Assembly (NCBI RefSeq): GCF_010894455.1
Contig: NZ_JAAIXY010000011.1
Location: 124,001-188,000 of the forward strand
Length of the DNA: 64,000 bases
Direction: 5' to 3'
From: Myxococcus eversor
GTDB lineage: Bacteria > Myxococcota > Myxococcia > Myxococcales > Myxococcaceae
The notes under the pieces are model-generated. The model searched no databases. It was not told the origin of the DNA and saw only the letters and a list, made by a program, of their open reading frames with translations. The position numbers were made by a program, and so were the translations under genes. Positions 1 through 64,000 of the stretch are shown one piece after another. The stretch's first letter is position 1. Every line of letters begins with the position of its first letter.

Positions 1-403
1 TGGAGACCAGCACCGCGAAGGCGGGCTGCTGGAACGCGCCGGCCACGGAGACGATGGCCGTCGTGACGTACGCGTGCCACGGGCGGAGCTGCCCCGTGAA
101 GAGCAGCACGGCCAGCACCAGCGTCGTCAGGCCGGCCGTCAAATCACTCAGCAGCAACACCCGCCGGAGCTTCCACCGGTCCACCAGCGCGCCCGTCACC
201 GGTCCCAGCAGGACACCCGGGAGCGCGGCGCACAGCATGATGAGCGCGAAGCGCGTCACGCCTCCCGTCGTCTGATACATCCAGACGCCCAGGGCGAAGC
301 TGGTCAGCGAGGAGCCCAGCAGGGACACCACCTGCCCCAACCAGAGGGCGAGGGCACGCCCGAGCGAGAAGTCAGGCGCGGGCGCCACCGTGGCCTGCGT
401 CAT
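1..403 (-). CDS. MFS transporter, N-terminal part (runs off window)
   Basis: Major facilitator superfamily permease, probably the exporter or self-resistance pump of the lipopeptide made by the upstream NRPS genes. The 134 visible codons begin MTQATVAPAPDFSLGRALAL and give hydrophobic segments near residues 15-40, 47-67 and 84-103. Between the second and third helices lies the MFS loop signature GALVDRWKLRRVLL (G-x-x-x-D-R-x-x-R-R), about residues 71-84. The ATG (complement of 401-403) overlaps the stop of the preceding NRPS gene in an ATGA arrangement, so the two are almost certainly translationally coupled. The rest of the gene lies outside the window, so drug-efflux subtype and substrate cannot be judged. 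Export of the peptide is an inference from operon position. Confidence 0.88.
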   Translation of the reverse strand, partial: MTQATVAPAPDFSLGRALALWLGQVVSLLGSSLTSFALGVWMYQTTGGVTRFALIMLCAALPGVLLGPVTGALVDRWKLRRVLLLSDLTAGLTTLVLAVLLFTGQLRPWHAYVTTAIVSVAGAFQQPAFAVLVS

Positions 404-3400
404 GAGCCACGCTCCGTGGACGTGTGCTCCAGGTGCCAGCGCACGCGCTCCGCGAGCTCGTCGACGTGTGGCGCGGCCAGCATCGTCATGTGGTCGCCCG
501 GGACGTCCTCGACGAGGACGGGGCGTGCCGCGTGGTGCTTCCAGCCCCAGGTGGCGTCCTCCTTGAAGTCGCCCGGCAGGACACCGTCCTCCTCGTGCCG
601 CTCCCTGGCCCGGAAGAGGGTGATGGGGGCGGGGCGCGCGTCCGCCGGAGGGATGTATGTGATTTCGTAGGCGCGCTTGTAGACCTGGATGAGGCCGCGC
701 ACCTGCTGGCTGTCCGCGTCGGGAGGCAAGAGGCCCCCTTGGACGAGCCGACCGGTGACGTGGGCCAATCGCTCCTCTGGGGAGAGCGGCCTGAGCGCCT
801 CGGCGGAGACTCCCAGGTCCACGCCATACAGGCGGCCCGCGACGCTGGCGACGGAGGCCATCCAGTCCGTGTCGTCGAGCGCGGGCGCGTCGGAGGCGGG
901 CTCCTCGTGCCTGGGCACGGGAGTGTTGAGGAGGCCCAGGAAGGCGACCTCCTCGCCGCGCGCCTGGAGCCGCCGCGCCATCTCGAAGGCCACCCAGCTC
1001 CCGAAGGAGTGGCCCAGCAGGTGGTAGGGGCCGTGCGGCCGCACCCGCTGGAGCGCCTGGACGTAGCACTCCGCCATCTCCTCGACGGAGGCGTGCGGCG
1101 GCTCCACGCCGTCCAGTCCCCGTGCCTGGAGTCCGTAGAGGGGCCGCGCCGTGCCCAGCCGCCGCGTCAGCTCCCGGAAGTAGAGGACGTTGCCGCCCGC
1201 GCCCGGCACGCAGAACAGCGGCGGTCCCTCGCCCCCGGCCTGGAGTGTCACCAATGGAGACCACGGGCTGTCGCCGTCTTGCTCAATCGCTCGCGCGAGC
1301 TGCTCCAGCGTGGGGCCCTGGAAGAGGACCGCCAGGGACGGAGCCTTGCCGAAGCGCTCGCGAATCCGAGCCACCAGCCGGACGGCGAGCAGGGAGTGTC
1401 CGCCCAAATCGAAGAAGCTGTCGCTCGCGCCGATGGGGCCTGTCCCCAGCAGCTCCTCGAAGAGCGCCGCGAGCTTCTGCTCGGTGTCTCCGCGCGGCGC
1501 GATGAAGCCCTCCGCCGCCTCGCGCCGGGAGTCTCCGGGCGGAGGCAGCGCCTTCCGGTCCACCTTGCCGTTGGGCGTGAGGGGGAAGGCGTCCAGGAGG
1601 ACGAAGGCCGAGGGCACCATGTACACGGGCAGGTGCTGGCGCACGTGCTGACGGAGCGCCTCCTCGCCCACCGCGTCCGGTGCCGTCAGCGTGAGGTACG
1701 CGACGAGCTGCCCTCGGACGAGCAGCTCCACGGCGCGCACGCTCGCGTGCTCCAGCAGCCTCGCCCTGATTTCATCCAGCTCGATGCGGTGGCCGCGCAG
1801 CTTCACCTGCGTGTCGTTGCGCCCGATGAACTCCAACGTGCCGTCCGCCGCGTGGCGCGCCAGGTCCCCCGTCCGGTACAGGCGCGCGCCGGGCTCCGCG
1901 CTGAAGGGATGCGGGATGAAGCGCTCGGCCGTGAGGCCCGGCTGCCCCTGGTAGCCTCGCGCCAGCCCCACGCCGCCGACGAACAGCTCCCCTGGCACTC
2001 CGATGGGCACGGGCTGCAGCGCCGCGTCCAGCAGGTACATCTCCGCGTTGGGGAAGGGGCGTCCAATCGGGACGGTCTGCTCGCTGGGGCTGGGCGTGAC
2101 GGACTCGAAGAAGGTGCTGTCGATGGTCGCTTCGCTGAGGCCGTACGAGCTCACCAGCCGCGTGTCCGGGCCGCACAGGCTTCGGAGCTGGGTGTACTCG
2201 CGCATGTCCCACGTATCCGAGCCGACGATGAGCAGCCGCATGAAGTCCAGCCGCTCTCCACGCTCCTGGAGGTGGGCCATCAGCAATCGGACCACCGCGG
2301 GCACGAACTCTCCGCAGTCCACGCGCTCTCGCACCATCAGCGCGTGCAGCCGCGCGGGCTCCAACAGCCACTCACGCGGGCAGAGCACGAGCGCCGCGCC
2401 CGAGCCGAGTGCCCGCGCGAGGTCCCCGCTGAAGACGTCGAAGGAGAAGCTCGCCATCTGCAGGTGGGCGCGCAGCGTGGGCAGCCGATAGTCGTGCTCC
2501 CACGCGAAGTAGGCATTCGCGAGAGCGCGATGGTCCACCATCACTCCCTTGGGCCGCCCCGTGGAGCCCGACGTGTAGACCACGTACGCGAGGTGCTCCG
2601 GTCCCGAGCCTCCCGTGGGGGCCGTGTCCGGGCGCCCCTCGATGGCGAGGGCGTCCTCGTCCAGGCTCACGATGGTGGGTCGTGGCGTGGGCAGCGTGTC
2701 GCGCAGCGTCCTCCGGGTGATGAGCAGCGCGGGCTGGCTGTCGGAGAGCATCAGCGCGGTGCGGTCCGGCGGATACGAAGGGTCCAGCGGGACGTAGGTG
2801 CCCCCGGCCTTGAGCACGGCGAGGACGGCCACCACCAGGTCGACGGAGCGCTCCAGGAAGATGCCCACGCGCTGCTCGGGGCCCACGCCCAGGGCGCGCA
2901 GATGGTGCGCGAGCTGGTTGGCGCGCCGGTCGAGCTGGGCATACGTGAGACGGCGCTCCGGGTCGACGACGGCGAGGGCGTCTGGCGTCCTGGCGGCGTG
3001 GGCCGCGATGAGGTGATGCAGACAGGTGCCGGCCGGGACGTCCAGGCGTGCCTCGTTCCAGCCGTGCAGCACTTGCTGTCGCTCTTCCGGCGGGAGCAGT
3101 GGCAGCGTGGCGAGGGGCTCGTCGGGCCTGGCGGCGATGCTGGCCAGCAGCGTCTGGAAGTGCGCCACCATGCGGTCGGCGGTGGTGGCGTCGAAGAGGT
3201 CCCGGTTGTACTCCCACGTGCCCTGCAGTCCGTCCGCTTCCTCGGCGAGCCAGAGCGTGAGGTCGAACTGGGCGAACGACTCTCCCGGGACGGAGTAGGA
3301 CTCCAGCCGGAGTGCCCCCACCGTGGCCTCGGCCTCGGGGGTGTTCTGCAGCACCAGCATGGCCTGGAAGAAGGGCGGGAAGCTGGTGTCGCGCGTGGGG

Positions 3401-4546
3401 GCCAGCTCCTCCAGCAGCTTCTCGAACGGGACGTCCTGGTGCGCGTACGCCCCCAGCGTCACGTCCACCACTCGCCGCAGCAGCTCGCGGAAGCGCGGGT
3501 TGCCGGACATGTCCGTGCGCATGACGAGGGTGTTGAGGAAGAAGCCGATGAGCGGCTCGATGGCGGCGCGGTTGCGGTTGGCGATGTACGTGCCGACGCT
3601 GAGCCGGGGCTCGCGCGTGTAGCGGTGGAGCTGGGCCTGGAACGCGGCCAGCAGCACCATGTACAGCGAGGCCTTCTCCTGGCCCGCGAGCGCGCGCAGG
3701 CGCCGCGTCACCTCCGGGCTCACGACGAAGGCCCGCTTCCCACCCGCGAACGTGCGCACGCGGGGACGCGGCCTGTCCGTGGGAAGCTTCAACGGAGCGT
3801 CGCCGTCCGTGAGCTGTCGGCGCCAGTAGCCGAGCTGGGCATCCAGCACGTCCCCCTGGAGCCAGCGCCGCTGCCACACCGCGAAGTCGGCGTACTGGAT
3901 GGGCAGCTCCGTCAACGGAGAGGGCTGTCCGCGCGAGAAGGCGTCGTAGAGGGCCGCCAGCTCACGCACGAGCACGCCGGTGGACCACCCGTCGGAGATG
4001 ATGTGGTGCATCACCAGCAACAGGACGTGGTCCTCCGGGCCCAGGCGCACCAGCGTGGTCGCCAGCAGCGGCCCCCTCGCCAGGTCGAAGGACCGGCCCG
4101 CCTCCCGCAGCGCCAGCTCCCGGCAGCGCGCTTCACGCTCGTCGGCGGGCAGGGACGTCAGGTCCACCACGGGGACTTCGAGCGCCAGACGCGGGACGAC
4201 GTGCTGCGTGGGTTCACCGTCCTCGGACGCGAAGGTGGTCCGCAGCACCTCGTGTCGGTGGACGACCTCGGCGAGGCCGCGCGTCAGCGCCTCCACCTGG
4301 AGCGGGCCGCGCAGGCGCACGAACTCGGGGATGTTGTAGGCCGGCGTCCCGGGCTCGAACTGGTCCAGGAACCAGAGCCGACGCTGGGGATAGGAGAGCG
4401 GCAGCGGCCCGGTGCGTGGAGCGCGGAGGATGGGGGGCGGGCCCTGCGTCGGCGTGGGCGCCGCGGTCTTCTGTTGCTCGCGCAGCTTCTTCAGCACGAG
4501 CTCGCGCTTCTCCGGGGACAAGCTGGCCAGCCGCTTCTGGAGCGCG

Positions 4547-4554
<8 letters not shown>
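400..4554 (-). CDS. Terminal NRPS module C-A-PCP-TE, ornithine-type code
   Basis: 1384-aa final module of the assembly line. A condensation domain at about residues 48-480 has HHIISDG at 183-189. The adenylation domain spans about 500-1000 (YTSGSTGRPKG core). The carrier site is LGGHS with Ser1054. A type I thioesterase spans about 1125-1380, with nucleophile Ser1183 in GHSFG and catalytic His1355 in GDHMT. Hand alignment to the GrsA pocket gives D-V-G-E-I-G-S-I-D(-K), the code listed for ornithine in gramicidin S and tyrocidine. The thioesterase should release the chain, probably by cyclisation onto the beta-amino group as in iturins (inference). The ATG overlaps the 3' end of the four-module gene by 8 bases. 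The A-domain sequence closely resembles that of module 4 of the preceding protein, suggesting module duplication. Function class is certain; substrate is a prediction. Confidence 0.95.
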
Positions 4555-18796
<14,242 letters not shown>

Positions 18797-18836
18797 TGGG
18801 TGCGAAGAGGTGGAGGCGGCCCCGGGAGGGGCGGCG

Positions 18837-21800
18837 CTAATCGTGTTGGGAGGGGTCCGGCAGGTTGAGCTCGGCGCGCGAGTCCGCCTGGACTCGACGC
18901 GCCTGTCGGGGACGGGCGACCAGCGGTGGCGGCGCGGGACGCGACTCGCTGGGGCGAAGCGTCTCCAGGTGCTTCGCCATGGCGCCCAGGGTGGGGTGCT
19001 CGAAGAGGACGCGCAGGGCCACGTTCACGCGCCAGGCCTCCTGGATGCGCGCGAGCGCCTGCACGGCCTTCATCGAGTGGCCGCCCAGGGCGAAGAAGTG
19101 GTCATCCACGCCGACGCGCTCCACCCCCAGCACCTCGCGCCAGATGGTCGCGAGGCGTTCTTCGTCGGGGGTGCGCGGCGCCACGTACGTGGCCGAGGCG
19201 CGCGAGTCCATCGCGGGCGCAGGCAGCGCCTTGCGGTCCAGCTTGTTGTTCGCCGTGCGAGGGAACGACGCCAGCACCACGAAGTGCGCGGGCAGCATGT
19301 AGGCGGGGAGATGGGCGCGCAGGTGCTCGCGCAGCGCCGCTTCGTCGAGTGCGGTGCCGGGGACGGGCTGGACGTAGGCGACCAGCGCCGGGTCGCCGGC
19401 CGGTCCCCACGGGCGCACGGCAGACTCCGCCACACCGGGGTAGCGGGCCAACTGCGCCTCGATGTCACCCAGCTCGACGCGATGGCCGCGCAGCTTCACC
19501 TGTCCGTCGCCGCGCCCCAGGAACTCCAGCGAGCCGTCGGCCCGCCGCCGCGCCAGGTCTCCAGTGCGGTAGAGGCGTGCGCCTGGATGCCCCGAGTGCG
19601 GGTCCGGCACGAAGCTCGCGGCGGTGAGGTCCGGGCGATTCAGATAGCCACGGGCCACGCCCAGTCCACCCAGGTACAGCGAACCCACCACGCCGGGAGG
19701 CACGGGGTGCAGCCACGCATCCAGCACGTGCGCCTGGGTGTTGGCGATGGGGCGGCCGAGTGTAATCGGGCCGCCGGTCTCCAGCCGCGACACGGTGGAC
19801 CACACGGTGGTCTCCGTGGGGCCGTACATGTTCCACAGCTCCGCGCAGCGCGCGCGCAGGGGGGCGAGCAGCTCGGAGGGCAGGGCCTCGCCGCCGCACA
19901 AGAGCTTCAGGGTGGGGAGGCCGGACCAGCCCAGCGACAACAGCATCCGCCAGGTGGAGGGCGTGGCCTGCATCATCGTGGCGCCGCTCGCCGTCAGCAG
20001 CGGCATCAACCGCGTGCCATCCACCGCCTCCTCCTGGCTGGCGATGACCACGCACCCGCCCACGCTCAGGGGAAGGAACAGCTCCAGCACGGAGATGTCG
20101 AAGGCGACCGTCGTCACCGCGAGCAGCGTGTCCCGCTCGGTCATCCCGGGCTTGTGCCCCATCGACGTCAGGAAGTTGGCCACGGCCTCATGCGGGACGG
20201 CCACGCCTTTGGGGAGGCCCGTGGAGCCGGAGGTGTAGAGCACGTACGCGAGGTCGGAGCCCCCGGTGGAAGTGAGCGCCGCGGCGGACGGGGCCTGGGC
20301 GGCGTCGGAGGACCGGAGCGTGCGCCCGCGCCAGTCGGGGATGAGGGCCGCGAGCTCCGGCTCCGTCACCAGCGCCGCGACGCCGCTGTCCTCGAGGATG
20401 TGCATCAGCCGGGGCGCGGGGTACATCGGGTCGAGCGGGACGTAGGCCGCTCCCGACTTGAGGATGCCGAGCAGTCCGACGAGCAGCTCCAGCCCTCGCT
20501 CCAGGAAGAGTCCCACCCGCTGCCCTGGACTCACGCCCAGGTGCCGCAGGTGGTTCGCCAGTTGATTGGCCCGCGCATCCAGTTGGGCGTAGGTGAGAGC
20601 GGAGGCGCCGAAGCGGGCGGCGGTGGCATCCGGGCGACGCGTGGCCTGCGCTTCGAAGAGCGCATGCACGGTGCGTGGGCCCGGGAGCTCGGAGTCCGTG
20701 GCGTTCCACTCGCGCAGCAGCGAGGACTGCTCCGTCTCGGACAGCAGGGCCAGCCGTGAGACAGCGCGCTCCGGAGTGTTTGCCACCTGCTCCAGCAGGC
20801 CCAGGAAGTGGGCGGTCATCCGCGCCGAGGTCGCCTCGTCGAACAGGTCGCTGTTGTAGGTCAGCTCGCTGACGAGGCCCCGTTCGGTCTCCGCCAACGA
20901 CAGCGCGAGGTCGAACTGCGAAGTGCCGCTCTCCACCTCCATCAACTCCAGCGTCAGCCCGGGCAGGGCCAGCGGGGCCGGAGGCGTGTTCTGGAGGGTG
21001 AGAAGGACCTGGAACAGGGGCGGGTGGCTCAGGTCTCGCGCGGGCTGGAGCGCCTCGACGAGCTGTTCGAGGGGCACCTCCTGGTGGGAGTAGGCGGCGA
21101 GCGTGTCACGGCGCACGTCACGGAGCAGCGCCGAGAAGGTCGGGTCTCCCTCCAGGGACACGCGCAGCGGGAGCGTGTTGGCGAAGAGGCCGATGAGCGC
21201 TTCCGTCCGAGGGGGCCGGTTGGCGATGGGGGCACCCACCACCACGTCGCGCTGGCCGCTGTAGCGGGAGAGCAGCACGCCGAACGCGGTCAGCAGCGTC
21301 ATGAACAACGTCGCCTCCGTGTCGCGGGCGCGTTGCTTGAGTCGGGTGACGAGGGCAGGGGGCACGGTGAAGCGCCGCGTGGCACCGAGGTATCGCTGCG
21401 CCGCGGGCCTGGGGCGGTCCGTGGGCAGCTCGAGCAGCTCCGGAGCTCCGGCCAGGTGCGCCCGCCACCACTCGACGTGCGGCTTCAACGTCCCATCCTC
21501 CGCGCGCCGCCGCTGCCAGTGCGCGTAGTCCGCGTACTGGATGGGCAGTGCCGGCAGGGTGGCTTCTCCACCAGAGGTGAGGGCCTGGTAGTGCGCGGCC
21601 AGCTCCTGCATCAACACGCTCAGGGACCAGCCGTCGCTGGCGATGTGGTGCAGCGTGAGCAGCAGCACGTGCTCATGCGCTTCCAGTCGGAGCAGTCGCA
21701 CGCGCAGCGGCGAGTCCTTCGTCAGGTCGAACGGCGCGCGCGCCTCCTCGGCCGCGAGGCGCTGGACCTCCGCGCGCCGTGCCTCGGCGGGCAGCGACGC

Positions 21801-22286
21801 CAGGTCCACCCGAATCATCGTCACGTCGACGCCGGGCAGGATGTGCTGGACGGGCCGCCCCCCATCCATGGCATAGCGCGTCCGCAGCACGTCGTGGCGC
21901 TGGACGATGGCGCTCAGCGCGCGCGTCAGGGCGTCGGCGTCCAGCGTGCCCGCGAGGCGCAGGGCCGCGGGCATGGTGTATGCGCCGGACGGCCCCTCGA
22001 GCTGCTCCAGGAACCACAGCCGCTGCTGGCTCGAGGAGAGCGGTGGCGCCTCGCCATGCGGTCGGGGAGCGATGGACTCCGCGACGCCGCGCGCGGCCAC
22101 CGCGGCTTGCTGGAGGAACGCGATGACCTCCTCCTTGCGCGACTTCAGCTCGGCCTGCAGCTCCGGAGTCAGCGCCCCCGGTGGAGCGCTGAAGCGCAGG
22201 CGTTCCCCCTCCAGCCACAGCTTGATATCCAGGCCGCGCAGGTGGCGCATCACTTCGTCGATGGGGCGTGGAGTGGGGAGGCTCAC
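18837..22286 (-). CDS. NRPS module with TubC-type docking domain, glycine code
   Basis: 1149-aa docking-C-A-PCP protein. Residues 1-55 form a TubC_N-type docking domain (pattern LRGLDIKLWLEGERLRFSAP, then a Leu-rich helix), which accepts the chain from the preceding PKS-NRPS. That protein ends in an acidic tail (HEEGEL), the usual partner. The C domain (about 75-500) has HHIASDG from His213. The A domain (about 525-1015) gives pocket code DILQLGMVW, a glycine code. The carrier site is GGHS with Ser1071. The frame is open much further upstream, but that part is a shadow of the neighbouring gene. I place the start at GTG 22286-22284, which overlaps the upstream TGA stop (GTGA) and puts the docking domain at the N-terminus. 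A 40-base gap separates it from the next NRPS gene. Confidence 0.93.
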   Translation of the reverse strand: MSLPTPRPIDEVMRHLRGLDIKLWLEGERLRFSAPPGALTPELQAELKSRKEEVIAFLQQAAVAARGVAESIAPRPHGEAPPLSSSQQRLWFLEQLEGPSGAYTMPAALRLAGTLDADALTRALSAIVQRHDVLRTRYAMDGGRPVQHILPGVDVTMIRVDLASLPAEARRAEVQRLAAEEARAPFDLTKDSPLRVRLLRLEAHEHVLLLTLHHIASDGWSLSVLMQELAAHYQALTSGGEATLPALPIQYADYAHWQRRRAEDGTLKPHVEWWRAHLAGAPELLELPTDRPRPAAQRYLGATRRFTVPPALVTRLKQRARDTEATLFMTLLTAFGVLLSRYSGQRDVVVGAPIANRPPRTEALIGLFANTLPLRVSLEGDPTFSALLRDVRRDTLAAYSHQEVPLEQLVEALQPARDLSHPPLFQVLLTLQNTPPAPLALPGLTLELMEVESGTSQFDLALSLAETERGLVSELTYNSDLFDEATSARMTAHFLGLLEQVANTPERAVSRLALLSETEQSSLLREWNATDSELPGPRTVHALFEAQATRRPDATAARFGASALTYAQLDARANQLANHLRHLGVSPGQRVGLFLERGLELLVGLLGILKSGAAYVPLDPMYPAPRLMHILEDSGVAALVTEPELAALIPDWRGRTLRSSDAAQAPSAAALTSTGGSDLAYVLYTSGSTGLPKGVAVPHEAVANFLTSMGHKPGMTERDTLLAVTTVAFDISVLELFLPLSVGGCVVIASQEEAVDGTRLMPLLTASGATMMQATPSTWRMLLSLGWSGLPTLKLLCGGEALPSELLAPLRARCAELWNMYGPTETTVWSTVSRLETGGPITLGRPIANTQAHVLDAWLHPVPPGVVGSLYLGGLGVARGYLNRPDLTAASFVPDPHSGHPGARLYRTGDLARRRADGSLEFLGRGDGQVKLRGHRVELGDIEAQLARYPGVAESAVRPWGPAGDPALVAYVQPVPGTALDEAALREHLRAHLPAYMLPAHFVVLASFPRTANNKLDRKALPAPAMDSRASATYVAPRTPDEERLATIWREVLGVERVGVDDHFFALGGHSMKAVQALARIQEAWRVNVALRVLFEHPTLGAMAKHLETLRPSESRPAPPPLVARPRQARRVQADSRAELNLPDPSQHD

Positions 22287-25200
22287 AGCTCGCCCTCCTC
22301 GTGCGCGGTGTCGCCTGTTCGCGGGCCCGTGGCCCAGAGGAGCGTGTCCAGGTGCTCCGCCAGGTCGGCGAGCGTCGCTGCCTTGAGGAGTCGCTCCAGG
22401 GACACCTCCACCTGAAGTGTCTCCCGCAGTCGCGAGGCCACCTGGGTGGCCAGCAGCGAGTCTCCGCCCAATTCGAAGAAGTCGTCGTGGATGCCCACAC
22501 GCGGAATGCGCAGGGCCTTCATCCACATCTCCGCGAGCGTGGACTCGGTGGGCGTGCGTGGCGCGACGAAGGGGCGCAGGGTCGCGTTCGCGGCCGGGTC
22601 GGGGGCTGGGAGCGCGTGGCGGTCCACCTTGCCACCCGGAGAGATGGGCAGGGCGTCCATGAGGACGAAGAAGGCGGGCACCATGTAGTCCGGCAACGTC
22701 TCCAGGAGGAACCTGCGCAGGTCCGTGGGCGTGACGCTCGCTGATGCGGTGGGCACGACGTAGGCGACCAGTCGCTTGTCGGAGCCACCGCTTCCCTCCA
22801 CCGGCTCGTGGTGGACAGTGACGGCCACCGCCCGCAGGGCCGGATGTCGGCTGAGAGCGGACTCGATTTCCCCCAGCTCGACACGGAAGCCGCGCACCTT
22901 GACCTGATGGTCCGTGCGGCCCAGGAACTCCAGGGCGCCGTCCGGCAGGTAGCGCACCACGTCCCCCGTCTTGTAGAGGCGCGCGTGAGGTGAGCTGGAG
23001 AACGGGTCCTCGACGAAGCGCTGCGCGGTCAGCTCGGGCCGGTGAAGGTAGCCGAGCGCGAGCAACTCGCCGCCAATGTGGAGTTCGCCCGCCACGCCGA
23101 TGGGGACAGGTCCCCCATGCCGGTCGAGCACGTGGAAGGCGCGGTTGGAGAGCGGTCGGCCGATGGGGACGCGCGCGGAAGGCTTCTGCCCGTTGGAAGC
23201 AGGAGGCACCTCGTGGGTCGTCGCGGTGATGAGCGTCTCCGTGGGACCGTAGGCGTTGAGGAGCCGCACCGAGCCCAGTGCACCGCGCTGCCACTGCTCC
23301 AACACGGCCGCCAGCACCGCGTCGCCACCCACGATGACCAGGCGCAGGTGGTGGCCCGCGAAGTCGGGCGGAGACTCGTCCCAGCGCTGGGCGAGCTGAC
23401 GCCAGTAGGCCGTCGGGAAGTTCACCACCGTGAGCCGGTCCTCGATGAGGTGCCGCGCCATCTCCTCGGGCGTCCATACCGTGGGGCCGCGCAGCACCAA
23501 TGTCGCGCCGACCATGAACGTCGGGAGGATCTGCTCCAGAGAGGCATCGAAGCTGAACGACGCGAACTGGAGGATGCGGTCGTGCTCCGTGTGCCGGTAG
23601 CGCGGGATGACGTCGTGGCAGTGGGTGACGAACGCGCCATGCCCGACGACGACGCCCTTGGGCTCACCCGTGGAGCCGGACGTGTAGATGACGTAGGCCG
23701 GCGTGGTGGCCTGCGCGAGGTTCTCCAGGTCCCCCTGGGGCAGTGTCGCCAGCAAGGCCGCGTCGGTGTCCAGGCGGACGAGCTTCGTGTCCAGGGCCGG
23801 CAGCCGCTCGGAGAGCGCGCCCTGCGTCACGACCACGGCCGCGCGGGAGTCCTCGACGAGGAAGCGCAGGCGCTCCGTGGGGTAGGCCGGGTCCAGCGGC
23901 ACGAACACGCCACCCGCCTTGAGGATGCCGAGCAGCGTGACGAGCATCTCCGGCGAGCGGTCCAGGAGCGCGCCCACCAGGACGCCGGGCCCGACGCCGA
24001 GCGCGCGCAGGTGATGCGCGAGCTGGTTGGCCTGCTGGTTGAGGGCCGCGTAGGTGAGGTGCCGCCCCTCGAACTCCACCGCTGTCTTCTCGGGCCGCGC
24101 CGCTGCCTGCTGCTCGAAGAGCTGGTGGACCAGGTGCTCTCGCGGGTACGCGGCGCGGTTCCGCTCGTTCCAGGTGAAGGTGAGCTGGTAGCGCTCCGCG
24201 GCGGTGAGCACCGGCAGTTGGTGAAGGAGGCGCTGGGGGGCGGCCACCAGCCCTTGCAGCAGTGCTCGGAAGCCGCGCGCGAAGCGGGCGACGCTCGCGG
24301 GCTCGAACAGGTCGGTGTTGTAGTCGAAGTCCAGCACCAGCCCGTCCTCGACATCGAGCACGTTCAGGCTCAAGTCGAAGGCGGCGAACGCGACAGGCTG
24401 GGAGTGGAAGCTCGCCTTCAGGCCCCCCATGTCGCGCAGGGCGAGCGGGCGCTCCAGGTTGAACGTCACGCCGACGAGCGTCGTGTGGCTGGTGGTTCGA
24501 GGCAGCGCCAGCCGGTTGATCAACTGGGCGAAGGGGTAGTCCTGGTGCTCGTAGGCGGAGAGGAGCGTCTGCTTGAGGGCCCGGAGGTACTCCGGGAAGG
24601 GCTCGTCACCGCGCGCGTGGCTGGAGATGGGCAGCAGGTGTGAGCAATAGCCGACGAGCCCCTCGGCGCCCTCCAACCCGCGCCCGGAGGTGGGGATGCC
24701 CACGAGGAGCTCGGCCTGTCCCGTCAGCCGGTGGAGGAAGGAGGTGTATGCGGAGAGCAGCAGCATGAAGGGCGTGGCCTGCTGCCGCTGACCCAGCTCC
24801 CGCAGCGCCTGACTGACGGGGCGCTCCAGGCGAACCGTCTCCCGCGCGCCTCGGAAGCGTCGCGACGCGGGGTGGAGGAAGTCAGTGGGCAGCTCGATGG
24901 CGGGGATCCGCTCCACGCGCTGCTCCAGCCAGTAGCGCTCGTGGACCGCGAGCGCCCCCGTGGACTCCTGCGTCTTGAGCCAGTGGACGTGGTCGCTGGA
25001 CTGCTTCACCGCGGGCAGGTCCGGAGTGGCTCCCGTCACGAACGCCGAATAGGCCGCCGCCAGCTCGTGGACGATGACGCCCAGGGACCAGCCATCCACG
25101 ACGACGTGGTGGGTGGTCAGCACCAGCAGGTGCTCCGATGCGTCCAGCTTGAGCAGATGAGCGCGGAACAGGGGGCCCTGCCGCAGGTTGAACGCGGTGG

Positions 25201-28200
25201 TGCTCTCCTTCGCGTACCAGGCGGCCTGGGAGTCGACCCTGGTGGCGGGGGACAGCGCGGACACGTCGAGCACCGGCAGGGCCATGCGGAGCTCGGGCAG
25301 GATGTGCTGCCGTTCGCCGACCGCGTCGATGGTGGTTCTCAGGGCTTCATGGCGGTCCACGACGTATTGCAACGCGCGCCGCAGAGAGTCTTCGCGCAGC
25401 GCCCCCTCCAGGCGGAGGGTCATTGACAGGTTGTAGGCGATGGAGCCGCCCTCGTTCGCCGTGGCGAGGATCCACAGCTGTCGCTGCGCCTCCGTCAGCG
25501 GCAGGGTCCGCTCCGACGCGGTGGGGACGGGGAGGCCGGGGCCCGGCTGGGGCTGGGGCCAGAAGCCACCCGCTTGCATCTCCGCGACGCTGTCCGCCAC
25601 CGCGTGGACGATGGCATCGAGCTCCGCGTCGCCATGCGCGGTGGAGAGCATGCAGGTGCGCCCCTCCCAGATGTAGATGCCGCGGTCGCGCAGGTGGCAG
25701 AAGAAGAGGTCCATCTCCAGCGGCTGGAAGAGGTAGCTGGAGTTGCCGGCCACGTTGAAGCGCATGACCGAGCCTCCGTGCACCATCTCCACGGGGGCCT
25801 GGGCGCGCTGGAAGACCTCGTTGATGCGCTCCGCCAGCCGGGCAGCGCGCTGGTTGAGGTTCTCTTGGAGGGAGGGGCCTTCGTTCTTCAGATGCGTGAG
25901 GGTGGCGACCATCGTCGCCATGGTCAGCGGGTGCTTGCAGAACGTCCCGGCGGCGAAGGTCGTCTCGACGGCCGGATAGGAGTCATCGCCGTAGTTCCAG
26001 TCCCCGCCGTCGATGCGGTCCACGAAGCCGCCTCGGTCCGCCACGAGGCCGATGGGCATTCCTCCGCCCACGACTTTTCCGTACGTCACCAGGTCGGCCT
26101 CGATGCCCAGCCACGCCTGGGCGCCGCCGGGATGGAGGCGGAAGCCGGTGATGATTTCATCGAACATGAGGGGCACCCCCGCCGCGCGGGTCATCTCGCG
26201 CAGGCTCTGGAGGAATGCCCGGGGCTGGAGGTTGGGGCGGCGGCTCTGCAGCGGCTCCACCACCACCACGGCGAGCTCGCCCATGCGCTCGCGGATGATG
26301 TCGAGCGAGCGCTCCTCGCCATACGGCAGCACGATGACGTCGTCCGCGACCTGCTGCGTGACGCCCGCGGCCATGGGGAGCGACTGAGGCACCCCGTCGA
26401 CCATCCGCCCGACGACCAGCGTCCCGTCGGAGTGGCCGTGGTAGGAGCCGGTGAACATCACGACCTTCGAGCGCCCCGTGGCCGCGCGGGCCAGCCGGAG
26501 CGCCGTCATCACCGCCTCCGTGCCGGAGTTGCAGAAGGTGACGCGCTTCATCCCGGTGAGCTCGCAGAGCAGCTCCGCCGCGCGGCCCGCGAGGTCCGAC
26601 TGCGGTCCGACCTCCATGCCCTGCTCCAGGCGCTCGCGCAGCGCGTCCACCAGGAAGGGCGGCTGGTGCCCGAACAGGTGCACGCCGAAGCCCATGGAGA
26701 GGTCGATGAACTCGTTGCCGTCCACGTCCCAGAAGCGCGCGTCGCGCGAGCGGGTGCTGACGATGGGGTAGCAGACCTCCTTGAGCTCCGCGCGGAAGTT
26801 CATCAGCCAGCGCACGTCGCTCCACTGGGGGCGGTGTGTGCTGGCGTGCTGCTTCGAGCTTCGGGTCCGCCGCGTGTGGCGCTCCACCAGCGTGTCCACG
26901 TGGTTCCGCTGCGTGGGCGTCAACACCCTGTCGGCCGTGCCCTTCAGGGAGCCCGAGGCGAAGGGCGATGCACCCTTGGTCGGCGGCGCGGACGGGAGCG
27001 AGGGGGCGGGTGCCGTGCGAGCAGTGGGCGTGACACCGGGCGCCGCGAGACTCGCGGACGTGGCAGTGGGGGCCACGTCCGCGGCGCCGGAGGGCATGGC
27101 GGCGACGGCCCCGGCTTTTCCTCCCAGCAGGGCGAGCTGCTGGCTCATGAGCTGAAGCTGCAGCTTGACGATCTGCTCCAGGCCCGCGTCGCCGGGCGAG
27201 AGCGTGGCGGCGGTGGGCGTGGCGAGAGGCTCCGAGGCGGGCGGGAGCGTCGCGAGCGCGGGCGTGGCGTCGGCGGGAACGGTCTGGTCCAGGTAGCGGG
27301 CCAGGGCGTCCAGCGTCGTCAGCTCCTCGAAGACCTGGCGCATGGTCAGCGTGACGCCGAACCGTTTCTCCACCGCCCGAGCCGCGTCCATCAGGATGAC
27401 CGAGTCCGCGCCAAGCTCCAGGAAGGAGGCGTGCGCGTCCATGCGCTCGGGAGGCATCTGGAGCAGTCGGGCCAGCAGGGCGCGGAGCTCGATCAGGAAG
27501 CGCTCCTGGCGGTGCACGGTGGAGGGAGCGGTCATGGTGGCCTGCGAGGACTGAGGAGAGGGAGTGGCGTCCAGCCAGTAGCGCTGGCGCTCGAAGGGAT
27601 GGGTCGGGAGCAGCACCCGGGGAGCGTCGTGGCCCGCGTGAAGCGAGCGAAGATCCACCGGGACGCCTCGGACGTAGAGGGCGCCCAGGGTGCCCAGGAG
27701 CGTCTCCCATGCATCGCGCTGCTTTCTCAGGCTGGGGAGCCATTCGGCGCCGCCCTCGGGGAGGCAGCGCTTCGCCATGCCCAGCAGCGTGTCGTGCGGT
27801 CCCAGTTCGACGAACAGCGAGGGGCCCTTTGCGTCCAGGGCCGCGCGTTGGATGCTTTGAAAGAACTGGACGGGCTCGCGCACGTGGCGGCGCCACTCCC
27901 GCGCGGTAGGCGCCGCGGTGAGGGGCGCTCCGGTGAGGTTGGAGATGAGCGTCAATCGCGGCGGCTGGAACGCGACGCCGGAAGCGGCCTGCTCGAACGC
28001 GTCGAGCATGGGTTCCATCAGTGGCGAGTGAAACGCATGCGAGACCTGGAGGGGGCGGGCTTCCACGCCTCGTGCCTCCAGCGCCTGGACCACGCGCTCC
28101 ACCGAGGTCCGCTCTCCGGAGATGACGACGTGGCGGGGCCCGTTGATGGCGGCCACCTCCACCGCGCGCTCGGACGCCAGCGCTGCGCGGACCGTTGCCT

Positions 28201-30538
28201 CGTCCGCCATGAGGGCGACCATGGTCCCCTCGGGTGGCAGGGCCTGGATGAGGCGGCCACGAAGCGCGAGCAAGCGCAGCGCGTCCTCGAGCCCCAGGAC
28301 TCCGGCCGCATGCGCGGCGGCGTACTCACCCACGCTGTGCCCGAGGACGGCGTTCGGCTTCACGCCCCACGAACCCCACAGCTCCGTCAGGGCGTACGCC
28401 ACCGCGAACAGGGCGGGCTGGGTGTAGCGCGTCTGGTGAATCCGAGCTTCGTCGTCACCGGGCCCTGGGAAGAGGAGCGACTTCAGCGACACGTCGAGGT
28501 GCGGACGAAGCAGCGCGTCGCAGCGCTCGATGGCCTCGCGGAAGACGGGGGCGCTTTCATGGAGCGCGCGCGCCATGCCGGGGTACTGCGCGCCCTGGCC
28601 AGGGAAGAGGAAGGTGACGTGCGGAGGGGCCTCGCGCCGCGCCTCGCCCTGGTGCAGGCCAAGGACGTCCTTCCCCTGGAGAAACGCGCCGAGCCGCTCC
28701 GACAACTCCTGGGACGAGCCCGCCACCACGGCGAGCCGGTGCGGCCAGTGGTCTCGCCCCGTCGCGGCCGTGAAGCACAGCGCCTCCAGCGAGGGCGCGT
28801 CCGAAGAGGCGAGCAGCTCCCGATAGTGTTCGACGAGGACGCGAAGGGCCGGCGCGGTCCGGGCAGACAGCGTCAACAGATGATGGGTGCGCGCCGGAGG
28901 GCTCGTGGCCGCATGAGCACGCGCGGGAGATTCGCCGAGGATGACGTGGGCATTGGTCCCCCCGAAACCGAAGGCACTCACGCCCGCGTACCGCGCTCCC
29001 AATGCTTGGGGCCAGGGCTCGCGCCGCGTCGGAATCTGGAAGGCGGGCTGCCGCAGGTGGATATGCGGATTGAGCTGACGGAAGTGGGCCTGGGGGGGAA
29101 TCTCCCCGTGCCGCAGCGTCAGGACCGCCTTCACGAGCCCGGCGATGCCAGCGGCTGCTTCCAGGTGGCCGATGCTGCTCTTCGCCGAGCCGATGTAGCA
29201 GGGGAGCGACGTGTCACGCCCCTGGGCCAGCACCGCCTGGAGCGCGTCGACCTCCATGGGGTCGCCCAGCGGCGTCCCCGTACCGTGGGCCTCGACGTAG
29301 CCGATGCTCGCGGGGGACAGCCGCGCCTGTCGCAGGGCCTGACGAATGACGTCCTGCTGCGCGGCGCCGCTGGGCGCGGTGAGGCCATTGCTGGCGCCGT
29401 CATGGTTGACCGCCGAGCCGTGGAGGACGGCGAGGATGGGGTCGCCCGCGGCGAGCGCGTCCTTCAGTCGCTTGAGCACGACGACGCCGCAGCCCTCGGA
29501 GCGGACATAGCCATCCGCGGAAGCATCGAAGGTCTTGCATCGGCCATCGCCCGCCATCATCCCCGCCTGGGAGAAGGCGATGGTGAGCTCCGGAGTCAGG
29601 ATGGCATTCACACCGCCGACCAGGGCCAGGTCGCACTCCTGGGAGCGGAGGCTCTGGCGGGCCAGGTGCACGGCGACGAGCGAGGAGGAGCACGCGGTGT
29701 CCACCGCCATGCTCGGCCCCCGCAGGCCCAGCAGGTACGAGAGGCGGTTGGCGGCGATGCTGTGGGCGTTGCCCGTGCCCGCGTACGCATCCAGCAGGGC
29801 GGGGTCACTGAACTGCTGCCGCGAGTAGTCCTGGGTGCTGATGCCCACGAACACGCCGGTGCGGCTGCCCTGGAGGGCCTTGGGCGCGTGGCCACCGCGC
29901 TCCAGCGCCTCCCAGGCGACCTCCAGCAGCAGCCGCTGCTGCGGGTCCATCCGGTGCGCCTCGCGAGGGGAGATGCCGAAGAACAGCGGATCGAACGCGT
30001 CAATCCCCTCGACGAAGCCGCCCCAGCGCGTGTTCATCGTTCCGGGTGCCCCCGGCCCGGCACCGTGGAAGCGCCGCGAGTCCCAGCGGCTCGGGGGCAC
30101 CTCCGTTATCGCGTCACCCCCTCGTTGCAGCAGGGCCCAGTACGCCTCGGGTGAAGAGGCACCCGGGAAGCGGCAGGCCACCGCGGTGATGGCGATGGCG
30201 TCGTCCAGGTCCACGGAGGACTCCGCCTCGGACGCCTCGGGGACGGGAGGCGGCGCGAGCAGTCCGGCCAGATGCCGGCTCAGGGCATCGATGGTCGGGT
30301 GCTCCCACAAGGCGGTGGGGGAGACGTCCTGCCCGAGCCAGTCCGCCAGCTCCCCCGTGAGGAACACCGCCTCCTTGGAGGTGAGGCCGTATGTGACGAA
30401 GGGTTCATCACGCTTCACCTCCGAGGGCGGTACACCCGCCTCCTCGGCCACGGCGGCGACGAGCCACGCGACGAGCTGCTCGAACGTGCGAGGAGGGTGG
30501 GAGGACGGCGGCGAAGGTGAGCGAGCGAAAGTTGTCAA
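22283..30538 (-). CDS. Hybrid PKS-aminotransferase-NRPS (ACP-KS-AT-ACP-AMT-C-A-PCP)
   Basis: 2751-aa first protein of the line. An N-terminal ACP (about 17-92, Ser54 in YGLTSKEAV) is followed by a ketosynthase (Cys283 in DTACSSS, then EAHGTGT and SIGHLE). The acyltransferase has Ser735 in GHSVGEY and a HAFH motif of malonyl-specific ATs. A second ACP (Ser1046, GADS) and an Ala/Pro-rich linker lead to a class III, GSA-type aminotransferase (about 1210-1650; PLP lysine 1488 in TYGKVVGGG). Then come C (HHVVVDG from 1810), A (about 2135-2640) and PCP (Ser2694, GGDS). There is no KR, DH or ER, so the beta-keto group is left for transamination, as in mycosubtilin/iturin synthases. The A-domain code reads about DAENIGAIT, which I cannot assign. 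No acyl ligase is fused at the front. The start is TTG 30538, with no clear SD, so it is the weakest point. Confidence 0.95.
25565..26825 (-). other. Integrated GSA-type aminotransferase domain (beta-amination)
   Basis: Domain-level entry. About 420 residues of class III PLP aminotransferase, related to glutamate-1-semialdehyde aminomutases. It carries [18 protein letters not shown], the FDEIITGFR stretch with its PLP-contacting Asp, and TYGKVVGGG with the Schiff-base lysine (residue 1488 of the protein). It sits between the second ACP and the condensation domain, the same place as in iturin-type synthases, and is expected to convert the ACP-bound 3-oxoacyl chain to a 3-aminoacyl chain. Confidence 0.93.
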
Positions 30539-30610
30539 GATCTGAATTAGTTGAAAAGAACCGTATTGTTGATTTATTACATCAATCCGTAAATTCAGAT
30601 CTAGCCACGT
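30539..30610. promoter_or_regulatory. AT-rich divergent promoter region with perfect inverted repeat
   Basis: 72-base gap between the NRPS operon (minus) and the arginine-deiminase-like gene (plus). It is strikingly AT-rich against its surroundings. AGATCTGAATT at 30538-30548 is perfectly complementary to AATTCAGATCT at 30592-30602, with 43 bases between the arms. A smaller TTGAT...ATCAA pair lies inside (30569-30573 and 30581-30585). The left arm touches the TTG start proposed for the PKS gene. The layout suits a shared operator or paired promoters; no consensus -10/-35 pair could be fixed with confidence. Confidence 0.55.
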
Positions 30611-31579
30611 ATGCGTGGCGGGTGCGATTTGATGGCGTTTGGCGAAGTCGAGTGCTGGTCCGAGGATGGCCGGCTGGACAGCGTGGTGGTGTTCCGGCCC
30701 GCCGAGCTGGACGTCGCGTCAGAGGAGGAGGCGGTCGCGGTGGGGTTTGCCCGCGTCGTGACGCGGGCCGCCGCCGAGGATGCCTTTGGCCGGCTGCGCC
30801 AGACGCTCGCGTCATTTGGCTGCAAGGCCATCGACCTGGAGGAGTTCCTGTCGCCGGCGGACCGGGTGGTCAGCAACACCACGGTCAACCGGGTGTTCGT
30901 CCGGGACACGGCGGTGGTGCTGGGGGCGCGGCTGGTCCGGGGTGCGGCGGCGTTTCCGCCGAGGGTGGCCGAGTTCGACGTGGCGCACGGAGCGCTGTCA
31001 CGGCTGATGGGGCGGCACGACGGGAACGCGGAGTGGGCGGCCGCGGCACGCGTCGAGTTCGGGGACGTCTTCCTGCTGGGGCAGGGGCGGTTGCTCGTCA
31101 ACGTGGGGTTGCGAAGCGACCCTCGGTTCGTGAGGGACTTCGTGGACCTGGCCTGGGGCGCGGGGTTCGAGGAGGTGGCGGTCGTCCGCATCCCCGACAG
31201 CCTGGGCATCATCCACCTGGACCTGGCCTTCAACGTGCTCGGGACGGAGGCCGTCGTGGCGCGAGCGTTCCTGCGCCACTGTCCGCTCCACGTGTACCCA
31301 CGTGGGGAGCCGCCGCGCTGGGAGTCGTTCGAGGCGTACTTCGTTCAGCGGGGCCGGCGCGTGCTGGCGTTCGAGCCGGGGAGCACGCATCCCTTCCTGT
31401 CGAACTTCATCAGCCTGGAGCCGCGGTTGTTGCTCGCCTCGGAAGGGGCGGCGCCGCACCTGCGCAACCTGGCGCGGGGCCTCGGGCTGGAGGTGGTGGG
31501 CGTCGACATCGACGCGCTCGAGAGCGGCAACGGGAGCGTGCGCTGTCTGACGATGCCGTTGCGGCGCGGCGTGGCGTGA
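30611..31579 (+). CDS. Arginine deiminase / amidinotransferase-fold protein
   Basis: 322 aa. Belongs to the pentein fold of arginine deiminases, dimethylarginine hydrolases and amidinotransferases. Seen in sequence: NRVFVRDTAVVLG (compare the N-x-x-F-x-R-D block of arginine deiminases), IHLDLAFNVLG with the catalytic His-x-Asp, and GNGSVRCLTMPLRRG at the C-terminus with the nucleophilic Cys in an R-C-x-x-x-P context. It is shorter than classic arginine deiminases (about 400 aa) and lacks room for their helical insertion. Hydrolysis of Arg would give citrulline; amidino transfer would give ornithine. It is transcribed divergently from an NRPS operon with two ornithine-type modules, so precursor supply or tailoring is likely (inference). 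ATG 30632, preceded by GGCGGGTG, is an alternative and perhaps better start than 30611. General arginine catabolism cannot be excluded. Confidence 0.8.
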   Translation: MRGGCDLMAFGEVECWSEDGRLDSVVVFRPAELDVASEEEAVAVGFARVVTRAAAEDAFGRLRQTLASFGCKAIDLEEFLSPADRVVSNTTVNRVFVRDTAVVLGARLVRGAAAFPPRVAEFDVAHGALSRLMGRHDGNAEWAAAARVEFGDVFLLGQGRLLVNVGLRSDPRFVRDFVDLAWGAGFEEVAVVRIPDSLGIIHLDLAFNVLGTEAVVARAFLRHCPLHVYPRGEPPRWESFEAYFVQRGRRVLAFEPGSTHPFLSNFISLEPRLLLASEGAAPHLRNLARGLGLEVVGVDIDALESGNGSVRCLTMPLRRGVA

Positions 31580-31626
31580 CGAACCCGTGTCGCGATGTCT
31601 GTGATTGTGGCCATGGTAGGGCTCGC

Positions 31627-31662
31627 GAGCCGGCGTGAACCGCTGAAATGGTACGCCGGCTC
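31627..31662. terminator. Bidirectional hairpin terminator
   Basis: GAGCCGGCGT (31627-31636) pairs perfectly with ACGCCGGCTC (31653-31662) across a 16-base loop. It lies between the convergent ends of the deiminase-like gene (stop at 31579) and the PPIase gene (stop at 31683). No T-run follows on either strand. Such T-poor hairpins are common in GC-rich genomes, so the call rests on position and stem quality. Confidence 0.55.
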
Positions 31663-31682
31663 AGTGCCTCGCTACCAGTCGC

Positions 31683-32678
31683 CTACGGGTGAGGCTGCGC
31701 CGTCGGAGCAGGAGCGGCGGGCTTGTTCTCCGCGCCTTCAATCTTCAACTGCTCCAGCGCCGCTTCCTTCACTTCAATCTTCGCCTGCGCCTTCAGCCCG
31801 TCGATGAATCCCTCCATCGCCTTGGACCGGCGCTCACCCAGCAGGCGCGCCTCGATGCGCGGCTTCGCCTGCTCGAAGGTCTGGTCCATCCCGACCTGCC
31901 GGCCCTGCAGCTTCACCAGGTGGAAGCCCTTGTCGGTCTCCACGACCTGGCCAATCTCCGACGACGACTTCAGACCGAACGCCGCCTCCGCCAAGGCCGC
32001 GCCCCACGCCACGGTCAGCTCATCCCGGCTGCGGAAGCCCAGGTCTCCACCTGCGGGCTTGGTGGCCACGTCCTGTGACTGCTGCGCCGCCGCCAGCTCG
32101 AAGGCGCTCTTCGTGGGGCCCGCTTCCTTCGCCTTCAGCTCCGCCAGCAGCTTCACCACCGTCGCCCGGGCCTGCGTGCGCTTCGCGGCGTCATCCTTTG
32201 GCGCCTCCAGGAAGATGTGGCTCACGCGGACGCGCTCGGGCTTCAAGAACTCGGAGAGGTGCTCGTCGTAGTACTTGCGCACCTCCGGCTCGGCGAGGGT
32301 TCCGGCGGCGGCCTCCTGCTGCTTGCGCAGCAGCTTCTGCACCATCACCTTCTCCAGCGTCGCCTGAATCTCGGGGTCCTTCTCCAGCCCCTGCTTCCGA
32401 GCCTCCTGCACCAGCAGCTCGAAGCGGATGAGGTTGTCGAGGAACTCCTTCTTCTTCTCCAACGTGGCGTAGCGGCTGCGCACGAACAGCGGCTGCTCGT
32501 CCAACTTCGCCTTCATCTCCTGGGTCGTCACGCTGCGGTCATTGATGACCGCGACGACGGGGCTCGAATCCTTGGGCCCAGCCTCCGGTGGACGAGGACT
32601 CCCACCGTTGCAGGCGGAGAGGGCGAGGGCGGCGACGACGGCGGACAGGACTCGGGTTCGGACGGAGAACATATGCAT
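31683..32678 (-). CDS. Parvulin-type peptidyl-prolyl isomerase lipoprotein
   Basis: 331 aa. A short signal peptide ends in lipobox L-S-A-C with Cys23, so the protein is probably lipid-anchored. Residues 38-145 form a SurA/PrsA-like helical chaperone region (VVAVINDRSVTTQEM, then long charged helices). Residues about 149-265 are the parvulin domain, with RVSHIFLEA, GGDLGFRSRDEL and the closing TDKGFHLVKLQGR. The Ala/Pro-rich tail ends at 331. I start at ATG 32678 (MHMF), or ATG 32672, because the frame further upstream lacks a signal peptide directly after the start; GAGG lies about 12 bases upstream. Likely role: folding of secreted proteins, either general or for the giant exported proteins nearby. 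It is divergent from the next PPIase gene. Confidence 0.88.
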   Translation of the reverse strand: MHMFSVRTRVLSAVVAALALSACNGGSPRPPEAGPKDSSPVVAVINDRSVTTQEMKAKLDEQPLFVRSRYATLEKKKEFLDNLIRFELLVQEARKQGLEKDPEIQATLEKVMVQKLLRKQQEAAAGTLAEPEVRKYYDEHLSEFLKPERVRVSHIFLEAPKDDAAKRTQARATVVKLLAELKAKEAGPTKSAFELAAAQQSQDVATKPAGGDLGFRSRDELTVAWGAALAEAAFGLKSSSEIGQVVETDKGFHLVKLQGRQVGMDQTFEQAKPRIEARLLGERRSKAMEGFIDGLKAQAKIEVKEAALEQLKIEGAENKPAAPAPTAQPHP

Positions 32679-32877
32679 GGGTGGAATCAACCTCGGGAGC
32701 TTCACTTGGGGTGTGAACGCGCCGCGTTTTCGAGCCGGGACGGCGGTCACCGCGTGAAGCGACAACCAAAAAGTGGGCCTGAATCGTATATCCAACATGG
32801 CGCAAGGTGCGAATCCCGTGGTTCCTCGGACCAGGCTCGACGGGCAGCAGGGAAAGTCTCCTCTAGGAACGATACGG
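32679..32877. promoter_or_regulatory. Divergent intergenic region between two PPIase genes
   Basis: 199 bases holding the promoters of two divergently transcribed PPIase genes. An AT-richer stretch (about 32764-32800) lies nearer the plus-strand gene. A short palindrome, GCGGT-C-ACCGC at 32743-32753, is the only symmetric element seen. No confident -35/-10 boxes. Confidence 0.35.
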
Positions 32878-33765
32878 ATGAGTCGCGCCCTGCTGGTCGT
32901 GTGGGGGCTCTGCACCGCCTGCACGAGGCCCGCGCCGGAGACTCCTAGCGGGGAGGCTTACACTGGTGGAAGCCCGGTGGTCGGCCGCTTCGACGGCGGC
33001 GTCATCACCCAGGCGGAGCTCACCGAGGAGTCTTCCCGGCTGCCCTCTCCACTGCGTGAGCAGTTCGAGCGCCCCGCGGGTCAGCGCGAGTTCGTGCGCT
33101 CCATGATCGACAAGCGCCTGCTCGCTCAAGAGGCCCGGGTCCGTGGACTCCATCAGCGCCCGGACATCCACAAGCAGGTCCAGGCCCTGGAGGAGCGGCT
33201 GGTCATCCAGGAGTTGATCGCCGCCGAGGAGAAGTCCGCCGGGACGCCGAGCGACCAGGCGCTGCGTGACTACTACGAGCAACACCGGAACGACCTGGCC
33301 CAGCCGGAGCGACTGCGCCTGGCGCGGGTGCGGGTCCTCGTGCCGCAGGGCGCGACGGCCCCTCAGCGCGCCCAGGCGAAGCAGAAGGCGGAGCGGCTGG
33401 CGCAACGCCTCAAGGCGGGCGAGGCCTTGGAGAAGGTCGCCGCCGACGGTGAAGGCCCGGAGCGCGGACGCGGTGGTGAGCTGGGTTGGGTGGCGCGCGG
33501 CGACCTGCCGGAGCGCGAACTGGAAGCGGCGGCGTTCGCCTTGAAGAAGGTCGGCGACACCACGGGTGTCGTGGCGGAGGCGAAGGGGTTCTCGGTGGTG
33601 CGGTTGCTGGAGCGCAAGGACGCGAGGGTTCCCGCGTTCGAGGAGGTGAGGGCGGAGGTGGAGGGGCGCGCGCTGCCGCAGTGGAAGCGGAAGGTTCTCG
33701 AAGGAATGCTGGCCCGACTGCGTGCAGCGGGCTCGGTGGGCATCGACGTGCCTGAGACGCCCTGA
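32878..33765 (+). CDS. Parvulin-type peptidyl-prolyl isomerase, probable lipoprotein
   Basis: 295 aa from ATG 32878, chosen because an AGGA lies 10 bases upstream and the start is followed directly by a short hydrophobic leader (MSRALLVVWGLCTACTRPAP). Cys15 in C-T-A-C is the likely lipidation site, though Cys at -3 is not the usual residue. A SurA_N-like region (GRFDGGVITQAEL to about residue 140) precedes a parvulin domain at about 145-250, with RGGELGWVARGDLPERE and GFSVVRLLERKD. It is the first gene of a plus-strand set with the next PPIase (20-base gap) and the giant RHS lipoprotein, which suggests a dedicated chaperone for that protein (inference). Confidence 0.85.
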   Translation: MSRALLVVWGLCTACTRPAPETPSGEAYTGGSPVVGRFDGGVITQAELTEESSRLPSPLREQFERPAGQREFVRSMIDKRLLAQEARVRGLHQRPDIHKQVQALEERLVIQELIAAEEKSAGTPSDQALRDYYEQHRNDLAQPERLRLARVRVLVPQGATAPQRAQAKQKAERLAQRLKAGEALEKVAADGEGPERGRGGELGWVARGDLPERELEAAAFALKKVGDTTGVVAEAKGFSVVRLLERKDARVPAFEEVRAEVEGRALPQWKRKVLEGMLARLRAAGSVGIDVPETP

Positions 33766-33785
33766 GGGCGCAGGCGGGAGGGGTT

Positions 33786-34736
33786 GTGCATCACTTTGGC
33801 TCGAGCGGCGTTTTCGCCGCGGATGGCGTCGTGTGCCCCAAGGGTGGAGATCATCCACTGCCCGCGCTCCGGACTCCTCGGTTCGCGCGGCGGCTTCCGG
33901 TGTTCGCGCTCCTGGTGCTCGCCCTCGGCGGGTGCCAGGACGAGCGTGTCGTCGCCGAGATTGGCGAGCGCGAAGTCTCCCAGGCGGATGTGTCCGCCTA
34001 TCTCGCCGCGCGCAGCTCGCGCGAGCGTCCTCAACCCGCCGAGGCGCTCGATGCGCTGGTGGAGCGCTCGCTGCTCGCCGACGAGGCGCGACGCGCGGGC
34101 CTTCACGAAGACGAGGCGGTCCAGGCCCGGTTGAGGACCGCCGAGCGCGAAGTCCTGGCCCAGGCCCTTTTGGACAAACGCCTGTCGGAGCTGACCACCG
34201 AGGCGAAGCTGCGCGAGCGCTACGCGATGACGCGGGAAGAGCTCGGACGTCGCGAGGTGCATGTCCGTCAGCTCATGGTGCGAGTGGCCCCCGGCGCGGA
34301 CGACGCGGCGCGGGCCGGTGCGCAGTCGCGCATGAATGCGCTGTTCGCGAGGCTCGCGGGCGGGGAGCCGTTCGAGAAGGTCGCGCGCGAGGCCTCCGAG
34401 GAGACGGTGAGCGCGGCGAGGGGCGGAGACGTGGGCCCGGTGCGTGAGGGCCAGGTGGACGACGTGTTCTTCACCGAGGCCGCGCGTCTCGCCAAGGGAG
34501 AGCGCTCGCGTCCGTTCGCGACGCCATACGGGCTGCACCTGCTCGAGGCCGTGGAGGCCGTGAAGACCGTGGTGCCGACCTTCGAGGAAGCGCGCGGCAA
34601 GCTGGAATCGGATTCGCGTCGCGAGGCGCAAGCGCGGCTCATGAAGGACCTTCGTGAGCGCATCTCCGTGAAGACCCATCCGGAGCGTCTGGACGCCGCC
34701 GCGTCCCTGGCCACGCGTCAGACGAGCAAGGAATAG
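33786..34736 (+). CDS. Parvulin-type peptidyl-prolyl isomerase lipoprotein
   Basis: 316 aa from GTG 33786, which has a strong purine-rich SD (GGGAGGGG) just upstream. The lipobox L-G-G-C places lipidation at Cys50, leaving an unusually long leader, so a later start such as GTG 33831 is possible. After the lipobox come a short chaperone-like helical part and the parvulin domain at about residues 158-270 (REVHVRQLMVRV, GGDVGPVREGQVDD, TPYGLHLLEAVE). Its stop lies 5 bases before the ATG of the 5072-aa RHS gene, so the two are almost certainly co-transcribed. This is the strongest sign that the PPIase helps fold or export the RHS protein. Confidence 0.86.
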   Translation: MHHFGSSGVFAADGVVCPKGGDHPLPALRTPRFARRLPVFALLVLALGGCQDERVVAEIGEREVSQADVSAYLAARSSRERPQPAEALDALVERSLLADEARRAGLHEDEAVQARLRTAEREVLAQALLDKRLSELTTEAKLRERYAMTREELGRREVHVRQLMVRVAPGADDAARAGAQSRMNALFARLAGGEPFEKVAREASEETVSAARGGDVGPVREGQVDDVFFTEAARLAKGERSRPFATPYGLHLLEAVEAVKTVVPTFEEARGKLESDSRREAQARLMKDLRERISVKTHPERLDAAASLATRQTSKE

Positions 34737-34741
34737 CATCC

Positions 34742-37700
34742 ATGAATGGTCGTGGCGTGTGGGTGGTGGCGCTCCTTGGCGTGTGGCTGGGGTGTGGTCA
34801 GGAGCGGTCTCGTTCCGAAGTCGCGTCGACGCAAGCTCCGCCGCGCGCGGAACAGGTACGTCAGGCGGTGGCCGGGGATGTGACACCTCCCGCCATCGCC
34901 GTGAGCGGCGTGGCGCAGGGCGCATCGGTGCGAGTCGCGCCCACGCTCACGTGGACGGTCACGGACCAGAGCGCGACGCTCGTGGAGGCGTGGCTGGACG
35001 GCGAGCCGGTGGCCAGTGGCGTGACGGTGTCGAGCGAGGGACCGCATGCGCTCATCGTCCGCGCGACGGACACCATGGGCCTGTCCACGACGGTGACGCG
35101 GACCTTCCGCGTGGACATGACGGCGCCCGTCATCTCCATCTCCGGTGTCGAGGAGGGCGAACACTCCAAAGCACCCGCTGTCTACCCCAATGCCTCGGCG
35201 ACGGATGTGGACGCCGTGTCGCTCTCCGCGACCCTCAACGGCCTCCCCTTCACGTTGCGCGCGCCCGTCCATTCCCAGGGAAGGTATCTGCTGGTGGTGA
35301 CGGCGACGGACGGCGCGGGGAACACCGCGTCGCGCACCGTCCTCTTCTACGTCGACAGGACGTTGCCGGATGTCGGCTTCGCGGGCTTCGCTGATGGGGA
35401 CCACCTCAAGGAGGTGCCCGTCACCCTGGAGTTCTTCGCGGAGGGCACTGTTCCCGGAGGGCCGCTGTGGCCCCTGGTGGCGACGGCGACGTTGGACGGT
35501 CAGCCGATAACGTCTCCGTGGGACCTGTATCTGGAGGGTGAGTACACTCTGGTCGTCTCCGCCACGGATATGGCTGGGAACACGAACCAGACGGAAGGCG
35601 TCCTCGTCATCGACACGACGCCGCCGGTGGTCACCATCTCGGGTGTCACGCATGAGCAGGAGGTGGACACCGCGCAAGTGGTGCCCACCTTCGCCGCTTC
35701 GGACAACCTGAGCCCGTCACCCTCGGTGGTGGCGACCCTGGATGGGCAGCCCTTCGCCAGCGGTACGGCGGTGAGCGCCGAGGGGCTTCACACGCTGGTC
35801 GTCACCGCGACGGACCTGGCGGGGAACGAGACCCAGGAGGAGGTCAGCTTCACGCTGGACCGCTCGGCGCCGGTGCTGACGGTGTCGGGCGTGACGAACG
35901 GCGGCAGGTATCCCAGCGCCATCGTGACGTTCAGCGGAAGTGACCTCACCCTGGACTCCGTCACGGCGACGCTCAACGGCTCGCCCTATGTGAGTGGGAC
36001 AACCATCGCCGCGCACGGGGCCTACACCTTCACCGCGGTGGCGGTGGACCGGCTGGGACATCAGTCGTCGGTGACGCGCACGTTCTCCGTGGATGCGCAG
36101 GGGCCAGTCATCGTCGTCACGGGAGTCCACGAAGGGTTCGTGACCAAGGGGCCCTCCGTGGTCATCTCCTTCAGCGCGACGGATGACTCGGGAGGCGCCG
36201 TCCAGGTGCGCGCGACGCTGGATGGAGAGCCGTTCACCAGTGGCAGCGCCACGACGGACTCGGGGGCGCGGGCGCTGGAGGTCCTCGCCGAGGACGACGT
36301 CCTCAACCTCACCCGGAAGGTGGTGCACTTCACCATCGACATCCATCCGCCCACCCTCACGGTGTCGGGGGTTCCGAGCGGCCAGGTCGTGGATGTGGAG
36401 CAGGTGGTCCCCACGTTCGATGCGACGGACGCCCTGACGTCCGTGACGGTGGAGGCCACGCTCAACGGCCAGCCCTTCACGAGTGGAAGCCCCATCACCG
36501 AGGAGCGCGCCCACACGCTCATCGTCGTGGCCACGGATGCGGCTGGAAACGTCACACGTGAGGAGCACACGTTCGCCATCGACCGGACCCCGCCCGAGCT
36601 GACCGTGTCGGGTGTGGACGAGGGCAGTCGCCGAGCCGCCCCGGTGGCGATTGAGTTCGCCGCCGAGGACGCGAATCTGACCTCGCTGACGGGCACGTTG
36701 GATGGAGAGCCCTACACGAGCGGAGCGGCAATCACAGAGCACGGCCCTCACGTCTTCATCGCCGTGGCGCGCGATGGCGCGCAGCACCAGACGGAGCTCC
36801 AGCGCTCGTTCCGCGTGGATGCGGAGCCGCCCACCATCACCCTCTCCGGTGTCTCCGACGGACTCGTCAGCAAGGCCGCCCGGCTCGTGCCTGTCTTCAG
36901 CGCCACGGACGAGGGGACGGTGACCCTGTCCGCGACGCTCGACACCGTGAGCTTCACCAGTGGGAGCGCGGTGGAGACCGAAGGCCCGCACACCCTGGTC
37001 ATCACCGTCGCGGACGACCTGGGCAACTCGCTCACGCGAACCGTCCACTTCACGTTGGACCGCACGCCGCCCACCGTTGCGCGGGTGAGCCCCGCCGATG
37101 GGACCGTCACCCAAGAGGCGAGTCTGGAGCTGGTGCTGCAGGTCACCGACACCTTTTCGAATGTGACGGTGCGCCTGGGCGCGACCGAGCTGTCGCGCGG
37201 CGAGGACGGTCGCCACCGGACCACCTTGAGCCTGGAGGAGGGGACCAACCACCTCGAGCTGACCGCGACCGACGAGGCCGGCAACGTCACGACTCACACG
37301 GTGACGGTGACCCGCGACTCGGAGAAGCCGAACCTGACCGTCACGGCTCCGGCGCAGAACGCTCGCCTCCCGGAGCTGTTCACCGAAGTCATGGGAAAGG
37401 TCCTGGACACGTCGTCGGTGACGCTCACCGTCAATGGCCAGACGGTGGCGGTCGCCTCGGACGGGAGCTTCTCCCACCGGGTGCCGCTGACCGCGGGTGA
37501 CAACACGCTCGTCGTGGTGGCGACGGACGTGTTCGGACATGTCGAGACGGTGACGCGCAACGTCCGCGCGAGTGGTGCGAAGCCCACGCTCGTCGTCACC
37601 TCGCCCCCGGATGACCAGGTCATCACCTCGGCCTCCTTGACGGTGAGCGGGAACGCGAAGGCAGCGGACCCGCAGGACACCGTGACTGTCACGGTGGCTG

Positions 37701-40700
37701 GGACGGCCGTCACGCTCTCCCCTTCGGGTGATTTCTCGCACGTCGTCTCGGTGTCGCCCGGAGAGACGCGGTCCATCTCCATCATCGCGCGAGACAGCTA
37801 CGGGGCGACCGAGGAGGTCGTCCGCACCCTCACGCGCACGGAAGCGGATGGCGGAACTCCGGACGCGGGCACGAGGCCGGATGCTGGCGGCGGCGCTTCG
37901 AGCGATGGGGGCGTGGGCGCGGATGGTGGCTCCGGAGGCACGCAGGACGCGGGGCCCGGGCTCGAGCCGGACCCGGTGCTCGTCGTGGACGCGCCGCTCG
38001 AAGGGGGCGTGTACGGCGGTCCTCGCTTCGTGGTCAGCGGTCACATCGAAGGCGGGACGCTTCCGCTGCGAGTCACGGTGCAGGGCGTGAACATGGCGGT
38101 GAACGGCCAGGACTTCACGGGCGCCCTGGCGCTCGTGGATGGCGACCACACACTCCAGTTCAAGGTGACGGATGCACGCGGACGCACCCACGCGCAGACC
38201 CGCGCGGTGGCGGTGGACCACACGCCGCCGCACATCGTGCTCACCCCGCCCACGCTTCCCGAGACGTGGAGTCGCCTCTCCAGCTCTCCCTATCTCCTCC
38301 AGGGCACGGCGGGCGACCGGCACCTGACGGAGGTGTTGGTCAACGGCGAACGGGCACGGGTCATCGCGGGCGCGTTCAGTTCCTACGTGGAACTCACGGC
38401 CAACACACCCAAGTCCGTGGTCGTCACCGCGTTCGACGTCGCGGGCAATCGCAGCCAGGAGACGGTGGAGCTCACGCTGCGAAGCAGCGCTCCGCGCATC
38501 ACCATCCTGGAGCCGGTGGATGGCTCCGAGTCTCCGACGCCGGTGGTGACGGTGAAGGTCCGCGTCGAGAACGGCGGGAGCCGACGTGTCGTGACCATCG
38601 GGACGGACGAGGTGACGTCGTCGACGAATGAGTACACGGCCGAGGTGCCGCTGGCGCACGGTGAGAACGTCATCCAGGTCACCGCCGAGGATACCGAAGG
38701 GGAGACCAGCGGCATGATGAGCTCGGCCTCCGTCACCGTGCGCTACCTGAAGGCGAGTGATGCGCCGCTTCAGGTGACGGGTGTGTCTCCTCGCTCGGGC
38801 GAGCAGGGCGTGGAGCCGGACGCCCTGGTGAGCGTGTCCTTCAACAAGCCCATCCTGGGCACCGCGCTGTCCGAGAACTTCAAGGTCCGCGTGCAGGGGC
38901 AATCCACGCCGCTGCCGGGTGGCTACTCGGTGATTCCCGGCTCTCAGACGGTGTCCTTCATCGCGAGGGACCCACTCCCGGAAGGCGCCCGCCTGACGGT
39001 GGAGGTGAAGCAGGCGCTGGCACCGGAGATGCCGCCGGGGATGGGGGGCGACTTCTCCAGTGACTTCACGGTGCGCCGGCCGCTGACGCGGGTGCGCGGC
39101 TACGTGGTGGACGCGGACTACCGCCCCTTGCCCGGCGTGAAGGTCGCGATGGAGGGGACGAGCCTCACCACGGTGACGGGCCCGGATGGCAACTGGACCT
39201 TGTTCAGCCCCAAGGGCGGGGAAGTGGTGCTCCGCTACGAGGGCGGCCTGACGTCCGAGGGTGCCTCGTTCCCCACGCTGCGCCGACGGCTGTTCGTCAA
39301 CGAGGAGGCCGACACGCTGGACACGCCGCTGGTGCTCACCGCCGTGGACACGGCCTCCGCGCAGGTGGTGGACGCCCGTCAGCCCATGATGCTGCGGTTC
39401 GCGAACCGTCACCCGGACCTGGGCGTGGACGTGCCCGAGGACGGTCTCTTCTTCGAGGATGGCATGACGCGAGGGCTCGTCACCGCGACGGAGCTTCAGC
39501 CGTATGCGCTGCCGTTGCCCATGGATGGGCGCGCGGCGCTCGGGGCCGTCTGGCAGATTGGTCCCGCCGGACTGCGTCTGCAGAAGACGGTGTCCGTGAA
39601 GTTCCCCAACCGCGCCAACCTGCCCGCGGGGCGCCTGGCGATGGTGCTGGGACATGACCCTCAGCGACACGTGCTCAAGCGCGTGGGGTTCGCTCGGGTG
39701 GATGAGGACCGCGCCACGCTGACGCCGCTGGCGCCCCTGGGGCTCACGTCGCTGGAGTTCATCGGCTATGTGCCGCTCAACAAGGACCAGCATGTCGCCG
39801 TCGCGACGGCGCTGGGGATGAACCCGGACGCGGGCTCGGAGGAGGACGGCGAAGGCGTCCAGGGGTTGATGGACCGGGTGCGTCCTTCCCAGTCGTCGGA
39901 GCCTCTGTGGAAGAAGCTCCTGACGAACCTCCTGGTGGCGGATGCCCACGCCCAGTTTGGGGGTGGCCTGGACATGGCGGCGTACAACGCCTTCGACACG
40001 ATGCTCGGGATGGCCGTTCCCGGCGCGGTGACGGGCTCGGTCCGCGCGCCGCTGGAGCGCCAACTGGAGCTGGAGGTCCGTGCGCCGGTGGTGCCGCCGG
40101 TCGGCCAGCCGGCCTCGGAGCAGGTCGTCACGCTGCCGTACACGCTCGCGCTCGACTTCCGTTCGCGGTTCGAGTCGGCGGACCCCTATGACGTGGCGAA
40201 CCCGGAGACGGTGCTCGTCAAGCTGACGGCGGAGGGGCCCTCGGGGCCGCTCTCCGAGCCCACCGTGGGCGCGTGGCAGTCCCAGGGTGAGGGTGAGGCC
40301 GCGCTCGCGCCACGTGTCGCGCTCCCCATCGGCAAGACGACGGTGACGCTGTCCGGGCTGTCTCAGTCCACGCACCGGTTGATGAAGTTCGAGGCGGAGT
40401 TGATCGCGGAGCCCGCGGACGGCGGCCCGTCGACGGCGACGCTGCGGCTGCGCACGCTGGAGGACACGTTCAACGAGGCCGAGGACGAGGCGGTCCACAG
40501 CCCCGTGCGCTTCAAGAACCTGCGAGTCACCCTCACGGGGCCGGGCAGTGGCTCCGCGGGGACGACGGGCACGTCGGGTGGCTACGGAATCCCGGTGCCC
40601 GGGCTCATGGGCGGGGAGATGGGCATCTCCTGCACGGAGGTCCCCACGGGGCCTCGGATGGTGGAGCGCCTGGGTGAGGACGGCGTGGTGCACTACACGC

Positions 40701-43700
40701 CCACGCTCAATCAGTTCCCCATCTGTTCGCAGACGTTCTGGTTGTATCCGGGCGCCACCACGCGCGCGGACATCCTGGTCGACGTGCGAATGCTGTACGG
40801 GGCGCTGACCTTCGTGAACCGTCACGGTGAGCCGCTGGCGCTCAACTGTGACCCGGAGGCGCACAGCGAAGCGGCGTCGACTCCTGGTGAGTTCAACGAC
40901 ATCGCGCTGAAGGACGTGAAGTCGACGGAGGTCCACTTCTTCCGCGCGGACGACCTGGAGCACCCCATCGCGACGTTCGCCGCGGGCACGGCCAATGGCT
41001 TCGCCTGCACGCAGGGACCGCCGACCGAGGACACGCCTCACGGTTATTACTCGCGCGTTCGTACGGGCCCGGCCGCTCGCATCCGGCAGTCCGCGCGGGA
41101 GCGGTGCCGGCAGTTGGAGCGACAGCTCGGCACGTCCGATGCGGGCTCACTGAGCACGGAGGACCAGGGGTACTACGACGGCAACTGCCGCGACAACCGG
41201 ACCAACACGCTGCGGCTGAACCCCGGAGACCGGCTGGTTGTCTTCGCGGTGAATCACGCCACGGGCTACTCGGGCATGACGTCCGTCACCGTGCCGGCCA
41301 TCAATCGCGTGAGCCGCACGGAGACGGGAGGCTGCCAGGCTGACGACGAGGCCGGTGGACCGCTCCAGGTGTCGGAGCTCGGCGAGCCGATGACGCTGTC
41401 TCGCTGCACGCAGTCCGAGCTGGGAATCCCGGCCGACTTGAAGCTCTTCCCGCCCGAAATCGATGTCCGCGTGGCCCGGCGGATGACGCCGGAGGGTGTC
41501 CAGGTCCCCACGCGTCCCAGCCTCATCCGCCACGGTGGCGCGGCGACGACGCGGGATGACTTCCTCCAGATGGCGACGCACTGGCGCGTGCGCCAGCTCC
41601 CCGAGCCGATGCTGGATGGGGGGACTCCGACGGACGCGGGTACGCCCGTGTCCACCGATGGCGGCTCCGACGATGCCGAGTGCACGGATGCCGGCTTCCT
41701 GCCGGACGGTGGCATCTGCGAGCCCGGGTTCTTGAGAGACCGTGGTGCGCCCGGGGAGGAGCTGGAGTTGTTCTGCTCCGAGCTGCCCGCCACGTCACCG
41801 CAGCGACTGCTGGGCCGGTGTGACACGGGGACGCCTCGGGTGGTGGATGTGCCCACCGGTGTGCCGCCGTTGGCGGGCCGCCTGGTGCAGGTGACGCAGA
41901 CGGCGGTGGAGCAGCCCGTCGTCGTCGCCTTCCCGGTGCGTCCAGGCCGCCACACGGCCTCCGTCCAGGCGTCGCTGACGTATCAGAACGAGTCCGGGGC
42001 GATGGTGTCGCTCAGCTCGCTGTCTCGCGCGAACTACTACCTGCACGTCGTCGGACACCCGATGTACGAGCGGGACAGGAACGACGACGGCTTCCTGCAG
42101 CCTGACGAGGTCAACGCCCCTCCGCCGAACTTCTGTGAGCCGGGCGAGTGCCAGGACATCGATGGAGAGGCGGAGTCCGAGGAGGAACATCCGGACAAGT
42201 TGCCCAAGTGGGCGGTGGGCCTGAAGAACGTCTATCGGCACCGCGAGGCGGATGGCTCGGCGCTGGAGCGGTATGACCGCGCGCGGGAGCACGAGTTCCG
42301 CGTGCTGGAGTTGGGCAAGGTCACCGTCACGGCGCAGACGGGAGACCAGGGGGGGGCCGACGCGGGCAGTGCCGACGCCGGACGCGTGCTGACGGGGCTG
42401 CCTCGGCCGGAGGCCACGGACGATGACGTCGCGTACCAGTTCCTCATCGACAGCCTCCAGGAGCCGGACCTGCCGGGTCGCGCGGGGACGGTGAGCGGCG
42501 AGTACCGGCTACGGCTGGGCACGGATGACTTCGGCATCGAGTGCCCCATCGTCATCGAGGACGGCAGGCTCACGGGGACGTGCGACGGCGAGTTCCTGCC
42601 GGAGGTGCTGTCGGCGGCGGACATCCTGTACTTCGAGCTGTACCTGAGCGGGAACGCGGACAACGTCCTGTACCGCTTCAACTTCCACGGCATCTCCCCG
42701 CGCACGGACTTCGTGACGGCGGGCAGCGAGGACACGCTGGAGCGCTCCATGGCGAGGTCGACTCCCTCGTCGCCTTCGCTGAACAGCCTGGCCGTGCCGG
42801 CGGTGGCGCGCCCCATCTCCGTCAAGGCCATGGCCCACTTCGCCATCGAGCCTGACACGCTGACCAACGGCATCATCCGCATCTGCGAAGGGCCGGACTG
42901 CAACGCGTCCACGCTGCTCAAGGCTGCGGAGCTTCGGTACACGCCGAACTACGTGACTGGGGTCGGCAGCTACCAAGTGGTCCGTTACCTCGATGAAGGT
43001 AGTGCGCGCGTCAAACAACCGCTCATCCAACTGCCGAAGCCGGGGGCGAATGGTGCACGGCGCTTCGCGCTGCCCCTGACGAACGACCTGGGACGTATGC
43101 AGGATATGCCGACCCAGGGCCGGGAACTGTTCCTGGTCATCCAGCCCGATGCGGGACCGAGCGGCGCGAGCGCGCCCGTGAAGATGGCGCTGGGCGAGCC
43201 CGTGGGTCGCTACACCTTCGTCAACGCACGAGCAGCCAGCCAGACGGTGGTGGAGGGCGTCAACCTCGCCGGAGGCCACCTCAGCACGACGTACGAGGAT
43301 TTCTCGGTGCCGCACCTCGCGGAGTCCGCGAGCTTCTCCCGGACGTTCAACAACCAGAGCAATGAGGTGTCACCGCTGGGAGTCGGGTGGTCGCATGCCT
43401 ACGAGGGCTTCGTCGTCGAGGAGGAACTCGGCCGCTACATCGTCGTGCTGAGTGGCCAGTCCTATGACTTCCCCTCGTGCGACACGGTGAATCCGTCCGC
43501 CCGGTCCGCGAGCGACTGCAAGTCGGACAAGTCACACGGTGGCCGCCTGGTGGTGAATGTCGATGGCGCCGAGTTCAAGACGCCTCAAGGAATGGTCTAT
43601 CGCTTCAAGACGCCTTCCGTCATTGACCCGGGCATTCCGGATCAGCGTCGCTGGGTGCTGACCGAGTTCTCGGATGGGCAAGGAAAGGACAGCCCGAAGC

Positions 43701-46700
43701 AGGGCTGGACGACGCTGACGTATGCGCCGGACTCGGACCGGGTGGTGCGGGTCTCCCGCTCACCGGGGGCCATCTCCCTCGCGTTCGAGTACAAGGACGC
43801 GGATGGCCCAGGCGCCACGCAGAAGCTGCAGCTCCTGGCCCGGACCCAGGGATTGAAGTTGCTGTCCGCGGTGGGGCTCTACATGAACGCGCGCCTGCCT
43901 TTGGACCCACAGCAGCCGCCGGTTGCTTCAGCCGCCATCCACCGCGTGCAGTTCGAACACGATGGTTGGGGCAACCTCCTGCGAGCCAGACGGCAGACGG
44001 GCCTGCCTCATCAGGCGTGGGTCTACCAATACGCACCGCCACCGGACACATCTGGGTACTCCCGCTGGCGGCTGGTCAACGAGCTGAGGACCGCGCGCTT
44101 CCAACTGACGCCGGGGGTTGCTCCCTCCGAGGACGCTGAGCTGACGTTCTTCGATCAGTGGGTCGCCAATTACGCGAGCACTGGGACTTCGAGTACCTAC
44201 AAGCACGTCCCACCTGGAGAGGTCATTGATTCCTCGGGGAGCACGGGCCGTGGGCCGAGGCCGTACCTGTTTGTCTACGAAGGCAGTGGCCGGCGAAAGG
44301 TGACGCGCCCGGATGGCGTGCACGTCGCGTACACCCTGACGAGCTACGGAAGCGCCGCGAGCATCACCATGGGGACGTACGAGCACAAGACCGTCTGGCG
44401 CAGTGATGGTCAGATCTCACCAGAGCACGTGACCCTCCCGAACAAGGCCCAGCTTGGCTACAGCATCGATTCCGCGCATCGATTGCTCTCCCTGAAGTTG
44501 GAAGAGGCTCCCCCAGCAACGGAAGGCTTCCAGGACACTTTCGGTGACGGCGCTCAACCCGAACTCCTTCGTCAGACGTTCACGTTTCCCGTGAACCAGC
44601 AGTTCGGCATCCCGGACCAGCGAATCACTCCGGCCCAGTCGGGAACCCAGGCGATCAACACCCGTGTGACAGCGGAGGGCCAGGTCGAGGGCATCACCGT
44701 CCTCAACAACAATGGCACCACGGCGATGAACTCCGGAAGTCGCTCATTCGCCATGGACGGCACGGGAACTCTCACCGAGGAGACCGACGCACTCGCACAA
44801 CAGATTGCCTACAGCGAACTCAATGCCCTGGGGCTGCCGCAGCGGATTGCCTTGACGAATCCGAACGCGGGCGGACTGGGGCTGGCCACGCTCACGCGGC
44901 GGCTGTCGTATGACACCTTCGGGCGCGTCGTCGAAATCAAGGAGGCCGAGACAGGCGCCGAAGAAGCATGGCAGTACGACAGCCAGGGCCGCATCACCCG
45001 ACACTTCATCAAGGGCACTCCGTCGCAGGAGTGGACGTACACGTACACCCCGGGTCATCGCCGGATGACGGTGCAGGAGAGCCTGACGGGCTCGGGCATC
45101 GTGAAGACTCTCGAGACGTGGGAGGTCTTCGAGGGTGATGAGGCCGGGCAAGGGGTGTTCGAGGAAGAGCGCACCCCGTTCGGTCCTCCTGGGCTGGAGT
45201 CGGTTGCAGTGCGCAACCGACACGTGCTCAATGGTCGATTGGTCTCGACGACGGATGCGGTGGGGGTCGAGCGCGCCTATGACTATGACGTCGCCTCGGG
45301 ATGGATGACGGGCGTTCGCATCGTCAACGCCGGGACGACTCAGGGGCCGTCCAACGTCGATGAGTTGCGCTACCAGAACTTCGACTCCAACGGGAAGCCT
45401 CGCGCCGTCGTGGATCAGAATGAGCTGCTGACGCGAATTGGCTACGACTTCCTGGGACGTGCCGTGTATTGGGATTACACGGGGGCCCCCGTGGTGAGTG
45501 GCGATCGCAGCTCGGAGGAGTGGCGCCGCAACTTTCATGGGGATGTGTATTCACGGGCCTTCGGAAACAGGGCTTCAAGCCACGCGCTGGACATCGTTCC
45601 GGATGCCCTCGGGCGAGTGCTGTCCACGAAGACGAATCTGTCCGGAGGGTCCATCACGAGCGTGGACGTCGCCATGGAGTATGACGGCTCCGGTCGCGTG
45701 ACACGGCGACAGGACCACGTCATGGCGACGGATGAGCACTTCGAGTACCACGATGCGCTGGGCCGTCTGACGCGCTACACCCGAACGATGGACTCCGGGT
45801 CGGGGCCCTTGGACCTCGAGGAGACTCGTCGTTACGCGGACTGGCTGCATGGCACGACGGAGCGCCGGAAGGTCACCATCACCCGGACGATCGGACGGCT
45901 GCCCGGATCTGCGCGCGTCGAAGAAGAAGAGGAGTACTCCGACGTCGCCGGCAGGCTGATGGAGACGGTTCGTACCGTGGGGGGCGTGCGCGCGTCGACG
46001 AACTACACCTACAACTCACGTGGCCAGCCCTTGTCCGAGGTCGCCCCCACCGACGGCGATGGGACGGAGGCCACGACCTTCCACTACGACGTCGCGGGCA
46101 ACCTGTACCGAAAGGACGAGCCGGGTGACGCGACCAATCCCGCCGCCGTCACGGAATTCTTCGTGGACGGGGAAGGGCGTGTCGTGCGCCAGAAGGGCCC
46201 TCATCCAGACTCGGACTGGCGTTACACCTACGACGCCTTCGGGCAGGTCACGTCCCGCGAGTTGGTTGCCACAGGCGGCAATGCCGTGGGCGCTCGGTGG
46301 GCCTACAGCTATGGCTTGAAGGGGAAGCCCGGCGCGGACGGCTCGGTGCCAGACTCCGCCATCGAGGAGACAGATCCACTCGGATACAAGAGCTACCGCT
46401 ACTTCAACGCGCGCTACCAGCTTCTGAAAGAAGTCCGTGAGGACACGCGCACGGTGGCCGGGGGCGGTACCACCACGAACGGGAACACCACCACCACGAC
46501 GTATGCCTATGCCGGGCCATGGCTCCAGAAGCAGGTGGTGACTGAAAGGACGGAAGGCGGTGAGGGGTCTCCGACGGTGCGCACATTGGAGCGCAAGAAG
46601 TTCGATGACCGGGGCAGGGCGCTGGAGACTCGTGAGCATTGGCAGTCGGGATCGGATTCGTATGAGTATGTGACGAAAGCACCCTGGACCGGGCGCACGG

Positions 46701-49700
46701 TCTCCGTCCTCCAGACAGGCACGGTCAGCGCTTCGCCGACGGTCTCGCTCCCATCGCGCCAGTTCGAGGTGGAGACGAACAGTCTGGGACAGGTTGTCGC
46801 GCGGACGCAGGGGGGACTGACGGACTCCTGGAGTTATGATGCGGCGGGCTTGCTTGCCGAGGAGCATCTGGCGGGACAGCCCTTGACGAGCTACATGTAT
46901 GACCAGGGGCTGCTCACCGATATCTCCCTGGGCGCCGGCGCTCAGCCTGAGCGCACCCTGATGTCGTACCGGCTGGATGGACGACTCAAGAGTGTGAAGG
47001 ACCCCTCGGACCGGGTGCGTGCCTTCACCTACGGACCGCGTGGCCTGTTGGTTCGAGAGTGGTTCGGGAAGAATGGCGAGTCGACGGAGACGAACTTCTC
47101 TTACGACGCGGGTGGGTTCATCGCGAAGGTCTGGAGGGACCCCGCCAACCCCGGGGACGCCTGGGAATACAAGCATGGCCCGCTCGGGGAAGTATTGAGG
47201 GTCACGCCTCCTGGCGTGCCGCACTTCTCGTATGAATACGATGCCTCGCGGCGGTTGATCTCCATCAACCGCCCACCAGGCGGAGTGCCCTCGGAGACCT
47301 TCGAGTACGACTACCTTGGCCGAACCCTGAGACGGAACCGCGGAAGTTCGGAATGGCTGACATCATGGGAGAACGGCGTCAGGAAGGTGACGAGCCCGAA
47401 TAATGCGGTGTCCTTGAGCGGGAACGATCGCGACGTCGTCAAGACCCTGATGGATGGTCGCGGCCGGCCGATCTGGAAGTCCTTCACTGCTGGGGCCTCC
47501 TCCTCCGGGCAGCAGGACGTCAGCCGCATTGTCTTTGCCTATGACGCGTTGGATGCATTGGTGCAGGCGAACGAGGAGCGGGGCAGCCAGAACGTTCTGA
47601 ACAGCTTCCACTACGATGATCGAGCCCGGATCACACGGATTCAGCGCGGCAAGGACGACTCGACAGACAAGGAAGACTGGGTCGAGTTCTCGTATGTGCC
47701 GGGGAGTGATTTGCTCCACCGTCGTATGTCGGGGCTTCTTGCCGATGGTCCCCGGCTGGAGGAGGAGTTTGGCTATGACAACCTGGGCCGCATCAACTCG
47801 GTGCGTACGCTCCGTGGCGGCGTGCAGATCGAACGGGCCGTGGCGTGGGAGCCTGGCGGAGAGTTGCTCTCGCACGTGGCTGACGACGAGTTCGTCGAGC
47901 GCAAGTGCTACGACGGTCGCGGTTGGTTGAAGGCGATTCGAACCGCGACGCCTGACCTGGATGTGGGTTGCAGCCAGACGGCCAGTGCACCCATGGTCGC
48001 GTTCCAATACACGTATGACGTGCGAGGCAACCGCATCCGAGAGGACGCGCTGGTGCCCAACGACGAGAACGAGCTGGTTCCTGAGTTCACGGAATATGGT
48101 TACGACCAGGCGGACCGCCTCACGGGTGTGCGTCAATCCGGGGGCGCCGCTGTTCTTTACAAGCTCGCGGCGGATGGGACACGCCTCGGTGCGCGCCATG
48201 CGTCGAGTCATGTCGGCTCTCTGTCCACGGAAGGCTACGAGCAGGCGGCTTCGGCGGAGCGGCGCCTGGTCTACGCGTTCAATGAGGCTGGAGGACTGAC
48301 GTCCATTGATGACCTGGCGCAGTCCGGGTCCGCACAACAGCAGGCGGCGTACTTCACGGATGGGTCGGGGCGGGTGCGCCGCGCGGTGCGACCGTCGGTT
48401 GGGAGGACGGATTATGACTGGGATGTGTCGGGGCGCCTGGCTCAAGTTCGGACGCAGCGGCAGGGGTCTGAAGGCACCACGGAGACGACGACCCAATATC
48501 GCTATGGATTCGATGGGTTGCGCCGCTCGCGCACGACGGGGACCGACAAATCCCGATACGTCTGGGCTGGAGAGGAACTCGTCGAAGAGCAGCTCGCGGG
48601 CGGCTCTCGCCTGCATCAAGAGGTGCTGGGCGGGCTGACGCTCTCCTCGGGCGACGAACGCGTCCTTCATGACGGCCTTGGAAGCGCGGTGGGGCGGGTG
48701 ACGTCAGAGGGAGTCTTCACGGGATACCGCTACGATGCCTGGGGCAACTATCGCGATGGCGCGGCGCCCTCCTCGACGCAGGCGAGTATCGGATATACAG
48801 GCCACTCCTGGGACGCGGATTCGGGCCTGACGTATGCCCAGCAGCGTTGGTATGACTCGGACACGGGGCGATTCCTCTCCGAGGACCCGGTCGGACCCTC
48901 GGCCTATCTGACGACGCCGAACGAGCTGAACCCGTGGCTGTATGCACGTGGGAATCCGTTGACGTTCACTGACCCGGATGGGCGCGGTGCCGTGCAGGAT
49001 ACGGTGGGGGCCTGCTACGTCGCTCTGGTCGATGACATCTTGTTGAAAGACAAGAGCGACCTCTCGGACTTCAACACCAGCTACGGAGACTTCTACAGGG
49101 GCTGCAAGCTCATCAAGAACTCCGCGGACTACTACCGCACGCAGAATCAGACGACGGCGGCGGCTCGTGAGTGGGTCCTGAAGAACGAACACGCCCGGGC
49201 GGGTATCGGTGCCTCGATGGCGGTGCTCGGGGCGCTGCACCCCAACGCCGAAGGGGACACGCTCGCACCAGAGATCCGCCAGTCCTATCAGATGGTGCAT
49301 GAGCCGGCGATGATGGCGATGCAGGTGCTGGAGTTGCGGTCGATCAGGCCGATGCGACGGCCTCCGTCCGCGCCCATGGACCTGGCCTTTGGCGGAAGCC
49401 GGGGGGCTGGCGCCGCTACCCTTTCCCGTCCAGGTGTCGCGTTCGGGCCGCCGTCGGCGCAACTCCCGTACCTCATGGCTCAGGGGGCGAACTCGGGGGG
49501 GCCAGACGACCCCTCGGCCAAGACGTTCGGTACGAAAGAAGAGGCGCTCGAGGACTTCGTCAAGGAGTTCAGGACCCAGTCGAAGTCGAAGCAGAGGCAA
49601 GGGACGCGCGTGGCAATAGGGGGGCAGGGCAAGAAGACCAAGAAGGCCGTGGCGCTTGGGTCTCAGAAGCCGAGAGAGCCGGGGTATTGGTCTCAAGAGA

Positions 49701-49960
49701 TGCGGGAGAAGCATGCGGAGCTCAATCGCCGCGCAAGTGCTACCGAAAACCTGGATCTCGATCAGGTACCCGCGCACCCCCTGGGGGTATGCGGCGAGCA
49801 ACATACGGCCAATGCACTGTGTTTGATGGGGGAAGCGCTTGAGGACATTGAGTTCACAAAGCCCATATCTCCCATGGACGGGAAGTTCGTTCCCGTGTGT
49901 AAATGGTGCCAGCAGATTTTCAGGCGAGATCAGTTCCCGCCTGGCACACTGTTTGAGTGA
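34742..49960 (+). CDS. Giant RHS/YD-repeat lipoprotein with Ig-like stalk and deaminase-type toxin tip
   Basis: 5072 aa. The leader MNGRGVWVVALLGVWLGC suggests lipidation at Cys18, although Trp at -3 is atypical. About eleven Ig-like repeats (residues 45-860) share VSGV..G, DGxPFxSG and DRTPP phrases, with further Ig units to 1035. Then come an Asp-Ala-Gly-rich linker (1037-1075), an SbsA-type Ig (about 1346-1430), a carboxypeptidase-regulatory-like unit (about 1450-1530) and a long secreted-type middle. An RHS entry region (from about 2846) leads into YD repeats (Y-D-x-x-G-R phrases). The RHS core (4644-4745) has DGLGSAVGR, YDAWGN, Y-x-x-R-W-Y-D and ends DPDGRG. The last about 325 residues are a variable tip, with Cys5017-Gly-Glu5019 and Cys5053-x-x-Cys5056. 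Likely a surface-anchored contact toxin, with immunity genes directly downstream. Confidence 0.9.
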   Translation: MNGRGVWVVALLGVWLGCGQERSRSEVASTQAPPRAEQVRQAVAGDVTPPAIAVSGVAQGASVRVAPTLTWTVTDQSATLVEAWLDGEPVASGVTVSSEGPHALIVRATDTMGLSTTVTRTFRVDMTAPVISISGVEEGEHSKAPAVYPNASATDVDAVSLSATLNGLPFTLRAPVHSQGRYLLVVTATDGAGNTASRTVLFYVDRTLPDVGFAGFADGDHLKEVPVTLEFFAEGTVPGGPLWPLVATATLDGQPITSPWDLYLEGEYTLVVSATDMAGNTNQTEGVLVIDTTPPVVTISGVTHEQEVDTAQVVPTFAASDNLSPSPSVVATLDGQPFASGTAVSAEGLHTLVVTATDLAGNETQEEVSFTLDRSAPVLTVSGVTNGGRYPSAIVTFSGSDLTLDSVTATLNGSPYVSGTTIAAHGAYTFTAVAVDRLGHQSSVTRTFSVDAQGPVIVVTGVHEGFVTKGPSVVISFSATDDSGGAVQVRATLDGEPFTSGSATTDSGARALEVLAEDDVLNLTRKVVHFTIDIHPPTLTVSGVPSGQVVDVEQVVPTFDATDALTSVTVEATLNGQPFTSGSPITEERAHTLIVVATDAAGNVTREEHTFAIDRTPPELTVSGVDEGSRRAAPVAIEFAAEDANLTSLTGTLDGEPYTSGAAITEHGPHVFIAVARDGAQHQTELQRSFRVDAEPPTITLSGVSDGLVSKAARLVPVFSATDEGTVTLSATLDTVSFTSGSAVETEGPHTLVITVADDLGNSLTRTVHFTLDRTPPTVARVSPADGTVTQEASLELVLQVTDTFSNVTVRLGATELSRGEDGRHRTTLSLEEGTNHLELTATDEAGNVTTHTVTVTRDSEKPNLTVTAPAQNARLPELFTEVMGKVLDTSSVTLTVNGQTVAVASDGSFSHRVPLTAGDNTLVVVATDVFGHVETVTRNVRASGAKPTLVVTSPPDDQVITSASLTVSGNAKAADPQDTVTVTVAGTAVTLSPSGDFSHVVSVSPGETRSISIIARDSYGATEEVVRTLTRTEADGGTPDAGTRPDAGGGASSDGGVGADGGSGGTQDAGPGLEPDPVLVVDAPLEGGVYGGPRFVVSGHIEGGTLPLRVTVQGVNMAVNGQDFTGALALVDGDHTLQFKVTDARGRTHAQTRAVAVDHTPPHIVLTPPTLPETWSRLSSSPYLLQGTAGDRHLTEVLVNGERARVIAGAFSSYVELTANTPKSVVVTAFDVAGNRSQETVELTLRSSAPRITILEPVDGSESPTPVVTVKVRVENGGSRRVVTIGTDEVTSSTNEYTAEVPLAHGENVIQVTAEDTEGETSGMMSSASVTVRYLKASDAPLQVTGVSPRSGEQGVEPDALVSVSFNKPILGTALSENFKVRVQGQSTPLPGGYSVIPGSQTVSFIARDPLPEGARLTVEVKQALAPEMPPGMGGDFSSDFTVRRPLTRVRGYVVDADYRPLPGVKVAMEGTSLTTVTGPDGNWTLFSPKGGEVVLRYEGGLTSEGASFPTLRRRLFVNEEADTLDTPLVLTAVDTASAQVVDARQPMMLRFANRHPDLGVDVPEDGLFFEDGMTRGLVTATELQPYALPLPMDGRAALGAVWQIGPAGLRLQKTVSVKFPNRANLPAGRLAMVLGHDPQRHVLKRVGFARVDEDRATLTPLAPLGLTSLEFIGYVPLNKDQHVAVATALGMNPDAGSEEDGEGVQGLMDRVRPSQSSEPLWKKLLTNLLVADAHAQFGGGLDMAAYNAFDTMLGMAVPGAVTGSVRAPLERQLELEVRAPVVPPVGQPASEQVVTLPYTLALDFRSRFESADPYDVANPETVLVKLTAEGPSGPLSEPTVGAWQSQGEGEAALAPRVALPIGKTTVTLSGLSQSTHRLMKFEAELIAEPADGGPSTATLRLRTLEDTFNEAEDEAVHSPVRFKNLRVTLTGPGSGSAGTTGTSGGYGIPVPGLMGGEMGISCTEVPTGPRMVERLGEDGVVHYTPTLNQFPICSQTFWLYPGATTRADILVDVRMLYGALTFVNRHGEPLALNCDPEAHSEAASTPGEFNDIALKDVKSTEVHFFRADDLEHPIATFAAGTANGFACTQGPPTEDTPHGYYSRVRTGPAARIRQSARERCRQLERQLGTSDAGSLSTEDQGYYDGNCRDNRTNTLRLNPGDRLVVFAVNHATGYSGMTSVTVPAINRVSRTETGGCQADDEAGGPLQVSELGEPMTLSRCTQSELGIPADLKLFPPEIDVRVARRMTPEGVQVPTRPSLIRHGGAATTRDDFLQMATHWRVRQLPEPMLDGGTPTDAGTPVSTDGGSDDAECTDAGFLPDGGICEPGFLRDRGAPGEELELFCSELPATSPQRLLGRCDTGTPRVVDVPTGVPPLAGRLVQVTQTAVEQPVVVAFPVRPGRHTASVQASLTYQNESGAMVSLSSLSRANYYLHVVGHPMYERDRNDDGFLQPDEVNAPPPNFCEPGECQDIDGEAESEEEHPDKLPKWAVGLKNVYRHREADGSALERYDRAREHEFRVLELGKVTVTAQTGDQGGADAGSADAGRVLTGLPRPEATDDDVAYQFLIDSLQEPDLPGRAGTVSGEYRLRLGTDDFGIECPIVIEDGRLTGTCDGEFLPEVLSAADILYFELYLSGNADNVLYRFNFHGISPRTDFVTAGSEDTLERSMARSTPSSPSLNSLAVPAVARPISVKAMAHFAIEPDTLTNGIIRICEGPDCNASTLLKAAELRYTPNYVTGVGSYQVVRYLDEGSARVKQPLIQLPKPGANGARRFALPLTNDLGRMQDMPTQGRELFLVIQPDAGPSGASAPVKMALGEPVGRYTFVNARAASQTVVEGVNLAGGHLSTTYEDFSVPHLAESASFSRTFNNQSNEVSPLGVGWSHAYEGFVVEEELGRYIVVLSGQSYDFPSCDTVNPSARSASDCKSDKSHGGRLVVNVDGAEFKTPQGMVYRFKTPSVIDPGIPDQRRWVLTEFSDGQGKDSPKQGWTTLTYAPDSDRVVRVSRSPGAISLAFEYKDADGPGATQKLQLLARTQGLKLLSAVGLYMNARLPLDPQQPPVASAAIHRVQFEHDGWGNLLRARRQTGLPHQAWVYQYAPPPDTSGYSRWRLVNELRTARFQLTPGVAPSEDAELTFFDQWVANYASTGTSSTYKHVPPGEVIDSSGSTGRGPRPYLFVYEGSGRRKVTRPDGVHVAYTLTSYGSAASITMGTYEHKTVWRSDGQISPEHVTLPNKAQLGYSIDSAHRLLSLKLEEAPPATEGFQDTFGDGAQPELLRQTFTFPVNQQFGIPDQRITPAQSGTQAINTRVTAEGQVEGITVLNNNGTTAMNSGSRSFAMDGTGTLTEETDALAQQIAYSELNALGLPQRIALTNPNAGGLGLATLTRRLSYDTFGRVVEIKEAETGAEEAWQYDSQGRITRHFIKGTPSQEWTYTYTPGHRRMTVQESLTGSGIVKTLETWEVFEGDEAGQGVFEEERTPFGPPGLESVAVRNRHVLNGRLVSTTDAVGVERAYDYDVASGWMTGVRIVNAGTTQGPSNVDELRYQNFDSNGKPRAVVDQNELLTRIGYDFLGRAVYWDYTGAPVVSGDRSSEEWRRNFHGDVYSRAFGNRASSHALDIVPDALGRVLSTKTNLSGGSITSVDVAMEYDGSGRVTRRQDHVMATDEHFEYHDALGRLTRYTRTMDSGSGPLDLEETRRYADWLHGTTERRKVTITRTIGRLPGSARVEEEEEYSDVAGRLMETVRTVGGVRASTNYTYNSRGQPLSEVAPTDGDGTEATTFHYDVAGNLYRKDEPGDATNPAAVTEFFVDGEGRVVRQKGPHPDSDWRYTYDAFGQVTSRELVATGGNAVGARWAYSYGLKGKPGADGSVPDSAIEETDPLGYKSYRYFNARYQLLKEVREDTRTVAGGGTTTNGNTTTTTYAYAGPWLQKQVVTERTEGGEGSPTVRTLERKKFDDRGRALETREHWQSGSDSYEYVTKAPWTGRTVSVLQTGTVSASPTVSLPSRQFEVETNSLGQVVARTQGGLTDSWSYDAAGLLAEEHLAGQPLTSYMYDQGLLTDISLGAGAQPERTLMSYRLDGRLKSVKDPSDRVRAFTYGPRGLLVREWFGKNGESTETNFSYDAGGFIAKVWRDPANPGDAWEYKHGPLGEVLRVTPPGVPHFSYEYDASRRLISINRPPGGVPSETFEYDYLGRTLRRNRGSSEWLTSWENGVRKVTSPNNAVSLSGNDRDVVKTLMDGRGRPIWKSFTAGASSSGQQDVSRIVFAYDALDALVQANEERGSQNVLNSFHYDDRARITRIQRGKDDSTDKEDWVEFSYVPGSDLLHRRMSGLLADGPRLEEEFGYDNLGRINSVRTLRGGVQIERAVAWEPGGELLSHVADDEFVERKCYDGRGWLKAIRTATPDLDVGCSQTASAPMVAFQYTYDVRGNRIREDALVPNDENELVPEFTEYGYDQADRLTGVRQSGGAAVLYKLAADGTRLGARHASSHVGSLSTEGYEQAASAERRLVYAFNEAGGLTSIDDLAQSGSAQQQAAYFTDGSGRVRRAVRPSVGRTDYDWDVSGRLAQVRTQRQGSEGTTETTTQYRYGFDGLRRSRTTGTDKSRYVWAGEELVEEQLAGGSRLHQEVLGGLTLSSGDERVLHDGLGSAVGRVTSEGVFTGYRYDAWGNYRDGAAPSSTQASIGYTGHSWDADSGLTYAQQRWYDSDTGRFLSEDPVGPSAYLTTPNELNPWLYARGNPLTFTDPDGRGAVQDTVGACYVALVDDILLKDKSDLSDFNTSYGDFYRGCKLIKNSADYYRTQNQTTAAAREWVLKNEHARAGIGASMAVLGALHPNAEGDTLAPEIRQSYQMVHEPAMMAMQVLELRSIRPMRRPPSAPMDLAFGGSRGAGAATLSRPGVAFGPPSAQLPYLMAQGANSGGPDDPSAKTFGTKEEALEDFVKEFRTQSKSKQRQGTRVAIGGQGKKTKKAVALGSQKPREPGYWSQEMREKHAELNRRASATENLDLDQVPAHPLGVCGEQHTANALCLMGEALEDIEFTKPISPMDGKFVPVCKWCQQIFRRDQFPPGTLFE
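34874..37325 (+). repeat. Tandem Ig-like domain repeats (coding)
   Basis: Within the RHS lipoprotein, units of about 80-90 residues recur with the same skeleton: a VSGV..G opening, a TLDGEPFTSG-like middle and a closing GNxTxxxxxFTIDRTPP. Neighbouring units share short nucleotide stretches, such as those encoding GEPFTSG, so the array arose by internal duplication. It probably forms a rod lifting the RHS shell from the membrane. Confidence 0.75.
43277..48985 (+). repeat. RHS/YD repeat shell and RHS-associated core (coding)
   Basis: Degenerate YD repeats: YDFLGRA, YDGSGRVTRR, YDAFGQVTSR, YDYLGRTLRR, YDNLGRINSV and YDQADRLTGV are examples. They are preceded by a DUF6531-like opening (FSRTFNNQS...GVGWSHAYE) and closed by the conserved RHS core ending at DPDGRG (about 48985). 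In known RHS/TcC proteins this part forms a hollow shell that encloses the C-terminal toxin and cleaves it off at the core's aspartate-rich end. Confidence 0.85.
48986..49957 (+). other. Variable C-terminal toxin tip, predicted deaminase fold
   Basis: Domain-level entry. About 323 residues after the RHS core. The first two thirds are not recognised. The end holds VCGEQHTANAL (Cys5017, Glu5019) and, 33 residues later, VCKWCQQIF (Cys5053, Cys5056). This matches the zinc-binding and catalytic layout of the cytidine-deaminase-like superfamily in its toxin branch, where Cys may replace His in HxE and CxxC completes the site. A treble-clef nuclease is a less likely alternative, since no HNH or WHH motif is visible. 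Base composition is noticeably less GC-rich than in the RHS shell. Confidence 0.65.
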
Positions 49961-49976
49961 TGAGAAGGGGTACGTC

Positions 49977-50630
49977 ATGGAGGTTTCAGGGCGCGCGCAA
50001 AGATTGATCGCCGAGGCGGGCGAGTGGCGGGAGAGGATGACCCCTCAAGACACCGCTGCGGGCCTGTCGAGAGATGAGGCTCCTGTCTCGGGGTTCGTCG
50101 TGGAGTTGCAACGACGGTGGGGGGGATTGTCCTACAGAATTGGAACATCGAGGACATCCTTCGGGTTGTGGTCTGATCGCTATGGGGGGCCCAAGGAGTT
50201 GCTGTTCTACGAGCTGGACGGAGAGGACGTTCTCTATGAGTTCGTCATGAAGCTGTCGTTCCAGTTCTCGTATTCAGTGGGAGAGCGTGGTGTGTTTTGT
50301 GAGGACGAGTATGTGTATTCGTCCGTGGAGAAGTTGATTGAGGATGATGCTGTTTCATACGAACTCTTCCATGACTGCGCTGGGTGGTGGCGATGCCAGC
50401 TCAATATAGAGGACCACGGTCTCATCACGGCGACCTCTGCTATTCCAGGAGTGGCCATGATCCCTGAGGCATCGGATGAGCGGACCTCCTGGTGGCGAGG
50501 TGACAATCTGTGGATCCGACGAGGTCCTGTCTTGTTCACGCCTGGGCGCAGCTACGTTGAGGTCTCTGCTCAAGACCGTGGACGAGCCGAGTCGATCCGC
50601 GATTCGTTGTTGAATCGTCAGGGTGTCTGA
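49977..50630 (+). CDS. Probable immunity protein, SUKH-like
   Basis: 217 aa from ATG 49977, chosen over upstream in-frame starts because AAGGGG lies 6 bases before it and because it follows the RHS stop by 16 bases; earlier starts would overlap the toxin gene. No signal peptide or membrane segment, so it is cytoplasmic. Features resembling the SUKH (SMI1/KNR4) immunity fold are VELQRRWGGLSYR early on, the FGLWSD segment and a late SSVEKLIEDDAVSYEL helix. Match quality is modest and I would not exclude another Imm family. Position directly behind a polymorphic toxin tip is the main argument for an antitoxin role against the predicted deaminase. Confidence 0.65.
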   Translation: MEVSGRAQRLIAEAGEWRERMTPQDTAAGLSRDEAPVSGFVVELQRRWGGLSYRIGTSRTSFGLWSDRYGGPKELLFYELDGEDVLYEFVMKLSFQFSYSVGERGVFCEDEYVYSSVEKLIEDDAVSYELFHDCAGWWRCQLNIEDHGLITATSAIPGVAMIPEASDERTSWWRGDNLWIRRGPVLFTPGRSYVEVSAQDRGRAESIRDSLLNRQGV

Positions 50631-50633
50631 ACG

Positions 50634-50846
50634 ATGAATGCTGACGAGGCGACTGATGTGGCACGGCATTTTGTCGCACGCGAGTTGAAGGCGGAGTTGC
50701 GCCTGGACTCAGGAGCGCGGAAGCACCCGAGAATGGCTGATGAATGGGTCGTCCTGTTTGACCGGAGTCGTGGGGATGGCTCCGTTTTCGATGGGCCGTT
50801 GATAGTGCTGGTTAATGACAAGTCAGGAGACGCCCGATTTCTTTGA
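50634..50846 (+). CDS. Small Imm35/YrhB-like putative immunity protein
   Basis: 70 aa from ATG 50634, three bases after the stop of the preceding gene. An N-terminal helix (ADEATDVARHFVARELKAEL) is followed by strands EWVVLFDRS and SVFDGPLIVLVNDKSG. This is the layout of Imm35/YrhB-type proteins, where a G-P-[IL]-I-V strand is followed by an acidic turn. Its 3' end overlaps the next start (TTGA). A second immunity gene beside a toxin often means protection against a related toxin or an earlier tip. Confident as a gene; the family is tentative. Confidence 0.6.
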   Translation: MNADEATDVARHFVARELKAELRLDSGARKHPRMADEWVVLFDRSRGDGSVFDGPLIVLVNDKSGDARFL

Positions 50847-51343
50847 GCACGATGAAGGTCTTGTTCATTCGGTTGCAGGCAGGTCGTGTCCTGGTGATGA
50901 GTCTTTTTTCCAGGAAATGGAGCGAGCTGACCGAGGTGTGGCCCGGTGAGGACTTTCACGGGGTGACCTATGCGGAGCTGCGGAAGCTGGGAGACGGGCG
51001 CCATGAGGTGGAGCTCAATCCCTCCGTTCCTTCGCGCACGGGTCCGAACTCGGAGGTGGTCTCGATTGCCGATCAGATCGGAGCCATCGAGTTCGAATGC
51101 GACCTCGGGTTGATGAGCAAGGAACTGGCGACGCGTGAAGTCGCTGTCTTGTGTCTCTCGAATGAAGTGGGGGCGGTGCTGGCTGCCGCGTCCGCCGAGA
51201 TGCGGGAGCGTGTTTGTCTGTTCGCCCGAGAGGCGAACCATGCGCCGGGCGACGAGGACCACGTCTCTATCGGCCGTCCAGATCTCCCTCGTGACGTGAT
51301 TCGGGCCATCGTCGCTGCCTGTGGGGCCGCACAGGGCGTGTAG
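50843..51343 (+). CDS. Hypothetical protein in toxin-immunity operon
   Basis: 166 aa if begun at TTG 50843 (overlapping the upstream stop), or 163 aa from ATG 50852, which may be the true start. I do not recognise a family. Seen: a strand-rich N-terminus (MKVLFIRLQAGRVLVMSLF), a middle with GVTYAELRKLGDGRHEVELNP, and a helical C-terminal third (AVLAAASAEMRERVCLFAREA; DLPRDVIRAIVAACGAA). No signal peptide or membrane helix. Its place as third gene behind the RHS toxin, with overlapping ends, suggests an immunity-related or accessory role, but nothing in the sequence proves it. Confidence 0.6.
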   Translation: MSTMKVLFIRLQAGRVLVMSLFSRKWSELTEVWPGEDFHGVTYAELRKLGDGRHEVELNPSVPSRTGPNSEVVSIADQIGAIEFECDLGLMSKELATREVAVLCLSNEVGAVLAAASAEMRERVCLFAREANHAPGDEDHVSIGRPDLPRDVIRAIVAACGAAQGV

Positions 51344-51609
51344 GTCGGCGTCTGGGGAGAGTGGCCGCCGCCGAGGCGTGCCACCCCCGACCCGGTGGGC
51401 CCATACGTGGTGCGGCCTCTCTGTTGGCACGCGGATCCGCCGACGGGACTGCCGAACTGTTCGGTTCACTCCGTATCGATGAGAGGGGGCGCCTGGGGAG
51501 CGGGTCTTTCGAGACCTGTTTCACCGGTGCGTCGGGCGAGCGGTGTGTCGTTTGGGTGGTTGTTGAGGCGGTCACGGTACGTCCCGAGAGGGCGTAGGTC
51601 GGAGGGGTA
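51344..51609. other. Intergenic region with no confident gene
   Basis: 266 bases between the toxin-immunity set and the giant secreted protein. It probably contains the terminator of the former and the promoter of the latter. An open frame at 51361-51597 (78 codons, GTG start) has no SD and no recognisable family, so I do not call it. GGAGG at 51601-51605 serves the next gene. Confidence 0.5.
51503..51516 (+). terminator. Possible short terminator hairpin (TTCG tetraloop)
   Basis: GGTCT-TTCG-AGACC forms a 5-bp stem with a stable UUCG-type tetraloop, followed by TGTTTC. The stem is short and the T-run weak. It sits 160 bases past the last toxin-immunity gene and about 95 bases before the next start, a sensible place for a terminator. 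Confidence 0.3.
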
Positions 51610-54600
51610 GTGCGTCGGTTCAGCTCAAGCGGTGTTCGCGCGGTGCTCGCGGTGGTGTGCCTGGGATTCGCCCTGGTGGCCCACGCGGCGCCACCCGAGG
51701 TGACGGCGGCCTATCCCCTCGCGCCGCTGCGTCCTGGCTCGCAGAGCGTGGAGATTGGCTTCGACATCGAGCAGCAGGTGTCGCAGGTCCTCGTCACCAT
51801 CCAGGGCCTCTCCGCCACCCAGGGCAACTTCGCCTCCGTCACGAACCTCCGTGTCGAGCGTGACTTCGCCGGCGCCGTCCCGTTCCACCTGCTCGTGCCG
51901 CTCAAGGCCGCCTTCCCGGACGACGGCGCCCTGACCGTCACCGCCATCCCCATTGGCCCTGACTCGGTGCCCGGTGCTTCTTTCAGCACCACCTTCGACG
52001 CCAAGGCCAGCCCCCCGGGCTTCGCCCCCACGCCCGTCACCGTCCGCGCGGTACTCCGCGAGGAAGTCAACGAGAGCGGCATCATCCTGGAGGTCGGCTA
52101 CAGCGGCCAGGTCTCCTCCGCTGAGCTGTCCATGATGGGCGCCTCCGCGCTCGCCCTGCGCACCGTCTTCGGTGACCTCAGCGAAGCCGAGGCCCAGGCG
52201 TTCGTCACCGCCCGTCGCCTCGTCGGCCGTCCCCGCGTCTCCACCCCCGGCCGCATCCAGTTCTTCATCCCCACGCTCGACGGCAAGGTCCCTCCCGACG
52301 GGGTCGTCATCGCGGATGTCTCCCTCCAGGACCCGTTTGGCCGCACCGTCCACACCTCCGCGGTGGAGTTCACCAGCTCCACCTCGTTCGACCCGCTCAT
52401 CTCCATCTCCGCCAGGCCCGAGTCCCTCCTGTTGGATCAGGTGGGCCGCCGCGAGCAGCTCCAGGTCTTCGGCAACTTCGCCATCGCGGGCGAAGTGGAC
52501 ATCTCCGGTGGACGCCGGGGCGTGCTCTACGAGTCGAGCAACCCCGCCATCGTCGCCGTCACCCAGTCCGGTGACGTCATCGCGCTCGCCCAGGGCGAGG
52601 CCACCGTCAAGGTCACCTACGCCGAGCGCACGAAGGACGTGCCGGTCATCGTCACCGACCCCTCCCGCATCGCGGGCGTCCGCATCACCCCAAGCACCGT
52701 CACGCTCGAGCGCGTGCGCGACACCTTCCAGCTCAAGCTCGAAGGCCGCCTGGATGACGCCGCGACGGGCCGGGTCATCGACCTGACCCCGTCGACCCTC
52801 CGCACCGTCTGGAGCTCGGAGGACGCCACCATCGTCTCCGTCACCCCGGAGGGGAGGGTGACCTCGCTCCGCGAGGGCAGCGTGAACATCATCGCCCGGC
52901 ACACCACCGTGGACGACGTCGTCTGGACGGACGACATCCGCGTCGAGGCACAGGATGGTCTCCCCACGGTCCGCCTGTCAGGCCCCACGTCCATCGCCGC
53001 CGGCGCCAGCTTCGAGGTTCGCGCCGTGGCCTCCGATGACGTGTCCGTCAAGCACGTCAGCTTCCTGGTCAACGGCGTGCCCACCGTCATCGACGACACC
53101 GCGCCGTACTCGCTGCGCATCCAGGCGCCACCTCTCGCGGGCGCCACCTTCAAGGTCGCAGCCATCGCGGTGGACTCCGGTGACCAGGAGTCTCCTCAGG
53201 CCACGCTCGACATCAAGGTCGTGCCTCCCGCCGGCCCGAGCACCCGACAGGTCGTCTACGAACTGCCCACCCCCGGTGCGAATCTCATCGAGGGACTCCC
53301 CCAGATCCTTCGCGTGACGAGCGGTGACTGGGCGTCCGGCAATCTGTCGCCGCTCGATTTCCAGGTCGTTCGCTTCACCGTGGACGGCGCGCCCGTCGGC
53401 TCCTCCCAGACGGCTCGCATGGAGCTGCGCCCCGTTCCCAACACCTCGCCCCAAGTGATTGTCGCGGTGCCTCTGTGGGAGATCAGCTACGTCCCTCCGG
53501 CGGGCAGCGCGGGCACCTCCGCCGCCATCAAGGCCACGGCCGTGGACCGACAGGGCGCCACGGCTGAAAGCTCCACCGTCCTCGTCCGCATCGTCGGCAA
53601 CGCGCCTCCGCTCATCACCCGCCGCGCGCCCCTGGGCAGCACGGTGGAGGTGACGGAGAAGGTGCCGCTCTCCGTCGAAGGCACCGTCGCGGACGACGCC
53701 ATGGCCTTCGGCGTCAAGCTGGCGCTGCTCGTGGACGGCAACGCGGTGGCCACCACGCGCCAGGACCAGGGAGGGCAGGGGGGCACGGCCGAGGGTGGCC
53801 AGGCATTCAAGCTCGTCTGGACGCCTCCGGCGGGAAGCGCGGGCAAGCGTTCCCGCGTCGAGATTCAGGCCATCGACCATGGCGGCCTGGAGCGCCGCAT
53901 CGGCTTCGAGGCCGTCGTCAGGCTGGACGGCCCGCCCAACGTGGCCATCCAGACACCCACGTCCACGGACTCCTACGTGGGTGGCACTCCCGTCACGCTC
54001 ACCGCCGCCGCATCGGATGACAGCGGCGAGCCGCCGCAGGTGACGTGGAAGGTGAACAACGTGCCGGTGGGGCAGTCCGCCGTGCCGCCCTATCGCGTGC
54101 TCTGGCGCACGCCCGTCGTCGAGGTGGATGGGACCTTCTCCATCACGGCCACTGCCCGGGACGCACAGGGGCACGAGCTGACGAGCGGTGCCATCGTCGT
54201 GGGGATTCGCAGGGACTTGAAGGCCCCGACGGTGAACATCCTGACGCCGCAGCATCTGGTGGAGGTGCCGAACTCCCAGGCGCTGCTGGTCACCATCGCG
54301 GGCTTCGACGAGGTCTCACCCCAGCGCGTCGAGCTCTATCTCGACGAAGAGGAGATCCCGGTCTTCGTCGACGACGCGCTCGGCGACAACGCGGGCGTCT
54401 CCGGTTCGTACATCAGCTACACCGTCATCCCCGTCGAGAAGTTCTTCGTGGGGCCGCTCCCCAAGGAGACCCTCAAGCTCACCACGCGCGCGTTCGACTC
54501 CTCGGGCAACCACGCCGAAACCAGCCACACCGTCACGCTCAAGGGCGACCGGCCACCGACTGTCGAGTTCCTCAGTCCCAGTCCCGGCTTCGTCGGCACG

Positions 54601-57600
54601 GCGGCCACACGTGTTCCCATCGTCCTCCATGCCGAGGACGATGTCGCCGTTTCAAGGGTGGAGCTCTTCCAGTTGCGCGGCAGCACCCGCGAGTCCGTCG
54701 GCGTCGCCACGGTGCCGCCGTATCGCTTCGACCTGCTGCTGCCGTCGACGCCCGACACCGTTCAGCTCATCGCGGAGGCCGTCGACAGCGCGGGTGAGAA
54801 GAACGTGGGCACCGTCTCCCTCTCGCTCGAGGTGACGGCGGACGACGAGCCGCCGATGGTGGCCTTCCGGACTCCCGCCGAGGGCACGCGTGTCTTCGCT
54901 GGCGCCAACCGGAAGGTGGACGTCGTCGTGGTGGCCACGGACAACGTCCGCGTCAAGAACGCCCGGCTCTTCCTCCAGGACCCGCTCCAGCCCGCCAACC
55001 CCGATGCGCCGGAGACGCAGGTGGGCTCGGGCGCCATCACTGGAACGCAGGAGGGCCTGTACCAGGTCTTCAAGTGGACCCTGGATGTGCCCGCCGACTT
55101 CGCGGGCAAGCCGCTGCGCCTGCGCGCCGTCGTCGTGGATGACGGGAACCGCACCGCGGAGCGCCGCCTGGTGCTCCAGGCCGTGCTGAACACCGACCCC
55201 GTCGTCCACCTGATGCTGCCCGCGCCGCGCACCGTGGTGAAGGAAGGCCAGGACGTCACCGTCACCTTCACCGTGTCGGATGACGAAGGGGTCGCCAGCT
55301 TCGCGGCTCGCTCCGGTGGCGTGACGCTGGAGCCGTTCATCGGCCCCGTCAACACGGCCATCCAGCAGAAGCTCGTCGTCCGCGCCCCCATCGTCACGCC
55401 GTCCACGCCCGCGTCCGAGCGGACGGTGGGCATCATCGCCAAGGACGTGAGCCCGGTGCCCCAGTTCGGGCACGAGGACGTGGTGCTCGACGTCATCGAC
55501 GACCTGGAGCACCCCACGGCCCTCCTGCTGTCGCCCATCCCTGGGACGGCCTCGCAGCCGCTCCAGGTGCCGAACCTGAGCAGCCTCGGACTGCGCGTCG
55601 ACGTCTCGGACGATGTCCGCGTCTCACGGGTCGCGGTGATGCTCGACGGCGTCGAAATCCAGCCGACCACGCCGCAGCAGGCGTACCTGCGCGCGAGCCA
55701 CGAGGACTTCGAGGAGGTCCGCGTCCCCAATCCCCAGGGGCCCGGCGACATCCTCGTCAGTCGGCGCTACGTGGGGACCTTCTCCGGAACAGTCCCCCTC
55801 AAGCGCACCAGCGTGGACCCCGAGGACGAGGCGCCCGAGCGGCACGTCATCTGGGCCCGCGCGTATGACCCGGCCGGCAACCCCACGGACACGTCCAAGG
55901 TCGTGTTCGATATCGTCGTCGCCGAGGACAAGCTGCCTCCCGTGGTGCGCGTCTCGCTCACGGGCGTGCCCGACGCGCGGACCTGCGTGGCCGGCTCGGA
56001 GGTGAAGCTCCAGGTCCAGGCGTCGGATGACAGCGCGGTGGAGTCTCTCTCCGTGCGCTTCGAGAACGGGGCTGACCTCACGAACCTGGAGCAGAAGCCG
56101 TCAACGCTGCCCGCGGCCAGTGTGTCGTTGACCGGCCCCTACACCCTTCCCCCGCTGACAAACGGAGAGACGCGCACCGTGAGCTTCGAGGCCACGGCGA
56201 CGGACAGCAAGGGGCGCACCACGGTGTCCGCCTATTCCTGTCTGCTGGTGGCCGACACGGCGCCCGTCGCGCGCTGGGTGTCTCCCACGAGCGGAGACCT
56301 GATTGAAGAGCAGCGCTACCAGGGCACGCTGGAGCTGCAGGACGACGTGGGTCTGCGGGCCGCATGGTTGGTGGCCTCCACGTCGGAGGTGAAGGCGGCG
56401 ACGGCCAACGACTTCGCGCTCCAGGCGACGGCGCTCGCGGGCACGCCCCAGACGCCGTTCTCGCTCGCGAACCATGCGGTGCCGGTCGCCTCACTGTCCT
56501 TCGGCGGTCAGCCGGCCAGTGGCGGGTCGCCAGGCGCACCATTCACGTTCACCGTGACGGGCGAGGACAGCGCCGTTCGCGTCACGCCGCACGTCGCCCT
56601 GGCCACGGACACCGCTCCCGGCTTCCTTCGTCTGAAAGTCGGCGCGGACTCCCACGGGGCCGAGGCCCGCGTCACCTACCATCTGCGCCCCCGTGCCTCG
56701 CTCTCGGCGGACGCGCGGGCGGAGCTGAACACCTTCAAGGCCCTGTTCCCGTCCGGCGACCTCACGCGGACCCGCGTGCTCACGCTCGACGCTGGAAATG
56801 GATACGAGGTGGACCTCGGGTTCCCGAAGAACGCCGTGGAGGTGGAGCAGATCCTCGTGGAGCTGCGAGCCCGTGGGGGCGACTCGCGTCCGGTGCTCGT
56901 GTCGGAGCTGGCGCTGCGCTACCAGTCCGGCCAGCCGTATCAGGTCCGCGCCGCGGCGGGAGGTCAGCGTCTGACGGTGGACCCGCTGTCCCCGTCGCTC
57001 AATCCAGGTCAGCTCACCTCGCGTCAGGTGGGCTTCCGCATCCCCGCGTCGTGGACGTCTCCCGACGTGCGCCTCACCACCGTCGCGGTGGACACGCGCG
57101 GTGTGGTCACCAAGGACGCTCGGAGCCTGCGGGTGGTGCCCGACACGGTGGCCCCCACCGTGTCCATCGTCGGACTGGGCGAGAGCGCGACGGCGGTGCG
57201 CAACCAGCCGTTCAAGGTCCGCCTGCGCGTCACTGACAACGCGAGCCTGTCCGGCGTCCGCTTGCTGATGGATGGCGTTGCCCAGGGTGATGACACGCTG
57301 CTGGTAGGGACGTCGCAGGAGGTGGAGGTCACCCTCCAGCGCGAGGCCCAGGGCGCCGCCGAGCTGTATGCCCAGGCGTGGGACCGCGCCGGCAACGAGA
57401 CGGTCTCCCTGCCCGCGTATGTGCAGATTGTCTCCGACGCGCCGCCGACCCTCCAGATGGACCGGCTGGTGGCGGTGGGGGAGACGCTGTACCGCACGGA
57501 GCTGGAGGGGGGCTTCGTCAGCCTGCTCCAGAACAAGAGCGCGACGCTGCACTTCACCGTCAAGGACGACGTGGGCGTGCAGTCGGTGACGACGACCTTC

Positions 57601-60600
57601 GGCTCGAACGCGCCACAGACGCAGACCTTCGCTCCGCCGCAGGTGGGGAGCAGGGCGCTGTCCGTGGGTGTCACGCCACCGGTGGGCCCGGATGGCATGC
57701 CCACGGTGTTGACCCTCACCGTCAAGGACACCGCGAACCAGGAGAAGAGCGCGCGGCTGGTCATCGAGAGCCGCAGGCCGCGTGCGCCCCAGTTGGCCAT
57801 TCTCGAGCCCGCGCAGGACGGGTACCTGGTGGAAGGCAGCATCCAGCTCCGCCTGGGCGCGCTCGCCGCGGATGACACCCAGGTCACCGGCGTGGAGTTC
57901 TTCGTCAACGGCAAGCCCGCCCTCCAACTGGAGGCGCGGGATGGCACCGTCGTGCCGACGCTGTTCGACCCCGACGGCAACCCCGTCGCCGCGGATGTCA
58001 CCGTGCGCGATGCCCTCACCGCCCTGCGCGTGGGGCCCGAGGAGATATCCCGCTTCCGCATCTTCCGAGGCCTGCTGGCGCTGCCGCCGGGCTTCGTCCG
58101 GTTGGACCCCATGCGCACCGAGAGCTTCGTGCTCCTGCGCGTCGAGGCGACGGACCTGGAAGGCAACCGCTCCTCGGTGGAGCGGCGGATTCGCATCGCG
58201 GAGGACACGGGCCTGCCGGTGGCGAACGTGCTGCGCCCCAGCCTGGGCCGCGACGTCATCGAGAACACGCCGGTGCTCATCCAGGTCCAGGCGCATGACA
58301 ACGCGTTCGTGGACCGGGTGGAGATCTACGCGGGCCCGAGCGCCGAGGGACTCAAGCTGGTCCACGTCGCCGGAGGTTTCCCTTCGGAGAACGGCCTGCC
58401 TGGCTCTCCCTTCGACGTGTACTCGCCGGTTGTCACGTTCCAGCACTCGGTGCCGAAGCTGTCCGAGCTGGGCGGCCTGGACTCCGTGCCGTATTTCATC
58501 GCCACCCGGGCCCGGGACATCTCCGGCAACCTGGGTGAGCTGGAGTACCAGCAGATCGACGTCGTGAGGGATCGCGAGCCCGCCCTCTCCATCCTGTCTC
58601 CCTCGGACGGGACGACGGCCGTGGCGAGCAACTTCCTGCCGGTGATTCTCTCCGCGGAGGACGACGTCGCCGTCACCTCCGTGTCGCTCTATCTGAATGG
58701 CGCCGCGACGCCGGTCGCCACGCTGACCCAGCCCCCGTTCCGCTTCCTGATTCCCGTGCCGGAGACGACGGGCGGCACCCTGCGGCTGCAGGGGCGCGCG
58801 GTGGACAGCTTCGGCCACATCGTCAACTCGCAGACGGTGGTGCTGACGGTGGCGGAAGACCTGCCACCCACGGTGGTCATCGCCCAGCCGGCCCATGGCG
58901 CCATCGTGACGGAGGGCCGTGACTTCTCCGTGCTGGTGGCCGCGCAGGATGACGTCGACGTCCAGCGCGTGGAGGTCACCGTGGAGGGCGGCGTGGACGG
59001 CATGCTGCGCTTCGCCAGCTCCACGCGGCCGTATGCCTTCCGCGTGCCGCTGCCGCATGGCTCCGCGTCGAGGACCCTCACCATCCGGGCGAACGCGCGG
59101 GACTCGTCGGGCAAGACAGCCGACGCGCGGGCCGTGACGGTGCTGGCGCAGGCGGACACGCAGGACCCGAAGGTGAAGCTGGTGTCTCCGGCGAACGGGT
59201 CCGCGATGGTGACGGGACTCCGGCTGGATGTGGAGGCTCGCGCCGAGGACAACGTGGGCGTGGCGGGTGTCACCTTCATGCTGAAGGTGGGCTCGGCGGA
59301 TGAAGTGGAGCTGGCCCGCGTCCCCGCGCCGCCTTACCGCTTCTCGTATCTGGTGCCCAAGGACCTCGTTCCCGACAACGGCGCGTCCGTCCCGCTGCGG
59401 TTCACCGCGAGGGCGGTGGACCTGAGCAACCGATGGGCCACGGACACCGTGACGGTGAACGCCATCGACGACAAGCCGCCAACGGTGGCCTTGAAGAACC
59501 CGCCGTTCAAGGTGGTGGCGAAGCTGCCAAGCAGCTTCCATGCGCAGACGGGTGACGACGTCGCGGTGGCCCATGTGACGTTCCTCGTGGGCCCCACCCG
59601 GGACTCGCTCGCCGAGGTCGGCCGCCGCTTCCAGTTGCCGTTCGAGCACATCTACGTGGCGGACCCGGCGGACGTGGGCAAGCGCCTGTGGATCGCCGCG
59701 CGCGCCGTGGACACCGCCGGACAGTCGACGCAGTCGGAGCCCGTCGCGTTCAACGTCGTCGCGGACCAGGTCCCCACGGTGGAGCTGACGCGGCCGGAAC
59801 CCGACGGCACCGTCTTCGCGGGCGCTCGGCTGCGCCTGGAGGCCAACGCCATCGACGTGGACAGCGGCATCGAGTCGGTGTCGTTCTTCGTGGACGGCCG
59901 CAAGGTGGCCACGGCGCTGGCTCCGGCGGGCATCCCCGGCAAACCCAACGCGTACGTGGCGAGCTTCGTCGCGCCCATTGGCAGCGGCAGCCGCGAGTTC
60001 TTCATCAAGGCCGTGGCGGTGGACAAGGCGGGGCAGGAGGCGGAGACGCCCGCCCGGAAGGTGGGCACCATCCCCGACACCACGGCGCCGAACGTGGAGC
60101 TCGTGGACCCGCCGCACCTGGATGTCGTGACGGAAGGTGAGCCGCTGTTCCTGTCGGCCTTCGCCGCCGACAACGCAGGCATCCACGACGTGGGCTTCCT
60201 CGCGAGCTACACGTCGGGGACGGGAGAGACGGTGTCGGGCGAGGTTGGCGCCTCGGCGGTCGCGGGGACCAGCTCCGCGAACCGGCCACGGTACGGCTAC
60301 TCGTGGCTGGTGCCGACGCCGCTGGCGGGCAAGGCCATCACCCTCCACGCTCGCGCGAAGGACCTGTCCGGCAACACCGCGTCGTCGCAGGTCATCCAGG
60401 TGGAGGCCGGAATGCGGCCGTCCCGGACGCCGTACAAGCCGTTTGGCGGCTCGGGGGAGAGCACCCGCCTGTCCGCGCTGGCGGTGGATGGCGCCGGCCT
60501 GGGCGTGGTGGGGGCCACCGGACTTCCGCTCGGCGCGCCGGTGCGCCGGGGCGTGGAGTTCTTCCGCGTGACGGACGCTCCGCTGGAGGCGCTGGTCGCG

Positions 60601-63600
60601 CACCCGCTGGAAGGCGTGCCGGTGGCGTCGGCCTTCCACGGGCACCTGGTGCTCGTCAGCGTCCGCCATGACCTGGCGGCTCGCAACGGAGAGCTGGTGC
60701 TGTTCGACACGAGCAACGCGGGCAACATCACGCGTCGGGGCTCCATCGAACTGTCCGGCCACGACGTGGGCGGCGTGGTGGCGGCGGGGCAGCTGGCCTT
60801 CGTCGCCAATGGCGATCAGGGCGTCGTGGTGGTGGACCTGTCGAACCTGGACTATCCCCAGCGGGTGACGACGCTGCCCACGAATGGACCGGCGCGTGAC
60901 GTGGGCGTGCTCGGCGACAAGCTGCTGGTGGCGGCGGGGACGGGCGGCCTGCGGGTGGTCGACTTGTTGGACCCGGAGCTGGGCGAGCTGGGCCATGCGG
61001 CGGTGCCGGGTGGCGCGGAGACGTTGGAAGTGGTGGGCGAGCGCGTCCACGTGGGGTGCCAGGGCGCCACGGCCTCGCTCGCCGTGGTCGACGTGCGCGC
61101 CGCGCCGCGCGTGGTGTCGCTGCTGTCGCATGCCCCGGGCCGCGCGGACCTGCTGGCCGCGGGCCAGCGCTCGGTGGCGGGCCTGGGCAACGTGTCGGTG
61201 TCCACGGTGCAGCTCATCGACCAGGACTCGCGGCCGGTGAAGGGACTGCTCACGGCCTCCATCATCGATGACGCGGGCATCGCGACGACGTCCGTTCGGG
61301 CCAATGTGCCGGCCGCGCTGGACGTGTCGATGACGGGCGACGGACTGCTGACGCTGTTCGGCCACCAGGGCGTGGCCGAGTTCACGTTGCCCCGCTTCAT
61401 CGTCACCGACGTCACGCCCGGAAACGGCGCGGAGCAGGTGGCGTTCGAGGCGCCCGAGCTGGCGCTGTCCGTGGGCTTCTCCCAGCCGGTGGACCCGGCC
61501 ACGGTGAGCGCGGCGCGGGTCATCCTGCGCGAAGGGCTGCTCAACGGCCGTGTGCTGACCACCGAGGCGCGGGTGAGCCCGACGGACAGCTACCGCATCG
61601 AGCTGCTGCTCCCCGCGGGCGTGAAGCTCGCGAGGGGCAAGGAGCACTCCATCTCCGTGGAGGCCGGGGTGGGGAGCACCTTCCAGCAGACGCTGGACAA
61701 GCGCTTCCTGTCGCGCTTCCGCACGCGCACGGCGGAGGGGCTGGTGCCGCGCGTGGACCGCGTGGAGCCTCGCGCGGGTCCGGTGGACGGTGGCACGCGC
61801 GTGACGATTCGCGGCGCCAGCTTCGAGCAGGGCGCCCGGGTGTACTTCTCCGACGCGGAGGCGACGGAGGTCTCCGTCAGTGAGTCGAAGACGGTCCTCA
61901 CCGCGCGCACGCCGCAGCAGGTGGAGGGGCCCGTGAAGGTCACCGTGGTCAACCCGGGCGGACTGCAAGGCAGCCTGCTGGGTGGCTTCATCTACATGGA
62001 CATCCTCCAGGTGAGCTTCGTCTCGCCGGCCTCCGGACCCCTGGCGGGTGGCCAGGTGGTGGAGCTGTCCGGCGCGGGCTTCCAGCAGGGCGCGGAGGTC
62101 TACTTCCGGGGCCAGGGCGCGCAGACGGCGCGAGGCAGTCTGGCCCCCTCGGCCATCGTCCTTTCTCCGGGCCGCATGCGGGTGACGACGCCTGAAGGTG
62201 GCTTCGGGCCGGCGGACATCTTCGTCGGCAATCCGGACGGGCAGACGGCGATGGCGGAGAACGCCTACCTCTACACGAACCTCGCGACGACGAAGCGGAT
62301 TGGCCGGTACCAGCCCGCCATCGATGGGACGGAAGGTCGTCCCGCGAGTCGCCTGCCGCAGGGCCGCCCCGGAGCGCTCGCGCTCGAGAAGGGCCGCGCC
62401 TATCTGCTCGCCGATGCGAACATCCAGCAGGGCGCGGATGTCATCGAGGTGCTGAAGCGCAGCACTCAGGGCGCGCTGTCCATCGTCGACATCTCCGTGC
62501 CGGAGAACTCCGAGGTGATGGGTGGCGTCTCCTTCCCTCCGCCCTATCAGCCCAAGGCGCTCGCGGTGCGGGAGCGCATCGCCTACGTGGCGGCCGAGGC
62601 CCTGGAGCTGACCCACGTGGACATGGTGGGCGAGGGCGGCCCGTCGCTGCTCGTCGTGGACGCGAGCCAGGGGACGCAACCCAAGCTCGTCATGGCGCTG
62701 CCCTATGAGGGCAAGGCGCACGATATCGCGGTGGTGGATGACCTGGCACTCGTCGCCGCGGGCGACAGTGGCCTCGCGGTGTTCTCGTTGGTGGAGCCGC
62801 TGCGTCCCACGCTGCTCGGCTCCGTGCGGTCCTTCCTGATGAAGGGCTCGGTGCGGACGCCCTCCATCGAGAAGGTGCGGATGCTCGGCCGTCACGCGGT
62901 GCTGCTCGCACGGTCTGGGAGCGACATGGCCACACTCGTGGTCGACCTGGCGCGTCCGGGCTTCCCGGTGGTGGGCGAGACGCAGGACCTGGGAGACCTG
63001 GCCATCCACTCGGGACGCGGGCTGTCGTCGTCCGGGCTGGGGGCGTCCACGGTCTCCCTGACGCCTCCCACGCAGCCTCGTCAGGTGGCGCAGGTGCCGA
63101 CCCTGGTGGGCACGCGCTTCTCGCTGTCCGCGCTGGGCACCCACCTGGGTGTGAACGCGGGCGCTGGCGTGGTGCAGCTCTCCGCGCTCTCGGAGCTGGC
63201 CACGCCGCTCGCCGTGGACGCCGTGGACCTGTGGCCCGCGACGTCGCTTTCGGATGTCGCAATCGACCAGGGCGTGGTGGCGGCCACCATCGGCACCGTC
63301 TACTCGCCGCCCGCGCAGCCAGCGCCCAATGACGGGTTCGCCGTCATCGCCGTGCCGTTCCCCATGGTGATGGCCGTGAGTCCGGCGCCGTACGCGACGG
63401 GCATTCCCACCACGGAGACGCTGGTCGCCGACCTCAACGTCGCGGTGCGCGAGGTGTCGTCGGTCAACGCGCGGCTCTATCGGATGGATGGCTCCGCCGA
63501 GGGTGAGGACCTCCCAGTGCTCGTCTCGCTGCAGGTGAGCGAAGCGGGGGTCCACCAGCTCGTCATCGACCCGAGCCAGACGCTCAGGGCGCTGACACTC

Positions 63601-64000
63601 CACCGGCTGGTCATCTCCGGCCTCCAGGCGGCGAGCACGGACGGTTCGCTCATGCCCGGGCGCTTCGTCACGGAGTTCGAGACGTCCCAGGACACCGTGG
63701 CACGACGGGTCGTCGTCGGCTCGATTTCGCCACGAGAAGGCCCCATCACCGGAGGCACGCTCGTGACGCTGACGGGCAGCGGCTTCGAGGAGGGAATGGA
63801 GGTCCGCCTGGGTGGTACTCCCGCGGAGATTGAGTCGCGCACCGCGACCCAGCTCGTCGTGCGCACGCCCGCATCGACCGTGGCTGGCGCCGCGTCGCTG
63901 GAGATTCGCAACCCGTCTGGCAGCTCGCTGATTCGCGCGGGTGCGTTCATCTACACGAAGGACCTGGCGCTGCTCTCCGTCACGCCGGGCCGAGGTCCTG
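51610..64000 (+). CDS. Giant secreted Ig-like/LVIVD/TIG multidomain protein (runs off window)
   Basis: At least 4130 codons, open to the window end. GTG 51610 has GGAGG 5 bases upstream and is followed by a Sec signal peptide (RRFSSSGVRAVLAVVCLGFA, likely cleaved after AHA at residue 26). Domains in order: an N-terminal beta-rich part; two Big_2-type Ig units (about 261-344 and 357-441); a long array of Big_7-like Ig units (about 450-2935, phrases like VKHVSFLVNGVPT and VTGVEFFVNGKPA); an LVIVD-type propeller (about 2937-3255, e.g. LAFVANGDQGVVVVDL); an SbsA-type Ig; two IPT/TIG domains (about 3377-3550); a second propeller-like part (to about 3915); another Ig unit; a TIG domain near 4035-4115. 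No transmembrane anchor is visible yet. Probably a cell-surface or secreted adhesin or matrix protein. No enzymatic domain was seen. Confidence 0.88.
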   Translation, partial: MRRFSSSGVRAVLAVVCLGFALVAHAAPPEVTAAYPLAPLRPGSQSVEIGFDIEQQVSQVLVTIQGLSATQGNFASVTNLRVERDFAGAVPFHLLVPLKAAFPDDGALTVTAIPIGPDSVPGASFSTTFDAKASPPGFAPTPVTVRAVLREEVNESGIILEVGYSGQVSSAELSMMGASALALRTVFGDLSEAEAQAFVTARRLVGRPRVSTPGRIQFFIPTLDGKVPPDGVVIADVSLQDPFGRTVHTSAVEFTSSTSFDPLISISARPESLLLDQVGRREQLQVFGNFAIAGEVDISGGRRGVLYESSNPAIVAVTQSGDVIALAQGEATVKVTYAERTKDVPVIVTDPSRIAGVRITPSTVTLERVRDTFQLKLEGRLDDAATGRVIDLTPSTLRTVWSSEDATIVSVTPEGRVTSLREGSVNIIARHTTVDDVVWTDDIRVEAQDGLPTVRLSGPTSIAAGASFEVRAVASDDVSVKHVSFLVNGVPTVIDDTAPYSLRIQAPPLAGATFKVAAIAVDSGDQESPQATLDIKVVPPAGPSTRQVVYELPTPGANLIEGLPQILRVTSGDWASGNLSPLDFQVVRFTVDGAPVGSSQTARMELRPVPNTSPQVIVAVPLWEISYVPPAGSAGTSAAIKATAVDRQGATAESSTVLVRIVGNAPPLITRRAPLGSTVEVTEKVPLSVEGTVADDAMAFGVKLALLVDGNAVATTRQDQGGQGGTAEGGQAFKLVWTPPAGSAGKRSRVEIQAIDHGGLERRIGFEAVVRLDGPPNVAIQTPTSTDSYVGGTPVTLTAAASDDSGEPPQVTWKVNNVPVGQSAVPPYRVLWRTPVVEVDGTFSITATARDAQGHELTSGAIVVGIRRDLKAPTVNILTPQHLVEVPNSQALLVTIAGFDEVSPQRVELYLDEEEIPVFVDDALGDNAGVSGSYISYTVIPVEKFFVGPLPKETLKLTTRAFDSSGNHAETSHTVTLKGDRPPTVEFLSPSPGFVGTAATRVPIVLHAEDDVAVSRVELFQLRGSTRESVGVATVPPYRFDLLLPSTPDTVQLIAEAVDSAGEKNVGTVSLSLEVTADDEPPMVAFRTPAEGTRVFAGANRKVDVVVVATDNVRVKNARLFLQDPLQPANPDAPETQVGSGAITGTQEGLYQVFKWTLDVPADFAGKPLRLRAVVVDDGNRTAERRLVLQAVLNTDPVVHLMLPAPRTVVKEGQDVTVTFTVSDDEGVASFAARSGGVTLEPFIGPVNTAIQQKLVVRAPIVTPSTPASERTVGIIAKDVSPVPQFGHEDVVLDVIDDLEHPTALLLSPIPGTASQPLQVPNLSSLGLRVDVSDDVRVSRVAVMLDGVEIQPTTPQQAYLRASHEDFEEVRVPNPQGPGDILVSRRYVGTFSGTVPLKRTSVDPEDEAPERHVIWARAYDPAGNPTDTSKVVFDIVVAEDKLPPVVRVSLTGVPDARTCVAGSEVKLQVQASDDSAVESLSVRFENGADLTNLEQKPSTLPAASVSLTGPYTLPPLTNGETRTVSFEATATDSKGRTTVSAYSCLLVADTAPVARWVSPTSGDLIEEQRYQGTLELQDDVGLRAAWLVASTSEVKAATANDFALQATALAGTPQTPFSLANHAVPVASLSFGGQPASGGSPGAPFTFTVTGEDSAVRVTPHVALATDTAPGFLRLKVGADSHGAEARVTYHLRPRASLSADARAELNTFKALFPSGDLTRTRVLTLDAGNGYEVDLGFPKNAVEVEQILVELRARGGDSRPVLVSELALRYQSGQPYQVRAAAGGQRLTVDPLSPSLNPGQLTSRQVGFRIPASWTSPDVRLTTVAVDTRGVVTKDARSLRVVPDTVAPTVSIVGLGESATAVRNQPFKVRLRVTDNASLSGVRLLMDGVAQGDDTLLVGTSQEVEVTLQREAQGAAELYAQAWDRAGNETVSLPAYVQIVSDAPPTLQMDRLVAVGETLYRTELEGGFVSLLQNKSATLHFTVKDDVGVQSVTTTFGSNAPQTQTFAPPQVGSRALSVGVTPPVGPDGMPTVLTLTVKDTANQEKSARLVIESRRPRAPQLAILEPAQDGYLVEGSIQLRLGALAADDTQVTGVEFFVNGKPALQLEARDGTVVPTLFDPDGNPVAADVTVRDALTALRVGPEEISRFRIFRGLLALPPGFVRLDPMRTESFVLLRVEATDLEGNRSSVERRIRIAEDTGLPVANVLRPSLGRDVIENTPVLIQVQAHDNAFVDRVEIYAGPSAEGLKLVHVAGGFPSENGLPGSPFDVYSPVVTFQHSVPKLSELGGLDSVPYFIATRARDISGNLGELEYQQIDVVRDREPALSILSPSDGTTAVASNFLPVILSAEDDVAVTSVSLYLNGAATPVATLTQPPFRFLIPVPETTGGTLRLQGRAVDSFGHIVNSQTVVLTVAEDLPPTVVIAQPAHGAIVTEGRDFSVLVAAQDDVDVQRVEVTVEGGVDGMLRFASSTRPYAFRVPLPHGSASRTLTIRANARDSSGKTADARAVTVLAQADTQDPKVKLVSPANGSAMVTGLRLDVEARAEDNVGVAGVTFMLKVGSADEVELARVPAPPYRFSYLVPKDLVPDNGASVPLRFTARAVDLSNRWATDTVTVNAIDDKPPTVALKNPPFKVVAKLPSSFHAQTGDDVAVAHVTFLVGPTRDSLAEVGRRFQLPFEHIYVADPADVGKRLWIAARAVDTAGQSTQSEPVAFNVVADQVPTVELTRPEPDGTVFAGARLRLEANAIDVDSGIESVSFFVDGRKVATALAPAGIPGKPNAYVASFVAPIGSGSREFFIKAVAVDKAGQEAETPARKVGTIPDTTAPNVELVDPPHLDVVTEGEPLFLSAFAADNAGIHDVGFLASYTSGTGETVSGEVGASAVAGTSSANRPRYGYSWLVPTPLAGKAITLHARAKDLSGNTASSQVIQVEAGMRPSRTPYKPFGGSGESTRLSALAVDGAGLGVVGATGLPLGAPVRRGVEFFRVTDAPLEALVAHPLEGVPVASAFHGHLVLVSVRHDLAARNGELVLFDTSNAGNITRRGSIELSGHDVGGVVAAGQLAFVANGDQGVVVVDLSNLDYPQRVTTLPTNGPARDVGVLGDKLLVAAGTGGLRVVDLLDPELGELGHAAVPGGAETLEVVGERVHVGCQGATASLAVVDVRAAPRVVSLLSHAPGRADLLAAGQRSVAGLGNVSVSTVQLIDQDSRPVKGLLTASIIDDAGIATTSVRANVPAALDVSMTGDGLLTLFGHQGVAEFTLPRFIVTDVTPGNGAEQVAFEAPELALSVGFSQPVDPATVSAARVILREGLLNGRVLTTEARVSPTDSYRIELLLPAGVKLARGKEHSISVEAGVGSTFQQTLDKRFLSRFRTRTAEGLVPRVDRVEPRAGPVDGGTRVTIRGASFEQGARVYFSDAEATEVSVSESKTVLTARTPQQVEGPVKVTVVNPGGLQGSLLGGFIYMDILQVSFVSPASGPLAGGQVVELSGAGFQQGAEVYFRGQGAQTARGSLAPSAIVLSPGRMRVTTPEGGFGPADIFVGNPDGQTAMAENAYLYTNLATTKRIGRYQPAIDGTEGRPASRLPQGRPGALALEKGRAYLLADANIQQGADVIEVLKRSTQGALSIVDISVPENSEVMGGVSFPPPYQPKALAVRERIAYVAAEALELTHVDMVGEGGPSLLVVDASQGTQPKLVMALPYEGKAHDIAVVDDLALVAAGDSGLAVFSLVEPLRPTLLGSVRSFLMKGSVRTPSIEKVRMLGRHAVLLARSGSDMATLVVDLARPGFPVVGETQDLGDLAIHSGRGLSSSGLGASTVSLTPPTQPRQVAQVPTLVGTRFSLSALGTHLGVNAGAGVVQLSALSELATPLAVDAVDLWPATSLSDVAIDQGVVAATIGTVYSPPAQPAPNDGFAVIAVPFPMVMAVSPAPYATGIPTTETLVADLNVAVREVSSVNARLYRMDGSAEGEDLPVLVSLQVSEAGVHQLVIDPSQTLRALTLHRLVISGLQAASTDGSLMPGRFVTEFETSQDTVARRVVVGSISPREGPITGGTLVTLTGSGFEEGMEVRLGGTPAEIESRTATQLVVRTPASTVAGAASLEIRNPSGSSLIRAGAFIYTKDLALLSVTPGRGP
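52960..60410 (+). repeat. Long tandem array of Big_7-like Ig domains (coding)
   Basis: About 2480 residues of the giant secreted protein consist of roughly 90-130-residue units with a shared pattern: P-x-V-x-[IL]-x-x-P opening, ATDDVxVxxVxFxVDG middle and a PPYRFxxxVP close. Unit boundaries were judged by eye, so an exact count is not given. Such arrays act as extended stalks in bacterial adhesins. Confidence 0.7.

What the first reader, a model, noticed from the sequence alone, without database searches (positions are those of the whole stretch)
1..30538. Iturin-like beta-amino lipopeptide assembly line in a myxobacterium, with an unfamiliar predicted heptapeptide
Module order is ACP-KS-AT-ACP-AMT followed by seven C-A-PCP modules and one TE: a beta-amino acyl unit plus seven residues, the same count as iturins. 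The codes give X-Gly-Thr-(Asn-like)-D-(Phe/Tyr-like)-Orn-Orn, quite unlike iturin A (Asn-Tyr-Asn-Gln-Pro-Asn-Ser). Two adjacent ornithines would make a cationic, probably membrane-active cyclic lipopeptide. Myxobacterial cystomanamides also contain a 3-amino fatty acid, so they are the first comparison; I do not recall a described product matching this code.
Basis: partly seen in the sequence, partly recalled or inferred. Interest (0 to 1): 0.8.

Follow-up and report, generated by a model that had tools for sequence, protein, structure and literature searches.

The report
Orphan myxobacterial beta-amino lipoheptapeptide gene cluster
A soil predator bacterium and its relatives carry a well-preserved set of genes that should build a fatty-acid-capped chain of seven amino acids, probably with one dehydrated residue and two positively charged ornithines, whose actual product we could not find described.

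Summary
Three things were missed. (1) The fatty acyl-AMP ligase that should load the first ACP lies just outside the window, behind an MFS exporter. (2) The C domain after the Thr module is of the dehydrating type (nearest solved relatives McyA and AmbE), so residue 3 is probably dehydrobutyrine. (3) A divergent arginine-deiminase-like gene (30611-31579) belongs to the cluster: it and the aminotransferase occur in the same 21 genomes. The unread first A domain is closest to Arg-activating ApnA A1, so X is probably Arg-like, perhaps citrulline made by the deiminase. Gene order and codes are kept in three genera down to about 65% identity, so the line is under selection. The start works like iturin and puwainaphycin, but the cluster is neither: separate FAAL, AT in cis, different peptide. 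A 2018 paper reports an antiSMASH 'puwainaphycin' prediction in all six Myxococcus species it compared, probably this cluster. No product was found in the library searched. A good orphan, ordinary in kind.

The parts
30611..31579 (+). arginine-deiminase-like gene, divergent from the synthetase genes
   Evidence: Pfam ADI; same 21 genomes as the AMT region; arginine deiminase fold
22283..30538 (-). gene A: ACP-KS-AT-ACP-AMT-C-A-PCP
   Evidence: intact motifs
30260..30481 (-). first ACP (about residues 20-93), to be loaded by the separate FAAL
   Evidence: third PP-binding stretch; YGLTSK motif; limits approximate
25778..26770 (-). in-line class-III aminotransferase (AMT)
   Evidence: Lys motif TYGKVVGGG
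22628..24118 (-). first A domain, code DAENIGAITK, nearest solved single domain ApnA A1
18837..22280 (-). gene B: TubC docking-C-A(Gly)-PCP
4547..18796 (-). gene C: C-A(Thr)-PCP, C-A(Asn)-PCP, C-A(Phe/Tyr)-PCP-E, C-A(Orn)-PCP
14252..15544 (-). condensation domain of the dehydrating (McyA/AmbE) type after the Thr module
   Evidence: controls
7877..9223 (-). epimerisation domain after the aromatic module (limits approximate)
   Evidence: fifth Condensation-family stretch; HHLVVDAVSW motif
400..4554 (-). gene D: C-A(Orn)-PCP-TE
1..403 (-). start of an MFS exporter gene; it continues outside the window (to C21 123030) and is followed by the stand-alone FAAL gene at C21 121279-123033

Best explanation
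This is an intact orphan assembly line for a beta-amino lipoheptapeptide. A stand-alone FAAL activates a free fatty acid and loads the first ACP (inferred). KS and the in-cis AT add one malonyl unit on the second ACP and, as no ketoreductase is present, the AMT turns the beta-keto group into an amine, giving a 3-amino fatty acyl starter (domains shown; chemistry inferred from iturin and puwainaphycin logic). Seven modules add X-Gly-Thr-Asn-(Phe/Tyr)-Orn-Orn. The C domain that receives the Thr-bearing chain is of the dehydrating type and probably makes dehydrobutyrine before joining Asn. The E domain and the next C domain give a D-aromatic at position 5. The TE releases the chain, most likely by attack of the beta-amine (macrolactam, inferred). 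X is probably arginine-like. The co-inherited deiminase-like enzyme probably turns arginine into citrulline, as substrate of module 1 or on the peptide (inferred). The MFS protein exports the product (inferred). Component odds: beta-amino lipoheptapeptide 0.9; Gly, Asn, Orn, Orn 0.85; Dhb 0.7; X Arg-like 0.6 (citrulline 0.35); cyclic 0.6.
For: Domain order and intact motifs. Codes identical or conservatively changed in 8 loci at gene A identities down to about 66% and in 4 more outside Myxococcus as far as the stretches reach. Order ADI | A-B-C-D-MFS-FAAL complete in 9 genomes, own included. Codes DATKVGEVGK and DFWNIGMVHK are printed with the predictions Asn and Thr in PMC3547906 (passage). 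C domain after Thr: McyA 327 and AmbE 176 bits against 139 for the next chain; the C domain of the first Orn module prefers McyB (351; McyA 150), that of the aromatic module Txo1 (353; McyA 71). A1: ApnA A1 at 430 bits is the best single-domain match, but only 12th (329 bits) for the Gly domain and 10th (346 bits) for the last Orn domain. ApnA code DVEDIGAIEK, found with Arg only, agrees at 7 of 10 positions (PMC5311044 section 15). ADI-like gene: in the same 21 genome handles as the AMT region, the only PF02274 match in the own genome, arginine deiminase fold at Z 27.1 against about 20 to 22 for DDAH, ArgZ/AgrE and amidinotransferases.
Against: No product is known, so every residue is a prediction. 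E239, N278 and T331 of A1 also occur in the cyanopeptolin code DVENAGVVTK, whose position ends as Ahp, so X could be something else (PMC2533009, passages). Of 14 non-orthologous McyA-type C domains read in the genus (of 25 listed), 13 follow Val-type codes and 1 a Ser code, so this subtype does not mark Ser/Thr dehydration alone; and the first His of HHxxxDG is Cys here in all 16 orthologs read. The FAAL scores below the NCBIfam cut-offs, and the deiminase far below the ArcA cut-off (42.5 against 489.1 bits). The deiminase may serve some other need. The TE sequence does not tell cyclisation from hydrolysis.
Confidence: 0.75

Rival explanations
1. The plain reading of the first reader: the chain keeps Thr, X is Arg, Lys or another residue used as such, and the deiminase-like gene acts elsewhere; the product is a cationic lipopeptide without dehydration.
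For: Thr code is canonical; McyA-type C domains in the genus mostly follow Val codes; Cys replaces the first His of the C motif; ApnA A1 relatives take Arg, also Tyr and Lys.
Against: Nearest solved relatives of the C domain are McyA and AmbE by a wide margin over controls; the deiminase-like gene is found only with the cluster.
Confidence: 0.25
2. The deiminase-like enzyme is an arginine dihydrolase or similar that feeds ornithine to modules 6 and 7, not citrulline to module 1.
For: Two Orn modules; ArgZ and AgrE share the fold (Z 20.7 and below).
Against: Arginine deiminases rank first by about 5 Z units and in Foldseek; ornithine is made by ordinary arginine metabolism (general knowledge).
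Confidence: 0.2
3. The cluster makes a product already described under another name, perhaps in a subscription journal, so it is not an orphan.
For: The cluster is common in a well-studied genus (16 of 27 genomes) and was probably seen by antiSMASH as 'puwainaphycin' in 2018 (PMC6306037, passage); only open-access papers were searched and MIBiG is not on hand.
Against: Eight paper searches by product or code turned up no product with this order.
Confidence: 0.2
4. The TE hydrolyses the chain and the product is a linear lipopeptide.
For: Cystomanamides, also started by a 3-amino acyl unit, are linear (PMC9581180, passages); TE relatives are mixed.
Against: Iturin-type lines with the same start cyclise through the beta-amine (recalled).
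Confidence: 0.35

Closest known systems
Iturin / mycosubtilin / bacillomycin synthetases
   Same: FAAL-started chain, one malonyl extension, in-line aminotransferase giving a beta-amino fatty acid, seven residues, one TE (iturin side recalled; FAAL role in PMC11837247, passages)
   Different: FAAL is a separate gene at the end of the unit; AT in cis (iturins use a separate malonyl transferase: recalled); other peptide code; a dehydrating-type C domain and a deiminase-like gene
Puwainaphycin / minutissamide clusters of cyanobacteria
   Same: FAAL start and beta-amino fatty acid, Dhb in the peptide (recalled); probably the antiSMASH name given to this cluster (PMC6306037, passage)
   Different: Seven modules instead of about ten (recalled), Orn-Orn, deiminase-like gene, no oxygenase domain among the Pfam hits of gene A
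Cystomanamide cluster of Cystobacter fuscus
   Same: Myxobacterial, 3-amino fatty acyl start, Asn and aromatic residues
   Different: Five modules with an FkbH domain, Asn-Asn-Phe-GA-Tyr, linear, glycosylated variants (PMC9581180, passages)
McyA (microcystin) and AmbE condensation domains
   Same: Nearest solved relatives of the C domain after the Thr module
   Different: First His of HHxxxDG is Cys here; activity untested
Anabaenopeptin synthetase ApnA, domain A1
   Same: Nearest single-domain solved relative of the first A domain; codes agree at 7 of 10
   Different: N278 and T331 here, where Arg-only ApnA codes have D or S at 278 and E at 331
Arginine deiminase
   Same: Fold (Z 27.1, rmsd 3.3, 309 aligned); residues aligned with the catalytic Glu, His, Asp and Cys
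   Different: About 90 residues shorter, 16% identical, far below the NCBIfam arcA cut-off

Membership tests
Beta-amino lipopeptide synthetase (general kind) | KS, AT and in-line class-III aminotransferase before the first C domain | tested here: met
Beta-amino lipopeptide synthetase (general kind) | A fatty acyl-AMP ligase with the cluster | tested here: met
   stand-alone FAAL behind the MFS gene in 9 of 9 clusters read in full; loading of the ACP not testable here
Iturin family | Acyl ligase fused to the N terminus of the first synthetase (recalled) | tested here: not met
   gene A begins with an ACP; FAAL is a separate gene
Iturin family | Malonyl transferase acting in trans (recalled) | tested here: not met
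   AT in cis with GHSVGE and HAFH motifs
Iturin family | Asn-Tyr-Asn-... heptapeptide | tested here: not met
   codes
Cystomanamide | Five modules with an FkbH domain | tested here: not met
   seven A domains and no FkbH-type hit in Pfam; cluster as described in PMC9581180
Puwainaphycin/minutissamide | About ten residues (recalled) | tested here: not met
   seven modules; no puwainaphycin sequence was compared
Dehydrating (modAA) condensation domain | Closest to McyA/AmbE-type C domains | tested here: met
   with controls 51 and 52; nearest solved relatives only, no tree was built
Dehydrating (modAA) condensation domain | Removes water from the beta-hydroxy residue of the donor | not testable with these tools
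   the donor module has the Thr code
Arginine deiminase | Fold and catalytic residues | tested here: met
   Z 27.1; Glu, His, Asp and Cys aligned and invariant in 16 rows; a fifth, the Asp of FVRD, is invariant too but was matched from recall
Arginine deiminase | NCBIfam arcA equivalog score | tested here: not met
   42.5 bits against a cut-off of 489.1; so an ADI-like enzyme, not ArcA

The most novel reading that the evidence does not exclude
The cluster makes cyclo[3-amino-acyl-Cit-Gly-Dhb-Asn-D-(Phe/Tyr)-Orn-Orn]. A dedicated, cluster-only arginine deiminase makes the citrulline, and the first A domain is an arginine pocket whose two extra positions (278 and 331) have become neutral (Asn, Thr) to take uncharged citrulline; or the deiminase acts on the bound Arg residue. 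It would be an old shared lipopeptide of Myxococcaceae in which a substrate enzyme and an A-domain pocket changed together.
Probability: 0.3. Interest if true: 0.6.

Novelty: new member of a known kind. Interest (0 to 1): 0.48.

Why it matters
It is a complete, conserved and testable orphan in a well-studied genus of predatory bacteria: the aminotransferase region is in 16 of 27 Myxococcus genomes and 5 of 69 other family genomes searched, with codes nearly unchanged where read. Predicted masses and the gene set (deiminase, dehydrating-type C domain, two Orn modules) make the product easy to look for by LC-MS. If the deiminase supplies citrulline, it would be a clean case of an A-domain pocket changed together with its substrate enzyme.

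Tried and rejected
Ornithine supply: an arginine dihydrolase (ArgZ/AgrE) was attractive because of the two Orn modules. The fold comparison puts arginine deiminases first (Z 25 to 27) and ArgZ/AgrE lower (about 20.5), level with amidinotransferases. That lowers the idea but does not exclude it.

A test whether McyA-type C domains follow Ser/Thr codes did not support such a rule. Outside Myxococcus only 2 of 192 C-type domains were of this type, one after a Ser code and one after a Tyr-type code. Inside the genus 41 matches were listed, 16 of them orthologs; 14 of the 25 others were read, 13 after Val-type codes and 1 after a Ser code (labels Val, Ser and Tyr recalled).

The first structure model of the deiminase was poor (mean pLDDT 57.7, 10 rows) and was not used; the second (76.8, 16 rows) was. 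No paper in the library prints DAENIGAI or DACTIAAV, DACTVAAI; one search found 'DAENIG' in two unrelated papers only. One search was wasted by a regular expression that matched nothing.

MIBiG and antiSMASH are not on hand. No search was made for arginine deiminases in other NRPS clusters, so no novelty is claimed for that pairing. The E domain was not compared with solved structures.

Full report
What was checked. The window is C21:124001-188000 of an 11.4 Mb assembly in 124 contigs. The closest named relative of gene A in the genome collection is in Myxococcus qinghaiensis QH3KD-4-1, 95% in the best segment. The GrsA ruler gave DAWTIAAICK, as expected from recall.

Extent. The four synthetase genes are packed head to tail on the minus strand and continue past window base 1 into an MFS exporter and a stand-alone fatty acyl-AMP ligase (the ligase scores below the NCBIfam cut-offs but its best single-function models are FAALs). 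On the other side a divergent gene of 322 residues belongs to the arginine deiminase superfamily.

Conservation. In 27 genus genomes the aminotransferase region is found in 16 and the deiminase-like gene in the same 16; 11 have neither. In 96 family genomes the aminotransferase region passes E <= 1e-200 in 21. In 195 phylum genomes the deiminase-like gene passes E <= 1e-15 in 21, the same handles; the family handles were first given out, so I take it that all 96 were among the 195. Five of the 21 lie in two other genera. Stretches were fetched for four of these five, and all four have the synthetase beside the gene in the same order (G111 was not fetched, G115 and G119 end inside gene C). Codes there differ at single positions only, for example DATKIGEVGK in G113 and G115 and DAATIAAVCK in G131. 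The full set ADI | A-B-C-D-MFS-FAAL was seen in nine genomes: seven, own included, and two. In L009 the stretch ends inside gene C.

Residue 3. The C domain that accepts the Thr-bearing chain scores McyA 327 bits and AmbE 176 bits, then McyB 139, among solved chains. The C domain of the first Orn module prefers McyB and PvdL, with McyA at 150 and AmbE at 144; that of the aromatic module prefers Txo1 and Txo2, with AmbE at 85 and McyA at 71. A review describes AmbE-C2 and AlbB domains as dehydrating C domains, with Thr turned into Dhb in the AlbB case (PMC10880069, passages). That McyA's C domain dehydrates a Ser-derived residue is recalled. Against this: most other domains of this type that were read in the genus follow Val-type codes, and the first His of the motif is Cys in all 16 orthologs read.

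Residue 1. The best single-domain solved relative of the A domain is ApnA A1 at 430 bits, ahead of 405 for 8xjz; linear gramicidin synthetase chains score higher because two domains are summed, 316 and 301. ApnA A1 is 12th for the Gly domain (329 bits) and 10th for the last Orn domain (346 bits). ApnA codes found with Arg only are DVEDIGAIEK, DVEDIGAVEK and DVESIGAIEK (PMC5311044, section 15); DAENIGAITK agrees with the first at 7 of 10. Relatives with Arg plus Tyr or Lys exist in the same table. The cyanopeptolin code DVENAGVVTK shares E239, N278 and T331 and sits at the Ahp position (PMC2533009, passages), which speaks against a firm call. Among the 247 A domains of the loci fetched by then, the nearest outside Myxococcus has code DTENIGAAVK at 48%.

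The deiminase. It is the only PF02274 match in the own genome. Residues aligned with the Glu, His, Asp and Cys of arginine deiminase are invariant in 10 and in 16 rows; titles of mutant structures name D166, H278, D280 and C406. A model of mean pLDDT 76.8 matches arginine deiminases first in Foldseek (E 1.5e-17) and in VIA-align (Z 27.1, rmsd 3.3, 309 aligned), ahead of nnhA, DDAH, ArgZ/AgrE and amidinotransferases at about Z 20 to 22. It is far below the arcA cut-off. Citrulline formation is inferred.

Known or not. Cystomanamide differs in module count and composition (PMC9581180, passages). A 2018 pan-genome paper lists puwainaphycin among antiSMASH core predictions in all six Myxococcus species compared (PMC6306037, passage); I think it is this cluster, but the passage gives no coordinates. 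A FAAL review lists iturin A, mycosubtilin and puwainaphycin as examples and other compounds for Myxococcota (PMC11837247, passages). A survey of myxobacterial clusters was seen in passages only (PMC6616573) and did not settle the point. Eight product-directed or code-directed searches turned up no product with this order.

Judgement. A real, intact and selected orphan cluster. Its kind is known; the probable dehydration, the Arg-like first position, the separate acyl ligase and the co-inherited deiminase are the additions made here.

Noticed in passing
window 34742-49960 (+): A 5072-residue open frame with Glucodextran_B, Ig-like and RHS-repeat matches, a giant surface or secreted protein (first 4998 residues scanned).
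   Followed up: no
window 51610-63999 (+), open at the window end: A second giant frame (4130 residues and more) with many Big_7 and TIG domains.
   Followed up: no
window 31683-32924 (-) and 33786-34736 (+): Two neighbouring peptidyl-prolyl isomerase (PpiC/SurA-type) genes; both also match beside the cluster in L005.
   Followed up: no
L122-L135, 14 loci from other Myxococcus clusters: McyA-type condensation domains mostly follow Val-type A codes (13 of 14, one Ser), which hints at dehydro-valine-type residues in other myxobacterial peptides.
   Followed up: partly
L059:9842-19885: A Myxococcaceae MAG has a 46% relative of gene A with the FAAL in the same open frame, the fused mycosubtilin-like layout.
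   Followed up: no
L009: A record titled 'Comamonas sp. KCTC 72670' carries this cluster with the same or nearly the same codes; the record name looks wrong.
   Followed up: no
G031:C840:78-1391: A second aminotransferase relative (50%) in one Myxococcus genome, perhaps from another beta-amino lipopeptide cluster.
   Followed up: no
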